Positions 1-64,000 of a stretch of 64,000 bases of DNA are shown in pieces. The notes below the pieces were generated by a model. It saw only the letters and a program-made list of their open reading frames with translations. It had not been told where the DNA came from and did no database searches. The translations under genes and the position numbers were made by a program. Within the stretch, counting starts at the first letter, position 1. The number at the start of each line of letters is the position of its first letter. The stretch is from Eutreptiella sp. 'Long Island Sound 2002' (Eukaryota; Euglenozoa; Euglenophyceae; Eutreptiales; Eutreptiaceae). Where the stretch lies: positions 101,933,367 to 101,997,366 of the forward strand of contig OZ038381.1 in the NCBI GenBank assembly GCA_964036045.1, written 5' to 3'.

Positions 1-594
1 GGCAAGCACGCAAGCACCAACTCCTCACCCAATAACAATATTGCTCATGGTAGAGTCTGGGCAAGAGTGTGTGCAATGTCTATACTTCTCTGTGGGGAAC
101 TTTTCAATGGGCATGGAAAGGTGGGTATGGAAGGTAAGTGCAACAAAGTGCTTTAAAGTGGTATAAAGCGGTCTAAAGTGGACCGGTCCGCAGCGGTTCA
201 GGAGGACCGGTCAGACCGGTCTTTGAAACCGGTCTCACTGCTTTTCTCTAAAATACTGTTGAATCTAAGAAAACCACCAAAAACATCATTTCCGCCGCCT
301 TCAAAACCCTTAGGCCTCACAAGTTGCCCGCCCCCCACCTGGCGCTATGGCCCACGGAAGTCCATGTTGTAGTGAGGAGAAAGGTATTTGAAAAGGGGTG
401 TTATTTTGGGGGTATCTATCCCCCCCCGGTGGCAATAGGCAAAATGAAGGTATGTATGTGAAACATATGCCGTTATTTCTATTTCTAACTACACACAAAT
501 TTTCGAAATAAAGATACCAAATCACAAAAATATGGTGGTATTTTACATTTAGACCATTGCATTCCGTTAGTAGTGGGGGGGGGGGTCTATCTAT
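1..594. other. No gene recognised; left-edge intergenic DNA
   Basis: I see no coding region I can support. The stretch holds C and G homopolymer runs (around 420-428 and 573-583) and one fragment of the ACCGGTC-rich repeat that is intronic elsewhere in the window. Short open frames here lack recognisable domains. Confidence 0.5.
178..237. repeat. Fragment of family-2 (ACCGGTC) introner-like repeat
   Basis: Four ACCGGTC-type heptamers occur within 60 bp, the same signature seen in the long introns of the accessory gene at 21337-23974. No splice sites can be assigned here, so this may be a stray or truncated copy. Confidence 0.45.
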
Positions 595-755
595 TATTAC
601 TTTTACCCCTTGGTTGGGGGTTACCACAAAACCCACGTATACAGCACAAGTAAAAGAACAGCAAAAATATGGGTCATTGAAAAACAAACAAAACTACCCC
701 CAAAGCATATACGTGTATTTCCTTTTTTTATGAACCTGGCCGAAATTTCGGCCAG

Positions 756-1445
756 TTTGTGCCAAAACAATCAAAACACATGGTGTTATTCACCAGACAG
801 GCCCAAGCTGGCCGAAATTTCGGCCAGGTCCTTCAAAACTTGAAATAACGTCACGGAAATGGATACCTTTGAGCTTTTTTGGAAGCTGGCCGAAATTGAG
901 GCCAGCTTTTCCAGTGGTTCCATTGGAAACATGCATGTGTATATACACCTTTTAACGCTTCTGGCCGAAATTTCGGCCAGCTTTTTGGTTCAACGTTGAA
1001 TGACTATACTCATTTTCATTTTTTTAAGGGCTGGCCAAAATTTCTCCCAGCTCTTTGGTCTAATCAGCTTTCATACGCTCATCTTCGGCTTTTTTGCCAG
1101 TCGGGTCCAAAAACATCAAAACACATGGTGCTATTCACCAGACAGGCCCAAGCTGGCCGAAATTTCGGCCAGGTCCTTCAAAACTTGAAATAATGTCACA
1201 GAAATGGATACCTTTGAGGTTTTTTGCAAGCTGGCCGAAATTGAGGCCAGCTTTTCCATTGGTTCCATTGGAAACATCCATGTGTATATACACCTTTTAA
1301 CGCTTCTGGCCGAAATTTCGGCCAGCTTTTTGGTTTAATGTTGAATGACTATACTCATTTTCATTTTTTTAAGGGCTGGCCGAAATTTCTCCCAGCTCTC
1401 TGGTCTAATCACCATTCATACACTCATATTCAGCTTTTTTTGCCG
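756..1445. repeat. 345-bp tandem repeat, left arm (about two units)
   Basis: Palindromes at 808, 886, 961 and 1031 recur at 1153, 1231, 1306 and 1376, each exactly 345 bp later, and the sequence between them is also repeated. Each unit thus carries about four palindromic sites, two perfect and two degenerate. Confidence 0.85.
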
Positions 1446-1927
1446 GTGTGGCCGAAATTTCGGCCAGCATTTCCTGTTTCTGCCCATATGAGCAATTGTT
1501 TTCCCATCCAACACATTTTTCTTGGTTCCAGGGTTTCCACAAAACCCACCTATGCACCACGAGTAAAAGAGCAGCAAAGATACGGTTCGTTGAACAGCAA
1601 ACAAAACTACCCCCAGAGGATATACGTGTATTTCCTTTTTTTATGAACCTGGCCGAAATTTCGGCCAGCTTTTCCAAGAACATCAAAACACATGGTCTTA
1701 TTCACCGGACAGGCCCAAGCTGGCTGAAATTTCGGCCAGGTCCTTCAAAACTTCAAATAACGTCACCGAAATGGATACCTATGACGGTAGACATGCGCAA
1801 AGAGCACAGGTGCACTGACATTTGAAGAGTGTGTACAATGTACCACACTCAATGACAAGCAAATACTTGCCAACTAACAAATCCACACAGGCTATGGGAA
1901 AAACCAATAGCAGTACACCAAAAACAC

Positions 1928-2455
1928 TTAGGGACGCAGATGCTGGCCAAAATTTCGGCCATCCTTCGTACCGGCAAACAATATAACCCGTTGGAAATGG
2001 TAGTAGGCCGCAGGAGACATACGAATGACTTTATAAAAAAGAAGATCTTGGATGTAATCCACAGGCGGTGCGGCCTTGAGATCGTCATAGCGCCGCTGCA
2101 CACGATCCTCGGATAATTTACGGACGTGGCCAATGCTTCGGTCGTGGTCTATTACAATTTGGTCAAAGAAAACTTTTATTTTGGTTGTTGACGTGACCCA
2201 GTCGGATAATGTGATGGTGGTTGATGAATTTTTCATTGGTGGTGCCTTAGGCTTCCCTTGAAGTCCCTGTGTGCTTGCCTTATCCCCGTCCGGTTGATGG
2301 GCAGGTTGGGATTGCCCGTTTCCGGACGCAGCTTCAGCTAGAGGGGAAATAAGCACCTCCTGTGAATCCATTGCAGGCTCGGTCATGAAAAAGGATGCTA
2401 CAGCAGGGGATTTCATGGAAAGAGAAATCACAAAAGTGGCAATAACAAGCGCCAT
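1928..2455 (-). CDS. Hypothetical protein fragment in centre of inverted repeat
   Basis: This open frame of about 175 codons occupies the non-repeated centre of the palindrome array. I do not recognise the product. Visible features are a Ser/Thr/Pro-rich, low-complexity N-terminal half and a more ordinary C-terminal half with charged helices (residues about 85-165). Its last residues translate the palindromic repeat itself, so the 3' end is not genuine coding sequence unless an intron intervenes. It could be the remnant of a protein once encoded by the surrounding element, or a captured exon. No start context or splice sites could be confirmed. Confidence 0.25.
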   Translation of the reverse strand: MALVIATFVISLSMKSPAVASFFMTEPAMDSQEVLISPLAEAASGNGQSQPAHQPDGDKASTQGLQGKPKAPPMKNSSTTITLSDWVTSTTKIKVFFDQIVIDHDRSIGHVRKLSEDRVQRRYDDLKAAPPVDYIQDLLFYKVIRMSPAAYYHFQRVILFAGTKDGRNFGQHLRP

Positions 2456-2999
2456 TCAACCCAAAATGGCCCAAAATCGACGTCTTGACACAAATGATGG
2501 AATACCATAGCCGAAATTTCGGCCAGCCCTGCACTGGATGTGAAACCACTGTTCAAAACCGGGTTGCCGAGAAGCTGGTCGAAATTTCGGCCAGAAATGT
2601 GTGTCATTTGGAATCAGGGGTCCACATAAGGCAACTTTGGCCGAAGTTTCGGCCAGCAAAATGCAAAACAGAGAATGTACACACAAAACAGTGGCAATGC
2701 GTGGCACACCCCATACGAGCATGACAGTTATAGTAATACCAGAGGACATGTGAGAAGAAAGCAGCTTTATAGGAGTGTACGGTGTAATATTTATGCACAA
2801 CAAGAATTGCAAGTTGGCAGAAATTTCGGCCAGATGTTTTGGATGGGAAAACAATTGCTAATATGCGCAGAAATGGGACAAACTGACCGAAATTTCGGCC
2901 ACACCGGCAAAAAAGCGGGATACGAGTGTATGAGAGGTGATTAGACCAGAGAGCTGGGAGAAATTTCGGCCAGCCCTTAAGAAAATGAAAATGAGTATA

Positions 3000-3689
3000 G
3001 TCATTCAACACTAAACCAAAAAGCTGGCCGAAATTTGGGCCAGAAGCGTTAAAAGGTGTACATACACATGCATGTTTCCAATGGAACCAATGGAAAAGCT
3101 GGCCTCAATTTCGGCCAGCTTGCAAAACACCTCAAAGGTATCCATTTCCGTGACATTATTTCAAGTTTTGAAGGACCTGGCCGAAATTTCGGCCAGCTTG
3201 GGCCTGTCTGGTGAATACTACCATGTGTTTTGATTTTTTTGGCACAAACTGGCAAAAAAGCCGAATATGAGCGTATGAAAGGTGATTAGACCAGAGAGCT
3301 GGGAGAAATTTCGGCCAGCCCTGGAAACAATGAAAATGAGTATAGTCATTCAACGTTAAACCAAAAAGCTGGCCGAAATTTCGGCCAGAAACGTTAAAAG
3401 GTGGATATACACATGCATGTTTCCAATGGAACCAATGGAAAAGCTGGCCTCAATTTCGGCCAACTTCCAAAAAACCTCAAAGGTATCCATTTCTGTGACG
3501 TTATTTCAAGTTTTGAAGGACCTGGCCGAAATTTCGGCCAGCTAGGGCCTGTCTGGTGAATAAGACCATGTGTTTTGATGTTCTTGGAAAAGCTGGCCGA
3601 AATTTCGGCCAGGTTCATAAAAATAGGAAATACACGTATATCCTTTGCGGGTAGTTTTGTTTGCTGTTCAATGAACCGTATCTTTGCTG
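3000..3689. repeat. 345-bp tandem repeat, right arm (about two units, inverted)
   Basis: Palindromic sites at 3024, 3099 and 3177 recur at 3369, 3444 and 3522, again exactly 345 bp apart. The unit is the reverse complement of the left-arm unit. Confidence 0.85.
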
Positions 3690-4307
3690 TTCTTTCACTT
3701 GTGGTGTATAGGTCGGTTTTGTGGAACCCCTGGAACCAAGAAGAATGTGTTGGATGGGAAAACAATTGCTGATATGCGCAGAAAGAGGAAATACTGGCCG
3801 AAATTTCGGCCACACCGGCAAAAAAAAGCCGATTATGAGTGTATGAATGGTGATTAGACCAGAGAGCTGGGAGAAATTTCGGCCAGGCCTTAAAAAATAA
3901 AAATGAGTATAGTCATTCAACATGAATCCAAAAAGCTGGCCGAAATTTCGGCCAGAAGCGTTAAAAGGTGTATATACACATGGATGTTTCCAATGGAGCC
4001 CAAAAGCTGGCCTCAATTTCGGCCAGCTTCAAAAAAACCTCAAACATGATACACTAGATGAAGCGGATACCTAAGGCTAACACATCACCACCTATTTCAA
4101 TGGATGTCACATAACGCTGGTACCAACATTGCTCACATATGTCAAATAGCAAACTCAAACTAGAAATGTAGAATATTCTCACATTGTGCGTACATGGGGT
4201 CCTAGAGGGCGGGCAACTTGTGACGCCTAAGAAACCCCTTGACCCAATCCTTTCCCAAAAAGTGATGATTGTGCTCACAAGACCACACCCGTCCTCCGTC
4301 CGGTCTG

Positions 4308-4323
4308 GTAGCCAAAGGAATAT
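4308..4323 (+). repeat. 16-bp recurrent motif, copy 1
   Basis: GTAGCCAAAGGAATAT. Identical 16-mers occur at 13080-13095 (minus), 24771-24786 (plus) and 27276-27291 (minus) with unrelated flanks. The copies bracket the two piggyBac-type modules. Confidence 0.6.
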
Positions 4324-4375
4324 TCCTTTGTCTACGGAAGGATCATTTGTGACGAGAGACACATGAAATGTTCTA

Positions 4376-4535
4376 GGCGTTCTGGACGAATTTAAAAAAA
4401 GGTTCTACGACGCGCACAACGTCCGGAACGTGCAGAACGAATCGGTGTGGCTCCGGGGACACATGGAAAGCCACGCGTGGAATACGCGCGCAACGCGTAC
4501 GACGCGCACGGCGTGTTGTGGAACAGAGTACAACT
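4376..4535. repeat. Family-1 introner-like repeat downstream of transposase
   Basis: This segment carries the GGGGACA and ACGCGC-type blocks shared by the ~160-nt introns of the accessory gene at 6963-9829. It lies 3' of the transposase stop codon (4683), so if it is an intron it is in the 3' UTR. Confidence 0.4.
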
Positions 4536-4682
4536 GTTGGGGGGGGGGGGGGCGCGTCCTCACAGTTGGGTATCCAGCCTAGGCGGTTGTTCCACCAGGG
4601 TTCGCACTGGTCCCATGGGTAGGGATGGCAGAGGCTCCGCCCCCATGATCGTCTCGTTCCGCCACACCACGCCCATGACAGA

Positions 4683-6309
4683 CTACACGTCCTGGGCGTC
4701 CCCGAAGCACTTGATGTGCATGTGCTTCTCGCACGCTCCACACGCCCAACGCGTACTCCCGTTGCGGCAATGCGTGCACAAGAGGCGGCTCGCAAAGCGC
4801 TTCGGTGCATGCACCGTAGGGACCGCAGCGGTTGGCGTTGTGTTGTTGAACTCCGCGCCGCTAAAGTACCGCTGCTTGAGGATGTCCAATTGGAATTCCC
4901 ACATGGTGGTCTTGTCGTCCACGAATCCCAATGCCTTGGCGGTGGCAAAGGCATTGCCGGCCGCGTACCGCACCGTGAACGCACGCAAAGCGTGGCTCCA
5001 GGTCATTTGCCTCCCCAATTGGCGCATTTGCAGCGCCATTTGGTTGGCCCCATCTACGGCGCGGGAGAACTCCCGGTAGCACGCTACGACCGGAGGGAGA
5101 GGGTTCCCTCTCCGGTCTTTGGGCACCTCCTCCCCATACCAACAATTGGTAAGGAAGGGGACCAAGCATGGGGGTTTGTGCCCCACCTTCGGGTTATTGT
5201 ACACGGCAAGTTCATAGTTCTTGTCGGCCACAATTGCCCGTGCCATGTCGCCCTCCTGGGTAAGGGCGGCCGCCCTTGTAAGGCCGGCATCTCGCTTATC
5301 ACGCTTTGAAAGCATGAGAAACGGCCGACGTTGGGCCGCGAATTCCTCGGCAAGCCCATGACTTCCGAAGAAGCTGTCCGCACAAAGGACGGTGGACTGC
5401 GGGATCATCCTCGCCCATAGACGCATTATACCCTTAGCGTCGTACTTGCCGCAACATGACCCAAAGAGGCGGACCTTGCCGCGACGCCCCGTGTAGAGGT
5501 AGACGTCGAACACGTAACCCCCCCCATTGTCCGCGAGGACGTATAATTTGATGCCCGTAGAATGGGGCTTACGGGCAATGTATTGCCGTAGCCTCAGGCA
5601 TCGGCCACCACTGTGGGGAACGACAGCCTCGTCCCCACAAACCGCCCCTCCAATTTCCCATGCAGCGCTCCATGTTGCGTTGCACTCCTCAATCAAATCC
5701 GTGACATCGGTCCGTAATAACCGTTGTAGACGGTAGTAGATTTCCCGGGGGAGTAGGGACGCCATATACTTGTTGTACGCAAGGTGGCGCTTGTCCCAGA
5801 TCCCGTCTACCTGCATGGGACGTACCATTCCCAAGCAGATTAGGAAATCATTGTACCTGCACAGTGGGATGCAGGTTCTAGTGCTGTAGCACACGTACGA
5901 CACATTGCACATGTCGTACGCGTGTACAGTGCTGCCTCTACCATTGCCCCTGGGGCCTAGAGACACGTTCTGCGTGTCAAATGCGTCCTACAACGATCTC
6001 AACCTAGCGCGTCCTAAAGCGATTTCACTCTGCGGAAACGGCGTGCACGTCGCGCACCACATACTTTTCTACCCATGGGAGCAGGGATCGATGGTTGGTT
6101 TCCAGTAGGATTGCACGCTGCAGGCCACATATGGGTTGCAGCATATACTCCCAGATCTCATCTAGGGAATAGGCCCATAGTTTCCATCTTTCCGGTCGAA
6201 CACCATGCTCCAGATTTGCGGCACAGTCCGGGCGCGGTAGGGGTCCTGATTGGAGCTTGTCCAATGCTGGCATGTTGATGAGCTGTGCAGACCAGGAAGG
6301 GGGTGTCAT
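4683..6309 (-). CDS. piggyBac-like transposase, copy 1 (spliced)
   Basis: Two exons (6309-6065 and 5856-4683) join in frame to 472 residues across a 208-nt intron. The RNase H-like DDE_Tnp_1_7 fold is evident: a GDE motif (D157) leads into the block Arg-x-Arg-Gln-Tyr...Lys-Pro...Gly-Ile-Lys-Leu, followed by a Tyr-Thr-Gly strand. A second Asp (D242) sits in Ala-Asp-Ser-Phe-Phe, and a third (D350) in Ala-Val-Asp-Gly-Ala-Asn. The C-terminus carries a Cys-rich domain with CxxC-x8-CxxC-HxH-xx-C spacing (about 442-465), as piggyBac enzymes have for binding transposon ends. Splicing is supported by homology of the joined exon edge to the second copy at 20402-20813. The start is the first in-frame ATG of exon 1; a second ATG lies 12 codons later. 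It probably acts in the nucleus by cut-and-paste transposition. All key residues are present. Confidence 0.85.
5857..6064 (-). other. Intron of transposase copy 1 (family-1-like)
   Basis: GTATGTGG donor and CTGTGCAG acceptor, 208 nt, phase 2. Splicing joins AA|G to give Lys, followed by a block that aligns with transposase copy 2. It contains the CGTACGACATG/GTGTC-type blocks shared with family-1 introns. Confidence 0.75.
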
Positions 6310-6327
6310 GTAGGTGGGCTACATTAG

Positions 6328-6474
6328 CTGCAGAGCATGCATAACGCGTGTAACACTAAACCTGTCCCCGGAGCCCTACACGGAGACAACGCCCGCGACG
6401 CTCTGAACGCGCACAACGACCGTATCTGATGCCGGGGACAGGAGGAGAGACAGCATGCGCAACACGTAGAGCAC
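6328..6474 (-). other. Probable 5'-UTR intron of transposase copy 1 (family 1)
   Basis: A GTGCTC donor and GCTCTGCAG acceptor enclose about 147 nt with the CGTTGTCTCCG and TGTCCCCGG blocks typical of family 1. It ends 19 nt upstream of the transposase ATG. The donor choice is uncertain. Confidence 0.5.
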
Positions 6475-6962
6475 GAAGAACGCGGGGTCAGAACGTTTTT
6501 TCCGAGCAACAGTCCATGACAGTCATATATTGTCTGACGGTCAGAACTTGGGTACCCCGCCGCAGCCGCAAAGGCCAGACGGACTCTCGGGACCCTCTGC
6601 CGTCCACCACCCAAAAGCCCACAGCCAAGTAACGTACAAAAAGGGACCGGCGGTCAAACCTCACCACCATCATTCGTCCCCACGGCGGAACCACTTGTCC
6701 CTGCGCTCAGGGGGTGGCAAACACCACTGTACAGTAACAAACAATATATCAGGCAGCGTTAGCGCCGCCACCACTGTGGCGTCTCCTGCGACACTGCTGC
6801 CAGTGCGGGGTGCGTGTGCGGTGGCGGGGTGTGAAAAAAAAGAGGCTGGGACATCTGCCGTCCACGAGCCTCATCGGGGTCTAGCCACCCCGACCCATCC
6901 CCCCACCCCTCCCCTCCCCCCCACCCCTCCCCCCCTTCCCCTTCCCCCTCTGCCTCCGAGAA
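6475..6962. other. Intergenic spacer between the two module genes
   Basis: I see no gene. The stretch includes a strongly strand-biased C-rich tract (about 6898-6957 on the plus strand, hence G-rich downstream of the accessory gene's stop codon) and the transposase's presumed 5' leader. Confidence 0.45.
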
Positions 6963-9829
6963 CTAGGTGAACATGTCCACGTCGCTGGCATCCCACGCGT
7001 CGGCATCGTCCTCAGCAGCTGTCGAGAACATGCAGGACATGCAGCACATGCAGGCGGTCACCACGGACATGCCGGGGGACAGCGCGCGGAACGAATACGA
7101 CGCACGGGACACGAAGCGATGGCGCCAGGGACACAACCGGAGACAACGCGTGAAACGAATACGACGCGCGGCACGCACCTGTGACCTGGTTCGCCACTGT
7201 CCATCTTTGGTTCTTCCACCTCCGCCTGCTTGATCGGCAGGTCGTCCATCGGGCCGGCTTCCTCGGGCACCACAGGGGCATCTTGCGGCGACGGGGCGAC
7301 GGGGGCATCTTGGGGCGGTGGTGGCGGCGGGTGCAGCTGCTGTGGCTCGGGCGGCGGTGGTGGGGGGTGGTGCTGCTGGTAGTGTTGCGGCGGTGGTGGC
7401 GGGATGCGATCCGGGTCCCACTCCGCCTTCATACCCGGTTCTTCCCACTCCTCATCCTGGCACTGCGGCTGCTGCCCGTACATCTGGCCGTACCGCTGCC
7501 CATACTGCCCATACTGTTGCCCATACTGCGGCGGTTGGTACGGCACCGGGTACTGCGGGGGATATTGCGGCGGCGGCAGCTGCGGGGGCATGGCCTGTGA
7601 CATGGAAGGCATATTAAGCGCGGCGAACACAGTTATTGTCACCAGAGCCGAATCCGGAGACAGCACGCGGAACGTCTGGAGCGCGCAGAACAAACGAGGA
7701 GGCTGCCAGGGACAGTGCAAGAGACAGCGTGTATCACGTGCATCGCGCAAACAGCACCACACCTTGTGGCGGTTCCATGCTTGAAATTGTTGGTACTGTG
7801 CTTGCCGCACCAGAGTCCACGTCTTTTGCTCAGGCTCCTCAGTCAGCCCGTGGTCGGCCTCGAGCATGTACCTCAACAGTCCAGCTGCCCGCACGGTTCG
7901 GTTGTACTTCTGGATCAACTGGTCCAGATCCATGTCCATCACGTCCTTGACGTGGAAGCCTGAGACGTCCGACATCTCCGACCGCGGCCCTCGAGGCCGG
8001 CCTCCAGTGCCGAGGACTCCCCGAGCCTCTCGTCCAGAAAGGCTGGCCAGCGGGATACCCCCGGGTTTCGGATTGGGGTCCTCTGCCTCGAATTCCCCGG
8101 TCTCCCCGCAACCACTAACGCAATCGCCAACACGACGGAGAATACTCTTTGCAGTGCCCTCTGCCCCGGCGGTTGGGTACAGCGTCTGGAAATGCTCCAC
8201 TGCCTTCGTGACCGAACTGCAGTTCTTCGTTCCACATGACAGCACAGCTTGGATCGTGCGCGGCTCAGCGCGGCTCAGCATGGTTGCGGCGAGGCCCAGA
8301 TCTTGACGCACTGCAGGACACGAAACACGCGCTCAACGACATGCATGTCTCCAGGGACACATGCGGAGACGACGTGCGCAGCGATTTGGACGCGCGGAAC
8401 ACGAGCGACGGTCCCCGGGGACGCAAGGAAAGCCTCCATGCACAGCAGTCTGAACGTTGTGCACACGCATACCTTCAGCACCCGTTGCCGCCTTCAGCTG
8501 TGCGCAGCAGTTCTTGTAATGGTGCACGAACGTCCCCAGCGAGTACCCGTACTCGTTGTTGAAGAAGTTCTTCAGGATCTCGATGGATCGGGCATGGTGC
8601 GCCGATCCGGTGAACTTCTCCTGCCTTGTCTGCCCGGTGGGGAGCTTGCTTGGCGGGCGGCCATGGGTCTCCACCAGGAAAGGGGGCCTCGCCTTCTCCT
8701 TCCCCTTCTCCAGCGCCTCCGTCTTTGCCGCCTTCAAGACCCCCTTCTGCTGCAGTGGGCTCTTCTCGCCACTCTCGTCGCTCTCACTGCTGCTTGAGCT
8801 GCCGCTGCTGCTACTCGTACTGCTCTTGCTGGTGCCACTCTTGGAGCTGCTGCTGCTTGCACTTCCCAATGGTGACAGTGGTTCCTGCGGCACTTCCAGG
8901 TGTGTGGAGCGTGGGGCACGCCGAGGCTGCGAAGCCATCCGCGCTGGCTCCGCCTTGATCTCCTTGACCTCCTCCTCGAAAGCATCGTCGTCGTCTTCTG
9001 ACACGATCCTCTTCACCTTCCCCTTTGGGTCCTTTTTCTTTGGCTTTGCCTCTTCTTTCCGCTCCTCCCGCTTCTCTTCCTTCCTTCCTTCCGGCTTGCC
9101 CTTGGTCTTGTCTTCGGCCTTGTGCTTCTTCTTGTCCTTTTTCTCCTTCTTATGCTTTTTGTCCCCCTGCAGGACACAAAGAACGCGTAAAAAACGATTA
9201 ATGTCGCCAAGGACACTCCGAGAGACAACGCGCGCGACGCGCAAAACACATAGGCCAGTTCAGACAGGCTCCAGGGACTGATACAAAGACAACACCACGG
9301 ACGTCCGGAACATGCAGAACATGTACCTTTTCGGGTTCATCGGGGATAAAACCCCAGAATGATCCAGCATGGATCTTGTCGACGCTGATGGACACGGTGC
9401 CCTGCAAAGAAGCGCGGGGGGCAAGGAGGAGGTGTTGTAAGGCATCATAATCAAACACTCCGAGCCGGTAGATAACCGAAGTATACCTGTGCTCTGGTGC
9501 CCTCGATCTTGCGGCCCTTCTCCTTTGTTGTACGGACCATGTACGTGCAGGACTGCGTCAGCGTCAGAACCCAATGATTGCTCTTCGTCTTTTTATCATA
9601 CACTTCCTCCATGCCGGAGACCCACCCGGCATGGTACCCGGCTGCAAAGAATGGGTGAAATCACCAGCGGCACACGAAGAGGCAACACGTGGAACTCGAG
9701 CAACTCGAACACTGCACACATACATGTTTGCTGCTTCACTTGAAAAACCACCGCCGCATTATGGTCCTTCGTGACGTCGCAGCACGACATGGGGTCGCAC
9801 TCGGTGAGGTGGGTGTGGGGTAGCTGGTA
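6963..9829 (-). CDS. Accessory protein of piggyBac-type module, copy 1 (7 visible exons)
   Basis: Exons 9829-9724, 9641-9487, 9401-9327, 9166-8473, 8310-7763, 7594-7186 and 7018-6963 join in one frame (680 residues, 5' end unresolved). I do not recognise the family. Order: a β-rich N-terminal domain with VVF, GYHAGWVSGME and VLTLT segments (to about residue 110); a very basic/acidic Lys-Glu linker; a Ser-rich tract; a helical region around NEYGYSLGTF; then a Pro/Gln/Tyr-rich low-complexity tail with PQY repeats and a short acidic C-terminus. The N-terminal domain and the mid-protein helical part align by eye with the protein at 21337-23974. Composition suggests a nuclear, disordered-rich protein. 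It lies 0.65 kb upstream of the transposase on the same strand. Four of its six introns are introner-like. Function unknown. Confidence 0.75.
7019..7185 (-). other. Family-1 introner-like intron (167 nt)
   Basis: GTCACAGG donor and CTCGACAG acceptor, phase 1. It shares the TTGTCTCCGG...TGTCCCTGGCG core and repeated CGTCGTATTCG blocks with the other family-1 introns. Confidence 0.75.
7595..7762 (-). other. Family-1 introner-like intron (168 nt)
   Basis: GTGTGGTG donor and ATGTCACAG acceptor, phase 0. The internal blocks TGTCCCTGG and GCTGTCTCCGG match its sister introns. Confidence 0.8.
8311..8472 (-). other. Family-1 introner-like intron (162 nt)
   Basis: GTATGCG donor and TGTCCTGCAG acceptor, phase 1. 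The core CGTCTCCGCATGTGTCCCTGG is shared with the neighbouring introns. Confidence 0.85.
9167..9326 (-). other. Family-1 introner-like intron (160 nt)
   Basis: GTACATG donor and TGTCCTGCAG acceptor, phase 0. The acceptor-side 10-mer is identical to that of the 8311-8472 intron, and the GTTGTCTC...GTGTCCTTGGCGAC core is shared. Confidence 0.85.
9402..9486 (-). other. Ordinary short intron of accessory gene (85 nt)
   Basis: GTATACTT donor and TTTGCAG acceptor, phase 0. It lacks the family-1 blocks. The 82-nt intron at 9642-9723 (GTATGTG...TTTGCAG, phase 1) is similar in kind. Confidence 0.75.
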
Positions 9830-9835
9830 CTGACT

Positions 9836-10290
9836 AGGTACAAAGGCAGCATGGCACATAGTGCTGAGCAACGAAAGAAAAATCCTGCACAGGTGCTGGG
9901 GAACACTGAGAACGCGCAGAACAGGCAATTCGGCCCTAGGGACAAGAGCAGAGCCACCACACACCACCCGCAGAGCAAGCCCTCTCAGGGCGTAACTGAC
10001 GCGACTTGGACATGTACACACAGTTCTCCGAAGGCCCCCTGTGGGCCACGGCGGTATCACGCTCAGGGCGTAATTGACGCGACTTGGACATGTACACGCA
10101 GTTCTCCCTAACACATGCATTGCAAGGCGTGCACAAGTGTTGCAAAACACGTAAAACATACTTCACAAAGTAATTGGCGCCGGGGACAGTTGTGGAGCCA
10201 GACGTGAGAAGCGCGCGGCACGCGCGGGACACGCGCGACGTTGTTACCTACTGGTATGGGGTCATGCAGGACATGTAGGACACGTATGAC
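9836..10290 (-). repeat. Introner-like cluster upstream of accessory gene, with 46-bp direct repeat
   Basis: Family-1 blocks (TGTCCC, GCGCGTTCTC) recur here, so further 5' exons or introns of the accessory gene may lie within. A 46-bp sequence at 9984-10029 is repeated nearly exactly at 10062-10107 (78-bp period). I could not place exons. Confidence 0.4.
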
Positions 10291-10847
10291 AGCGGAGCCA
10301 CGGTCAGCAAAGGGGCTCTACACCCAAAAATGATGAAATTACCAAAAACGGACAATTCCAGTGCGTTCCTCGCCCTCAAAAACCCCTAGAGCCAACCAAA
10401 CCTGAGCGGAGACATGCACGACAAATTCAGCTCCCGAGAGCCATAGACAAAGGAATATGGACAAAATGTTGAAGGAAGAAACATGTAGGTGTTGTACCCC
10501 AAACCCTTGCGGTGTGTCATCAAAAGGGTAAAAAGGTGAAAACAAAAGCAGCTATGTTGTTAAGTAGGTTCAATGTGGAGAATCCTAAAGATGAGAACGA
10601 AATAAAAGCCGAGCCTTGCCCCAAACCAGTAGTGAAAGCAGAACCTTGTCAACCACCGGCAATGGAAGCTTTAGCAATTAAAGTGGAACCTAATTCTCCA
10701 ACAATTTTCGCACCTCAAGAAGCAAGTGTAGTTACCATCTCTGATGAAGATTTACTGAGCTCACATTCAGCCAATGTGTTGAATATTGCCGTGGATTCAT
10801 CTTTGCGTGATGAAGACGATGATTATGAAGAGTTTCCTCCACCCAAT

Positions 10848-12313
10848 GGAGTTGCGCCTAGCCGCGGCTGGGTGGCTCGAGGCTTTGGAACCCCTCCCCC
10901 CCCCTGGCAGGCTGGCTGGCTGGCGCGCCCCTGGAAAAGAGCCAAAATACGTAGTGCACCATTGTACCGCCTCTTCTCACGCATGGTATGGGTATGGGGA
11001 TGCGTTTAGCTGACAAGGGAGGCACGCGTGCAACAACACCAGAAAACACTGCTCACTGGACCATAAGTTGAAGTGAAATACCGACACAGCGAGGGATCAT
11101 TGTGCAGTGCCCCGGACGGGTGGGGTGCAAGGGTGGGGGGGTCGGCCACCTTTCAAGAACACCCTTACCTCATACTCCAAGTTGCCTTGCCTTCCGAACC
11201 TCCCAAAAAGACCAAGAGCACAAAACATAGAATCACCGCATCAAACGAATGTTCAACTGCAAATGTTGTCGTTACCGATATCAACCTCAGAGTACATCAT
11301 TGTCGTCCTTCCGAAATATATGCCATCCATGTTGAAATATATATCCCAAGGCACCTTTCCAAAGAACACTTACGTCTCCAACTCCTCATTCCGCGACATG
11401 ACATGTAACCAAACATGCACAAAGTCATACACCTTTCGGGTCAGAACATAGTAACCTTGAAACTTGTCATGGAAAACAGGCATGTCATCATGCGGCACAT
11501 TTGCAAAAGGAATTGTTTTGTTTCCCCCATCGCATTTGCAAATCACAGAGCCTAGAATGGTTTGGAATGCCCCGGGACGGGGCCGCAAGTTCCTTACCTT
11601 AAAAGTTAGGTGACCAGCAACACCCCGCATGGTCCATGCAACGTAAACTGTCTCATGGTCCACATATGTAAGAATCGTTCCAATCAAAAATTTATTAGCT
11701 GCAGGCACCTTGGTTATCTTGCCCTTTTTTTCATGTGCCTGTTGCAAGCCATCAATGTCGTCCTCAAACTCCTCTGTTTGAGGTGTGGAACCCCCCTTGT
11801 TTTTCTTTGCGTATCGATTTTTGTCGGTTTGCTAGCACCAAGTGTGAGTGGACTGCGTCCCATCTTGGGACCCCGACGCGGATGGGGCTCGGCCATTCTA
11901 CATTCTCGGTCCTGTCGACACATGTGATTTTGTTGGGCATGCCGACAAAATCACACATTGTTTTCCGATTTAAAAAATTCATGCACTGGAGCATCTCCAT
12001 GCATGCTTGCCGACGTTAGTTGGACACCGGGGCGCTACAACACAATGCAACGGCAATTGTGTTGGTGATTGTGCAACTGGACCAGTAGGTCCGGATTCCC
12101 ACACGAGCAAACAACCCAAAACCCCCTCCCAATGCATGATGTGCCTTGTTTAAAGGGAAGGAAATTTTACACACTCCAAGCATCGGTGACATCATCTTAA
12201 GATCTTGAGAGCAAGGGCGGTGAGGCAAACATGCATGTACAAAGCAATGGTGGTTGGCCGGCCGGCCGGCTGGCCGGCCGAACCCCCCCCACCCCCCTGG
12301 ATGGCGCAGCTCC
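10848..12313. mobile_element. TIR DNA element, longer copy (1.47 kb)
   Basis: The left end GGAGTTGCGCC and right end GGCGCAGCTCC are inverted (one mismatch) and flanked by AAT on both sides (10845-10847, 12314-12316). Next to each end lie C-runs and GGCTGG/GGCCGGCC repeats. The same left-end sequence and much of the interior recur at 31286-32066. No transposase is visible, so it is non-autonomous. The superfamily is undecided. Confidence 0.7.
11370..11747 (-). CDS. Hypothetical protein inside TIR element
   Basis: An open frame of 125 codons lies within the 1.47-kb element. No family recognised. Visible features are a Lys-rich start, a β-rich middle (GTILTYVDHETVYVAW) and an aromatic C-terminal part. 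Part of this sequence is conserved at nucleotide level in the shorter element copy (31670-31830), but the frame is broken there by deletions. It could be a captured host exon or a remnant of an element protein; I cannot show that it is expressed. Confidence 0.35.
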   Translation of the reverse strand: MQQAHEKKGKITKVPAANKFLIGTILTYVDHETVYVAWTMRGVAGHLTFKVRNLRPRPGAFQTILGSVICKCDGGNKTIPFANVPHDDMPVFHDKFQGYYVLTRKVYDFVHVWLHVMSRNEELET

Positions 12314-12818
12314 AATTGTCTGAAAGCGGGGATGTGTTTACTTCACTTGCAGAAGGCCAAGATGCATACCGTGAAGCAGCTTTTGGAGCCCCACCTAGCG
12401 AGGAGGGTGCAACCAAAAACCAAGGCCCCACGGACATGCCCAACCCTTTCACGGGTGCCAAGAAGCCAAAGGCAGCCCCATGTAAGCCAAAGGGTGAACC
12501 TAGTGTATGCTATTTGTGTGATGAGCCAATTCCCCGAAAACGTGACACTATTGCTCTCTGACCGGTGTCATCTGATGCTTGCCGAGCAACCTACCATCTT
12601 CGGTGTGCCAAGTTGGCTCGAGTTCCTCGGCATGTTTCATGGATTTGTGAAAGTTGTGCCATGACGCCATAATTGTTCCTTTTTCTACATGATGTTGATT
12701 CAAGGGAATCACAATGGTAGCCATTCCGCCTCCAGTTGTGCGGGGTGCCATACTCATCAAAGTGACGTTTCACGTACAGCTCATTTGAATTGTTCACGCC
12801 TCTTGATGCCATTGTGTT

Positions 12819-13097
12819 ATGAATGCGGGTTTTGCCATCCAGGGTTGGGATAGTGTTCCTTCATTGAGAAATTGTGAGACTCAGATAGCGGATATAAAGA
12901 AGCGCTATCATGATAGCGTTTCTTGGGGAAGAAATGCTGGGGGCCCTACCCCAGCATTTCTTCCACAAGAAGTAAAACTTCCTCGTGCAACTCCCCCAAC
13001 GCATCAACAACACTCAACCTACCACCTAAATCTTCAACTGGACCCCTTCACTAACGGGCTTCGGTATGAAGTTTTACTCATATTCCTTTGGCTACAG
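12819..13097 (+). CDS. Hypothetical exon, plus strand
   Basis: This frame reads through about 93 codons to a good GT donor at 13098. It contains a charged helical part (QIADIKKRYHDS) and a Pro/Thr-rich part. No domain recognised. It may be a 3' exon of the PHD-like gene or a separate transcript. It stays open beyond the donor, but that extension is the ACCGGTC repeat and unlikely to code. Confidence 0.3.
13080..13095 (-). repeat. 16-bp recurrent motif, copy 2
   Basis: This is the reverse complement of the motif at 4308. It lies between the two piggyBac-type modules and immediately before a putative family-2 intron. Confidence 0.6.
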
Positions 13098-13359
13098 GTA
13101 CGCATTTCACAAAGTCCGGTCTTCCGGTCTGACCGGTCTTCCCGTTTCGCGCAGTTTATTCTAGCAAAACTTCTACTTTACGCCAGTTTACGCAGTTTAT
13201 GCAGTTTATGCAGACCGAGCAGTTTATGCAGTTCGTGCGGGAACACGGAAGACCGGTCTTGTCCGGTCCGCCCGGTCTGGTCTGGTCTCCGTACCAACTG
13301 CATAAAACCCCTTAAACCGAGCGGTCCGATCAGTTTGCGCAGTTCATTTCACTTCATAG
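13098..13359 (+). other. Putative family-2 (ACCGGTC) introner-like intron
   Basis: A GTACGC donor after CTACAG and a CTTCATAG acceptor bound 262 nt with several ACCGGTC/GACCGGTC motifs and the GCAGTTTATGCAG phrases seen in family-2 introns, here in the opposite orientation to those at 21-23 kb. Confidence 0.5.
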
Positions 13360-13364
13360 TGTAT

Positions 13365-13440
13365 GTGCGTTTGTGTGTGTGTGTGTGTGTGGTGTACGTG
13401 TGTTTGTGTGTTTGCACGTGTGTGTTTGTTTGTGCCACAT
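13365..13440. repeat. (TG)n-rich microsatellite
   Basis: An imperfect TG/GTGTGT tract, about 75 bp. Confidence 0.8.
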
Positions 13441-13567
13441 ACCAATGGCCTTCCATCCCCAGCCAGAGCCGTCGAGGGGTGGCCGCATTCGGGGTCGTTA
13501 GCTCTATTATACGGCGGGAGCTTCGCAATGGGGCACTTCCCCCATGCCATATGACCGCCCTTCAGCC

Positions 13568-14511
13568 CTACTGATGGTACTTCGCAAAGCAATCAACGTG
13601 CAGCGAAACGCCACAAGCTCGGCATTTGTACATCGATGTGCCGCCCCGACAGCACACGCATGTACCTCGCTTGGCACGGATAGGGAGGTGCTTTGCCTGC
13701 ACCTCAATTGTTCGGGCTGGAAAGATGTACCGCATGAGACGCCACTGCCCAATGTGCATGGTTTCCCCCGGGGCACAAAGTTTCAACGCTTTGCACGAGG
13801 TAAAAGCGTTGGTGGATGCCATGCGGAGCAACATGCCATTCATGGCCTTCCACCAGTTTGGGAACCGCCGCTCCTCCCGATGCTGCAAGCACAGCTGGTT
13901 GCACACATCGACCCCGGGTGCAAATGTGCGGTAAGTGGCCACAATGCCGGGTAGGCGATACCTACGTTTCCGCCATACATGGGGGCCATGGTGGCAGTTG
14001 GTGACCAAGGGCACGGCACGTGCGGCCTTCTTGCCCACCTTTGGGCTTTTGAAAATGCTCAAGGCATACCCATCCTCCTTGTGAAACCACTGTGTTCACC
14101 TTCCCAGGGTGCAGCCCCTTGACCCCCTGCTCAACGAGATCCGCTGATTTGGGGATCAGCATCAAGAAGGGTCGAGAATGTGCCGCTAGAGACCTAGCTG
14201 TACCATGGGAACCAAAGTAGGTGTCCGCCACCAACACCCGGTTGCTGGGTGCCACATCATGCCATAGCTGCACAATCTCCACGGGGGTGTAATGGCCAGC
14301 ATAGGTGGTTGGAGGTGGGGGGTTGTCACGAGGCATCGCACCACGGTACAAATAAACATGCCAAATGTACCGGTCCTGAGCATCACACAGCAGATACAAT
14401 TTTACCCCCGTGGTATGGGGTTTCCGAGGGATAAATTGTCTAAATAGGAATAGGCCCTTGTGTGGGACGATAGATTCATCGCCACACACAATGTCACCGA
14501 ATACCCACCCA
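13568..14511 (-). pseudogene. piggyBac-like transposase copy 2, C-terminal part
   Basis: The frames 14511-13962 and 14062-13568 give the catalytic core and Cys-rich end of a piggyBac transposase, joined by a single-base frameshift near 14062-14080 (GCCTTGAGCATT region). The core begins GDE, continues to Ala-Asp-Thr-Tyr-Phe and Pro-Gly-Val-Asp-Val, so all three expected Asp residues survive. The last 35 residues hold CxxC-type pairs (CVCC, KCRAC) and HVDC. The protein is clearly homologous to the copy at 4683-6309. Its N-terminal half lies 5.9 kb away at 20402-20813, beyond the inserted transposon. The frameshift plus the insertion make this a broken gene. Confidence 0.85.
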
Positions 14512-14547
14512 TGGGATGCAGCGTTCTAGGGCGTGGTGCGGAACCCC
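14512..14547 (+). repeat. Left terminal inverted repeat (36 bp)
   Basis: Exact reverse complement of 20366-20401. Inside it the sequence diverges at a C-run. Confidence 0.9.
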
Positions 14548-14695
14548 CCCAATTTTGGGTGTTGTTAATATGGTTGGAACCCGGAATTTCACATGTTACA
14601 TGGGTGCACTATGATGCAACAATGTGCCTTCCATGTTTCGTTTGCTCGATACTGCCCGTTTTGCACTTTTTGCGATTTGATCTTTGTGTGCTATA

Positions 14696-14850
14696 ACTAG
14701 TTAGAACGGGGTTAGAACGGGGTTAGAGCACTAGTTATCGCGTGGGTTATCGCGCGATAACCTAGTTATCGCGGGGGTTATCGCGGGGGTTATCGCGCGA
14801 TAACTAGTTATCGCGCGAGTTATCGCGTAGGTTATCGCGCTTCATTTTAT
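14696..14850. repeat. GTTATCGC / GTTAGAAC motif cluster, left
   Basis: Closely spaced GTTATCGC octamers in both orientations, including the 16-bp palindrome GTTATCGCGCGATAAC, preceded by GTTAGAAC/GTTAGAGC motifs. Subterminal in the element, so a likely transposase-binding array. Confidence 0.8.
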
Positions 14851-14984
14851 GTTTCCCCTTTTCGCTGTAGCTCTCTAAGCCTTCGTATTCTTTGATAAGG
14901 GCCCTTGCTGCTGCCCACGCTTGGTGCGAGCACCATCAAAAGCTCCTTGGGGTCCGTCGCCTTGGCGGTCCTGAGGGGTTTACG

Positions 14985-17192
14985 ATGGGTGATGCCAATG
15001 TGAGGCGCACTATGGCGACCCGCTTTGAACATGGTGTGGACTTTGGACTCCTTGTCCATAAGTCCCCCTTCATGGCGGACAAGCGAGACCCCCTGGTTCT
15101 CAGCAACTACATCTTCGAGTTGCTAGAGGTAAATCCAGGGGTTGCTGGATTTTTGATCCAGCTTCATCCTGAGGACGTGGACACCGTGGTGGAGTCCGTC
15201 ACCGCTCATGCCGAGAAGGGTGCGGGGACGAAGACGACCCTCTATGTGGGTCAGGAGGAGGAGGATGAGGAAGTGGAGGAGGAGGAGGAGGATGCGGGGG
15301 GGGTGGGGGCTGGGGGGAGGAAAGAGAAGCCCCACGACCCCCTCATGATTAGTGTCCAGAAGGTAAGGGTGAGACCTGGTAAGGGGAAGGGGAAGTCGGA
15401 TGGTTGGTTCCCCCAACCCCTCACCCACAACACCCGCCGGGTATGCACTGACGACCCCGAAAACAAGCTCCCCATGCACTCCCTTTGCCCCACAAGGGAG
15501 TGGGAGCGTGAGTGGTATGGGGTCACCACTCCCAACATTATTTCGGGGCAGGGGGTGATTCTTTTTCCATTTGGGGCAACACCCCCCCTTATTGGGGAGG
15601 CGGAGGAGGTGGTTGCCGCCGAGCCCTTGGGGGCCTTTAATAGGGACCCCAATGACCTTGTGCTCACGGTGGGGGGAAAGCTGGTGGTCAACCACCTCCT
15701 GGAACACGATTTTTTGAGTGAGGTTCAGCTGCAAAGTCTTTTGGATGATTTGGATAGGGTGCCTCTCTCAGAGAAGGCACCCATTTTCAATGAGAACCCC
15801 CCCATTGTCGGCAGGCCCCAAGATTCTGGGACCTGCCGCACATTGTATGGCAACTATGGGGGTGCCAACCACCACAAGCACAACCCCCACAAGCTCCATG
15901 ATCTGCCAGTCCTCGAAAGGGTGGCAGATCGTGTGCTTGAGACCGTGAAGAAACCTGTGGTGGAAGGGGTCTGATGGAGTTGCACCATCCTTGACATGGC
16001 CGAAATTTCGAGCTATGACCACACCCCCCAGCACCTCCATCGCGACGCCCCCCCCTACACCATTCCTGAAGGCACATTGATTGTCAATTGCCTTATTATG
16101 CTAACCCATAATCATGAGGAGGAGGATGGGTCACATTTTCTTTTTGTGCCCTCCAGCAGTTCGGGGTTCCCTGACCCTTGGGTGGAGAGGGCTGTGCCAT
16201 TCAAGAGGGGCACTGCCTTTTTTTTTAATGCCCTTGATGTCCACAAGGGGTCGGGGATTCCCAAGGCCTCCCCCATGGGGGTAAGGGACCCCCGCCTCAT
16301 GGCATTTTTTGCCATTGAGCTTACCCAGGGGGGCAATCTTCGATTCCCCAACCTGCACGTGACGCAGTCCATTAAAAGGCCCCAGCTGGGGGCACCTGGT
16401 GGCCGGGTGGCCAGGACAGTCCAGTGTGATGGGGCGGTTAGGTGTAGGGGGAAGGTGGTAGCCAATTGCTACGGATGCAATCGGCTGATTTTGTGCACCG
16501 CCCACAAAGATGGCCTTTGTGTGCCATGCCAGGAGGGGGAGGAGGTGGAGGGGGGGGAGGAGGAGGAGGTGGTGGTGGACCCCAATGGGGTCAGCATTGA
16601 GCAATCTGCTCAGTGCTTGCTCCCGGTGGGAACAACCACCGGGCATTTTTTGTTGTCGGGGTGGGGGATTGGGAGGGAGGTGATTGCCCCCCTCACTAAT
16701 GAGGAGGCGGGGGCGGTCGCAGGCCACCCCGATCAGTGCCCCTTGGCCAAGGTGTGCCATGGGGAGGCACTGCCCTGGCCCACCTTGCAAGGGCATGTTG
16801 GGATTAAGGTGCCGGCGGGCACCATTTTGGTGGTGAGGAGGGGGGTATATGGGGGAGTGGCAAGGGTGGCCGTAGAGGTGGAGGGGCAGGCCCAGGTGGT
16901 GGAGTGGCGGGAGGTGGGGGAGTATGCGGCCGTCACGGACTTCGTGTGGCTGCGGAGGCTGGGCCTGGTGCTGGACGACGCCAAGAAGGAGGGCCAAGGC
17001 ATGTGTCCGTGTCACCAGGAGGTGGAGGGGCAGCGGAGGAGGGGGGATGACCTCCAACAGCGCTTGGGGGTGGCTGAGGCGCAGGTGCGCAGCCTCACCT
17101 CCACCCTCAGTGCCTCCTTCACCGCCCAGCAGGGGCTGGCGCCGCAAGGGTTGCAGAGTCAGGGTAGCGGGAGTAGGAGTGGGAGCCAATGA
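14985..17192 (+). CDS. 2-oxoglutarate/Fe(II) dioxygenase-like transposon protein
   Basis: The frame is open from 14892; the first ATG is 14985. One in-frame TGA (15972-15974) divides it, but the same frame resumes at once, so it is either two genes, a readthrough site or a nonsense mutation. N-terminal part: unknown domain, then an acidic Glu run. After the TGA: MAEISSYDH leads into HLHRD, the HxD iron motif, about 23 residues past the stop. A DGSHF strand follows, then Phe-Phe-Asn-Ala-Leu-Asp-Val-His (distal His) and RLMAFFAIEL with the likely 2OG-binding Arg, as in double-stranded β-helix dioxygenases. Next comes a Cys-rich segment with CxxC pairs (CYGC, CVPC), probably zinc-binding. The C-terminus is low-complexity. 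Such enzymes oxidise nucleic-acid bases or protein side chains; the substrate here is unknown. Confidence 0.65.
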
Positions 17193-17830
17193 CTCGTGGG
17201 TTTGCTAAGGGGGTTGCCCAAGGGCATTTTTCGTGGGGAGGAGCGATATGGGGCCCAAGGGGACATGTGCCACTTCGGCCTCGTGGGAAGTGGAAACCCC
17301 AACCCCTCTAATTTTAGGGCGACCCACATGGCCGCTGCTACCCTCAGGCCTGCCCTCACCCCCTTGGTTGCAGACCTCAATGGGTATTGCACCTCCAATG
17401 CTCCACCATGGTTCACATGGTGTAGCATCCAAATTGTTCGCCCCCAAGGGACGGACACCATGGGCCTCCACTCCCATTTGCGGGATGGGGCGCCCATGGC
17501 GCTTATTGTGTGTGTGGGGTCTTTCACGGGGGGGGTGAGTTTTGGGTGGAGAGTGGTGGCCTGCTGAATCCCTCCATGAGGGAAAAAAAGCGGCACACCC
17601 GTGTGTGCAAGGGTAGGGCGGTGGAGGGTTGGGCATGCACCGCCACCCCCCAAGCCCCGGTGTTGTTCAACACCAGGGCACTACACGCTCCATTGCCATG
17701 GGAGGGCGAGCGATGGAGCGTGATTTTTTATAGTGCGGGGGGGGTTCTGCACTGCACGCCTGTGTGGCGGCAGCAGCTGGTGTCCATGGGTTTTAGGTTG
17801 CCCAATGCTTCCTCTAACCCCTCCAGCTAG
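17193..17830 (+). pseudogene. TET/JBP-like dioxygenase with homopolymer frameshift
   Basis: This continues the previous gene's frame directly after a TGA (17190-17192), then shifts at a run of eight G (about 17528-17535) into the frame that ends at 17830. Before the shift, WFTWCSIQI, an HSHLRDG segment where the iron-binding HxD should lie, and IVCVGSFTGG match the core of TET/JBP-type base dioxygenases. After it, GEFWVE, then ALHAPLP (distal His), EGERWSVIFY (2OG-contacting Arg) and a closing MGFRLP strand follow in the expected order. One extra G would join the frames without loss, so the break may be slippage or an assembly error. The exact HxD spacing is unusual, and I cannot tell if the iron site is intact. 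TET/JBP enzymes oxidise 5-methylpyrimidines in DNA. Confidence 0.65.
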
Positions 17831-18105
17831 TGTAATTTGTGATTCGATTATTGTTCACTATTTCTATTTTTTCTGCTTTGGTGGGATGCCTTTGCCTTTG
17901 CCATTTGGGATGCCCACCGTGGTTTGTCATTGTGTACTCGGAGGAGGGGCAACTAGCCCGGAACATGTCCATTTGACTGATTTGAATTTGTGATTGTGGC
18001 GCCATATACCCCGTGCCTGCACATTGTTGACATCTCCAAGGTTTCCTGGGTGCAAAATCAACGTTTGTGAAGGTTTTAGGGTGCCCAACGCTTGCTCTAA
18101 CCCCT

Positions 18106-18292
18106 CCAGTTAGTGCGCGATAACCCCTGCTCTAACTAGTTATCGCGGGGGTTATCGCGCGATAACTGGGTGCTCTAACTAGTTATCGCGGGGGGTTATC
18201 GCGCTCTAACTAGTTATCGCGGGGGGTTATCGCGGGGGTTATCGCGCGATAACCTAGTTATCGCGGGGGTTATCGCGTGGGTTATCGCGTGT
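18106..18292. repeat. GTTATCGC motif cluster, internal
   Basis: Same motifs as at 14696-14850, placed between the dioxygenase genes and the transposase gene. It could serve as a shared regulatory region or mark the fusion point of two elements. Confidence 0.8.
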
Positions 18293-18353
18293 GTTTTTTG
18301 GGCCCTTGCTTCAAAACCCTCCCTCATTTCGTGCCCAGGTCCTCTTATTCTTC

Positions 18354-20014
18354 ATGGATAGTGCTGTCAATGAGGCCCTGCGGGCTCTCAACACAGCTAA
18401 CCTCCGGTGGTACACCGATCTGCAGTGCCCCAAGGCCCGGCGGCGGCGTTTGAAGGCGGTTCAGCGGCTGGTGCGAGTTCTATTGGGTGACCCAAACGTT
18501 GTGTGTGGCACCAACACCAAAGGCGAAGTTTGTTTAAGTGGTGGGGCGTGCACTGCCCTGTCTGGCCCACTTGGCGGCCATCTTGCATTAACAGCTCAGG
18601 AGCATGAGGCCCTAAGCATGCTACGCATGGCATGCAGCATGCATCTCTCCCAACGGGCCCTTTTGCGAATGCCCCGCCGTTGCACACAACGGGACCTAAG
18701 GACCGTTCGGCAACGGATCATGCCCTACTTTCCCCAAACAACCATTGTAAAGTCTACCACAGGCCGCAATAGGGCAGCTGCCCATGTGCCTTTGCAATCA
18801 ATTGTGCAAAATGCAATATCTATGGCCAGAGTTATCGGGAAACCCCCCCCTAGTGGCGTTGCCATTGTTGTTATTTCAGTTGATGCGACTTCCTTGTGGA
18901 AGGCATCCTCTACCCGTGCGGATGTATGGGTTAATGTATGGGGGGGGGCAAAATATGCTTCGAAGGTGAAGCTATGGGCCTCATGCTTTTGCATGGATGG
19001 CGGGGATGAACAGGCTTTTTTGAGAAGCCTCGACATCTCCGCCAACCTCAACCAAGAGGTGAGGGATGTGGAAGAGGACGTTGTCCTCTTTCAAAACCAA
19101 TTTTTGACTTGCACTGTCATTTTGACAGGGGATGGGAAGGGGATGCAAGCAATGGGGGGGGCTGGGTCTAAGTGTTGGTTGTGCAAAGACCCCAATGGGA
19201 TTGTTGAGCAAAGGGGGGTGGAGTCCACCTCAAGATGGGGGGCATTCTTGAGAAGTGTGACCCCCGATAGGCGGCCGGGGGACTACCAACATGCAGCATG
19301 CCGCATCCTAAACGGCATTGCAAAGCGCATTGAGACCACCCTTCAGGCCCTCCCCCCTGGTACCCCTAGTAAGGCCCAAGCTCTTGCAGCTTTGCAGGCC
19401 TTCAAACAAGCCCTCAAGGATGAGACGTCAGGCATCCCTCTGAGGGAACGCCTCCCTTCGGCCTCAAGGGCCACAGAAAAAAATTTCGATCTAACAAGCA
19501 CCAAAGTTTTCCTAACCCCCCCCCCCCCTTCCAAAGGCAATTTGTGGATTGCCTCAAAGAGCATGTCCCCACAGTGAGGACCCCTGGGGGACCTATGTTA
19601 TGGGTTGTTGTGCATGTCATGGTGAAATGCATTGAGGGTTTGTACGAGCTTTGGAGGGTGAGGGAGTTGTACACTCTAACCCAAGTGGAACGCCACCGTG
19701 CGTTGATCACAAAATTTTCAAAAGCGTGGGGAGACTCAGGTTGGTCCCCCACCAGGTGGATCCATTGGTGCTTGGCACATTCCACCTTTTTTGCCGAGAA
19801 ATGGAGGAACATTTTTCAGTTTTCCTCCATCCCAACGGAGTATCGGCATGGGCCTTACAAAAGGAGGCTCAAAAATTGTTTTAAGGGTTGGTCCTTGGTG
19901 AGGCCAAGTGTGTCCCTCCGCCACATGCACCATTGCATGTCCATGAACGCCCTGGAGCAAGGGCTTTTGGGACTGGAGGCAGCCAAGGCCTCAGACATTG
20001 ATGACTTTGTATGA
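18354..20014 (+). pseudogene. DDE-type transposase of the 5.9-kb element (frameshift at C-run)
   Basis: The first 389 or so codons (18354 to about 19520) and the last 160 (to TGA at 20012-20014) are in different frames, which meet at a run of about 12 C near 19516-19528. RNase H-like features: VVISVDATSLW (D177) as first Asp, VILTGDGKG (D260) as second, followed by an insertion with CWLC (274-277), probably zinc-binding as in several transposases with inserted domains. Near the C-terminus NALEQGLLGLE may supply the acidic third residue. The arrangement recalls RAG1/Transib- or KDZ-type enzymes, but I cannot decide the superfamily by eye. The start is the ATG just after the internal motif cluster; the frame is open from 18291. 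Confidence 0.6.
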
Positions 20015-20082
20015 AAAACCACCATACATGCTTTGTGCCAAGTGTTTTGTGTTGTTTGTCCTAGGGAGGGAGGGAGGAGGGG

Positions 20083-20215
20083 TGCGCGATAACTACACGC
20101 GATAACTACGCGATAACTGAGTTATCGCGCGATAACTAGCGCGATAACTAGTTAGAGCAAGGTGCTCTAACTGCGTTCTAACTCTGTTCTAACTGTGCTC
20201 TAACTCTTTGACCCC
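20083..20215. repeat. GTTATCGC / GTTAGAAC motif cluster, right
   Basis: Same motifs as the left cluster, mostly in opposite orientation, about 150 bp from the right TIR. Confidence 0.8.
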
Positions 20216-20365
20216 CCCCCCCAAAAAAAAAACCACCCCTACAATGAGGGTTATGGGGGGAAAGAAAGGGGATGGGGGGTTTTTGAGGGTGCTGAATCCA
20301 TTTTTTTAGGTGGTTTGCCCCAAAATTGAGGGTAGGTGGGTGTTCCACAAATTGCGTTCTAACTA

Positions 20366-20401
20366 GGGGTTCCGCACCACGCCCTAGAACGCTGCATCCC
20401 A
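20366..20401 (-). repeat. Right terminal inverted repeat (36 bp)
   Basis: Exact reverse complement of 14512-14547. It abuts the split piggyBac coding sequence. Confidence 0.9.
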
Positions 20402-20813
20402 CATTCTGCCATTGTTCGGTGCACAGTTCAATCAGGGCATCCACATCCGGATCCGCGAAGCGCTGCAACTTGTAGAACGCCCCACGGTCCGGGAAGAGGT
20501 ACTCCATGTAGGTGTTGTAGTACATGCTATCCCTATCCCATAGGTCATCAATGCGGCGGGGTTGTAGCATTCCGAGACCTAGTCGGAAAAGGATGTAGCG
20601 GGGAAGCAAGGGGACCAAGTCGGCATGCCCCTTGGCGCGGAGGCAAATGTCCATGCACTCCATGATGGGCCGCATCATGTACTCATACACCGTGACCGGT
20701 GTGTCTGCGGCGCATGTACCCTCCAATAGGCTTGTGCCTCGTGCAACACCTTTGGTGAAGTCATACAAAGCCTCATCAAGATCCAAGGGACGTGGTTCCC
20801 AATCCGATTGCAT
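20402..20813 (-). pseudogene. piggyBac-like transposase copy 2, N-terminal part
   Basis: It starts at an ATG 10 nt after a family-2 intron acceptor (20824) and runs about 137 codons to the TIR of the inserted element. The segment from Val-Tyr-Glu-Tyr-Met through Leu-Gln-Arg aligns with residues about 50-130 of transposase copy 1, including the spliced junction of that gene, which here is uninterrupted. The end at Glu-Gln-Trp-Gln-Asn continues after the insertion at Gly-Trp-Val-Phe-Gly on the far side (14511 downward). Removing the element with a 2-bp duplication keeps the frame. Confidence 0.8.
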
Positions 20814-20823
20814 AGTGATTTGA

Positions 20824-21003
20824 CTGCAGAAGAGGGAAAAGGAAATTTGCTGCGCAAACTGCACAAACTGCACGAACTTGCCGGACCGCGCGGTTCGTTT
20901 CAATTTACGAGAAGACCGGTACAGACCGGTCCGGACCGGTCCTTGGACAAACTGCATCAACTCATCTAAACTGTCCGGTCCGAGCAGTTTACGCAGTTTA
21001 CGC
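20824..21003 (-). other. Family-2 intron in transposase copy 2 leader (donor uncertain)
   Basis: The acceptor CTTCTGCAG ends at 20824, just before the transposase ATG. The segment contains the ACCGGTC cluster and GCGCGGTCCGG block of family 2. The 5' boundary is approximate. Confidence 0.5.
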
Positions 21004-21336
21004 TGTTTGTTGATTTTTCCTATTCTTTACCTTTTTGTCCCCCCATTGGCTACTTTCTATTTTTATTTCTATTTCTATTTCTTTGGGACGGGGGGGGGGG
21101 GGGATGGAGGGGCAGGGGGTGGCCTCTTCCTCACAAACTGAGAAGGTCGCATGCACTGGGCGTTGTTGCAATTCGTCGAACAAACAACGTGAGACGGTCC
21201 CAATGTTTGAAGAAAGTATTGGAGAAGCGAACACCACCACCGGCATGGCTCACCACGGCAACACCATGGAAAAGCGGTCCGGGGCGCTTTAGGCTGTGCC
21301 CGGGACATCAGAGCCGAGGCCAGCATCACCACCACC

Positions 21337-23974
21337 CTAACCCGGCCTGGAATTATCATCGGGCTTTTTCTTAGCATCCAACTTAGCTTGTAGCTGGGCC
21401 TCCATTTGCCTTTGCTTCTGCAGGAACATGGGGTTGACCTTGGCGGACCCATTTTTCGTGTACCCGCGCACAGAGGCAACTTGCAGCTGCAACCCTTGAG
21501 TGCTTGTGTCCTCGGCCTGGGGAAAAATGCAACGAACTGCACGAACTGCACGAACTGCGCGAAACACCCGGACCGCGCGGTTCGTTTAGGTTTACGAGAA
21601 CACCGGTACAGACCGGTCCGGACCGGTCCTTGAACAAACCGCGTAAAACGATCTAAACGGGCTGGTCCGATCATTTCGAGCAGTTTATGCAGTTGATGCA
21701 GTTCACACCTGTGGCTGGGGCCCGGGGTCGATTTCCTCGTTTTCCTCAACTTCCTCTTCTTGCAGGCCTGGCTGGCCTTCTTCTTCTTCTGTGAGGGCTT
21801 CTTCCTTCTCCTCTTCTTTTACCTCCGTCTTTCCTCCATTGCCTGAGCTGGCGGCTCGCACCTGCGGTGTTATGTTGTACAACGTAATGTTGGCCCATGA
21901 AATGAAAACCACAACCCCGCAACATGGCAACAAACCTTCGCCTTCTTCAAGGCGTCCAACTCATCTTGCAGCCGTTGCTGCTCCCGCTTCATGCGCTCCA
22001 ACTCCTCTGCCCGGTCGCGCATCAGCCGGTCCGCCTCCTCGGCCGCCTCGCGCGCCTCTTCCTCCTGGCGCGCCCGCTCCGCCTCCTGCCTCTCTCTTTC
22101 GGCCTGTGAGACAAACAACGAAATGGGTCAAACTGCACAAACTGCACGAAACGATCGGACCGGACAGTTCATTTCACTTGGCACATAGACCGGTCTGGAC
22201 CGGTCTTGTACAAACAGCATAAACCGATCGAACCGATCGGACCGCGCAGTTCGTTTCAGTTGACACAAAGACCGGTCTGGACCGGTCTTCGAACAAACAG
22301 CGCGAACTGCGACAAACTGCAAAAACGGACCTCTTCCAAGGCCCATTGATGCTTTGCTTCCTCCATTCTTTCCCATTGCCGGGCAAACCACGGGATCGAA
22401 TGGATCTCCGCCAAAAGCTCGTCGGTGGTACGGGTGCTCTCCAACGGTTCCTCCCAGCTGGCATCCGGCAGCTCCCCTTGACGGACCTATGGGCATAAAG
22501 GGTTAAGACAACGAACGGAACAAGACAAACCGAAGGGGTGGGGGGAACAATTGTTGACCTGTGTAATCTCATGCTCCGTCCGACAAAGCTCACGGCGCAG
22601 CAACTTGTACCGGTTCCGCACGTCCGCTGTCGACAGATCCTCCAGCGGGGGCGTGAGGAGGTCAAGCAACCGCTTCGCTGGGGAGTGATGGGAACGGGGG
22701 GCGCCGGTTGCGCCGGTCACGGGGTTGCGACGGGGGTTGGATCGAAGTGAGCGGGAGGGGCTGGAGTCGCGCGGCGGGGAGTAGGGGTCGTACTCGGGTT
22801 CCCGGGGTTCTTGCTTCACCCCACAGCCTCGGCACTTCGCGATGTTGCGCAAGAGGTCCTCTGCAGAAAAACAACACAAAAGGGTGTAAACGGGTCGAAC
22901 CGGTCGGACCGCGCAGTTTAGCGCATTTTATGCAGTTTGTTCAAAGACCGGTCCAAACCGGTGCGGTCCGGTCTTTACACGAAGTGAAATGAACGGTTCG
23001 GTCTGGTCGGTTCGATCAGTTCGTGTCATTATATGCAGTGGACGCAGAAAGTGCAAACCTGAATAATCCTTGTACTTGTAGGCTTCTGTGCGGAGCGTAG
23101 ACACCACTTTCGTCGGCGCGGGGATGTACTCGCTCCGCAGAAAGAAGTGCCACCTCAGCAGGTTGTTGGGGACCTCCAGCAGCAATCTCAGCGCGGCTGC
23201 CAATTGCTTCTTTGCGTGGACGTTGTTCCTGAGGCAAAGCTTGACATGGGTCCCCACGGAGTCTATCGAAAACCCGTATTGTTCCAACCCATTGTTGACC
23301 CGAACCACCTCCCTGTTGGTGAGGGTGTCGTCGTCCTCCTGTGACCCTTGCGCCTTCCGCCGCCTTTTGGGATCCCGCCTCCCATGGGGGTCGTCCTCCT
23401 CGCTATCCGCCTCCTGGAAGAACTCTTGTGCCAAACTTTTCTTGCGCCTACCCTTCCCCTTGTCCTGTTTCTTTGGTTTCTCCTCCTCTTCGCTCAACGG
23501 TTCCTCATCTACAATCCCCTCCTCGCCCTCGGGCTCGTCATCCCCCTCTTCATCCTCCTCCTCCTCATCACCATCCTCCTCATCACCTTCGTCCACATCC
23601 AAAGGCCGTTTGGACCTCTCTGCCCGGCTCCCGGATGCCCGCTGTTGCACCCTCTCCTTGGGGGTCTTTGCCTTGGCACCTCCCTTCTCGATCAACCAAC
23701 TCCCCACAACCGTCTCAACGTCAAACACCACATCCCCTTTGTTTTGTTGCCGCTTGACGTTTCCATTTTTGTCTTCGGTGTATTCCTTGGTGTTTGTGAG
23801 TGTCACCTTCCCTTTTTCCACCGTGGACACCAACCCACTGAAACGGGCTCCGTGTGAGCCCTTCTTCAAGAAAACGACCCATTGCCCTCTCTCGATGTTC
23901 TTGAAGGCCTGGGGTACCACCTTATCATCCTTGGTGGCATGGGGGAGGGCTTGACCGGGACCTTCCACAGGCAT
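21337..23974 (-). CDS. Accessory protein of piggyBac-type module, copy 2 (6 exons, 624 aa)
   Basis: Exons 23974-23059, 22860-22559, 22486-22331, 22103-21936, 21861-21709 and 21516-21337 join in perfect frame to a TAG stop. The family is unknown to me. Order: a β-rich domain (residues about 20-95) with WVVFLKKG, FSGLVSTVEKG, VTLTN and VGSWLIE; a long Glu/Asp-rich linker with basic patches of nuclear-signal type; a helical domain (about 215-300) around EQYGFSIDSVG; a CxxC pair (CRGC) near 315; an SR/Pro stretch; a strongly charged coiled coil encoded mostly by exon 4 (RQEEEAREA, RMKREQQRL); and an acidic, then Gln/Lys-rich tail. The β domain and helical domain align with the copy-1 protein at 6963-9829. 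Gene position and strand relative to the transposase are the same in both modules. It may be a DNA- or transposase-binding partner; this is inference. Confidence 0.8.
21517..21708 (-). other. Family-2 introner-like intron (192 nt)
   Basis: GTGTGAAC donor and TTTCCCCAG acceptor, phase 0, with ACCGGTCCGGACCGGTCTG in its middle and repeated GTGCAGTTC near the acceptor. Confidence 0.85.
22104..22330 (-). other. Family-2 introner-like intron (227 nt)
   Basis: GTCCGTTT donor and TTGTCTCACAG acceptor, phase 0. It contains two tandem copies of the family-2 core (GACCGGTCCAGACCGGTCT), so it may be a double insertion. Confidence 0.85.
22487..22558 (-). other. Ordinary short intron of accessory gene copy 2 (72 nt)
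   Basis: GTCAACAA donor and GCCCATAG acceptor, phase 0, without repeat content. The 74-nt intron at 21862-21935 (GTTTGTTG...ACCGCAG) is the other plain intron. Confidence 0.75.
22861..23058 (-). other. Family-2 introner-like intron (198 nt)
   Basis: GTTTGCAC donor and TTTTCTGCAG acceptor, phase 1, with ACCGGTTTGGACCGGTCTT and GCGCGGTCCGACCGG blocks. Confidence 0.85.
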
Positions 23975-23975
23975 G

Positions 23976-24610
23976 GCAAGGAAGAAACTAAAGCAAAAAG
24001 GTGGAAAAACAGGTTGAACACTAGAAAAAAGCACAAACTGCACGAACTGCACGAACCGGTCGGACCGGCCCGTTCATTTTACTTTAGATGAAGACCAGTC
24101 CGGACCGGTCTGGACCGGTCTGCGTACCAACTGCGCAAAATGTCATAAACGGATTGTGCTACACGACAAAGCCTATTAAACCATCATGGTGGCCTAAGGT
24201 CCTTTGGGGGGTATGCATACACAAGCATGGCAAAGCAGGGAGACTGCAAAACACCTGCACCATCATAAACTGCAGTGTGGTTGTCCAAGTAGTTGGACCG
24301 CTCGGTTCATACTAGTTGACACGGAGACCGGTCTGGACCGGTGCAGACCGGCCTCTGGACGAACTGCATAAGGTGATCTGTCACAATGGCTCGACATTTA
24401 CATGACCATCATGCAATGTTAAGGTGTTCTAATACCCTGAGAACCCTAGGGAAACATCCATGCAACATGCGGAGCAGGTGGTATGTGTGTGCACGCTCTG
24501 TAGTTGTGTCGTATGTGCATGTTGTGTGAAGTGTGGTGAGCTGCGCAAACTGATCGGACCGCCCAGTTCGTTTCAGTTGGTACAAAGACCGGTCTAGACC
24601 GGTCTTGTGG
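23976..24610. repeat. Further family-2 repeat copies upstream of accessory gene 2
   Basis: ACCGGTC-type cores occur near 24095-24120, 24318-24345 and 24585-24605. The first, with a TTTGCTTTAG acceptor about 16 nt before the ATG, is a plausible 5'-UTR intron. The others have no assignable splice sites. Confidence 0.5.
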
Positions 24611-27275
24611 TCTGCCAAACTGGTCTACATGCAAAACTCTAAACCTTCATTAAATCATCAAAAAACACCAAAACCACAAGATCCGCCACATGCAAATACC
24701 CCTGACCCAACCCTTCACACAAAAGTCACACTTTGCACAAAAATCCAGACCGGACAAGACCGTTGTGCTAGTAGCCAAAGGAATATTGAAGTCAAGGCAT
24801 TTTGGCTCCCAATCAACATTGTGAGATGGTTGTGTGGGGTTGCTCCTGGGTCTTGTATGACTTTTTTGCATGTGTGGCACTTTGGCGCCATTCACAGCAA
24901 AGGAGATGCCCCTCCTGACGAGAACTCTCAAGCTCTCAAGAAAAATCATGACCCAACGTTTTTCTCAAAACATTCCATCTCATTTCTTCCTTCCATCACT
25001 GCAATACTAGGTCCCAGCGCAAAACAACTGCCACTTGGATATTAGAGGCTTAGTGATTTTTTCGTAGCCATGGGACACTATACACCTTGTAAATGGCATG
25101 CAACACCCTTGCACAAGCTTGCACCTCCAAATCATTGTCCTCAAAAGCGAACCGGATCTTCTTTGTCGTGGAGTTCAAGTTCTCTACCTGGACAAGAAGC
25201 GCATGCCACCATGGATGGAGAGCCAACACCTTGCACGCCTATGGCACCACTTGTAGGATCATGTTGGTTAGTTTTCGACAATTGACAATACTTGCAATTC
25301 TAGATTTGATGTGCTCTTCAGTGGGCAACGAGAAAGCAACAACGGTTCACACCCATAACAACACACTGAAATGTGATACGTGTGATCGCTTTCGGGCATC
25401 AAACAAAATTGAAAGTGAGTACAACACTTCAAGATTTCATAATGCAAAAGCAAAGAAATCACTAGAGGGCTACGAGCCAGCCGTGGCAACCCCAATCTAG
25501 TGCTCGATCATGCAAATCAATTTCGAAGAATAGCACCAAAAAGCAATGTCAAAACAAAACATGAGAGCATGACTTTCGAGGAGGCATTTCCATCATCATC
25601 TTCCTCCCACAGTGCGCATTTTTTCACCCAACACACACCTGAGGATACCTCCGAAATCAAAATGACATGCGCAGTCTTTTCTCTATGTGTCAAGGTGTAA
25701 ATGTGACGTAGACTCTTTGCTGAGGAACCTGGGCTTCTTTGAGGTGGTTGCACCACCAAGTTTATGGGCGTGCAAGGAACACAATAAATGCAAGAAAACA
25801 TGATGACTTGAGGCCCCGGGGCTTACTCGTGGAGAAGTGCACTAGGTAGTCCACGGATCATTGATAAGAGGGGGAGGTGTCCAGCCCCCCCCCCCTCTCC
25901 AACCCTGAAAGTTTCCTCGCCAAGAACTTTGTGTACGCAGACTCAAAAACTACATCGATCCGAGAAGCCCATTTTCTTGTTGAGATATGAAGAACCACCG
26001 GTAGCACGATTCCGAAAATTGCAATTGGGTGACTTGGGACATTACGGCCGAAATCGCAAGGGGGAACCATGTAATGTGCTGCCCCAGAACACATGGCCTT
26101 GCAGTGGGTGGACCCTCGGTCAGGGGAACACGCACAAACCGGAACTGCACCCCAAAGAAGAAAAGAGAAAGAGAAGGAGAAAGAGAAACCACACAACACA
26201 ACACAACACACACAAAAAAGAACACACCTAAAAAACACAACAACACAACACAACTTGTCGTAAAGCGCACCACGTAATGTTGTTTTATGGGCAAGCACAA
26301 AAAAGAGCAATCACCCTTGAACCTTGTTAAAAAAAAGGGCTCAAGAGTGCGGCCGGAAATGTTGTGAGACCGGCTAGCAAAATTAAAATTGAGGGCAATC
26401 ATCCATGAATTTGCTTGGCAAAAATTTGTTCCAGAGCTCACACACAAGAGCTATGTACAAAACAAAATCAATCAATAAGTTGTTAAAGAAGACACGCAGC
26501 AGGGAGGAAAACAATCGCCTTTCAATGGTCCACAACGGGAAAAAAATAGAAATTGAGAAAGCCTAACCACTTCAACGTATTGAAAAAAAATGCACCTTGG
26601 GATGTTATATGTCAGGATGCAAATGAAAAGCAATCAGCTGCTCAATCACAACGCAAACACAAGAGCACTGGATTGTCAATGCAGTTGGCAGAGCCCACAC
26701 ACAAGGGATGGCAGACAAAACCTGCCAGTGTATCAGAGTGATGGGCACAGGCAACGTTTGGCTTTCACACCGGATTGTTGTGTTAATTGTTGTGCCTACT
26801 TCTCAGGAGGGTGGGACACCATGCATGCCTTGTGCATGCCGAGCAGTTCACCCACTCTTTGCACCTATACAAGAGCAGAGATAGTCAAACTAGGACGGCT
26901 AGGCAGGTGCGAAGGCCGCAGCCCTCACTGGCCCCATAGCCGTGTTGAAGCCCCTGCCCTCCCCAATCCACTAGCAGACTAGCCTTGCAGGGATGAGATG
27001 CTCGAAGCTGGCTCCCACTACTGCTGCTCTGAGCGTTGGCCACCACCACCTTCTTTGTGAGGGGAGTTGGATGGCACAACACAAAGAGCAAGCTGGTCAG
27101 ATGTGATAACCTGTATACCCACACCCACGGGTGCGGGAGGCTATATTTATTTGCCGGTGCGTGTCACTCAGGGCAGAAGATAGTGCTTTGTCCACCAGCG
27201 AGGGGAGCAGTGTCCATAAAACCGATGCGGCTGGTGGAGCTCGCATCAGGCCATCTTTCCCGGATGGCGAAGTCT
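24611..27275. other. No gene recognised
   Basis: Open frames here are short and of low complexity. One, near 26160-26270, is an A/C-rich tract that reads as a Phe/Cys-rich frame on the other strand. C-runs occur at 25884-25895. I see no repeat shared with the rest of the window apart from the 16-bp motif. Confidence 0.4.
24771..24786 (+). repeat. 16-bp recurrent motif, copy 3
   Basis: Same 16-mer as at 4308, to the right of the second piggyBac-type module. Confidence 0.6.
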
Positions 27276-27291
27276 ATATTCCTTTGGCTAC
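27276..27291 (-). repeat. 16-bp recurrent motif, copy 4
   Basis: This is the reverse complement of the 16-mer at 4308. It lies just left of the GTGAGCGAAGTGA fold-back region. Confidence 0.6.
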
Positions 27292-27319
27292 ACGCATGGC
27301 GGACAACAAGTTTACACAC

Positions 27320-27665
27320 TTTGCTCACTTCCGAATGATGAATGTTTGCCAAACTGTTTACAACAGTTCACTCACTTCGCTCTCTTCACTCACTTCAGTT
27401 CACTTTGCTCACTTGCTCACTTTAGGAAGATGTCCGGTCATGTGTCCGGACAACTTCTAAAAGTGAGTAAAGTGAGCGAAGTGCGTGAAGTGTTGCGAAG
27501 TGAGGTGTTGTGTGTGTTTTTGCACAGCTTGCTCACTTCGGTTCACTTCGTCTCACTTCGCTCACTTTGCTCAGTTCGCTCACTTTACTTACTTTAGAGG
27601 TTGTCCCGACGCGTAACCGGACATCTTCGTGGAGTGAGCGAAGTGAACCGAAGTGAGCGAACTGT
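27320..27665. repeat. Fold-back cluster of GTGAGCGAAGTGA motifs
   Basis: Blocks rich in GCTCACTTCG (27365-27422, 27528-27600) alternate with blocks of its complement GTGAGCGAAGTG (27457-27505, 27632-27664). AGATGTCCGG near 27427 and CCGGACATCT near 27618 are inverted. The region should fold into a long imperfect hairpin and may be a small non-autonomous element. Confidence 0.6.
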
Positions 27666-30600
27666 TTGCCCGGACACGATGTGATGTGAAGCGGCCGACA
27701 CATAAACAAACCAAGTCTTGGGTGTGCATTGGGCTTGTCTCTTTTGGGGTTTTCCTGCCCCTCCTAACCCCCCATGTGTCCTGCGCTATACTGCTTCGTC
27801 ACATCCACACCTACCTGCATGGCTGTAGTTCCATGCATACCAGCCCAAAGAGAGCCATGGCCCATCCTCACGGCCATAAAAGATATGAGGATATGTGAGC
27901 TGTTGTCTTGAGGGTCCTAAGGGCCCGGGAGGGCAGGTGCGCGGCACGAGAGCTGTCTGTAGGAGCTAGGGAGCCCGCAGCACTTCGGACGTGAGCAGTG
28001 CCCTCCCCCCCACCCCCATGACATGTGGTCAATGTTGTTGCCTCACTTGGGTAACGCCGCAGCAGGCCCCCGCCAAGACGGCCCACCCCACTGTCTTTGG
28101 GGCAAACATTCTTTGGTGAGCTATGGCGAGATGGAGCGTGTAGGTGAACAAGACCCCCCACTCCAACTTTGCTTGGTGTGCCGTTGAGCTGAGAGTGAGT
28201 CTTGTGGCCGGTACCCCCACCCCCGTGGTATGCAACTGAAGGTGGTACTCCTGTTCGAGCTCTGTTTTGTGCCATGTCCATTTTGGTTGCCGACGAGTAG
28301 TCAAGTGTGACTACGAGGGTATTGGATGTAGGGTTGAGTTGGGCCCCCATGTGTGACCGGCAGCAGATATCCCGCTAGGAAACGGCCACGTGGTGTTCAG
28401 CTTCCGCGGGCCCATAACACCCCATATATTCAGATGCAGTGGCCGTTAAGGCCTTGGAGGCTTACTTGGGCCAACGATAGGAGGGTGTGTAGGGAGGGTA
28501 CACCTTGCGGGTTGTGTGTCGTAAAGTGGTCCAAAGTGGGGGAAACGGGAGTAACGACCGGACGACCACAAACATGTGGACCACTCCATGATTTCACACG
28601 TTTTGGAGGATACCAGCTATCCCATTGCGTTGGGCACCTTCAAAAACCCCCATCCCCAATCTCATCTCGCAAGTGACAAAAAGTGTACAAAACAATGGGC
28701 GGTCGACCACCGTACACGTAGCCAAAAAGAATATATAAACCGGGTGCATACCTGGAATTTGGGCTGAATCTCGGGTACGTACGCGGGATTTGGCTCCTTT
28801 GAATCCCGGGTATGACACCCGGTTTATTGCCTGAATCCGCGGGTTTGAAACCCGGATTTAGGCAACCGGTAGGTTGCGAGCATCGGGGGGCTAAAGCGTA
28901 ACCGCTTTCATTAAGAGAGCCAGCTCTGGTTGAGCCACGATGTGACACTCACAACAATGAAATTTCTTCGAAAAAAATTGTGCGGTCACAACACGCTGAA
29001 TTCTTCTAGGCAGGTGGCTAAACACTGAAAAGTGTTGCAGATCAACACAAGTACTAATCCACAACTATTCCGGAACGGTGCATTGGATATGACCCCCCCC
29101 CTTATGGAACGGTTGTTCTGCAACGGTTGTGGGCCCAGCCCCCCCCCCCCCCACGACTATTCCGTACCTAACCTCCAACACTCGGTAGCGGTGGGGTTCA
29201 AGGGTGGTGATGCAAAAGTGATTCATCATTCTTGAACCATTGTGCCCACTACACTTTCAACATGCCCTTGTGGACTTGTGTGTCACGTTTATGTGGCTTG
29301 CCTCACCTTTGAACCATTTTCTTTACACTTTCCATTATAACTTTATTATAACTTCATTGAGCACACAACCAAAAAAGAAAATTATCTTTGTAGCGCAGAG
29401 AGGGCTGGCCAATGGACTTGGACGGTTTACCATTTTCGCCGGCGAGGAGGACCAATGAGGCTAATTGGGCGCTCACTGAATCCTTAAGTAGTTGCGTGAG
29501 GAGAACCAAGAATGCAAAACCACGACTACGGAGGGAAGCCCACAAACAAATGGTTGCAAAATGTGTAGCAAGGGATGATGGAGTGTTGTTTCATTGGAAT
29601 TTCAAGAGGCACACAAGCGTTCATCGATGCATAATGGCAAAAGGCCTCCGTATGCCTAGCTACAACAAATAGCCATAGATAAATGAGTATCCTATTCAGA
29701 TCTTTCTTGGTCATATCAAGTGAAGCACATCGCGAACTAGGTCTTCTATAAGTGCTTCAAACACTAAACAATAAGTGACATAAATAATTACATACACTCA
29801 GGGGCACATGGTCCTCCTCGAGCCTCAACATGTGCCACAAACCTGCTCCACTTCATACTCTCGCCAACTGCGCCACGCAAACCCTTTAGTTTTCGAGCGG
29901 GGCATGATTTTTGCACATAGCGTGGGAAAGTCCAGTTGTGCAACCAATGAGCCCCCCAATCCCAACCCACAAGCAGCCATTGCTGAGATGCGGCCAAGCC
30001 GTGAGAACAACATCACATGTGAACCTGTGTGGAGAATGGCTGGTTCTCAACAATGCAGACGTGGGAGGAACATCCTATCTAATTGTTGTAGATCGCGTTG
30101 CAAAAATGACATCACCAAGCGAGGTCTCAAAAACGGGTCATCAATTAGCTACCACTATAGCCAATGCGGATGATGTGCACAAGCACGGAGGTGTTACAAT
30201 TTGCAATGTTGTTTGGAAATAGGACCTACTCTCCTATATGCAGTTCCTTGGCAGTCCTCTTCAGTGTGATACCCAAGATTGCCCACGATGACAAGCACGG
30301 CAGTGCAACAACAGGGGTAGAAAAACTGTCAAACAAACAAGCGTGTGCGAGACATATTGTAGTGGCTCCCACCAACTGTTGACGCATATGTGGACAGCCA
30401 ACATTCCTCAATAAATTGTTTGAACCCCAAGAAGGGGGAGTACTTGTGGGCACCCGATGGCATCCATAGGCAAATAGCACGCCATAGCAGACAAAAAGTA
30501 CGGAATCACATGGGTGTCCATGCAATGTTGGTTGCTTGCCCAAGTCCCCACCGTCTATGATGGCATGACGCAACGCACTCCTGATGCGTTTGCCTTCTCT

Positions 30601-31285
30601 GTGTCGCACACCGAAGTTGGATTCCTTGTTTTAGCATGGCTGAGTATGTGTCCAATGTGTGAACGCACACAACGAAGACATTCGCTCAAGACAGAGGAAA
30701 AAAATACTCATGCATGAGCTTGCCTCATCCTGTGCATAGTACAAAGCTCAAACGAAACCTACAATTTGGAGATTTCATAAAAGTCTTGAGTACAAGAGAA
30801 GGTCCTCTCCAAGCAAATTAAACGTGAAAACCTGGGAATTGTACCCCACAGCCAGCATGACCCCCGCCGGAGTGTTCCAAAGACACGTGCCAGAACAGCT
30901 GCAGGCCAAAGCCTAGAATCACCCTGTTGACACCCACTTTCTCCAGAAATGAACAACAAGCGTCCTCGTTAGGCGTCTCCCCCCTTCAAATGGCCCAACT
31001 AGGGGGCCTCAAGGGCCGGAGAAAATTTGGGATAAGGGAAAACTTTGTGTGTTAGACTTCCATTTTTCTATAAGGTAAAATGTTCCTATCGAGGGCCACT
31101 TTCGATCTGGCTTTTTCTGGCCGGCAGTAACTTCACTTGACGGGGATAATGGTGACTGGGGAAGAAAAATGCCTAAAAAAAGGAAGATTTTGGAGGATAA
31201 AAAGGAAGATTTGGATCTATAACAACAGTATGTGTGGTCCGTATGCCCCGGGCGGGCACGGGATTGAATCCCGCTTGCGTACAAT
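27666..31285. other. No gene recognised
   Basis: Nothing with a recognisable domain. Short inverted sequences rich in CGGGTTTGAAACCCGG lie near 28800-28860. C-runs occur at 29091-29100 and 29140-29152. Confidence 0.4.
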
Positions 31286-31349
31286 GGAGCTGCGCCTAGC
31301 CGCGGCTGGGTGGCTGGGAGGCTTTGGAAACCCCCCCCTCCCCCCCCCC

Positions 31350-31382
<33 letters not shown>

Positions 31383-32066
31383 GCGCCCCCGGAAACAGCC
31401 AAAATACGCAGTGCACCATTGTACCGCCTCTTCTCACGCATGGTATGGGTATGGGGATGGGTTTGCAAGGGTGGGGGGGTCGGCCACCTTTCAAGAACAC
31501 CCCTACCTCATACTCCAAGGTGCCTTGCCTTCGGAACCTCCCATAAAGACCACATAGAATCACCGCATTAGACGTATGTTCAACTGCAAATGTTGTTGTT
31601 ACCGATGTAAACCTCAGAGTACACAATTGTCCTCAATCTAAAATATATACCATCCATATTGCAATATATATCCCAAGGCACCTTTCCAAAGAACACCTAC
31701 GTCTCCAACTCCTCATTCCGCGACATGTAACCCAACACAAAGTCATACACCTTTTGGGTCAGAACATAGTAACCTTGATACTTGTCATGGGAAACAGGCA
31801 TGTCATCATGCACCACATTTGCAAAAGGAATTGTTTTGTTTTACCACACAATTTTACCACACACTCCATGGATCGGTGACATCATCTTGAGATCTTGAGA
31901 GCAAGGGTGGTGAGGCACACATGCATGTACAAAGCAATGGTGGTTGGCTAGGTGGTTGGCTAGGTGGCTAGGTGGCTGGTTGGCTGGCGCGGGCCGGCCG
32001 GCCGGCCTAAAACCCCCCGCCCCCTCCCCCCCCCCCCTCCCCCCCCCCCCCGGCTGGCGCAGCTCC
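31286..32066. mobile_element. TIR DNA element, shorter copy (0.78 kb)
   Basis: The left end GGAGCTGCGCC and right end GGCGCAGCTCC are perfect inverted 11-mers flanked by AAT on both sides (31283-31285, 32067-32069). The first ~200 bp and scattered interior blocks match the element at 10848-12313, so this is an internally deleted relative. Subterminal (GGCT)n and CCGGCCGG tracts are longer here. Confidence 0.75.
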
Positions 32067-32069
32067 AAT

Positions 32070-35000
32070 ACATACATGATTGGGTAACCTATATACGTGT
32101 AAATACAGTAAGGCAGTTCAGGTGGGAGTATGGTTCCGCTGAGCGTAGCTCTAAAATGGAGTGTAGCTCAAAAGGTAAACGGAACCATACTCACGTGCGT
32201 TCCCCGGTAAAACGCACTGCCACCCAGAGGCAAATCGGGGCTTGAATTGAGAGTATCATCCCCAACCACGATCCCGAAACGCGTCTAGCATCAACCAACT
32301 TTTGGAAATCTGAACCTCGATCGTTGCTTAGGTTCCTTAGCGTTGCTTATCTGCCTTATCTACACCATCCTACCACAAATGCAAACCAGAAAGGCAACCT
32401 TATCACAAGTCAATGTCAAGCTTTCACGAACCTTTCCTTAAATGCAATTTCTGCAGCACAACGAAACTGGAACCAAAAAATCAACCTCACTGTATTGCGA
32501 GTCATCAAATAATTCATTCATTAACTGCGGATGCGACAAATGCATTCCATAATTCAACAGAACATTTCTGATCGTCTTTTTTTCATCATTTTTTGTCTGT
32601 TACCGCAGCCCTTACCGCGACCTAATGTCGACCTAATGTCGATCGACTTAGGTCGACATTAGGTCGACAAATCCCCATTCTGGCCCATTTCTGCAGATCT
32701 GGGGGGCCGGTTTTTTCAGGTATCAGATGCCGGCTGGGGCCTCAGATTGCCGTTGACAGAACCGTTTTTGGTCTCAGGACCGTGGAGAAAAAATTAAATA
32801 GAAATGGCCCAAAAAGCGGTGCTCCTCGCTCCTTTCGGCGCTCCTTTCGAGGCCACCAATGCATGGACGAGATTCTGCCAGAGCTTTTAAGTTTTTTCTA
32901 GATTTCTGGCCACAACCTACATTGTTGAGGTAGAACATTGCCCCAAATCACAGGACATCCACAAAAACACACAAAATTTCCAGGCCCTTTTTAATTGTTG
33001 GATCATGGATGTAAGTGGCATGGGGAATACAAAAGAAAACGGTATGGGGCCCCACGGATCCCCAACAAAGAGAGGTCTTTTTTCCTGTCCTTTGTACAAG
33101 GATGCTATCAATATGGAAAGGGTGTTTTGACTATGGTTTTCCCCAAATTTCAGAGATGACGGTGGCAAAGGCGTTGGGCATCGGAGGGAGTCGTCGTCAA
33201 ATGCATTGAGGTTGCAAGTGGTGTTGGAAAGGGCCATCAAAAGTTCCAGGGGCTAGAAGGAACATAGAAGGGTCTTTTTTTTCAGTCCCTGCTATTGTCT
33301 TTAAACCAATTCACAAGGCCCTTGGATCCCTCTGAATAATGTTTTCACTTGGCTCCGGCAGGGCCGCGGTATTCTTCTCCTCCCGTGGGAGAGGGGCCGC
33401 AACACGACGCCGTAAGCGAATCCCGAAACCGTAGCAGTCTGCGATGCTGTGCTATTCATGATTAGCCAGAACCCCGAAAATTTTTCCGGTTTTTTTCGGT
33501 TGTCAGGACATTGGTAACGGTAGAACACGGTTTTGTACTGGAGACAGAATACGGTTTTACGCATCTCTGTCGCATGTGTTCCGGTTACGGCAAGGGGGGC
33601 TTAAACCATTTAAACATTGGCAGTACACCAGAGCCTTTAAGCTAATAGCACACATTGTTGGTCCTGATCTGATGTTGATTGATGGCAGCAACAGTGGACG
33701 CCAAGCCGGAATCTAGCTTTATCTGAAGGTGAGAGTTGGGTTGGAGATGTCAAAGGTTCCACCACTTTGTTAGGTGCACAAAGCAAACTACAACACTTAT
33801 CATCCCCAAACCTGTAGGAATCTAGGACTATCCGCCGAACTCGCAGGTAAACTGGAAAACCGAAGCGCAAATCGTGTGAAGCACATTATGTTTTGTAGGA
33901 GTGCACCTTGCAACGAGTTGCATAACGATTTCAATTACATCCTTTTCGAAAGGAAAGCTTTGGACTTCAGCGGGGCGAATTTCAAAACAGGTTGCATTCC
34001 GTCCGCGTTGTGTTGGTTGTTTGAAAGCTTACCAGTGTCGTTATTCTCTACAGCTCAACCGCTCCATAATGGGAAGTGCAATGTAGAGCCTGTTCTGTCT
34101 TGTCCATACTTTGTGCTACTTTAAGCGAGTGGTTGTGGAAGGCATTTACCGCGAAGAGCCGTATATGGTCAGGAAGATCCACGTCTGTCCGATTCCGCTT
34201 GTGAGTTTTTGGAGCCTTGGGATCAAGTGTGGTGTGTAACATGCTCCGTCACACCCTCGAAAGTTTCTGATTTTCTGCTGTGTCGCGGCACTGTTGTGTT
34301 AGTAGTGTTACAGCTGCCGTTGATAGTGTCGCTTATGTTACGGCCGCTGTTAGTAGTGTCATTTATGTAACACGGCTCGTGCCCCTGGGTGTCACTCAGT
34401 CTTGAAACACCGGCATTGCCGCAGTGGGATTCCGATGCTTCACGTGTTCTTCACCAACAGTGTGGTCGTCAGTTTGTGCGCTGTGTGCTTACGTGGCCGG
34501 GTGTTTTTCTGATCTTCTGCTGAACTCAGCTGTGGGTTGTCTGTTGCGACCGTGTCTGCTGCCGTTTGGTTTGTGCCTTCGTGCTACCATCTTGTCTGGT
34601 TGTGTGTGCGTATTCTGTCCGACGTTCAGGATCTTGTCTTTTGCTGCTTGGTTTGTGCGATCGTGCCTCTTGGTTGCTGGTTGCTGCTTGCCAATTGCCA
34701 ACCTGCAAGCCCATGTGAGCAGTTGTCAGTAAGTGTAACCATCCGCTGCCCATCACCGACCATCTGTCGACCAAACTGATCCCGCTCATTTTCTGTTGGG
34801 CTCAGTAGTGGGTTGATGTCACCTCTCCCACGTGTCCTTTGCGATTGTGGGTGTTTGCTGATGTGTAGGTTGTATTTCATTTGGAAACATGTCTTGCTGT
34901 TTGGTTTTTGCCATGGTGCCTTTTGTGATGGTGTATGTCTGTAGGTGCCATTTGCGATCGTGTTTGTTGCTGTTTGGTTTTTGCAATCGTGCCTGCTGGT

Positions 35001-35184
35001 TGCTGGTTGCTTCTAGCTGACTGCTGTCTGCTGGTGGCTGATTGTTGATTGCCTGTTTTGCTTCTTGTCGATTGCTGCTTGCTGCTCCTTGACGGCTGCT
35101 TGCCGAGTGCTTATTGCTGCTTGCTGCTTGCTGGCTGCTGCTTGCTGACTGCTGACTGGACGCCTGCCTTGTCACACCGCCTGT
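32070..35184. other. No gene recognised; includes a 47-bp palindrome and TGC-rich repeats
   Basis: A near-perfect inverted repeat lies at 32619-32665 (arms built from GACCTAATGTCGA). From about 34650 to 35160 the plus strand is rich in TTGCTGCTTGCTG repeats, which read as Gln/Ser-rich frames on the minus strand but show no domain. Confidence 0.4.
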
Positions 35185-35476
35185 AGTAAGAAAAAGTCAT
35201 TGCCATGTCTTTCTTGGGGGCCTTGATCCAGGCCAAGCCCCCCCTAAAGGCTTTTTGTTGATGTTGAGACTAACTTAATCATTTTTATCATTCTTTTGAA
35301 GTTTAAAGTACACTTTCTCAAAGTAACTAGGGTTATAACCCTAGCCCCTCATGAAGTTCACCCCTACCACTCAACTGAGCGGAGGTATTTTCCGTCATGG
35401 AGGTAATACCGAAATAAAGTAGGCACTTCATGCCTAAGGCCTTGGGGGTTAAGCCTAGTGGTCCTCAAGACCCCTA
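35185..35476 (+). repeat. Element 3 5' LTR, segment a
   Basis: Begins AGTAAGAAAAAG like the other LTRs and is clearly related to the element 2 LTR (46851 onward). It breaks off at CCCTA (35472-35476), the target duplication of element 1. It continues at 46827-46850 and 62551-62981. Confidence 0.75.
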
Positions 35477-36269
35477 AGAAAGTTTTATAGTGATTTCAAC
35501 ACTGTGTGTTTGTTGTGCCTCTCCTGCTGCTTGCTGCTGGTGTAGGGTTTCCTGCTGCTTGTTTTTGATGAGGAAAATGTTTTATTTGCGGAAATACAAC
35601 CAATCCAGGATAAACCAAGCCAGAGATAAGCAAGTAGAAGAGAATCAGGATCAAAGCATGAAGGGCTGCAGTGTAAACAGTGAAAGATGTAAGAATATTC
35701 ACAGAAACTGCAACTCAAGGCAAATCGGATCGCATATTCACAAAGATAGTTGAAATGTTTTGGAAAAAGAGTTGGAAAACTGCCCCATAGTCACTCAATC
35801 TCCATAGTACCATCTCAAGAGATGTGCACTCTTTGTTTTGGGTCCCATATGTGCTGAGGTGGCAGGGCATGTGGCGATGAGGTCACTGCCATGTCACATG
35901 GGATCTTCCTACTTAGCTAGGCTGACCGGGAATTGAACCCAGGACCTCTCAAAAAGAGGTGCCCCAGCCCCCTAGGGTGCATACCACTAGGATAGCTAAG
36001 AATTCATGAGAAAACATAGATAAATTCATAGGCTCTGCCTTGGATATGTCAGTTCTCAGTCAACTCTGGAAAAGATGAATAGCCTCACATTGATAGGGGA
36101 TTAAGGGGTCCACTCCATATCCTGATTTAGTGTTTGGTTCCATAGGTCAAAATGTGTTATCACCACTTTTGGTTGGGCCAATACTAAGATAGAAATGCCT
36201 GTGTGCTTAGAGCATCTCTAATACAACTAAAGTATACCCTAAAGCATTGGAAAAGCACTTTTTCTTACT
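35477..36269 (-). repeat. Element 1 3' LTR (793 bp)
   Basis: Preceded on the minus strand by the polypurine tract AAGGGGGG (36277-36270). Ends in CTTTCT, so the LTR termini are AG...CT rather than TG...CA. Confidence 0.9.
35912..36000 (-). other. tRNA-Lys(UUU)-like sequence within 3' LTR
   Basis: On the minus strand a TΨC-type arm (GGGTTCAATTCCC), an anticodon-like arm with a 7-nt TTTTTGA loop and 5-bp stem, an A-box-like TAGTGGTATG and outer 8-bp complementary ends CTTAGCTA/TAGCTAAG are present. The acceptor stem is not canonical, so it is tRNA-derived or tRNA-like rather than a normal gene. Confidence 0.55.
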
Positions 36270-36277
36270 CCCCCCTT
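36270..36277 (-). other. Element 1 polypurine tract
   Basis: AAGGGGGG immediately upstream of the 3' LTR on the sense strand, the expected plus-strand primer site. Confidence 0.75.
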
Positions 36278-38448
36278 GTGCTGTGGTGGCCACCACTGTC
36301 GCATTTTCAGGAGATAGGGATTTTTTCTTGGCCTTTCCTTGGTTTCCACATCTACTTTAAAATACCCATAGCTTCCCTCACGCAGAAAAATGGGCGCTCA
36401 CCATGGCTGACGCCTTTTTGCTGCTTTGTTCGTGACATTTCCTACAGAAAGCTCAGCGCTCATGGCGCTGCCGGGGTTCCTTTGGCTTGGTTGGGTTAGT
36501 TTGGGAGCATGCCAAAAACATGTGCATGTGCATCCCTCCCTCCAAGACGCAGCGCGACATAAACCCAACGCAAGACGCAATATACACACTCGCATGGGTT
36601 CTCGTAAACCTGCAGGCGACCTGTGACCTGTCTTAGGGCGAAGGGAGTCGTTAAAAAAATTAAATTGCCCCTTGGTGGGGTCTTGGTTTCTGCTTAATCT
36701 CTCCAGGCTGCTGCGTTTCGGCCCGAACACGGCCTACTCAGCGAGGCTGCGCGTGGGTATTTGTACAGACAGGAATGGGAGAATTATGGACGAATCCACG
36801 CAAGCGCGAAGCGACAAAACCTAAATCCGTCAAATGACGGCCTAGAATTTTTCCAAGACAACACACCTGAGCAGAATCCAATTGTACATCAGATGCACAT
36901 TTTTATAAAAATTGTAGTCATCTCTCGATTTTTTAAATCAAGAAATTCCTACGCAGAAAAAGGCGGCGCGCAGGAGCGGCTCCTAGCGAAGCGCCGGAAA
37001 ATACAGAAATAATGAGATTATAAACGTATGTCTCACGTAAACAGGAAAATGACGAGACACACATAAATAGATAAACATACATATTCCACCCACACTGACA
37101 GAAAGAATCAAAAATCCAAGAATTCCAAATAATAAGAATATGACTTCAATGAATCAGGTATAAACCTCAGGTGTGCTCGTCTCGTATGCAGTATGCACAT
37201 TGCTCGTCTCGTGTCTCCGTGAACGAGTCTTGTAGGAGCGCTAACAAACGATAGAGGGCTAGATTAGAAAGATTGCAGATGATTAGAGGTCAGATCAGGG
37301 TGATTAGACATACACACAAGTGCATAGCGACGTTTTTCGCTTGCGCCTCGTTTTTCTCCTCACCTTGCTTCACTCTCCAGCGGTAGGTAAGGTAGGTAAG
37401 CCCAGGTGGGGCCACCCCGTGGTAGAGTTCGTGATCGTGGGTAAGATTAGGCAGCAAGACAGTGATTGCAGAAGGTCGTTCGCAAACTCATGCATGCTCG
37501 TGCATTCACACACGCATTGAAGGGTAGGCCACGCGAAATGCGCATGGTAAACCTTGTTTAGGTTACCCAGGGGCTCCTCGGTACGTTCTCTAAGAGAACT
37601 TGAGGAGTCTCTTAAAGCTTGCTTGCTTGACAGGGGTGTTTGAGGACAGCGTATTATAGGTCACACTGAGAAGCGTATAATACGTGGAGTGTGGCTTGGT
37701 TCCTCAGCCGCAAACACCCCTTCATTGGCCTTTGCTTTACAGGTGGGCAGGTAGGGTGATTGGTGCAGCAACGTCCCTTTTTTTCTTGCCCTGCTGAACA
37801 AGGGCGCTGATCCCACAATCAATTTACTGCGCCTTAGCCAAGAGTGGCGAGGGCAGTTCGACTCCATCGACATCCACGCTGTGCACGCAACAAGAGCACC
37901 CCTTCCCTCCAAGCCCTAGCAGGGAAACGCGTTGTGGCGTCCCTGTTAGGCCACAGTTGCTTAGCAGCGCTGTGTTCTCTTGTCTTCTTCACAGGAGGGT
38001 CATTAGGACTCACGACTTGATCTTCAACACCACCCAGTAGAGCGTGAGTGAAGGAGTGGTAATCCTGAGTGGGGGTTTGAGTCAGTTGCAGTAGCGCTTG
38101 CCCACCAGGATGGTGCCACTGTAGGTAGGGTGTGTAGAGTAGTGGTGTCTCCTATCCCGCGTGCTTTTCCTCGTGGGCAGGGGCGTGCGTTAGCTTTTGG
38201 CCCTTAGCAAAAATTGGCGTTTTGTATGCCCTTAGCACACTTGGCCACCCCTCCCCTCTAGTAGGTAGGGCTTTTGCCGTCTTCCTCCAAGGATAGGCGC
38301 CAGCACAGAAATTGGGCGCCATAGGAGTGGTACTAGTAACTGACTAGGACCTTCGGTCCGACATCAGCGAAGCCCGTTGATCCGGGAGCCACGCCCGGGA
38401 GAGAAGTGAGATACACACAGACATACGTAGCACACTTAGGGGTAAGGT
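36278..38448 (-). other. Element 1 long 3' non-coding region
   Basis: No long frame. The half next to pol (about 37540-38440) matches, at nucleotide level and in reverse orientation, element 2 at about 59490-60400, including GGCGCCCAATTTCTGTGCTG and a GCGTATAATAC hairpin-like block. The part nearer the LTR is not conserved. Confidence 0.6.
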
Positions 38449-41400
38449 TCAGTCCCTAGCCTTAGTCTTGGAGGCAAGCGTCTCATCGAGCCTCAGCAAC
38501 TCACCAAGGTTGTTCTGGGACAAGTAGTCAACCAGAACTGAGTTTAGGCGTCCCTCAGGTAGAACAAACGCAGAGAAGGGCTCCCAGGTCGCCTCTTCAA
38601 CTCCAAACCCTTCCCAGAGGGTGAGGAAGCGCCAACCCTGGCGATAGCGGTGGTGTAGGACAGACTTCACCAGGTAGAAGCCCTCCTTAGCCATCTCCTC
38701 GGCGTTCATGTCGGGGAGTTCCCCTTCAACTTCAATAGGGCTGGCAGCCCCTGGTAGGTCTAGGGCGGCGATCTCCTCGTCGTTAAGCTCCCACTCTTCC
38801 CCACAGAGGTCTTCAGGGCCATACTAGCGCTTCAGATGTTGAGCAGCGCACACCAGGGTCCCCCCTAGACGGGGAGAACATCGCACGGTGATACAGTGTC
38901 CATCCACAGATAGAATCTTGTAGGGCCCCAAGTATGGGTTGTCGCTGGTAGAGCGTGGCCAGGCGGGTAGTCGGCTGTGGTGCACCAGCACCCAGTCCCC
39001 CTCTTGGTAGGTGGCCGGTACTTGGTGCTTGTTCTTCTTGTTCCACTGACGCTCCCTCACTCTCTGGAGCATAGCCTTGGCCTTGTCCACCTTCGCTTGT
39101 TGCTCTTGGACCCATCCACCCACAGAGGAATGGATGTCCTCTGGATAGGCGGCATGTAGGAACCACGCCGGGCGCCCTAGGAATAGCTCATGGGGCGAGT
39201 AGCCAGTAGCTGAACTCTCTTGGGAGTTCATCATCAAGGATATGACGGGGAGTAGTCTCACCCAGTCTCTGGTGCGTTCAGCTTTGCACCATATCCTTAC
39301 ATTCTCCTTGAGGACACGGATCTGTCGCTCACATAGGGGGTTGCTCGTGTGTGAGTAGGGGATCCCCGTAGACACCTGGACATTGAGGGATCTCAGGACC
39401 CTCTTGTACCAGCTGGTATCTGAGCGTACTCGTACGTCCTCATCGGAGTTGATCTCCTTGGGCGCCCCATAGACACAAAACCACTCCTCCAGGAGTATCT
39501 TGATAGTCTCCTCCCCGGTAATGTGCTTGGTACATGGGAACACCCTGGTAAACCTGGTCAACCCACAGGTTACAACGAGGGCGAAGTCATAGCCCCCGAA
39601 CTTCGGCATCTCCGTGTAGTCCACGTATAGTACACTGTTAGCACAGTCGGGGATAGGCAGGGTCGAGTAGAGACCTCTGTCCCTGATATCCCCTGGTTTG
39701 CAGGACCTGCACGGGCACTTGTCCACGATAGGCTGGAGGGTTTTCCGCAGTTGGTTGTCAGTCCACGTAGTGTGGAACCACTGCGTGAATAGCCTCAGGG
39801 TACGGTCAGCACCCACATGACCACTGGACTCATGGGTCCACTTCAGCAGTGCTGGAACTCTGTCACTAGGTACCACGATGCGGTCCTCGTGCCAGAGGTA
39901 GCTTTTGTCCCTCTTCCACTGATCTTGGTTGACCAGGAGGGGTTCAAGGCGTTTCTCCAGGCGCTTGTAGATATCCCCAAACTCCTTCAGGTACTCCGAT
40001 GGTCGGAGTCCACCCAGGGGGCGTATCATAGTCATGTTGAGGTCCAAGTTGACGTCCATACGGCTGAACGCCCCCTTAGCCAGCGCTTCAGACCGGGCAC
40101 CAATCAGGGCGTCGAAGTTGTTGCGGCTGATGTAGTCTGCACACTCGTTCTTCACTCCCTGGATATGGGGTACCGTCAGCCGTAGTTGACTGAGGTAGGT
40201 CCACCAGCGCCGTAGCTTGGCCTTCTCAGGTGGGGGGCCCTTCCGGAAAGTGCGGACCGGCTCTTGGTCGCACAGCCAGACCACAGGGTTACTCCCCAAC
40301 AGTCGTGATTGTGAGGATAGCACTAGCATACCCGCGAGCAATTCCTGCTCATAGGTGGAGTAGTTCCCCCTGGCCTGGTTCCACTTCCAGTTCCAGTGGC
40401 CCAGAGGTACTAGGACCCACTTGTCGTCAGGGTAGCTGTGCTTGAGGGTTCCATCTTGGTTCAGACCTTCCGTCCCCCATTGGGAAATGGCCGAGTCGAA
40501 CTCCTCCTTCTCTAGTGCTTGCCATTGGAACAACGTTCCACCACCGCCCACATTGCTGGCGTCGGTCACCAGGATAATCTCCCCTTGTGCCCTAGGCACG
40601 CCCAAGCACTTAGCGTTGGCCAACTTGTCTTTGAGCTCGTCAAACGCTTGTTGCTCTTGTGGGCCCCAGCGCCAAGTAGTACTCTTCTTGATCAAGTCCG
40701 TCAGAATGGCGCTGGTGTAGGTGAAGTTTTTGATATGGCGGCGATAGAAGTTGCACGCCCCAATGAAACTGCGTACATCATGAAGTCCTTTCTTGGGGTC
40801 TTCGTGTCGTACCTTAGCATCCATCAGGGGTCTGGCCTTAGAGGCCGCTGGGATCCACCACCCATAGCCAACGTAAAACCCCAGGTACTGCATGGTCTCC
40901 TGCATGAACTCACACTTCTCCAGCTTGAGTCGTGTGTGGTTCTCCTGGCAGACCGCAAAGAACTCACCGAAGCGGATTACGTGGTCCTCCTGGGTATTGG
41001 TCCCGAGGCATACCTCGTGGATGTGTGCTTTCATCTGGGCCCCACGGGATATAAGTTCCTGCACCTTAGGTCTCCTTCGTAGGATGGACAAGATCTTGTT
41101 CATCAGCTCTTGGAATAGGGCGTGTGCGTTGGCCACGCCAAATGGCATGACCTTCCACTTGAACACCCTCCCCTGAGGGGTGATGAAGGCTAGTAGCTCC
41201 TGAGCGTTGGGCGTCAGGTCCACTTGCCAGAATCCGCTCCTCTTGTCCATCTTGGCCTTGTAGCGACAGGAGGCCATCTTCTCAAGGGTAGACTCCATAT
41301 TAGGAATGGACCCTGAGTGGTTCAACGTTTTCTTGTTCAGCTCTCCGTAGTCCACTACCAGCCGTTTGGCTGTAGACCCAGGTTTAGCCACCAGGAAACC

Positions 41401-43380
41401 GGGGCTGCAGTGTTGGGGGTAGTCCCCGTCCTTATACTCCAGGACTAGGCCAGCGTGGATACATTCTTGTATCTGTCGTTCAATCTCGTCGGCCTGCTCT
41501 TTAGGAGCTGGATAGGGTCTCCTCCGGATCTTGTGACCCACGAACTCGGGTTTCAGCTTGAGGTCCATCTGTACCAGCTTGTCACATGAAGCTGGAGGGG
41601 GTAGTTCTCCGAACACCTCCAGATAGGTCCTTATAAGCTTCTGCACCCGCGGGTCCAATGGCTTGATCTTGTCCTCCATGTCCTCGTCAGAGTGTAAGTT
41701 GGTTGCCCCCTGAGTAATAGACGTCGGGAGGTGATCCTCCACCGACTCTTCGCCCTTGGTAGTGTCCTTCAACCCTTGGTAGGCATATAGTAGGTCTTTT
41801 TCAACCATCTCCGGTGGACGATGGCAACATAGGCACGCTCGAAGGGGTTCACATACACATTCCTCCGAGAGGTCGTCCTCCTCTGGGGTCCTCACATGGG
41901 CGCCCCACACGCTCTTCATGAGCTTAAGATCTACCTCCCTTTGCCAGGTGGTGATGTTCTGTTTGAGGTCCTCCTTCAATTGGGATAGATCTTCCATACG
42001 TCCTTGCTTCAGTGGCCATGAGCTGCGGGTAGGCTTAGCGTAGCATAGCTTTTTGGCCACCAACTTCCTCTTGGGGTGCACATACTCCCTTAGCCTGGAT
42101 CGAGGGTCCAGCTCTTCGTCCACGGGGTCTTCCACCCTCATGGAGAGTAGGGGTTTCAGTGGGGCGACGTACTCGGCGTTCTCCACTTCCTCCACACAGG
42201 TCTGCACGAAGAAGGCGTCGTGCTCAGTTTCGTCATCCGAGTGGATAGAGCTAGGTAGCTCGGATAGTCCACACTCAGAGACTCAATCAGGAACAGGTAC
42301 ATGGCAGGGAGAGTTGGGGGCGTTGGTGTTAGTCACGACGTATTCATCTCCTCCGGGTGTAGTCTCAATAGCATCTTGAGGTCGTAGTCCATCCTTCAAG
42401 TCACCCAAGGCGAGTCCATCGCTTTCTCGTTGTATAGCCTGGACCAGAGTCGGGTCCAGATCCTCCCAGGGGATGGAGGTAAGACCTCCGTCCACCACGC
42501 TGAGCATACTCCCCCATCCGGGTCTCCCAATAGGCGTCTTACGCCCCAGAGGCACGTAGATGGCCTCATCAGGCAAACGAACAGAGCTGATAGTCAGCCT
42601 GTCAAGGAGGTTTCGCCAGTATTCGTTGCCCCCATGGGCTCCCCAATTGAGGGAACACAGGACCATACGGGAACGTTCCAAGGCCACCTTGGTCAGGACC
42701 TTCCCCAGTTCACTGAACCTGGGGTTCCCGTAGGCCATCCCGAAAGAGGGCCAGTAAAATTTGTAGCTGCAGTTCTTCCCCTTGCTGCAGTAAAGGTCCA
42801 GGACATGCTGCTTGTCGCTGGCGAACAACTCCACACTCAGGTCTTCTCTAGAGTAACCCAAATCCTTCAGACCTTGGTCTAGGACTTCCCCCAATCGTTG
42901 ATAGTCCTCAGTTTTGCAGGCCGCCATCATGTTCGAGGGCTCCTCCTTTGATATCCTCAGGTAGCTCGAGGTATGTTCCGACTGCTCCAGTGGCACCGAC
43001 TCTCTGCCACTGCCGTGGTCCACGTAGAGGAGGTAGGGCGCTTGCAGCGTCAGGGATTGTGTCTGGGAGTGCTGCACGAAGAAGTCAGAGGCCAATACAA
43101 AGTCGAAGGCCTCAGTGTCCATCACATAGAACCGATGGGCGATAGTCCGGGAGCCCATAGGTACCTCCACTTCACAGTCCCCGCAGCTGTGCACCACATG
43201 TCCATCCCCCATTCGTATAGCCGCGGTGGTCATGGTGTTCTTCAGGCTGCCACAAGGTAAAATTTTCTTGGCCACGATAGATATGGTGGCGCCTGTATCC
43301 AATACCCCTAGGTATTCACGTCCCCCTAGTCGGATACGTACCCAAAACACCAGGTCCTGGGCGCCACCGGAGCATCCCCG
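38449..43380 (-). pseudogene. pol: Element 1 pro-pol with chromodomain
   Basis: A single frame with TGA at 42283-42285 and TAG at 38824-38826. Aspartic protease: LDTGATISIV. Reverse transcriptase: KMDKRSGFWQVDL carries the first Asp, but the catalytic DD box reads AHIHEVCLG instead of an I-D-D-V form, so polymerase activity should be lost. RNase H: LVTDAS, YSTYEQELLAG and WLCDQE. Integrase: an N-terminal His/Cys zinc site ending CPCRSC; core residues in YVDYTE, NSDEDVR and NPLCERQ. The C-terminal chromodomain, 38685-38580 or so, reads YLVKSVLHHRYRQGWRFLTLWEGFG...TWEP; it could direct integration to chromatin marks. No frameshift is seen over 7 kb. Confidence 0.85.
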
Positions 43381-45928
43381 TCAGAACTCCGCGGGACAGG
43401 TCACCTCGAACCCCTTGTTCCGCAGCTTGCGGGCCATCCTCATGAAACAGCTTCTCTTCTTAGCGTTGCCGTCATCACCGCCTTCATGCTCACGCTTAGC
43501 CCCTTGTCCTTGCTGGGCCTGCGTTTGTGAGCGTGTGGTCGGACCAGACTGCCCCCCGAAGGGCTCCGAGTTCCCCCCTGGATTAGGGTTGGGGTTGCCT
43601 CCGTTCTTGTCCCGGTTCTTGTTCTCCTTGTCTGGCTGGCTGTTAGCGCCTCCTCCTCGTCGACCTTGACTCTTGTCTTGCCCTTGTCCACGTCCTTTCG
43701 ACTTACCCTTGCCGGAGTCGTTGCCGTTGCCTTTGCCTCCACCTTTGCCAGAGCCTTTGCCAGGATCCTCACCCTTCAGCTTCGCCGACAGGCGCTGCTT
43801 GTGGTAGCACTCATCCTCGTAGTGCTTCCTCTTCCCACAGAAGGCACAGGCCATGGTCTACCTGTAGTGATCCGGCAGCTGCTTCTTGGCGCCGGTGTTG
43901 GTCTCCTGCTGCTTCCATTTGACTACGAAGCAGTCTCTCTGCTCGCAGTCATGGGCGTGCTGCAGGTGGCCCTGCTCGTCTCTTGCATCACACCAGAAGA
44001 GCTCCTTGACGTTTTCCATGATACGGGCGTGTTTGGGGGTAGTCCCCTGCCCAGGTCTGGATCCTTGGTACCCTTTGCCATGGCTTCCCGAGCCTCCACC
44101 TCCAGGACGGTAGTTGATCAGGTGCTGGTCGCTTTCTTTCTCCAGCGCCAGCTCCAGGAATAGTACACATATATCCTCGTAGAGGAGGGATCTAGCCTTG
44201 CGCTCTGCCGTTGAACGGCACTCGTCCCACAGCTCTCGAGGGAGCTTAGCCACCAACCAGAAAAGCAGGTCGTCGCTGCTGTAGGAACCGGGAGTCAATC
44301 GTCCAGCCCAGTGATCCAGGTCAGCCAATAGCTCAGAGACCCTGCCAGGTTTGGGGTTGTTGGGCAGCAGGGCCAGGTTCTGGATCTTGGCCCTGATGGA
44401 GAGGTCGGTTTCATAGGTCGGCTACTGCCTCTCCAAGGCAACCAACACATCGGCAAAGGTGGCGGAATTAGTCACGATCTGTCTGACCTGCTTCTCCAGG
44501 TACTTGGTCTTGCAGCACTGCAGGAGCAGATCGCACTTGACCCGTCCACTAGCGTGGGTTTGGCCGGTCAATCGGAGAAACTGGCCAAATATCTCAGCAA
44601 ACTCGCTGAGGTCCTTGCCTGTGAACTCAGGCAGGTTCACCACGATCTTGGAGGTGGCAATAGCCTTAGCCTCCTGAGACCTGCGTCCCTCAGGGCGTCG
44701 GGTCTTCCTCTTCTTCTTCTTCTTCTTCCCACTTGGGTTCTCGGGGTCCTCCGGGTCGTCGTCCTCTGAGGGCGAAGCAGAAGTCATCGACGGCGGCTCA
44801 TCATCGGAGGGGTCTCCGCCTAGATTACTAGAGCCATAGGGCTCCACGTCGACCATTGCCCTCAAGGCTGTCAGCCCCAGCCGGTCCAGCTCGGCTCTCG
44901 TAGAATTCGCCACGTGGCTGTAGGGCAGCTGGGCCGTTCTCGGTACCAAAGGGCTTCTCGGTATCGCTGCAGGGGTCGGCATCGGTCGGCTCCTCAGGCT
45001 CCCCAGGGTGTTTGTCAGCCCTGCCACCAGGTGGTTGGCCTGTACTCGATGGGGTGACATTCCGACCGTGGTAGGTGACGCTTGGGGCGGTATCATCAGG
45101 GGCTCCAGTTTATCTCGAATCTCTTGAGTGAGGTCTCCAACAATTTTAGAGGTGGCTCCTTGGAGCACCTCGTTGATCTCGGACCGCGTCAGGGACCTGT
45201 TGGAGGATCTCCCCGATCCTCTACTCCTGCCCCCGCATGACTCAGGTCCTCTCCTCAACCCACTCAAGGTTGCATACCCAGGAACATCCACATAGGCTCC
45301 CGTAGCGGGTAGAGTATGGTGATAGTCAGCCGCATACCATCGCGGCGCAGAACGGGAGGTCACCGGCTCACTGGTAGTAGTTGCCTCAGGAAACGCAGTG
45401 GTAGGTGGGTTCACACCATAGGCAGGGTAGGTAGGCATACCAGTAAGGCCTGTGCCCTCAGCCATAGGCGGGTTGGTTATGGGTGTGGATGTTGCAGCGG
45501 CTGGGTCTGGAGTTGGGAGTGTGGTGGTTATAGGAGAGGGTGATGCGTGGAGGCCACAAGCGCTTGGTGCGCCTTCGAAGGTAGGATCATTCGTCGGGTC
45601 GCGCCATTGGTCTGCTCCTTCGTCTGCTATGCTTTCTCCAGCATCCTTCTCGCTCTCTCTCTTTCTTTTGCACTGAACGGCGCCTGCTGATGGCTGGCCA
45701 CGCCTCGCTGTCTCTCTTTCTCTTCACAGGATGGGTGTCCACCTCCTCGACTGAGAGAGCCCGGAAGGTCGACTGAAGTCCTTCCATCGAATCCTCCGCC
45801 ACATCCACTGGCCCATGTAAGGGCTCCGAAGGTACAGCGCTAGGTCCAGGTCCAGGTTCACCAGGTGCTGGCATTGCTGGTGCCTCAGGCGCCGTCTTCA
45901 CGTCTGGGTCCTCTTTTTTGGTGTCCAT
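43381..45928 (-). CDS. gag: Element 1 gag (two internal stop codons)
   Basis: Starts at 45928 with an acidic/Pro-rich N-terminus. A 55-nt segment (45727-45673) with GT...AG ends, or a tandem duplication of that size, must be skipped to reach the frame used for the rest of the element. A Thr/Pro-rich part follows, then a capsid-like helical block (around LPEFTGKDLSEFAEIFGQFL), and a CCHC zinc knuckle CAFCGKRKHYEDEC (43852-43811) with a basic Gly/Lys tail. In-frame TAG codons lie at 44422-44424 and 43858-43860; the frame continues across both. It ends at TGA 43381-43383, followed in the same frame by protease. Gag would form the cytoplasmic virus-like particle and bind element RNA. Compare with the intact homologue at 51989-54163. 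Confidence 0.75.
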
Positions 45929-46008
45929 ATTCGTTCGCCCTTCTGCTTATATATGACTGATCTCGGCGCACTGAATGTACGGCACGGGGTTGCTGCCGGT
46001 ACGCAGAG

Positions 46009-46028
46009 ACAGTCTGCCTCTTGCTACC
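46009..46028 (-). other. Element 1 primer-binding site
   Basis: GGTAGCAAGAGGCAGACTG directly follows the LTR and resembles the complement of the initiator-tRNA-Met 3' end (TGGTAGCAGAGG), with one extra A. Confidence 0.6.
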
Positions 46029-46821
46029 CGAAGGTTTTATAGTGATTTCAACACTGTGTGTTTGTTGTGCCTCTCCTGCTGCTTGCTGCTGGTGTAGGGT
46101 TTCCTGCTGCTTGTTTTTGATGAGGAAAATGTTTTATTTGCTGAAATGCAACCAATCCAGGATAACCCAAGCCAGAGATAAGCAAGTAGAAGAGAATCAG
46201 GATCAAAGCATGAAGGGCTGCAGTGTAAACAGTGAAAGATGTAAGAATATTCACAGAAACTGCAACTCAAGGCAAATCGGATCGCATATTCACAACGATA
46301 GTTGAAATGTTTTGGAAAAAGAGTTGGAAAACTGCCCCATAGTCACTCAATCTCCATAGTACCATCTCAAGAGATGTGCACTCTTTGTTTTGGGTCCCAT
46401 ATGTGCTGAGGTGGCAGGGCATGTGGCGATGAGGTCACTGCCATGTCACATGGGATCTTCCTACTTAGCTAGGCTGACCGGGAATTGAACCCAGGACCTC
46501 TCAAAAAGAGGTGCCCCAGCCCCCTAGGGTGCATACCACTAGGATAGCTAAGAATTCATGAGAAAACATAGATAAATTCATAGGCTCTGCCCTGGATATG
46601 TCAGTTCTCAGTCAACTCTGGAAAAGATGAATAGCCTCACATTGATAGGGGATTAAGGGGTCCACTCCATATCCTGATTTAGTGTTTGGTTCCATAGGTC
46701 AAAATGTGTTTTCACCCATTTCGGCTAGGCCAATACTAAGATGGAAATGCCAGTGTGCTTAGAGCATCTCTAATACAACTAAAGTATACCCTAAAGCATT
46801 GGAAAAGCACTTTTTCTTACT
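46029..46821 (-). repeat. Element 1 5' LTR (793 bp)
   Basis: In the sense direction it begins AGTAAG and ends next to the primer-binding site. Differs from the 3' LTR at only a handful of positions by eye. Confidence 0.9.
46464..46552 (-). other. tRNA-Lys(UUU)-like sequence within 5' LTR
   Basis: Identical in structure to 35912-36000 (10,552 bp away, the LTR spacing). Its box A/B elements could allow Pol III transcription inside the LTR. Confidence 0.55.
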
Positions 46822-46826
46822 CCCTA

Positions 46827-46850
46827 CACCGAACTGATTCTACCACTTAT
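46827..46850 (+). repeat. Element 3 5' LTR, segment b (24 bp)
   Basis: The short remnant between elements 1 and 2. It matches the corresponding part of the element 2 LTR (CTACCACTTAT region) and ends in CTTAT, the target duplication of element 2. Confidence 0.65.
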
Positions 46851-47561
46851 AGTAAGAAAAAGTCACTGCCTTGTTTTTCTTGGAGGGCTTGATCCAGGCC
46901 AAGCCCCCTTTAAAACCCTCTTGTTGATGCTAGGACCAACTTAAGTATTTTTGTCACTCTTTTGAAGCCTTTAGTACACCTTCTCAAAGTAACTAGGGTT
47001 ATAATCCTAGCACCCCATGAAGCTCACCCCTGCCACTCAACTGAGCGGAGGTATCTTCCTTCATGGAGGATATACCGAAATAAAATAGGCATTTCATGCT
47101 TTAGGCCTTGGAGGTTAAGCCTAGTGGTGTCCCACCCCAAGACCCCTATACTCAATTGTTTCTACCACTTATTGTGGTTCTACGCTTTAACTGTTTCTGA
47201 ATTCAGTTGCTTGGCCAAGTCATATTCTGTGTCTGGCCTGACACCTATGCCCCACATTCCTAACCAGCACCATTACACCCAAAAGAGTGCACATGAAGTG
47301 CTTGATGCTATCTTGGAGGCTAGAGTCAGTCCAGGTTTCATATAAAATCTTTTTTATTATCCATTTGTGATTGAATCTTTGTGTTTATACCTGCTTTGTC
47401 TATCTGCAGCCCTTCTGTGTCACACTGGATTTCAAACTATTCATTGATTCGATCCACATCCTGTTCTTGCTCTACTTGCTCCTTTGGTTTTGGGATTTCA
47501 CCATCAAAAACCTGCACGATTTCATCAAAATCTATAGGGCACTAATCAAGGACATCTTTCC
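46851..47561 (+). repeat. Element 2 5' LTR (711 bp)
   Basis: Begins AGTAAG. CATATAAAATC at about 47338 is TATA-like. Its last ~113 bp are repeated at 51793-51905. Confidence 0.9.
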
Positions 47562-47889
47562 GGTAGCAGAGGCAAACCCTGAGAACCTTTCGAACCGACT
47601 CTGAGCAGAAGCACAAGAAAAGCACACTGAAAAGCACATTGAACATGTCCACTCAACTGTCCTCCCGAACCTGGCCGATCAGAAGTGTACAAGTGCAACA
47701 TGGCAGTGTAGCCCACCCAAAGAGTGAAACGCCACTCAGAGCAGCATCTGGGTCTCAGGAAGATCCAGAGCACACAAGAGCGGAACTAAATCCGCCCAGA
47801 ACAATCCCATTAACCATGGAAACCTTAGCGGCCCATGGTAAAGACAGCCTGCAAAGGCTCCGCAGGCGTGTCGAAGCTTCCATCGCCCG
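47449..47889 (+). repeat. 441-bp duplicated segment, copy A (LTR end, leader, gag start)
   Basis: Matches 51793-52233 with an offset of 4344 bp and a few substitutions (for example in the gag codons near 47808-47850). It holds the LTR end, primer site, leader and the first 81 codons of gag (ATG 47645). The gag frame then runs into the foreign insert. Confidence 0.9.
47562..47573 (+). other. Element 2 primer-binding site
   Basis: GGTAGCAGAGGC directly follows the 5' LTR and matches the complement of the initiator tRNA-Met 3' end apart from the first base. The same site recurs at 51906-51917 in the duplicated segment. Confidence 0.7.
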
Positions 47890-48009
47890 CAACACCAACC
47901 CCACCACTACCCACACCACCACCACCAGCGGCCCCACCACCACCACTACCAACACCACCCCCACCACTACCACTGCCCACTGCCCTACCCCACCAGGCCA
48001 CAACCCCCC

Positions 48010-49395
48010 GTGCACGAACAGCACCAGCGAATGGGATGGCAGCCACCGAGCGCTCCACCCGCATACCCCACCTACCGCCAGGGGCCAACCCCCCCGTACC
48101 AGCCACCCCCCCCGTACCAGGAACCGTATCCGTATCCCCCCGGCCACCACGTCCACGCCGAAGGGGCCCCCTGGGCCCAAGCCCGCCAAGGACAGTCGCT
48201 CGACCCATACCACCAGCCGCTGCTGCCACCACACCCCTACGTGGCGGATCCATGGACGACAGGGGACCTCCCCCCACCCCCCCAGTACCGGGCGGCACCA
48301 CGCGAAGCCCCCCAGGACCCGCCGACGCCTTCTGACTGGCCTGACTCGAGCAATGAGGCCCGGTCCCGCAAACGGCGGCGCTCCCGCTCCCCCCCCGCAC
48401 GACACACTCCCCCACGGCGCCCATACTCCCCAGACCACCACCGCGCCTCAACCACCCACTCGCGCCGCTCCCGCTCTCCGCGGTGCCACCACGACCCCCC
48501 AAGACCCCGCTCCCGCCGCTCCCGCTCCCCCGGGCACCACCACGAGCGCCACCGCCGCCCCATGTCCACCTCCCCCTCCCCCCTCCCGCCATACAAGACC
48601 CCCATCCCCAGCCCCCGCCACCACCGCTCCCGCTCCCCCCTACGCCGCCAGGCACGCCACCGCCGCCCCACGTCCACCTCCCCCTCCCCCCACAGGCCCC
48701 GCCGGGCTCCCCGTTCCCCCCGCCGCCCATACCCATCCACCACCCCCAGCCCCCGCCACCACCACACCCGCTCCCCCGGACGCCACCGAGCGCGCCACCG
48801 CCGCCCCATGTCCACCTCCCCCTCCCGTTCCCCCCTCCGCCCGTACCCGTCCTCCACCCCCAGCCCCCGCCACCGCCGCTCCCGCTCCCCCAGGCACCGC
48901 CACCCCCACCACCACCGCAGGTCCATGTCGTCCCCCCGCCGCTCCAGGACCCAAGGCACGGACCCCTCCCCCCCCCAGGGCCCCCGCCACCTCGCCTGGT
49001 GGTTTGCCCCCGCTTCGCAGGAGCTCCGCCGCTGGGTGAAGTGGGCCGGGGGAGCGGGAAGGCACGATGGGGTGCACATGGTGCATACCTTCGAGGAGGT
49101 GCGCACCCGCACCCCCACCCACCCCAACGAGGCCGCCCCGGAGGCCAGCATGCCACAAGCGGCATGGGAGGCCCTCCTCCGTGATGCGGTCCAGGGCCTC
49201 CGCCCCCCCTACACCCCCCAAGCCCTCCGCCAGTGGCTCCAGGCCACCCACCCCCAGGCCTGGGCCGCCGGCGCCCCCTCCCCACCCCGCCCCTCCCGCC
49301 ACCACCACACCAGGAAGGGGGAGGACAAGGGCAAGGGAGGGGCAGGAGACACCAAGGGGCACTCAGGCAAGAAGGCACGGAGGGGCCCCAAGTGA
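48010..49395 (+). CDS. RS/Pro-rich repeat protein (possible captured gene)
   Basis: An open frame of about 460 codons, with no ATG at its upstream edge (first Met 8 codons in), ending at TGA 49393-49395. N-terminal third: Pro/Tyr-rich (PPYQ, PYQEPYPYPP). Middle: RSRSP repeats, at least three imperfect ~39-residue units with SPRHHRSRSPLRR and RHRRPMSTSPSP types, an RS domain as in splicing factors. C-terminal part (about 325-420): a non-repetitive helical segment with WWFAPASQELRRWVKW and QALRQWLQATHPQAW, then a basic Lys/Gly tail. No RRM is present in this stretch. Other frames here are also open because T is rare, so openness alone is weak evidence; the coherent RS units and the non-repetitive segment argue for this frame. 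It may be a captured fragment of a host SR-type gene. Confidence 0.5.
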   Translation: MHEQHQRMGWQPPSAPPAYPTYRQGPTPPYQPPPPYQEPYPYPPGHHVHAEGAPWAQARQGQSLDPYHQPLLPPHPYVADPWTTGDLPPPPQYRAAPREAPQDPPTPSDWPDSSNEARSRKRRRSRSPPARHTPPRRPYSPDHHRASTTHSRRSRSPRCHHDPPRPRSRRSRSPGHHHERHRRPMSTSPSPLPPYKTPIPSPRHHRSRSPLRRQARHRRPTSTSPSPHRPRRAPRSPRRPYPSTTPSPRHHHTRSPGRHRARHRRPMSTSPSRSPLRPYPSSTPSPRHRRSRSPRHRHPHHHRRSMSSPRRSRTQGTDPSPPQGPRHLAWWFAPASQELRRWVKWAGGAGRHDGVHMVHTFEEVRTRTPTHPNEAAPEASMPQAAWEALLRDAVQGLRPPYTPQALRQWLQATHPQAWAAGAPSPPRPSRHHHTRKGEDKGKGGAGDTKGHSGKKARRGPK

Positions 49396-51300
49396 GGGCA
49401 GGCACTCAAAGGGACAGGACGCCGGAAGAGACACCACATGGGGGCAGGAAACCACCCAAGAACCAGGAAGGGGCGGGAGCGGGGACCAAGGCACGGAGGA
49501 AAAGGGCACCACGGCAAACGCCACGACCCACACCCAGGAAGGGCATACCACGACGGGGGGACCAGCAGCGACCCACCCCCACCGAACGCCCCACGACTCC
49601 CGGGGGCGCACCCCCCAACACACACCGCCGAAGCAAGCATCGGACGCCGTACGGATCAGACCAGCGCACACCCACCAGCCACCGGAAACCACACGGGGAA
49701 TGGAGGGCACACCTACACGGGGAGAACGGCCCACACCCACAGAGGAAGCCGCAAGGAACGCCGCTGCACGGCGCACCACCACGCCCTCACCGCCAGGCGA
49801 CGACCCCGGCCGCCACAAGGGCCACCTAACAGGCACCGGAAGAGGACGAAGGCACAGCCACAGCGACCAGGACCAGGGACCGAAACCCCCCGAGGACACG
49901 GGACCAAGGCACAGGCCCACAGGGAGGGCAACCCCACGGACCGTCACGCGGTCGACCTACCCGACCCACCAGCCCGAGCGGCACACCCAAGCCCCCACAG
50001 CACGGACCCAGCGAGACACCCACACCTAACCGCACCCCCCAGCCACCAGCCAGCCACACTCCGGCCCGCACTCCGCACCACGACACAGGCCAGGCTGACC
50101 TCCACTGACCCACCGCGGCACAACGCGAGACCACGGCACACCGCACCACAGCGCGCCACGGTGCAACGCGCCACAGCACGACGCGACGCGACGCGGCACA
50201 GAGCGGCACACAACGACACAACTAACCCTAACCTGAGGGACTAACCGAAGCAAGCCACCGCACACCCTGGAAGGCGCCGCCCCAGCACGCCACGCGCCAG
50301 CACCGCAGGCCACACACGGGGCCACAGCGCGCCTGGCAACAACAGTGGCGGACCACCCAGAAGGTTAAAACCGGCACCTCAGAGGGGAAAGGACACGAAC
50401 AACCCCAGCCCCCTAACCCAGAGCCACAAGCAGCCGCCTGGCGCAGCCGCCCAGCCAGCAGAGCCAGGACCTAACCCGGCAAGAAGGGGCGCGGAGCCCA
50501 ACGTGTACACAGCCCACCCGACCCAAGGGGCCGGAACACGGCCAAAGAGAACGCAACTGACAACAGCAGCCCGGAAGACAACACTGAATGCGGGCCAGTG
50601 CGTGCGCCAGCCAAGGGAAGGCAGAGGGAGGAACAGGCAAACCCCCCCCCCAAAAAAAAACAACAAAACAACAGAGGGGGGAGGGGGGGGGGCGCGAAAA
50701 CAGCCCACAGCCACTAAACCGCCTGCCAACACCACCAGAGGCGGCCAACCCCCCCCCCAGAAGGCACCGAAGACAGGACCCCCAAAGAGGCACAGGGTGA
50801 CCACCCAGCCAAAACCGGCAACACCAAGCCAGGAACAGCAGCCCACCGGGAAAAGGGACACCGAAACAAGCAGACACCCACCACGAAAAAAAAAAAAGAG
50901 CCAGCAACCCAGCCCGAAAGAAAGGGGATGGGGGGACAGGGACCACAAGGCCCGGGACGGGGACACCCAGCAAAAAAAAAAAAAAAAAGCGCAAAAAACA
51001 CACCCCGACAACCCAGCCAAGAAGGGCTGGGCACAGCCGAGACCCGGGCCCAGCACACACGCCCACACCGCACGCCAGAACCGGAAACGCCGCGGGGCAA
51101 GCGGGGCGCCCACGCAACCACACACGTCCCATAAGCAGGCCGAAACCGAACCCCAACCACGAACACCACAGACAGCCGACACCTGAGGGACAACACCAAA
51201 AACCGTGCCCAAACACACCCACCCAAGACCCCAGCCAGGACTGGCGGGGTTAACAAAACCCACACCCAACTGCCAACCGGACCCAAACACAAACGCCGCA
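49396..51300 (+). other. T-depleted tract
   Basis: By hand count 49441-51300 contains about 53 T in 1,860 bases (~3%), while A, C and G are all common. Several 60-base lines have no T. A-runs of 12-18 and C-runs occur. Long open frames on both strands follow from the lack of stop codons and are not called as genes. Confidence 0.85.
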
Positions 51301-51792
51301 CACCAGTAGGAAACCCAGTGCCCACAGCCCGGGCACTCAGACAGCCCGTGCCATGCAGGTGACCCGGCCAAACGAGATCCGGAGACCGGGGGTAAGGCTG
51401 CATCCTAAGGCCTGCGCTGCTTTGGGACTCGAGGCAGAGCGTGCGACACCCAAGCGCCTCGGAACCCTAGTACCAAGAACATGCATGCATGCCTTGGGAA
51501 CGGGATACGCCAGGAAGTCCGGTGAACCCCTAGGGTTCCGCCCAAAGGAGGGGACGTGCGCAAGCACGGGGGCACACCCTCCCGGCGAGACAAGCACGTC
51601 ACGCTGGCGGCGATCAGCCCTCCTGGTGTTGCCCGGGGCCGCTTTGTTGGGGGCCAACAGTCAGGTCTAGCGGGATGTAAGCCGCCTCCCCTCTTCACGC
51701 GCGGAGCCTCTTCCTGTTCGTCACAGGGGCGACGCCAGGGGGAACCATGGGGCGCCTCTCCACGACCGAGTGCACCTACCTACCTACCTACC

Positions 51793-52233
51793 TCGATCCA
51801 CATCCTGTTCTTGCTCTACTTGCTCCTTTGGTTTTGGGATTTCACCATCAAAAACCTGCACGATTTCATCAAAATCTATAGGGCACTAATCAAGGACATC
51901 TTTCCGGTAGCAGAGGCAAACCCTGAGAACCTTTCGAACCGACTCTGAGCAGAAGCACAAGAAAAGCACACTGAAAAGCACATTGAACATGTCCACTCAA
52001 CTGTCCTCCCGAACCTGGCCGATCAGAAGTGTACAAGTGCAACATGGTAGTGTAGCCCACCCAAAGAGTGAAACGCCACTCAGAGCAGCATCTGGGTCTC
52101 AGGAAGATCCAGAGCACACAAGAGCGGAACTAAATCCGCCCAGAACAATTGCATTAACCATGGAAACCTCAGCGGCCCACGGTGAAGACAGCCTGCAAAG
52201 GCTCCGCAGGCGTGTCGAAGCTTCCATCGCCCG
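51793..52233 (+). repeat. 441-bp duplicated segment, copy B
   Basis: Second copy of 47449-47889. Its left edge falls inside the LTR sequence right after (CTAC)n, and its right edge continues into intact gag. Confidence 0.9.
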
Positions 52234-54163
52234 GTCGGCTTGTCCGGCCTCGTCTTCTACCGTACTTGGAGTTGGTCCTGAAGAACAAGAGGACCTACGA
52301 AGGAGGATGGACGAGTTCATGCTCCACGAAGAGTACCACAAGTCCACCGTAAAAGAAGATGGAGAAATACCTCTTGATGCTCTCGGGTCGCCGCCCGAAA
52401 CTGAGACGGGCTCCTTCCTCCATTCTGGGCCATCTACAGACATGGCGGACACAATATCACTACCGAGACAACCGAGAGTACACGAACACCCGAGAGCAAG
52501 GCCTCCAGACCTGCCGATAATGGATCCTCTTCGCCCAGAGCCCACCCATGGGGCTTTGGATCGTACGGCCGAACCTTTGGCCAAACTTCTATACGGATTG
52601 GAAGACCCGGATGTGACAGCTCTGTCAGAGGCTGTCAAGGCTCAATTGGGTATCACTGAACCCTTACCCAAGCCAGCGCTACTCTCACCTTCACCAGGAT
52701 TGAGCACGTTGGCTGATGATCTCAAAAGATCAAGGGTGTCCAGGTTGCTACCCAAGGTTACTTGCCCCAGCCCTTTTCATCCTCGCGCCAGGACAGTCCC
52801 TATTGGTGAACTACAGGACGTGCCGGTGACGGAGACTGAGAAAAGAGGGCTGACAGCACTGGCCCCTCTTGCCGGTGTATCTCCTTCTCCTTCTGGCCTA
52901 ACCCCGGAGTGTGGGAAGATGGGCAGACCTATTGCCCAGGCGAACATCCAGCTAGAACTGCTGGAGTTCGACCCGAAAAATTTGCCTGAATGGGCAGAAG
53001 AATTTGCTGAGTTTCTTTTGGTCACTGGCGCATCCCATGTGGATGTGGCCACCAAATGCTCCTTGCTGAAACGCTCCTGCAAAAAGAAATTTTTGCAAAA
53101 ACAGGTGAAACAGATTATGAAAACCTGTTCAACCTGGGTAGAGGTACTCCAGAGGTTGGAGAAAACGTTCCCAGTCTATGAGACTGACCTCAGTGTGCGC
53201 ACACAGATAGAGGAGCTACCTATGCTCCCTGAGTTTCCTTCCGCTGCGCGAGTCTCTGAATACATGTGCGACCTGGAGTATCTGTTTTCACGGATGAATG
53301 TGGGCTCCTACGGAGCCACTGAGCCCCACCTGTGGCTCATGAGTAAGATCCCCCAACATAGGTGGGATGACTGCCGCTCTACCTCTGAGAGGAAAAGCCG
53401 GACCCACTCGTACGAGGAACTGGTGGACCTGCTGATTGAGCTAGCTCTTGAGAGGGAGAATGACTCCCACATGGAGAAATTCCTCAAGAAGCACTTGGGT
53501 CGGGGTGGTACCCCTACCCCCGAACATGGCGAAGGGAAAGGGCCTGAAAATCCCACTAACACCAACCAGGGAGGCGGTAAAGGGAGGGGTAACCTACGTG
53601 CCATGAATGAGGTTAAACCTGATGCAGGTACACCCCCTTTGTTCTACTGCAAACCTGTCAATGACAAGGGGGGGCCTTGTCATGCCTCTGACTGCGATCA
53701 TCGCAGTAGCTGTATGCTGCAGATGAAAGGACAGCAGCATACCAAGGATGGGAAACCTGTGACCCATCAGGATCATTTCAGGTGTATCACCACCTGTGGC
53801 TATTGTGGCAAACGTCGTCACTACAAAGACGAATGTCACATAAAGAAACGCGAGAGTGATAAACTCAAGCGACAGGAGGCTGAAGGCCAGAAGACCCAAA
53901 CACCCACCAGAAATCCCCTGAATGGGGATAAAGGTGGTAAAGGAGGTGGCAAGGGGGGTGGCAAAGGTGGAACCCCTAACCCCCAGAGACGCTCATCAGC
54001 GCCCGCTGCTACTCCCCCTCCTGCCGCAGGTAACCCCAAGAAGCGCCCACAGGGGGATAACGCTTCCCCTGAGGGGAATAACTCTGAGAAGAGGCGACTG
54101 GCCTGGATGGCCAAGTCCCTCATGGCTGCAGGGGTGGATGTCAAGTTCCCTGATGAGGAGTAG
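51989..54163 (+). CDS. gag: Element 2 gag (intact)
   Basis: An unbroken frame of 724 residues from ATG 51989 to TAG 54161-54163. An acidic N-terminal region is followed by a capsid-like helical part (from about residue 325: LLEFDPKNLPEWAEEFAEFL onward), a His/Cys-bearing stretch (HASDCDHRSSC), the CCHC knuckle CGYCGKRRHYKDEC, and a basic Gly/Lys tail. Homologous to the element 1 gag over the capsid and zinc-knuckle parts. The stop is followed in the same frame by the protease frame, at the same point as in element 1. This is the only undamaged large retroelement frame in the window. Confidence 0.85.
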   Translation: MSTQLSSRTWPIRSVQVQHGSVAHPKSETPLRAASGSQEDPEHTRAELNPPRTIALTMETSAAHGEDSLQRLRRRVEASIARSACPASSSTVLGVGPEEQEDLRRRMDEFMLHEEYHKSTVKEDGEIPLDALGSPPETETGSFLHSGPSTDMADTISLPRQPRVHEHPRARPPDLPIMDPLRPEPTHGALDRTAEPLAKLLYGLEDPDVTALSEAVKAQLGITEPLPKPALLSPSPGLSTLADDLKRSRVSRLLPKVTCPSPFHPRARTVPIGELQDVPVTETEKRGLTALAPLAGVSPSPSGLTPECGKMGRPIAQANIQLELLEFDPKNLPEWAEEFAEFLLVTGASHVDVATKCSLLKRSCKKKFLQKQVKQIMKTCSTWVEVLQRLEKTFPVYETDLSVRTQIEELPMLPEFPSAARVSEYMCDLEYLFSRMNVGSYGATEPHLWLMSKIPQHRWDDCRSTSERKSRTHSYEELVDLLIELALERENDSHMEKFLKKHLGRGGTPTPEHGEGKGPENPTNTNQGGGKGRGNLRAMNEVKPDAGTPPLFYCKPVNDKGGPCHASDCDHRSSCMLQMKGQQHTKDGKPVTHQDHFRCITTCGYCGKRRHYKDECHIKKRESDKLKRQEAEGQKTQTPTRNPLNGDKGGKGGGKGGGKGGTPNPQRRSSAPAATPPPAAGNPKKRPQGDNASPEGNNSEKRRLAWMAKSLMAAGVDVKFPDEE

Positions 54164-57100
54164 AGGGGCGGCTCCGAAGAGGAGGACTTGGTTTTCCGGA
54201 TCCTCGTGGAAATTGGGGATCAAGTTTTTCGAGCGGTGCTTGACACCGGTGCAACACTTTCCATAGTGGCCCGGTGCCTGCTAAGGACTTTCAAGAAACC
54301 TAACACCGTGGCCATAAGAGTAGGGGATGGGCGTACCATCCATTCCTTGGGGGGAGTCGATGTGACTATATGCTTGGGGGACGAAACTGTGACCCAACAC
54401 TGCAGAGTGCTGGACACCGACGCCTTTGACATCGTCTTCGGTACCGACTTCCTACGAAGAAACCCCCAAGTAAAATTGCTGTCTCTCCAGTGCCCCTACT
54501 CTTTGCACTGCGACTTTGGCAGTGGGCTCTTCTCCGTACCTTTGGAGCTGTCAGGACAAAAAGAGTCTGGGCTGCGCTACGCATCCAAGACTAACTATCG
54601 TACTGAAAACTACCAATTGGCCCGTCACGTTCTTGAAAATGGACTGGCGGCCCTTCAGGTAAACCTGGATGAGATCCAGGTGGAATTGTTTGCGAGCCGA
54701 CAACAGCACATCATGCAGTTGTACTGCTCGAAACATTTAAACAACGCTTTCGGTTTCTTCTGGAAAGCAATGGGCCTAGCGTATGCTAACCCTCGATCCC
54801 TTCTCCCTGCTCCCGAAGGTTCTAACCAAAATTGCTTATGAGGGAGGAAGGGTTGTCATGTGCACCCCTGACTGGGGCTGCACTGGTGAACACGCTTACT
54901 GGCGCCGTATGCTAGATCGAATGACCGTGGGAAGAGTGCAACTCCTCGACGGTCCCATCTACGTGCCTGAGGACTCAGATACAGCTATGCAGGCCCCTGA
55001 GTGGGCCAGTTTCCTATCCATCGTTGATGGATCTCTCAATCCTGTACCCCTGTGTGACCTAGACCAGGTGCTACTGAAAAAGGTCATGGCTGAAAATCGT
55101 GGCCTGACCCTTTCTGATCTCAAAAACCGATCTCCTGAGCACCGATTTGCCACACTTACAGGGTGTGAATCTCCCGATGGCTATCTGGAACCTGCAGCTG
55201 TTAAGAAGGATGCTGACGACCAACTGTCTGAGATCGCCAGCACTATCCCTCCTGTTGATCCCAGCTGCGTTGACCTAAAACACAGTGCCTTCCTAGCCCA
55301 GCTGTTGCTGGAGGAGGTACATCTAGAGTCGACCTCAGATCCCGCCCCCCATGTTGGGAAGCCAGTGCTAAACATGCAGCCTATGCACACAGGTGAACCC
55401 ATGGCCCGGAGTCCTGATGCTCTGGCGCGGCCTGCTTCTAATAACATGCCACTGTCTGAGCATGACACTCAGGAACTCCGGCGGTTGTTGTACCTGAAGA
55501 CCGAAGGTATTGAGCGGCAAGAGCGGCTGCAATACCTCAGACAGACCTGGAAATCCTCCATCTGGTCTGAGGAGGACGATGATTCCTATACGCTGCCTGA
55601 GCCTGAGATAGCGCTAGTGTATTCTCTGCACTATGGGCAGCAATGTCCCCCTGAGTGGGACGATGGTTCTGTGCCTGCCGAAACTGCTGATCGGCAGAAA
55701 AAGAAAGAACATGGAAAGAGCAACCTCCATGCTGAGGAGGATTTCCTGCAGAAACTCGAGAGTCTTAACCTTGACCCCCGACTGAAGAAACTGCTGATAA
55801 CCTATGAGGAGGTGTTCGGCGCCTTGCCGCCCCCCCTCTCTTGTAAAAAACTGGTCCAGATGGACCTGAAACTGAAACCTGAATTTGAAAAGACGCGAGT
55901 GAGGCGTCGTCCCTATCCCGCTCCACAGGAACAGGTTGAAGAAATCGAGCGCCTGATCCAGGAATGTATTGATGCTGGCCTCGTTGAAGAATATAAGAAG
56001 GGGGACTACCCCCATCACTGCAGTCCCTGTTTCCTGGTTGCTAAACCAGGGCTGACTGCCCTACGACTGGTTGTTGACTATGGTGAGGTCAACAAGAAAG
56101 CCCAGAACCACTCAGGGAGTATTCCTAACATGGAAAATACCCTGGAGCGTATTGCCAAATGCAGGTACAAGACCAAAATGAACAAACGCTCTGGTTTCTG
56201 GCAGGTGGACCTAACCGCCGCAGCTCAGGAGCTGCTCGCTTTTATAACCCCTAAGGGTCGTGTTTTTAAGTGGAAGGTCATGCCTTTCGGGGTGGCTAAT
56301 GCCCCGACGCTCTTCCAGGGGCTAATGAACAAAATTTTGTACATACTGAGGCGCAGGCCTCTAGTACAGGAGTTGATTTTTCGGGGTGCAGAAATGGAAG
56401 CCCACATCGACGACGTGAGTCTGGGTACTAATGCTCAAGAGGACCATGTCCTTCTCCTCCGTGAATTTTTCAATGTTTGTCAAGAAAACCATCTCCGAAC
56501 CAAACTCGAAAAATGTGAGTTTATGAAAGAGTAGATGGAATATTTGGGTTTCGACGTGGGGTATGGCTGGTGGAAACCAGCTGCGTCTAAGATGCAGCCC
56601 CTACAGGACATGCAGATTCGCGATGACCCTAAGAAGGGTGTACATGATGTGAGGAGTTTTGTGGGCGCCTGTAATTTCTTTCGGCGTCACATCCACAATT
56701 TTGTCTACTCCTCTGACCCCCTCACTGACCTAATCAAGAAAACTACTCCCTGGTGGTGGACCGCCAGGGAGGAGGAATGTTTCCAGGAGTTGAAGAAGAA
56801 AATTGCCTCCTCCAACTGCCTGGGAGTGCCCCGCCCTAAGGGGGAGATAGTCCTGATCACTGATGCCAGTGATGTAGGGGGGGGTGGTACGATCTACCAA
56901 TGGCAAGAGCTCAACCCCGCTGAACTAACCCACTTCCATTATCGTACTAGTGGACTGAACCGTGATGGCTCGCTGAAACATGACTATCCTACCAGTGAGT
57001 GGCGGCTGGTGCCACTAGGACACTGAAAGTGGAAATGGAACCAAGCGCGTTCCAATTACAGCACCTATGACCAGGAACTCCTGGCCGGTATGTTGGTACT

Positions 57101-59586
57101 TTCGTCACAATCCCCATCCCCTGGGATCTAATCCTATTGTCTGGCTATGTGACCAGGAATCTGTGAAGTCTTTTCAGAAGGGCCCACCGCCAGAGAAAGC
57201 AAAACTAAAGCGGTGGTGGACTTACCTGAGCCAGTTCAGGTTGACAGTTCATCATATCCCCGGTATAAAAAATGAACTGTCTGACTATATATCGCGCAAT
57301 AACTTCGATGTGCTTATAGGTGAGAGCTCTGAGGCGCTCGCCAAAGAGGCTTTCCAGCGTATGGATGTCCAACCTGACCTGTCCATGCGCACTGCTGGAA
57401 TCCTGGAGGGTTGGAGTCTAACCGACTATCAGTCAGAGTACAAAGAAATTCTCCAAACCCTCAGCACTGGTCTCGAACCCCGTGTCATTGACGGGCACCA
57501 GTGGTATACAAATAATCAGTACCTCTTCTACGAGGACCGGATTGTTGTGCCTGAAGCCCGACTGGATGGGTGCCTACAGTGGTCCCATCTCAGTTCTGGT
57601 CACACTGGCGCTAATCGCTCAGTGGACTTCTTCCGTGAGTGTTTCTACTCTAGTCTAACCCTGACTCAACTGAGGTCGCATATGCAGACCATTGTGGATG
57701 CTTGTGGCTGTCATGCCAGCAGGCAGAGCGACAGTAGGGATAGGGGCCTGATTTCCAGCTTACCCATACCCTATTGTGCTAACTCTCTTCTCTAGGTGGA
57801 TTTCATCCACGGCCTACCACGCTTCGGCGGCTATGATAGTTGCCTAGTGGTCACCTGTGGCCTATCTCGCTTCACCCGTGTGTTCCCTTGCAATAAGAAA
57901 ATCACAGGTGAGCAGACTGTGAAAATGTTGGTCGAACAATGGTTCGAACCCTATGGAGCACCTAAGCAGGTGCACTCTGATGAGGATGTACGCATCCGCA
58001 GTGACACTGGGTGGTACAAAAGAGTGCTAAATGCCCTCAACGTGGAGGTAACCACAGTTGTGCCCTATACCCACACGTCTAACCCTCTCTGTGAGAGACA
58101 GAACCGTGTGGTGGAGCAAAACTTAAGAATCCTGATGAAACAGAGGCGTACCAAGGACTGGGTACGCCTAGTGCCCTGGGCAGTGCTGACCATGAACTCA
58201 CAGCGGAGCTCCTCTACGGGCTTCACCCCCCACGAACTGTTCCATGGAGGACGACCTGCATGGTTCTTCAAAACCCCCTTTCCTGAGGACTTCAAGAGCC
58301 CTGTGGGAGATTGGCTGGAACACAAGCCGTCTCTGGCTAACCAGGCTGGGACTAACCTCAGACGCATTCGTGACCGTGAACTGAGCCGACAGAACCGCCT
58401 ACGGCGACCTGCCAGCTTCAAGGTTGGTGACCTTGTTTTGGTTCGCCATTCACGCCTACCCTCCTGGCCACGTAACTGCCTACGGGACCCTTATTTTGGA
58501 CCCTATCGTATCATCAGGATAGATGGATCCAGGATCCATGTCAGGTGCAGTCCACGTCTAGGTGGTGAACTGCTGTGTGCACCTAAACAGTTGAGGCACT
58601 ATCACTCCCCTGACGATTGGTCTTGGGATGAGTGGCGCCTCAGCGACAGTGAGGTCGAGCGTATAGACCTAGAGAACGCTGCCAGTCCAGAGGAGGCAGA
58701 CGAACTCGAAGAGATGACTGCCGATGAGATGGCAGTCGATGGTTACTACGTGGTTGCAGGTATTGCTTGCCACGAGTATAAACAGGGCTGGAAATTCCTA
58801 ACCCTGTGGGATGGCTATGGGTTATCTGAGGCGACCTGGGAACCTATGTCAGCCTTCATACCACCAGATGATAGTATCAACCCCATCTTCCGCTCCTATC
58901 TCGTGGAGAAAAACGAAGGGCAGCCCTTAACCCGTGCTGAGACTCTTTCCCAGCGTAAAAGGAAAAACCAATTTCCCTGTGTCAGTCTACTGACTGTGTT
59001 CGAACCTCACAGGTGCAGTGAGCACTCTTGTGCAGACGTGCCTGTGTATGGGTGTAAGAGCAGTTGTCACAGTTGCCCCGCATTGCATCGCAGGACAGGA
59101 CCGTTAGCCCCCCGTGACAACCACTCCCTGACCGAAGGCCATTGGTTTTTCACAGACAACTGCTTACTGAGCACTGCACTGACCCTGTCTGTGCCCTGCA
59201 GACCCATGCCTATGGTTTCCAGCGCGGACCAGGTGGCCGCTTATCAGGTTTGCAGGCACCCAGCGAGTGTATGCCTTGTTGACCATGTGTTGCATGGGGA
59301 CTGCCCTGATGTAATGACCTTGGGGAGCGGACGAAGAACGGTGGCTTACTACACCAGGGGGAACCGACAAGCAAGGTGTTATGAGGCAAGGTGTGTCTTC
59401 CCTCCTTGGGGACAAGCGAGCCCACAGTTGGGACCCCTGACTGTTCCAGACCCAGGGGGTTCTAACCTTCCTTACAGGGTTTACCATACCCCTATGTGTG
59501 CTACGTATGTCTGTATGTGTCTCACTTCTCTCCCCGGCGTGGCTCCCGGAGACCGGGCTTCGCTGAGGTCGGACCGAAGGTCCTAA
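54164..59586 (+). pseudogene. pol: Element 2 pro-pol with chromodomain and C-terminal extension
   Basis: In frame with gag after its TAG. Protease: LDTGATLSIV. Lesions: a frameshift near 54790-54810, TAG 56532-56534, TGA 57024-57026 (at a Trp conserved in element 1), a frameshift near 57110 and TAG 57793-57795. The RT keeps the AHIDDVSLG active-site pair, but the first catalytic Asp is Asn (KMNKRSGFWQVDL). RNase H (LITDASD, YSTYDQELLAG, WLCDQE) and integrase (VDFIHGLP, HSDEDVR, NPLCERQ) are recognisable. The chromodomain (YYVVAGIACHEYKQGWKFL...TWEP) lies near 58740-58850. Unlike element 1, the frame continues ~200 residues into a Cys-rich extension ending at 59586. Inactive as it stands. Confidence 0.85.
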
Positions 59587-61828
59587 TCAGGTACTATTAC
59601 CACTCCCATGGCGCCCAATTTCTGTGCTGGCGCCTATCCTTGGGGGAAAATGGCAAAAGCCCTACGTACTAGAGGGGAGGGGTGGCCAAGTGTGCTAAGG
59701 GCATACAAAACGCCCATTTTTGCTAAGGGCCCAAAGCTAACGCACTTCCCTGCCCAGGTGGAAAAGCACGCGGGACAGAAGACACCACTACACTACACTC
59801 ACTAACGCCAGCACCAGCCTTCGAAGGCAGGGTGAGCACTCATCGCTTGCGCTCAACACCCGCCAGGCTTGCTGACCCTAACACCTACACACTCTACTCG
59901 CTGATGAAGGCAATGAAGTCTCGGGTCCTACTGACCCTCCTGTGAGAAAGCAAGAGAACACAGTGCTACTAAGCAGCTGTGGCCTAACAGGGACGCCACT
60001 ACGCGTTTCCCTGTCAGGGCTTGGAGGTAGGGAGTGCTCAGCGTGCGTGCACAGCGTGGATGACGGTGAAGTCGGACTGCACTCACCATTCCTGGTTGAG
60101 CTGCAGTTATTTGTTTTTGTGATCCGCGCAGCATATTTTAGCGCTGCCAAGAGGGACTGCACCAATCGACCTTACCTTGCCACCTGTAAAGCAAAGGCCA
60201 ATGACTGAGGTTCAAGACTGAGGAACCAAGACAGCCTCCATGTGTTATACGCTTCTCAGGCTGCCCTATAATACACTGTTCCTGAACCTCAGTACAAGCA
60301 AGCAAGCTTAAGGAACTCCACCCGTTCTCTTAAAGAACTTAGGGTGGAGCCCCTGGGTAACCTAAACAAGAGTTATACCGTGCGCACTCCGCGTGGCCTA
60401 CCCTTTAATGCGTCATATGCATGCACAAATATGCACAGGGTTCCCAATTTCTCCTTCTATTGCCTAATCTTACACAACCTAACCAATCAAAGCGTGACTC
60501 AACCAGGAGCTGAGCTCCTCCTGGGCTTACCTACCTTACTCACCACGCATCAGGTGAATGCCGAGAAAAACACGAGCGCAAAACAACCCTACGCACTTAA
60601 ACCAACCTACGGCGAAGTATAAACCACCCTAAGCGATTAATGCACTGTGTGTCATGCATGCTACCCTTGTCTTGTTTGCTGCAGAAAGCGGAGAAAGAGT
60701 GGCGCACTGCACAGCGCAAAACAAGCCTAAGCGTTTTAAGCAACCCTACTTTAGCGCTACGGCTACACAAACACGAGCAAGCACTTTCTTTTCTTACCTG
60801 TGAAGAGAGAACAAGGGTGAATAGGGGTACAGGAAAAGCGCCACAGCGTGTGAATGCCTCAATTAGGCACATGCATCGCGAGCACAGCGCATATTCTAAC
60901 CCTACGTGCGCGCTGCGCGCTCCATTTGCATCGCATACCTTTCATTCCTGTTTTGACCTGTGCAGAACGGAGAGAGGAGAACCCGAACCCCCAACGAACA
61001 CAGCGTTGACAACCCTAACGTTTCGACGAAGCAACAAGCACGAACGCAATGCATGCGTGTGAAATGACACTGGCATACCTGGGAGGTGGGTTGCCCACCT
61101 GCTCTGTGGTGTGAATTGAGTTTGAATACTTTTCCCTAAAGTTTATAAAAATTTTGATGCAACTGTGCAAAAATTTCCTTTAGAACTTTAAAAACTACGG
61201 CTCATACCTTCTTTTTCAAAAGACGTTTACGCTTGCGCAACCTTGTTTTTGAAGTCCGCTTCCGTTGCGCTTGTCTGCGACTTTGAGGTTAGGTGTAAAA
61301 ATGACGATTTCTCGCGTGATTTCGTCAATTTTTAGCAATTTGACTTCTTAAATCGCTACACCTTTCGCTAAACCGCAGAATCACTCCCTGTTGGTTACAT
61401 TTTCTATTTTTTTCAGCTCCTGGAGATTCGTGTCCTCCATTGGGAGTACTGCTCCGCCCTGGCCCTTGGTCAGGAAGGTTACTAAAACGCTGTTTATGCA
61501 GCGATAGCCGTCCGCATTAGAGCGTTCGACTGTACCCTAGTGGGCAATCATATGTGCTCTAGGGAGGGAGTCCTGGGTTCAAACCCCACTACCCCCACAA
61601 TATTACCAAACGTTTTCGTGGCACGCTGGCTACTTTTGAGCAATGCCCCATCGAACGGACATCATTCACGGTTTCATTACACTGTTTTTCAAGGGTACCT
61701 ACAGTGTGATAGGATTCTATGAACTGATGAGAATGTTTTTGGTAAGTTGAATGCATTTTCTGGGGTAGGTTTTGGGAATTTTTGAGCCTTTTTCCTTGGT
61801 CCTACTAGCTTAGCTAACTAGTACTCCA
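59587..61828 (+). other. Element 2 long 3' non-coding region
   Basis: The first ~850 bp align with element 1 (37540-38440, reverse orientation) although neither codes. A TΨC-like GGGTTCAAACCCC sits near 61574. The rest shows no similarity I can see. Confidence 0.6.
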
Positions 61829-61834
61829 GGGGGG
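61829..61834 (+). other. Element 2 polypurine tract
   Basis: GGGGGG just before the 3' LTR, as in element 1. Confidence 0.65.
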
Positions 61835-62545
61835 AGTAGGAGAAAGTCACTGCCTTGTCTTTCTTGGAGGGCTTGATCCAGGCCAAGCCCCCTTTAAAAC
61901 CCTCTTGTTGATGCTAGGACTAAGGTAAGTATTTTTGTAACTCTTTTGAAGCCCTTAGTACACTTTCTCAAAGTAACTAGGGTTATAACCCTAGCCCCCC
62001 ATGAAGCTCACCCCTACCACTCAACTGAGCGGAGGTATCTTCCTTCATGGAGGATATACTGAAATAAAATAGGCATTTCATGCTTTAGGCCTTGGAGGTT
62101 AAGCCTAGTGGTCTCCCACCCCAAGACCCCTATACTCAATTGTTTCTACCACTTATTGTGGTTCTACGCTTTAATTGTTTCTGAATTCAGTTGCTTGGCC
62201 AAGTCATATTCTGTGTCTGGCCTGACACCTATGCCCCACATTCCTAACCAGCACCAGTACACCCAAAAAAGTGCACCTGAAGTGCTTGATGCTATCTTGG
62301 AGGCTAGAGTCAGTCCACCTTTCGTATAAAATCTTTTGTATTATCCATTTGTGATTGAATCTTTGTGTTTATACCTGCTTTGTCTATCTGCAGCCCTTCT
62401 GTGTTACACTGGATTTCAAACTATTCATTAATTCGATCCACATCCTGTTCTTGCTCTACTTGCTCCTTTGGTTTTGGGATTTCACCATCAAAAACCTGCA
62501 GGATTTCATCAAAATCTATAGGGCACTAATCAAGGACATCCTTCT
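61835..62545 (+). repeat. Element 2 3' LTR (711 bp)
   Basis: Preceded by GGGGGG (61829-61834), begins AGTAGG and ends CCTTCT before the target duplication CTTAT. Confidence 0.9.
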
Positions 62546-62550
62546 CTTAT

Positions 62551-62981
62551 TGTGGTTCTACTTTTTAACCGTTTCTGAATTCAGTTGCCTGAACTTGCTG
62601 GCCAGGCCATATCCTGTGTCTGGCCTAACTCCTATGCCCCAGATTCCTAACCAACTCTATTTCGTCCAAAGGAGTGCACATGAAGTGCTTGGTGCTATCT
62701 GGGAGGCCTGAGTCTTGCCAGGTTTCACATAAAATCATCTATTTTGTTTATAAACCAGTGGAGCTTTGAATTTAGATCTACTTTTGTGTATCTGCAGCCC
62801 CTCTTTGTTACACATGTTTCGATTGTGGAAGGACTTATCCTGATTTGATTGATCTGGTGCCTGGACTTGCTCTACATTACCTTTGTGTGGACTTCATTTT
62901 GAGTTGTGGAAAATCAGCAAGGGTTTTCTAAGATAAATAAAAGGCACAAGCGCAAGTGTGAGCAAACCAGAAACCTTTTCT
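62551..62981 (+). repeat. Element 3 5' LTR, segment c
   Basis: Resumes right after the second CTTAT and ends at CTTTTCT before a primer-binding-like TGTAGCAGCGGAAGG. Joined with segments a and b the LTR is 747 bp, close to its relatives (793 and 711 bp). AGATAAATAAAAGG near 62930 is TATA-like. Confidence 0.7.
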
Positions 62982-63059
62982 TGTAGCAGCGGAAGGCCCT
63001 AGAAGACTAAAGCAGAACACGAAGAACACCAATAAAAACTTGTATCCTGAACTGTGAAG

Positions 63060-64000
63060 ATGTCTTTCACGTTCAGTGCCAAAACAGTGCCGATCACAAG
63101 CACCAGGTCCAAGACTGATGATGTGGGAGCACATCCAACATCTACAAGTGGTGTACCCGTTGATACTGGTCCTCTAGGAGAACATGCAGTAACAAGAGAG
63201 GCGGAAGAAATCACACAGATATTTACAGAAGCAGCCCGCCTGAGCGCAAGCGCTGAGGCGCCCGGCTTAATGCGGGCAAACCTCAGGCGCCTCGAAGGCA
63301 AGGACCCTGTGGCAGCTGCCTTAGCTTCCGGCGTGTCCTCGATGCCCAGGTCCGAAACTACGCCTACCCCAGGGATCGAAGTGGCTAATGCCAAGGTCAA
63401 GGCTTGGAGAAGAGCGGCAAGGAAAGGAAAGGGGAAGGATGCGCCTTTGGGAACCATGTTCGGAGCTGCGTGGGGCGAGGAGACGTTCGAAATACCTCAC
63501 GACGAAATGGACTGGTCGTCGTCGGCCCAATCATCTGAGTGGGAACCCGAATGGGTGTCTGAAGAACCTACACCTCCAGAGAAACCGAAGGAGCATGAAT
63601 GCCTGAAGCCTGGCCCCAGTCCCAGGGCAGCGGCGCCCAAACCTACGTGTGCAGATTGAGATCTGCCCCCACGCATGGCAGCCCCTAAGCTGGGTCTCGA
63701 TGAGACCATGGAGTTCCTTTCCCGGGTCCTGAGCGCAGGCGATGAAGATCCAGATCTGAGTGCATTGTCAGCCGCACTCACGACGAAGTTGGGGCTCTCC
63801 GATTTGAAGAAGCCCCCACCTACTATGTCCCCAGGTGTTGAACCACTAACCAGGGATGCGAAGAGCTGCAGAGGCAGCTCTCCAATGGACAGCTGTCCTG
63901 GCCCTTTCCACCCTCGTGTGAGAACTGTGCCTGTCTGCAGTGTAGGTGACACTACAGAGGCTGAGATGAAAGGCTATGGACTGGCAGCACTGGCCTCATC
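63060..64000 (+). pseudogene. gag: Element 3 gag, 5' part with in-frame TGA
   Basis: ATG 63060 opens a frame that meets TGA at 63657-63659 and then continues in the same frame to the window edge. The later part carries FHPRVRTVPV and a following stretch ending GYGLAALAS, which match FHPRARTVPI...GLTALAPL in element 2 gag. The N-terminal ~200 residues are acidic and poorly conserved, as in its relatives. Whether the TGA is a mutation or is read through cannot be decided; the rest of the element is outside the window. Confidence 0.6.

Follow-up and report, generated by a model that had tools for sequence, protein, structure and literature searches.

The locus considered here, a DNA transposon of Eutreptiella sp. 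'Long Island Sound 2002' inserted in a piggyBac gene, raises the question of why such an element should carry two different oxygenase-like domains beside its transposase, and whether both could belong to a single protein, as implied by the original prediction, which placed them in one reading frame. The window, i.e. the whole 64,000-nucleotide stretch of DNA that was analyzed, contains all the motifs named in that prediction (HRD...DVH...R, VGSFTGG/GEFWVE, ALHAPLP, EGERWSVIFY and D...D...CWLC). The corresponding features are collected in Table 1.

Table 1. Features of the element and its flanks; positions are those of the window.
Feature	Position	Strand	Basis or remark
piggyBac transposase gene, 3' half, interrupted	13568..14509	-	PF13843 match and joined flanks
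Target-site duplication (TSD) CA, 2 bp	14510..14511; second copy 20402-20403	.	flank comparison
Left terminal inverted repeat (TIR), 36 bp	14512..14547	+	100% complementary to right arm
Tract 1, CpG-rich palindromic repeats (GTTATCGCG / CGCGATAAC units), 5' of gene A	14699..14836	.	repeat analysis
Exon A, 2OG-Fe(II)-type dioxygenase with Cys-rich stretch	14898..17018	+	start lost (AGG), in-frame TGA at 15972
HRD iron-binding motif, exon A	16038..16046	+	also kept in a second family, 31% identical
Deletion point: 1,268 bp of copy c11 absent	17018..17019	.	comparison with c11
Exon B, remaining 3' end (coiled-coil region)	17019..17189	+	comparison with full copies
Conserved in-frame UGA, B/T boundary	17190..17192	+	junction reads over families
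T, TET/JBP-like domain	17193..17830	+	motifs; frameshifted in window by poly-G of 8
Tract 3, CpG-rich repeats, 5' of transposase	18110..18291	.	repeat and CpG analysis
Transposase X (D, D, C(2)C, H(4)H, E)	18354..20014	+	frameshifted in window by longer poly-C
Tract 4, CpG-rich repeats	20083..20200	.	repeat and CpG analysis
Right TIR, 36 bp	20366..20401	-	found in 15/21 examined stretches, window included
piggyBac transposase gene, 5' half, interrupted	20404..20960	-	joined flanks; alone without Pfam match

The element is a very common, high-copy cut-and-paste DNA transposon in a large eukaryotic genome. Its TIRs, with termini TGGGATGC..GCATCCCA, are perfect in the window as predicted; the left one is identical in 20 fetched copies, which were picked by their left ends, and the right one shows a single mismatch in copy c26. 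Among the 15 copies with both ends, 14 have a 2-bp flanking match (the exception is c23) and seven measure 7,097-7,127 bp, giving a full-length element of about 7.1 kb, and the ends of the family-3 element lie at about 529-7562 of its joined stretch. The TIRs of other copies enclose the same genes. Both flanks in the window are parts of one piggyBac gene split by the element, in agreement with the earlier reading: the left half is placed in the DDE_Tnp_1_7 family by a profile search (PF13843, E=9.8e-16), the right half searched alone against Pfam gives no match, and the flanks joined across a single CA yield the unbroken piggyBac reading LCTEQWQNGWVFGDIVCGDESIVPHKG, i.e. the empty site is a restored gene.

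The transposase aligns in two full sequences over D177, D260, CW(L/I)C at 274-277, H(4)H and IP(T/S)E, and a third, partial sequence spans the part with the two aspartates and C(2)C. The available text of Kojima 2025 (PMC12730594) defines CACTA/Mirage/Chapaev/Transib (CMCT) transposases by C(2)C and H(3-4)H between the second D and the last E. Both motifs are found here in the forms C(2)C and H(4)H together with a 2-bp TSD, within the 2-5 bp of that group, and the termini TGGGATGC..GCATCCCA differ from the CA..TG that is usual there in most cases. By these sequence features the element is a cut-and-paste DNA transposon of the CMCT kind. Membership among the KDZ (Kyakuja-Dileera-Zisupton) elements, whose transposases the original prediction named as a known fungal companion of some TET/JBP enzymes, was rejected: the association of a transposase with TET/JBP is common to both, but KDZ elements, as described in the same available text (PMC12730594), have TSDs of 7-8 bp as against 2 bp here, where the transposase has the CMCT motif set.

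The window copy is damaged in both of its units. Relative to c11, the intron, tract 2 included, and the greater part of exon B are gone. AGG (14898-14900) stands where the dioxygenase gene had its first ATG, and the frame of that gene is interrupted by TGA at both 15972-15974 and 17190-17192 and shifted near 17521 by a poly-G run in which eight G stand in place of the six present in all nine other matched copies. The predicted separate DDE transposase was recovered in its D...D...CWLC stretch, but its frame is broken near 19520. The TGA at 15972 was rejected as a conserved recoding site, with GGA in 13/13 other matched copies. The apparent run of one frame from the first domain towards the second arises because 1,268 bp were deleted near 17019. 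The two domains do not share an open frame in the window, and it is predicted splicing plus readthrough that would join them.

Exon A supplies one convincing 2OG-Fe(II)-type domain, judged by its residues: HRD, VHRG and R466, which give the HxD, distal H and R of such enzymes, are shared by families 1 and 3, whose A sequences are 31% identical. Its profile matches are sub-threshold (PhyH, E=0.0097, 16.6 of the 22 bits of the curated cut-off; 2OG-FeII_Oxy_3, E=0.076, 14.4 of 27 bits), exon A of family 3 matched no Pfam family, and PDB sequence searches with exon A and with the transposase returned nothing or one unrelated chain. A structure prediction from the 23 of 58 homologue matches that aligned gave no usable fold (mean pLDDT 30.4). 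Nonsynonymous/synonymous variant ratios among family-1 copies (A, 0.42; X, 0.30) indicate selection on both A and the transposase.

The second domain, T, was recognized as resembling TET/JBP by its motifs, and this part of the original prediction stands by motif while finding no profile match: none of five members matched a Pfam family at E<=10, T gave no NCBIfam match, and PDB sequences gave unrelated weak chains only (best E=0.096). AlphaFold2 modeling, from an alignment of 11 of the 106 homologue matches, was likewise unusable for the fold (mean pLDDT 30.1). Protein homologue searches returned 41, 106 (T) and 58 (A) matches, all close to family 1, which seem to stem from the same genome or a closely related one; a viral search with the transposase and T confirmed no relatives, and no viral contig matched a degenerate FTGG.LWVE pattern. 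T of four other families is 28-33% identical to that of the window family, and in the five-family alignment the D, the downstream H and G-x-F-x-G-G are invariant. The iron motif reads H-x-H-x-x-D (HxH/HxxD) in families 1-4 and H-Q-D in family 5; the R is present in four of the five rows and replaced by S in family 5, with variation in single copies.

These residues leave room for a different reading, possible though clearly the less probable one, in which T folds like TET/JBP but is no canonical Fe(II)/2OG enzyme and serves to bind DNA or chromatin, leaving A as the sole active oxygenase, possibly on histones. H-x-H-x-x-D replaces the HxD of TET/JBP in families 1-4, the only pair with HxD spacing occurs in the family that lacks the R, and T has no profile match while A holds the full HxD...H...R set; against this, the invariant D, downstream H and G-x-F-x-G-G fit an active site with altered spacing. 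Such a binding role of T is compatible with readthrough.

In full copies exon A appears to be joined to exon B, which encodes a coiled coil, by a phase-0 intron of about 240 bp. The donor is CAG/GT after CHQ, and the acceptor, 71-93% pyrimidine, precedes (A/V)TI.Q(L/W)PR; both occur in 12 of 14 family-1 copies. The splice fusion is proposed because the splice-like sites and phase 0 are kept across the three families in which both sites were seen, despite intron lengths that differ modulo 3 (2, 1, 2). A donor looked for in family 4 was not found.

Exon B ends in a UGA directly preceding T. It is present in 10/10 B/T junctions read in family 1, in 19/19 loci of family 2, and in those loci of families 3, 4 and 5 that were read. 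The search words or endings behind these counts, and behind the comparison of single sites among copies, favored the form expected, with as many as 5 substitutions allowed in the family-1, family-2 and single-site searches. Only the genome-wide junction search (432 matches) left the stop codon free, and there UGA stands in 98 of 100 among the matches listed, with one TGT and one TGG. As the copies of family 1 are young, its count is weak evidence. B and T share one frame in four of the five families, family 5 having an insertion between them. Past this stop the first AUG falls at codon 25 in family 1, 98 in family 2, 6 in family 3 and 105 in family 4, so that families 2 and 4 have none at the start of T. 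Readthrough is proposed because the UGA is kept over families, the frame of B continues into T in four of five, and families 2 and 4 lack an early AUG; programmed readthrough would thus add the TET-like module. In family 2 the variants in the 30 codons past the UGA are synonymous in 10 cases and nonsynonymous in 11, a ratio of 0.34, against 0.82 for T codons 31-195 and 1.0 for the tail of B; among family-1 copies the ratios are near neutral (T, 0.77; B, 0.70). The context in family 4 is UGA AGG, which is not known as a strong one, and the RNA fold 3' of the UGA shows nothing consistent (four z values: -0.17, 1.93, -1.84, 0.65). A sense reading of TGA as Trp genome-wide was not supported: genes A and X of c11 use TGG 10 and 15 times, lack internal TGA, and both terminate in TGA. 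Eight of the 10 family-1 junctions have the context UGA CUA G, and the window and one other have UGA CUC; the former is the human high-readthrough motif, according to the available text of PMC4359377.

The UGA might instead be bypassed by alternative splicing, through a small second intron at the 3' end of B that joins B to T. An AG lies within 8 nt past the UGA in each of the five family representatives, pyrimidines make up 60-67% of the 30 nt in front of it in families 2-4, and the same gene seems to hold one true intron already. Yet in the family-1 and family-5 representatives this stretch is only 23% and 40% pyrimidine, as compared with the A-B acceptors, the AG is absent from the 2/10 family-1 junctions with CTCG for CTAG, and splicing needs no B/T frame match whereas the frame is matched in 4/5 families; we regard it as unlikely. 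More doubtful still is that T is a separate or decaying gene, reached by internal initiation or reinitiation, or left as a relic past a stop fixed before the families spread: near-neutral ratios among young copies and the AUG six codons past the UGA in family 3 would suit it, but the open frame and motifs are kept over such diverged families, 8 of 11 family-1 copies with T have a (nearly) whole-length open frame, and families 2 and 4 lack an AUG for about 100 codons.

The repeat tracts of c11 have a CpG observed/expected of 1.45-1.96 (1.96 in tract 1) versus 0.40-0.49 in the genes. A few short intervals within A, B and X also reach 9-11 CpG per 100. The family-1 A-B intron consists mostly of CpG-rich palindromic repeats, and that of family 2 is not CpG-dense (4.5 per 100). 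The excess of transitions at CpG is mild (0.009 vs 0.005), with G to C at CpG raised too, and the host genome has 55 matches, many partial, to the cytosine-5 methyltransferase family PF00145.

Starting from what is read in the sequence (TIRs, TSDs, copy number, splice-like sites, and the frame and UGA over families), we infer the remainder as follows. Unit 1 would comprise exon A, the intron, exon B, a leaky UGA and T, and unit 2 the transposase. Most ribosomes would stop at the UGA to give A-B, and a minority would read through to give A-B-T. A-B would bind the repeat tracts, which adjoin each gene, purely conjecturally by way of B, for which the palindrome GTTATCGCGCGATAAC is a candidate sequence. 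The minor A-B-T form would then carry the TET-like domain to the tracts and oxidize methylated bases there, such that promoters and transposase-binding sites stay active. Taken as a whole, this explanation, i.e. a damaged CMCT element with splice fusion, leaky UGA and TET-like recruitment, is the best available and somewhat favored over its being wrong. We advance more tentatively, as a less probable reading, that programmed UGA readthrough, kept in four to five diverged families, may make a scarce double-dioxygenase protein (2OG oxygenase and TET-like domain), a self-targeted and dosage-controlled eraser of DNA methylation on the element's own CpG-dense palindromic tracts.

A partial precedent is presented by maize En/Spm, in which repeats are arrayed subterminally and one of the element's own proteins is said to restore activity to a methylated promoter, and which is not known to carry a dioxygenase; the arrays are alike, but here repeats also occur within the intron and between genes. 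Closer are the published fungal TET+ DNA transposons, for which the available text of Kojima 2025 (PMC12730594) likewise describes a TET/JBP-type dioxygenase beside the transposase, including the CMCT types EnSpm, ESTA and Plavaka with 2-3-bp TSDs, and also proposes an anti-silencing role. The present element differs from that account (PMC12730594) in carrying another 2OG-Fe(II)-type domain of a different kind, in its predicted splice fusion and in the conserved UGA that precedes the TET-like domain; the termini are TGGGATGC rather than CA..TG, and the T iron motif, compared by description, is HxH/HxxD in four families where theirs is HxD or HxE. In human LDHB and AQP4, as covered in the available text of PMC4359377, UGA CUA G similarly precedes an in-frame extension that adds a functional part, though these are cellular genes, unlike the transposon here. 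Among the papers listed in searches of the open-access literature, judged for readthrough by title and the start of the abstract, we found no report of readthrough in a DNA transposon, of one with conserved stop-codon readthrough or two different oxygenase domains per transcript, or of a TET+ transposon with a second dioxygenase or conserved UGA.

The sequence suggests that the carried TET-like domain is a built-in counter to silencing by DNA methylation. If the above proposal on how such a transposon-borne enzyme is dosed and aimed is true, the stop codon that separates the scaffold from the TET-like module would control the dose directly, and the enzyme would have the CpG-dense repeats as its target.

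The element at 14512-20401 is a bona fide DNA transposon within a piggyBac gene, because its inverted ends, matching 2-bp flanks and the restored piggyBac reading with its PF13843 match all point the same way. As originally predicted, the ends are perfect over 36 bp and the host gene is split: when the flanks are joined with a single CA retained, the piggyBac reading is unbroken, and its left half matches PF13843 in a profile search (E 9.8e-16). Ends were examined in the window copy and 20 fetched copies, the latter a selection out of 40 scored among 1,196 candidates whose left end was similar; in six, no right end was found within the stretch. The 2 bp flanking both ends are identical in 14 of the 15 two-ended copies, and seven of the 15 measure 7,097-7,127 bp. 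The family is abundant in this 2.28 Gb genome: a pattern search recovers 432 matches genome-wide to the junction between its coiled-coil (B) and TET/JBP-like (T) blocks, and protein clusters have 275 members for the transposase (X), 235 for T, and 220 and 491 for the dioxygenase block (A). A search with T of family 2 hit 136 places, which were sorted into five families, with T of the other four being 33, 31, 28 and 31% identical to that of the window family (family 1). Family-3 and family-2 elements at two loci, L018 (on its reverse strand) and L020, are located within or directly beside the initial 355-377 bp of a family-1 element, an arrangement expected of nested insertions.

In full-length copies, B and T are situated between A (708 aa) and X (552 aa). 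In alignments X displays D177, D260, CWLC, H(4)H (HWCLAH) and IP(T/S)E, which match the motif set given as defining CACTA/Mirage/Chapaev/Transib (CMCT) transposases in PMC12730594. A is fully open in six of the 19 matching family-1 stretches (c11, c15, c17, c22, c24 and c27), and its HRD, VHRG and R are retained in family 3 at 31% identity; the best Pfam scores for A are below the cut-off (PhyH, E 0.0097) and a Pfam search with family-3 A returns no match. Variant ratios in family 1, based on small numbers, are 0.42 for A, 0.30 for X, 0.70 for B and 0.77 for T.

The single frame joining the domains in the window copy, originally noted as an unusual pairing, is a product of deletion: 1,268 bp present in c11, the full-length reference, are absent at about 17019, resulting in the run-on. 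The window copy also carries lesions of its own: TGA at 15972 (GGA in 13/13 other matched copies), eight G in the poly-G of T (six in 9/9 others matched), a poly-C run in its transposase that is longer than in other copies, and AGG for the first ATG of the A gene.

By their sequence, A and B resemble a pair of exons of one gene. The last residues of A are CHQ, and a donor GTGTGA (in copy c21, GTGAGA) comes next; B starts, downstream of a pyrimidine-rich CAG or TAG, with (A/V)TI.Q(L/W)PR words common to families 1-4 (VTVVQWPR in family 2). Both sites are present in 12 of 14 family-1 copies, the exact donor word being missing in c16 and c19, and occur together in families 1, 2 and 3; a donor was looked for in family 4 and not found. 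The predicted intron is 242, 244 and 236 bp long in c11, c20 (family 2) and f3a (family 3), ranges over 230-244 bp across family 1, and is of phase 0 despite lengths modulo 3 of 2, 1 and 2, respectively. In family 1 it contains one of the four CpG-rich palindromic repeat tracts of the element; the family-2 intron is less CpG-rich (4.5 per 100).

The original assignment of a TET/JBP domain has motifs in its favour: T has G-x-F-x-G-G-x-(L/F)-(W/C), a distal H and then an R (missing in family 5), which we take to fit features of that family. It found no backing in Pfam and NCBIfam searches, where T matches no model; PDB searches gave weak unrelated chains only, and AlphaFold2 produced no usable structure. 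Moreover, families 1-4 have H-x-H-x-x-D where HxD is expected, although departures from HxD do occur, since a fungal PE type has HxE (PMC12730594). We accordingly name T TET/JBP-like, with a putative catalytic role.

B terminates at a UGA, after which T follows. This codon is found in 10/10 family-1 junctions read, in 98 of 100 among the matches listed of the 432 (the other two have TGT and TGG), in 19/19 family-2 loci, and in the loci read of family 3 (two), family 4 (two) and family 5 (one). The stop can be lost, since two family-1-like protein records (P0054 and P0059) have Arg at this position. It is conservation between families that counts, that within family 1 being weak evidence because the copies are young. 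T is in frame with B across the UGA in families 1-4; in family 5 an unrelated insertion separates the two, so that the frame is not scorable. The first downstream AUG lies at codon 25, 98, 6 and 105 in families 1, 2, 3 and 4. Taken from such sequence features, stop-codon readthrough is most likely the route from B into T. Its main rival, alternative splicing around the UGA, sits poorly with the purine-rich stretch preceding the codon in family 1 (23% pyrimidine vs 71-93% at the A-B acceptors). Regarding readthrough, the UGA is followed by CUA G or CUC in family 1, mostly CUC CUA in 2, CAG GAU in 3, AGG CAU in 4 and CUC CCA in 5; in humans the consensus for high readthrough is UGA CUA, and G is the next best (PMC4359377). 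Fold prediction 3' of the UGA revealed no RNA fold common to the families. In family 2 the variant ratio is 0.34 over the first 30 codons past the UGA, 1.0 in the B tail and 0.82 in the rest of T, again from small numbers. Separately, apparently the same short inverted-repeat element separates T from the stop of B in members of two different families (L020 and L063).

Coordinates of further features in the window and at locus L020
Feature	Position	Strand	Details
Second piggyBac-type transposase ORF	4686-5966	-	PF13843 E 3.5e-17
Interspersed imperfect inverted and direct repeats	20842-22290 and 13100-13350		words GACCGGTC and GCAGTT
Retrotransposon-like region	38827-43350	-	RVT_1 and integrase-core matches
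Strongly skewed stretch	48001-52000		GC 0.676, AT skew 0.539
Retrotransposon-like region	54783-59583	+	RVT_1 and integrase-core matches
Short inverted-repeat element	L020, about 3300-3570		ends near CCCACAGTAAGGGGG in L020

A profile search of the genome recovers 55 PF00145 cytosine-5 methyltransferase domains, six near full length. Many are partial domains (profile about 2-168) that recur on different contigs and score nearly identically, the pattern that a multi-copy or mobile methyltransferase gene would give. The CpGs of the element are concentrated in the tracts adjoining each gene (observed/expected in c11 1.45-1.96 vs 0.40-0.49 in A, B, T and X), though a few coding windows reach 9-11 CpG per 100 vs 9-16 in the tracts; the CpG transition excess among copies is mild. 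On the simplest reading, the A-B(-T) protein would act on these tracts, and this action would keep the element expressed or transposable.

TET+ CMCT transposons are already known from fungi (PMC12730594). A literature search, within the text available, found neither a transposon with two oxygenase domains nor one in which a UGA is conserved ahead of a TET-like domain, so that these two features appear new here. The conserved UGA before the TET-like domain would represent an unusual expression device, open to test.
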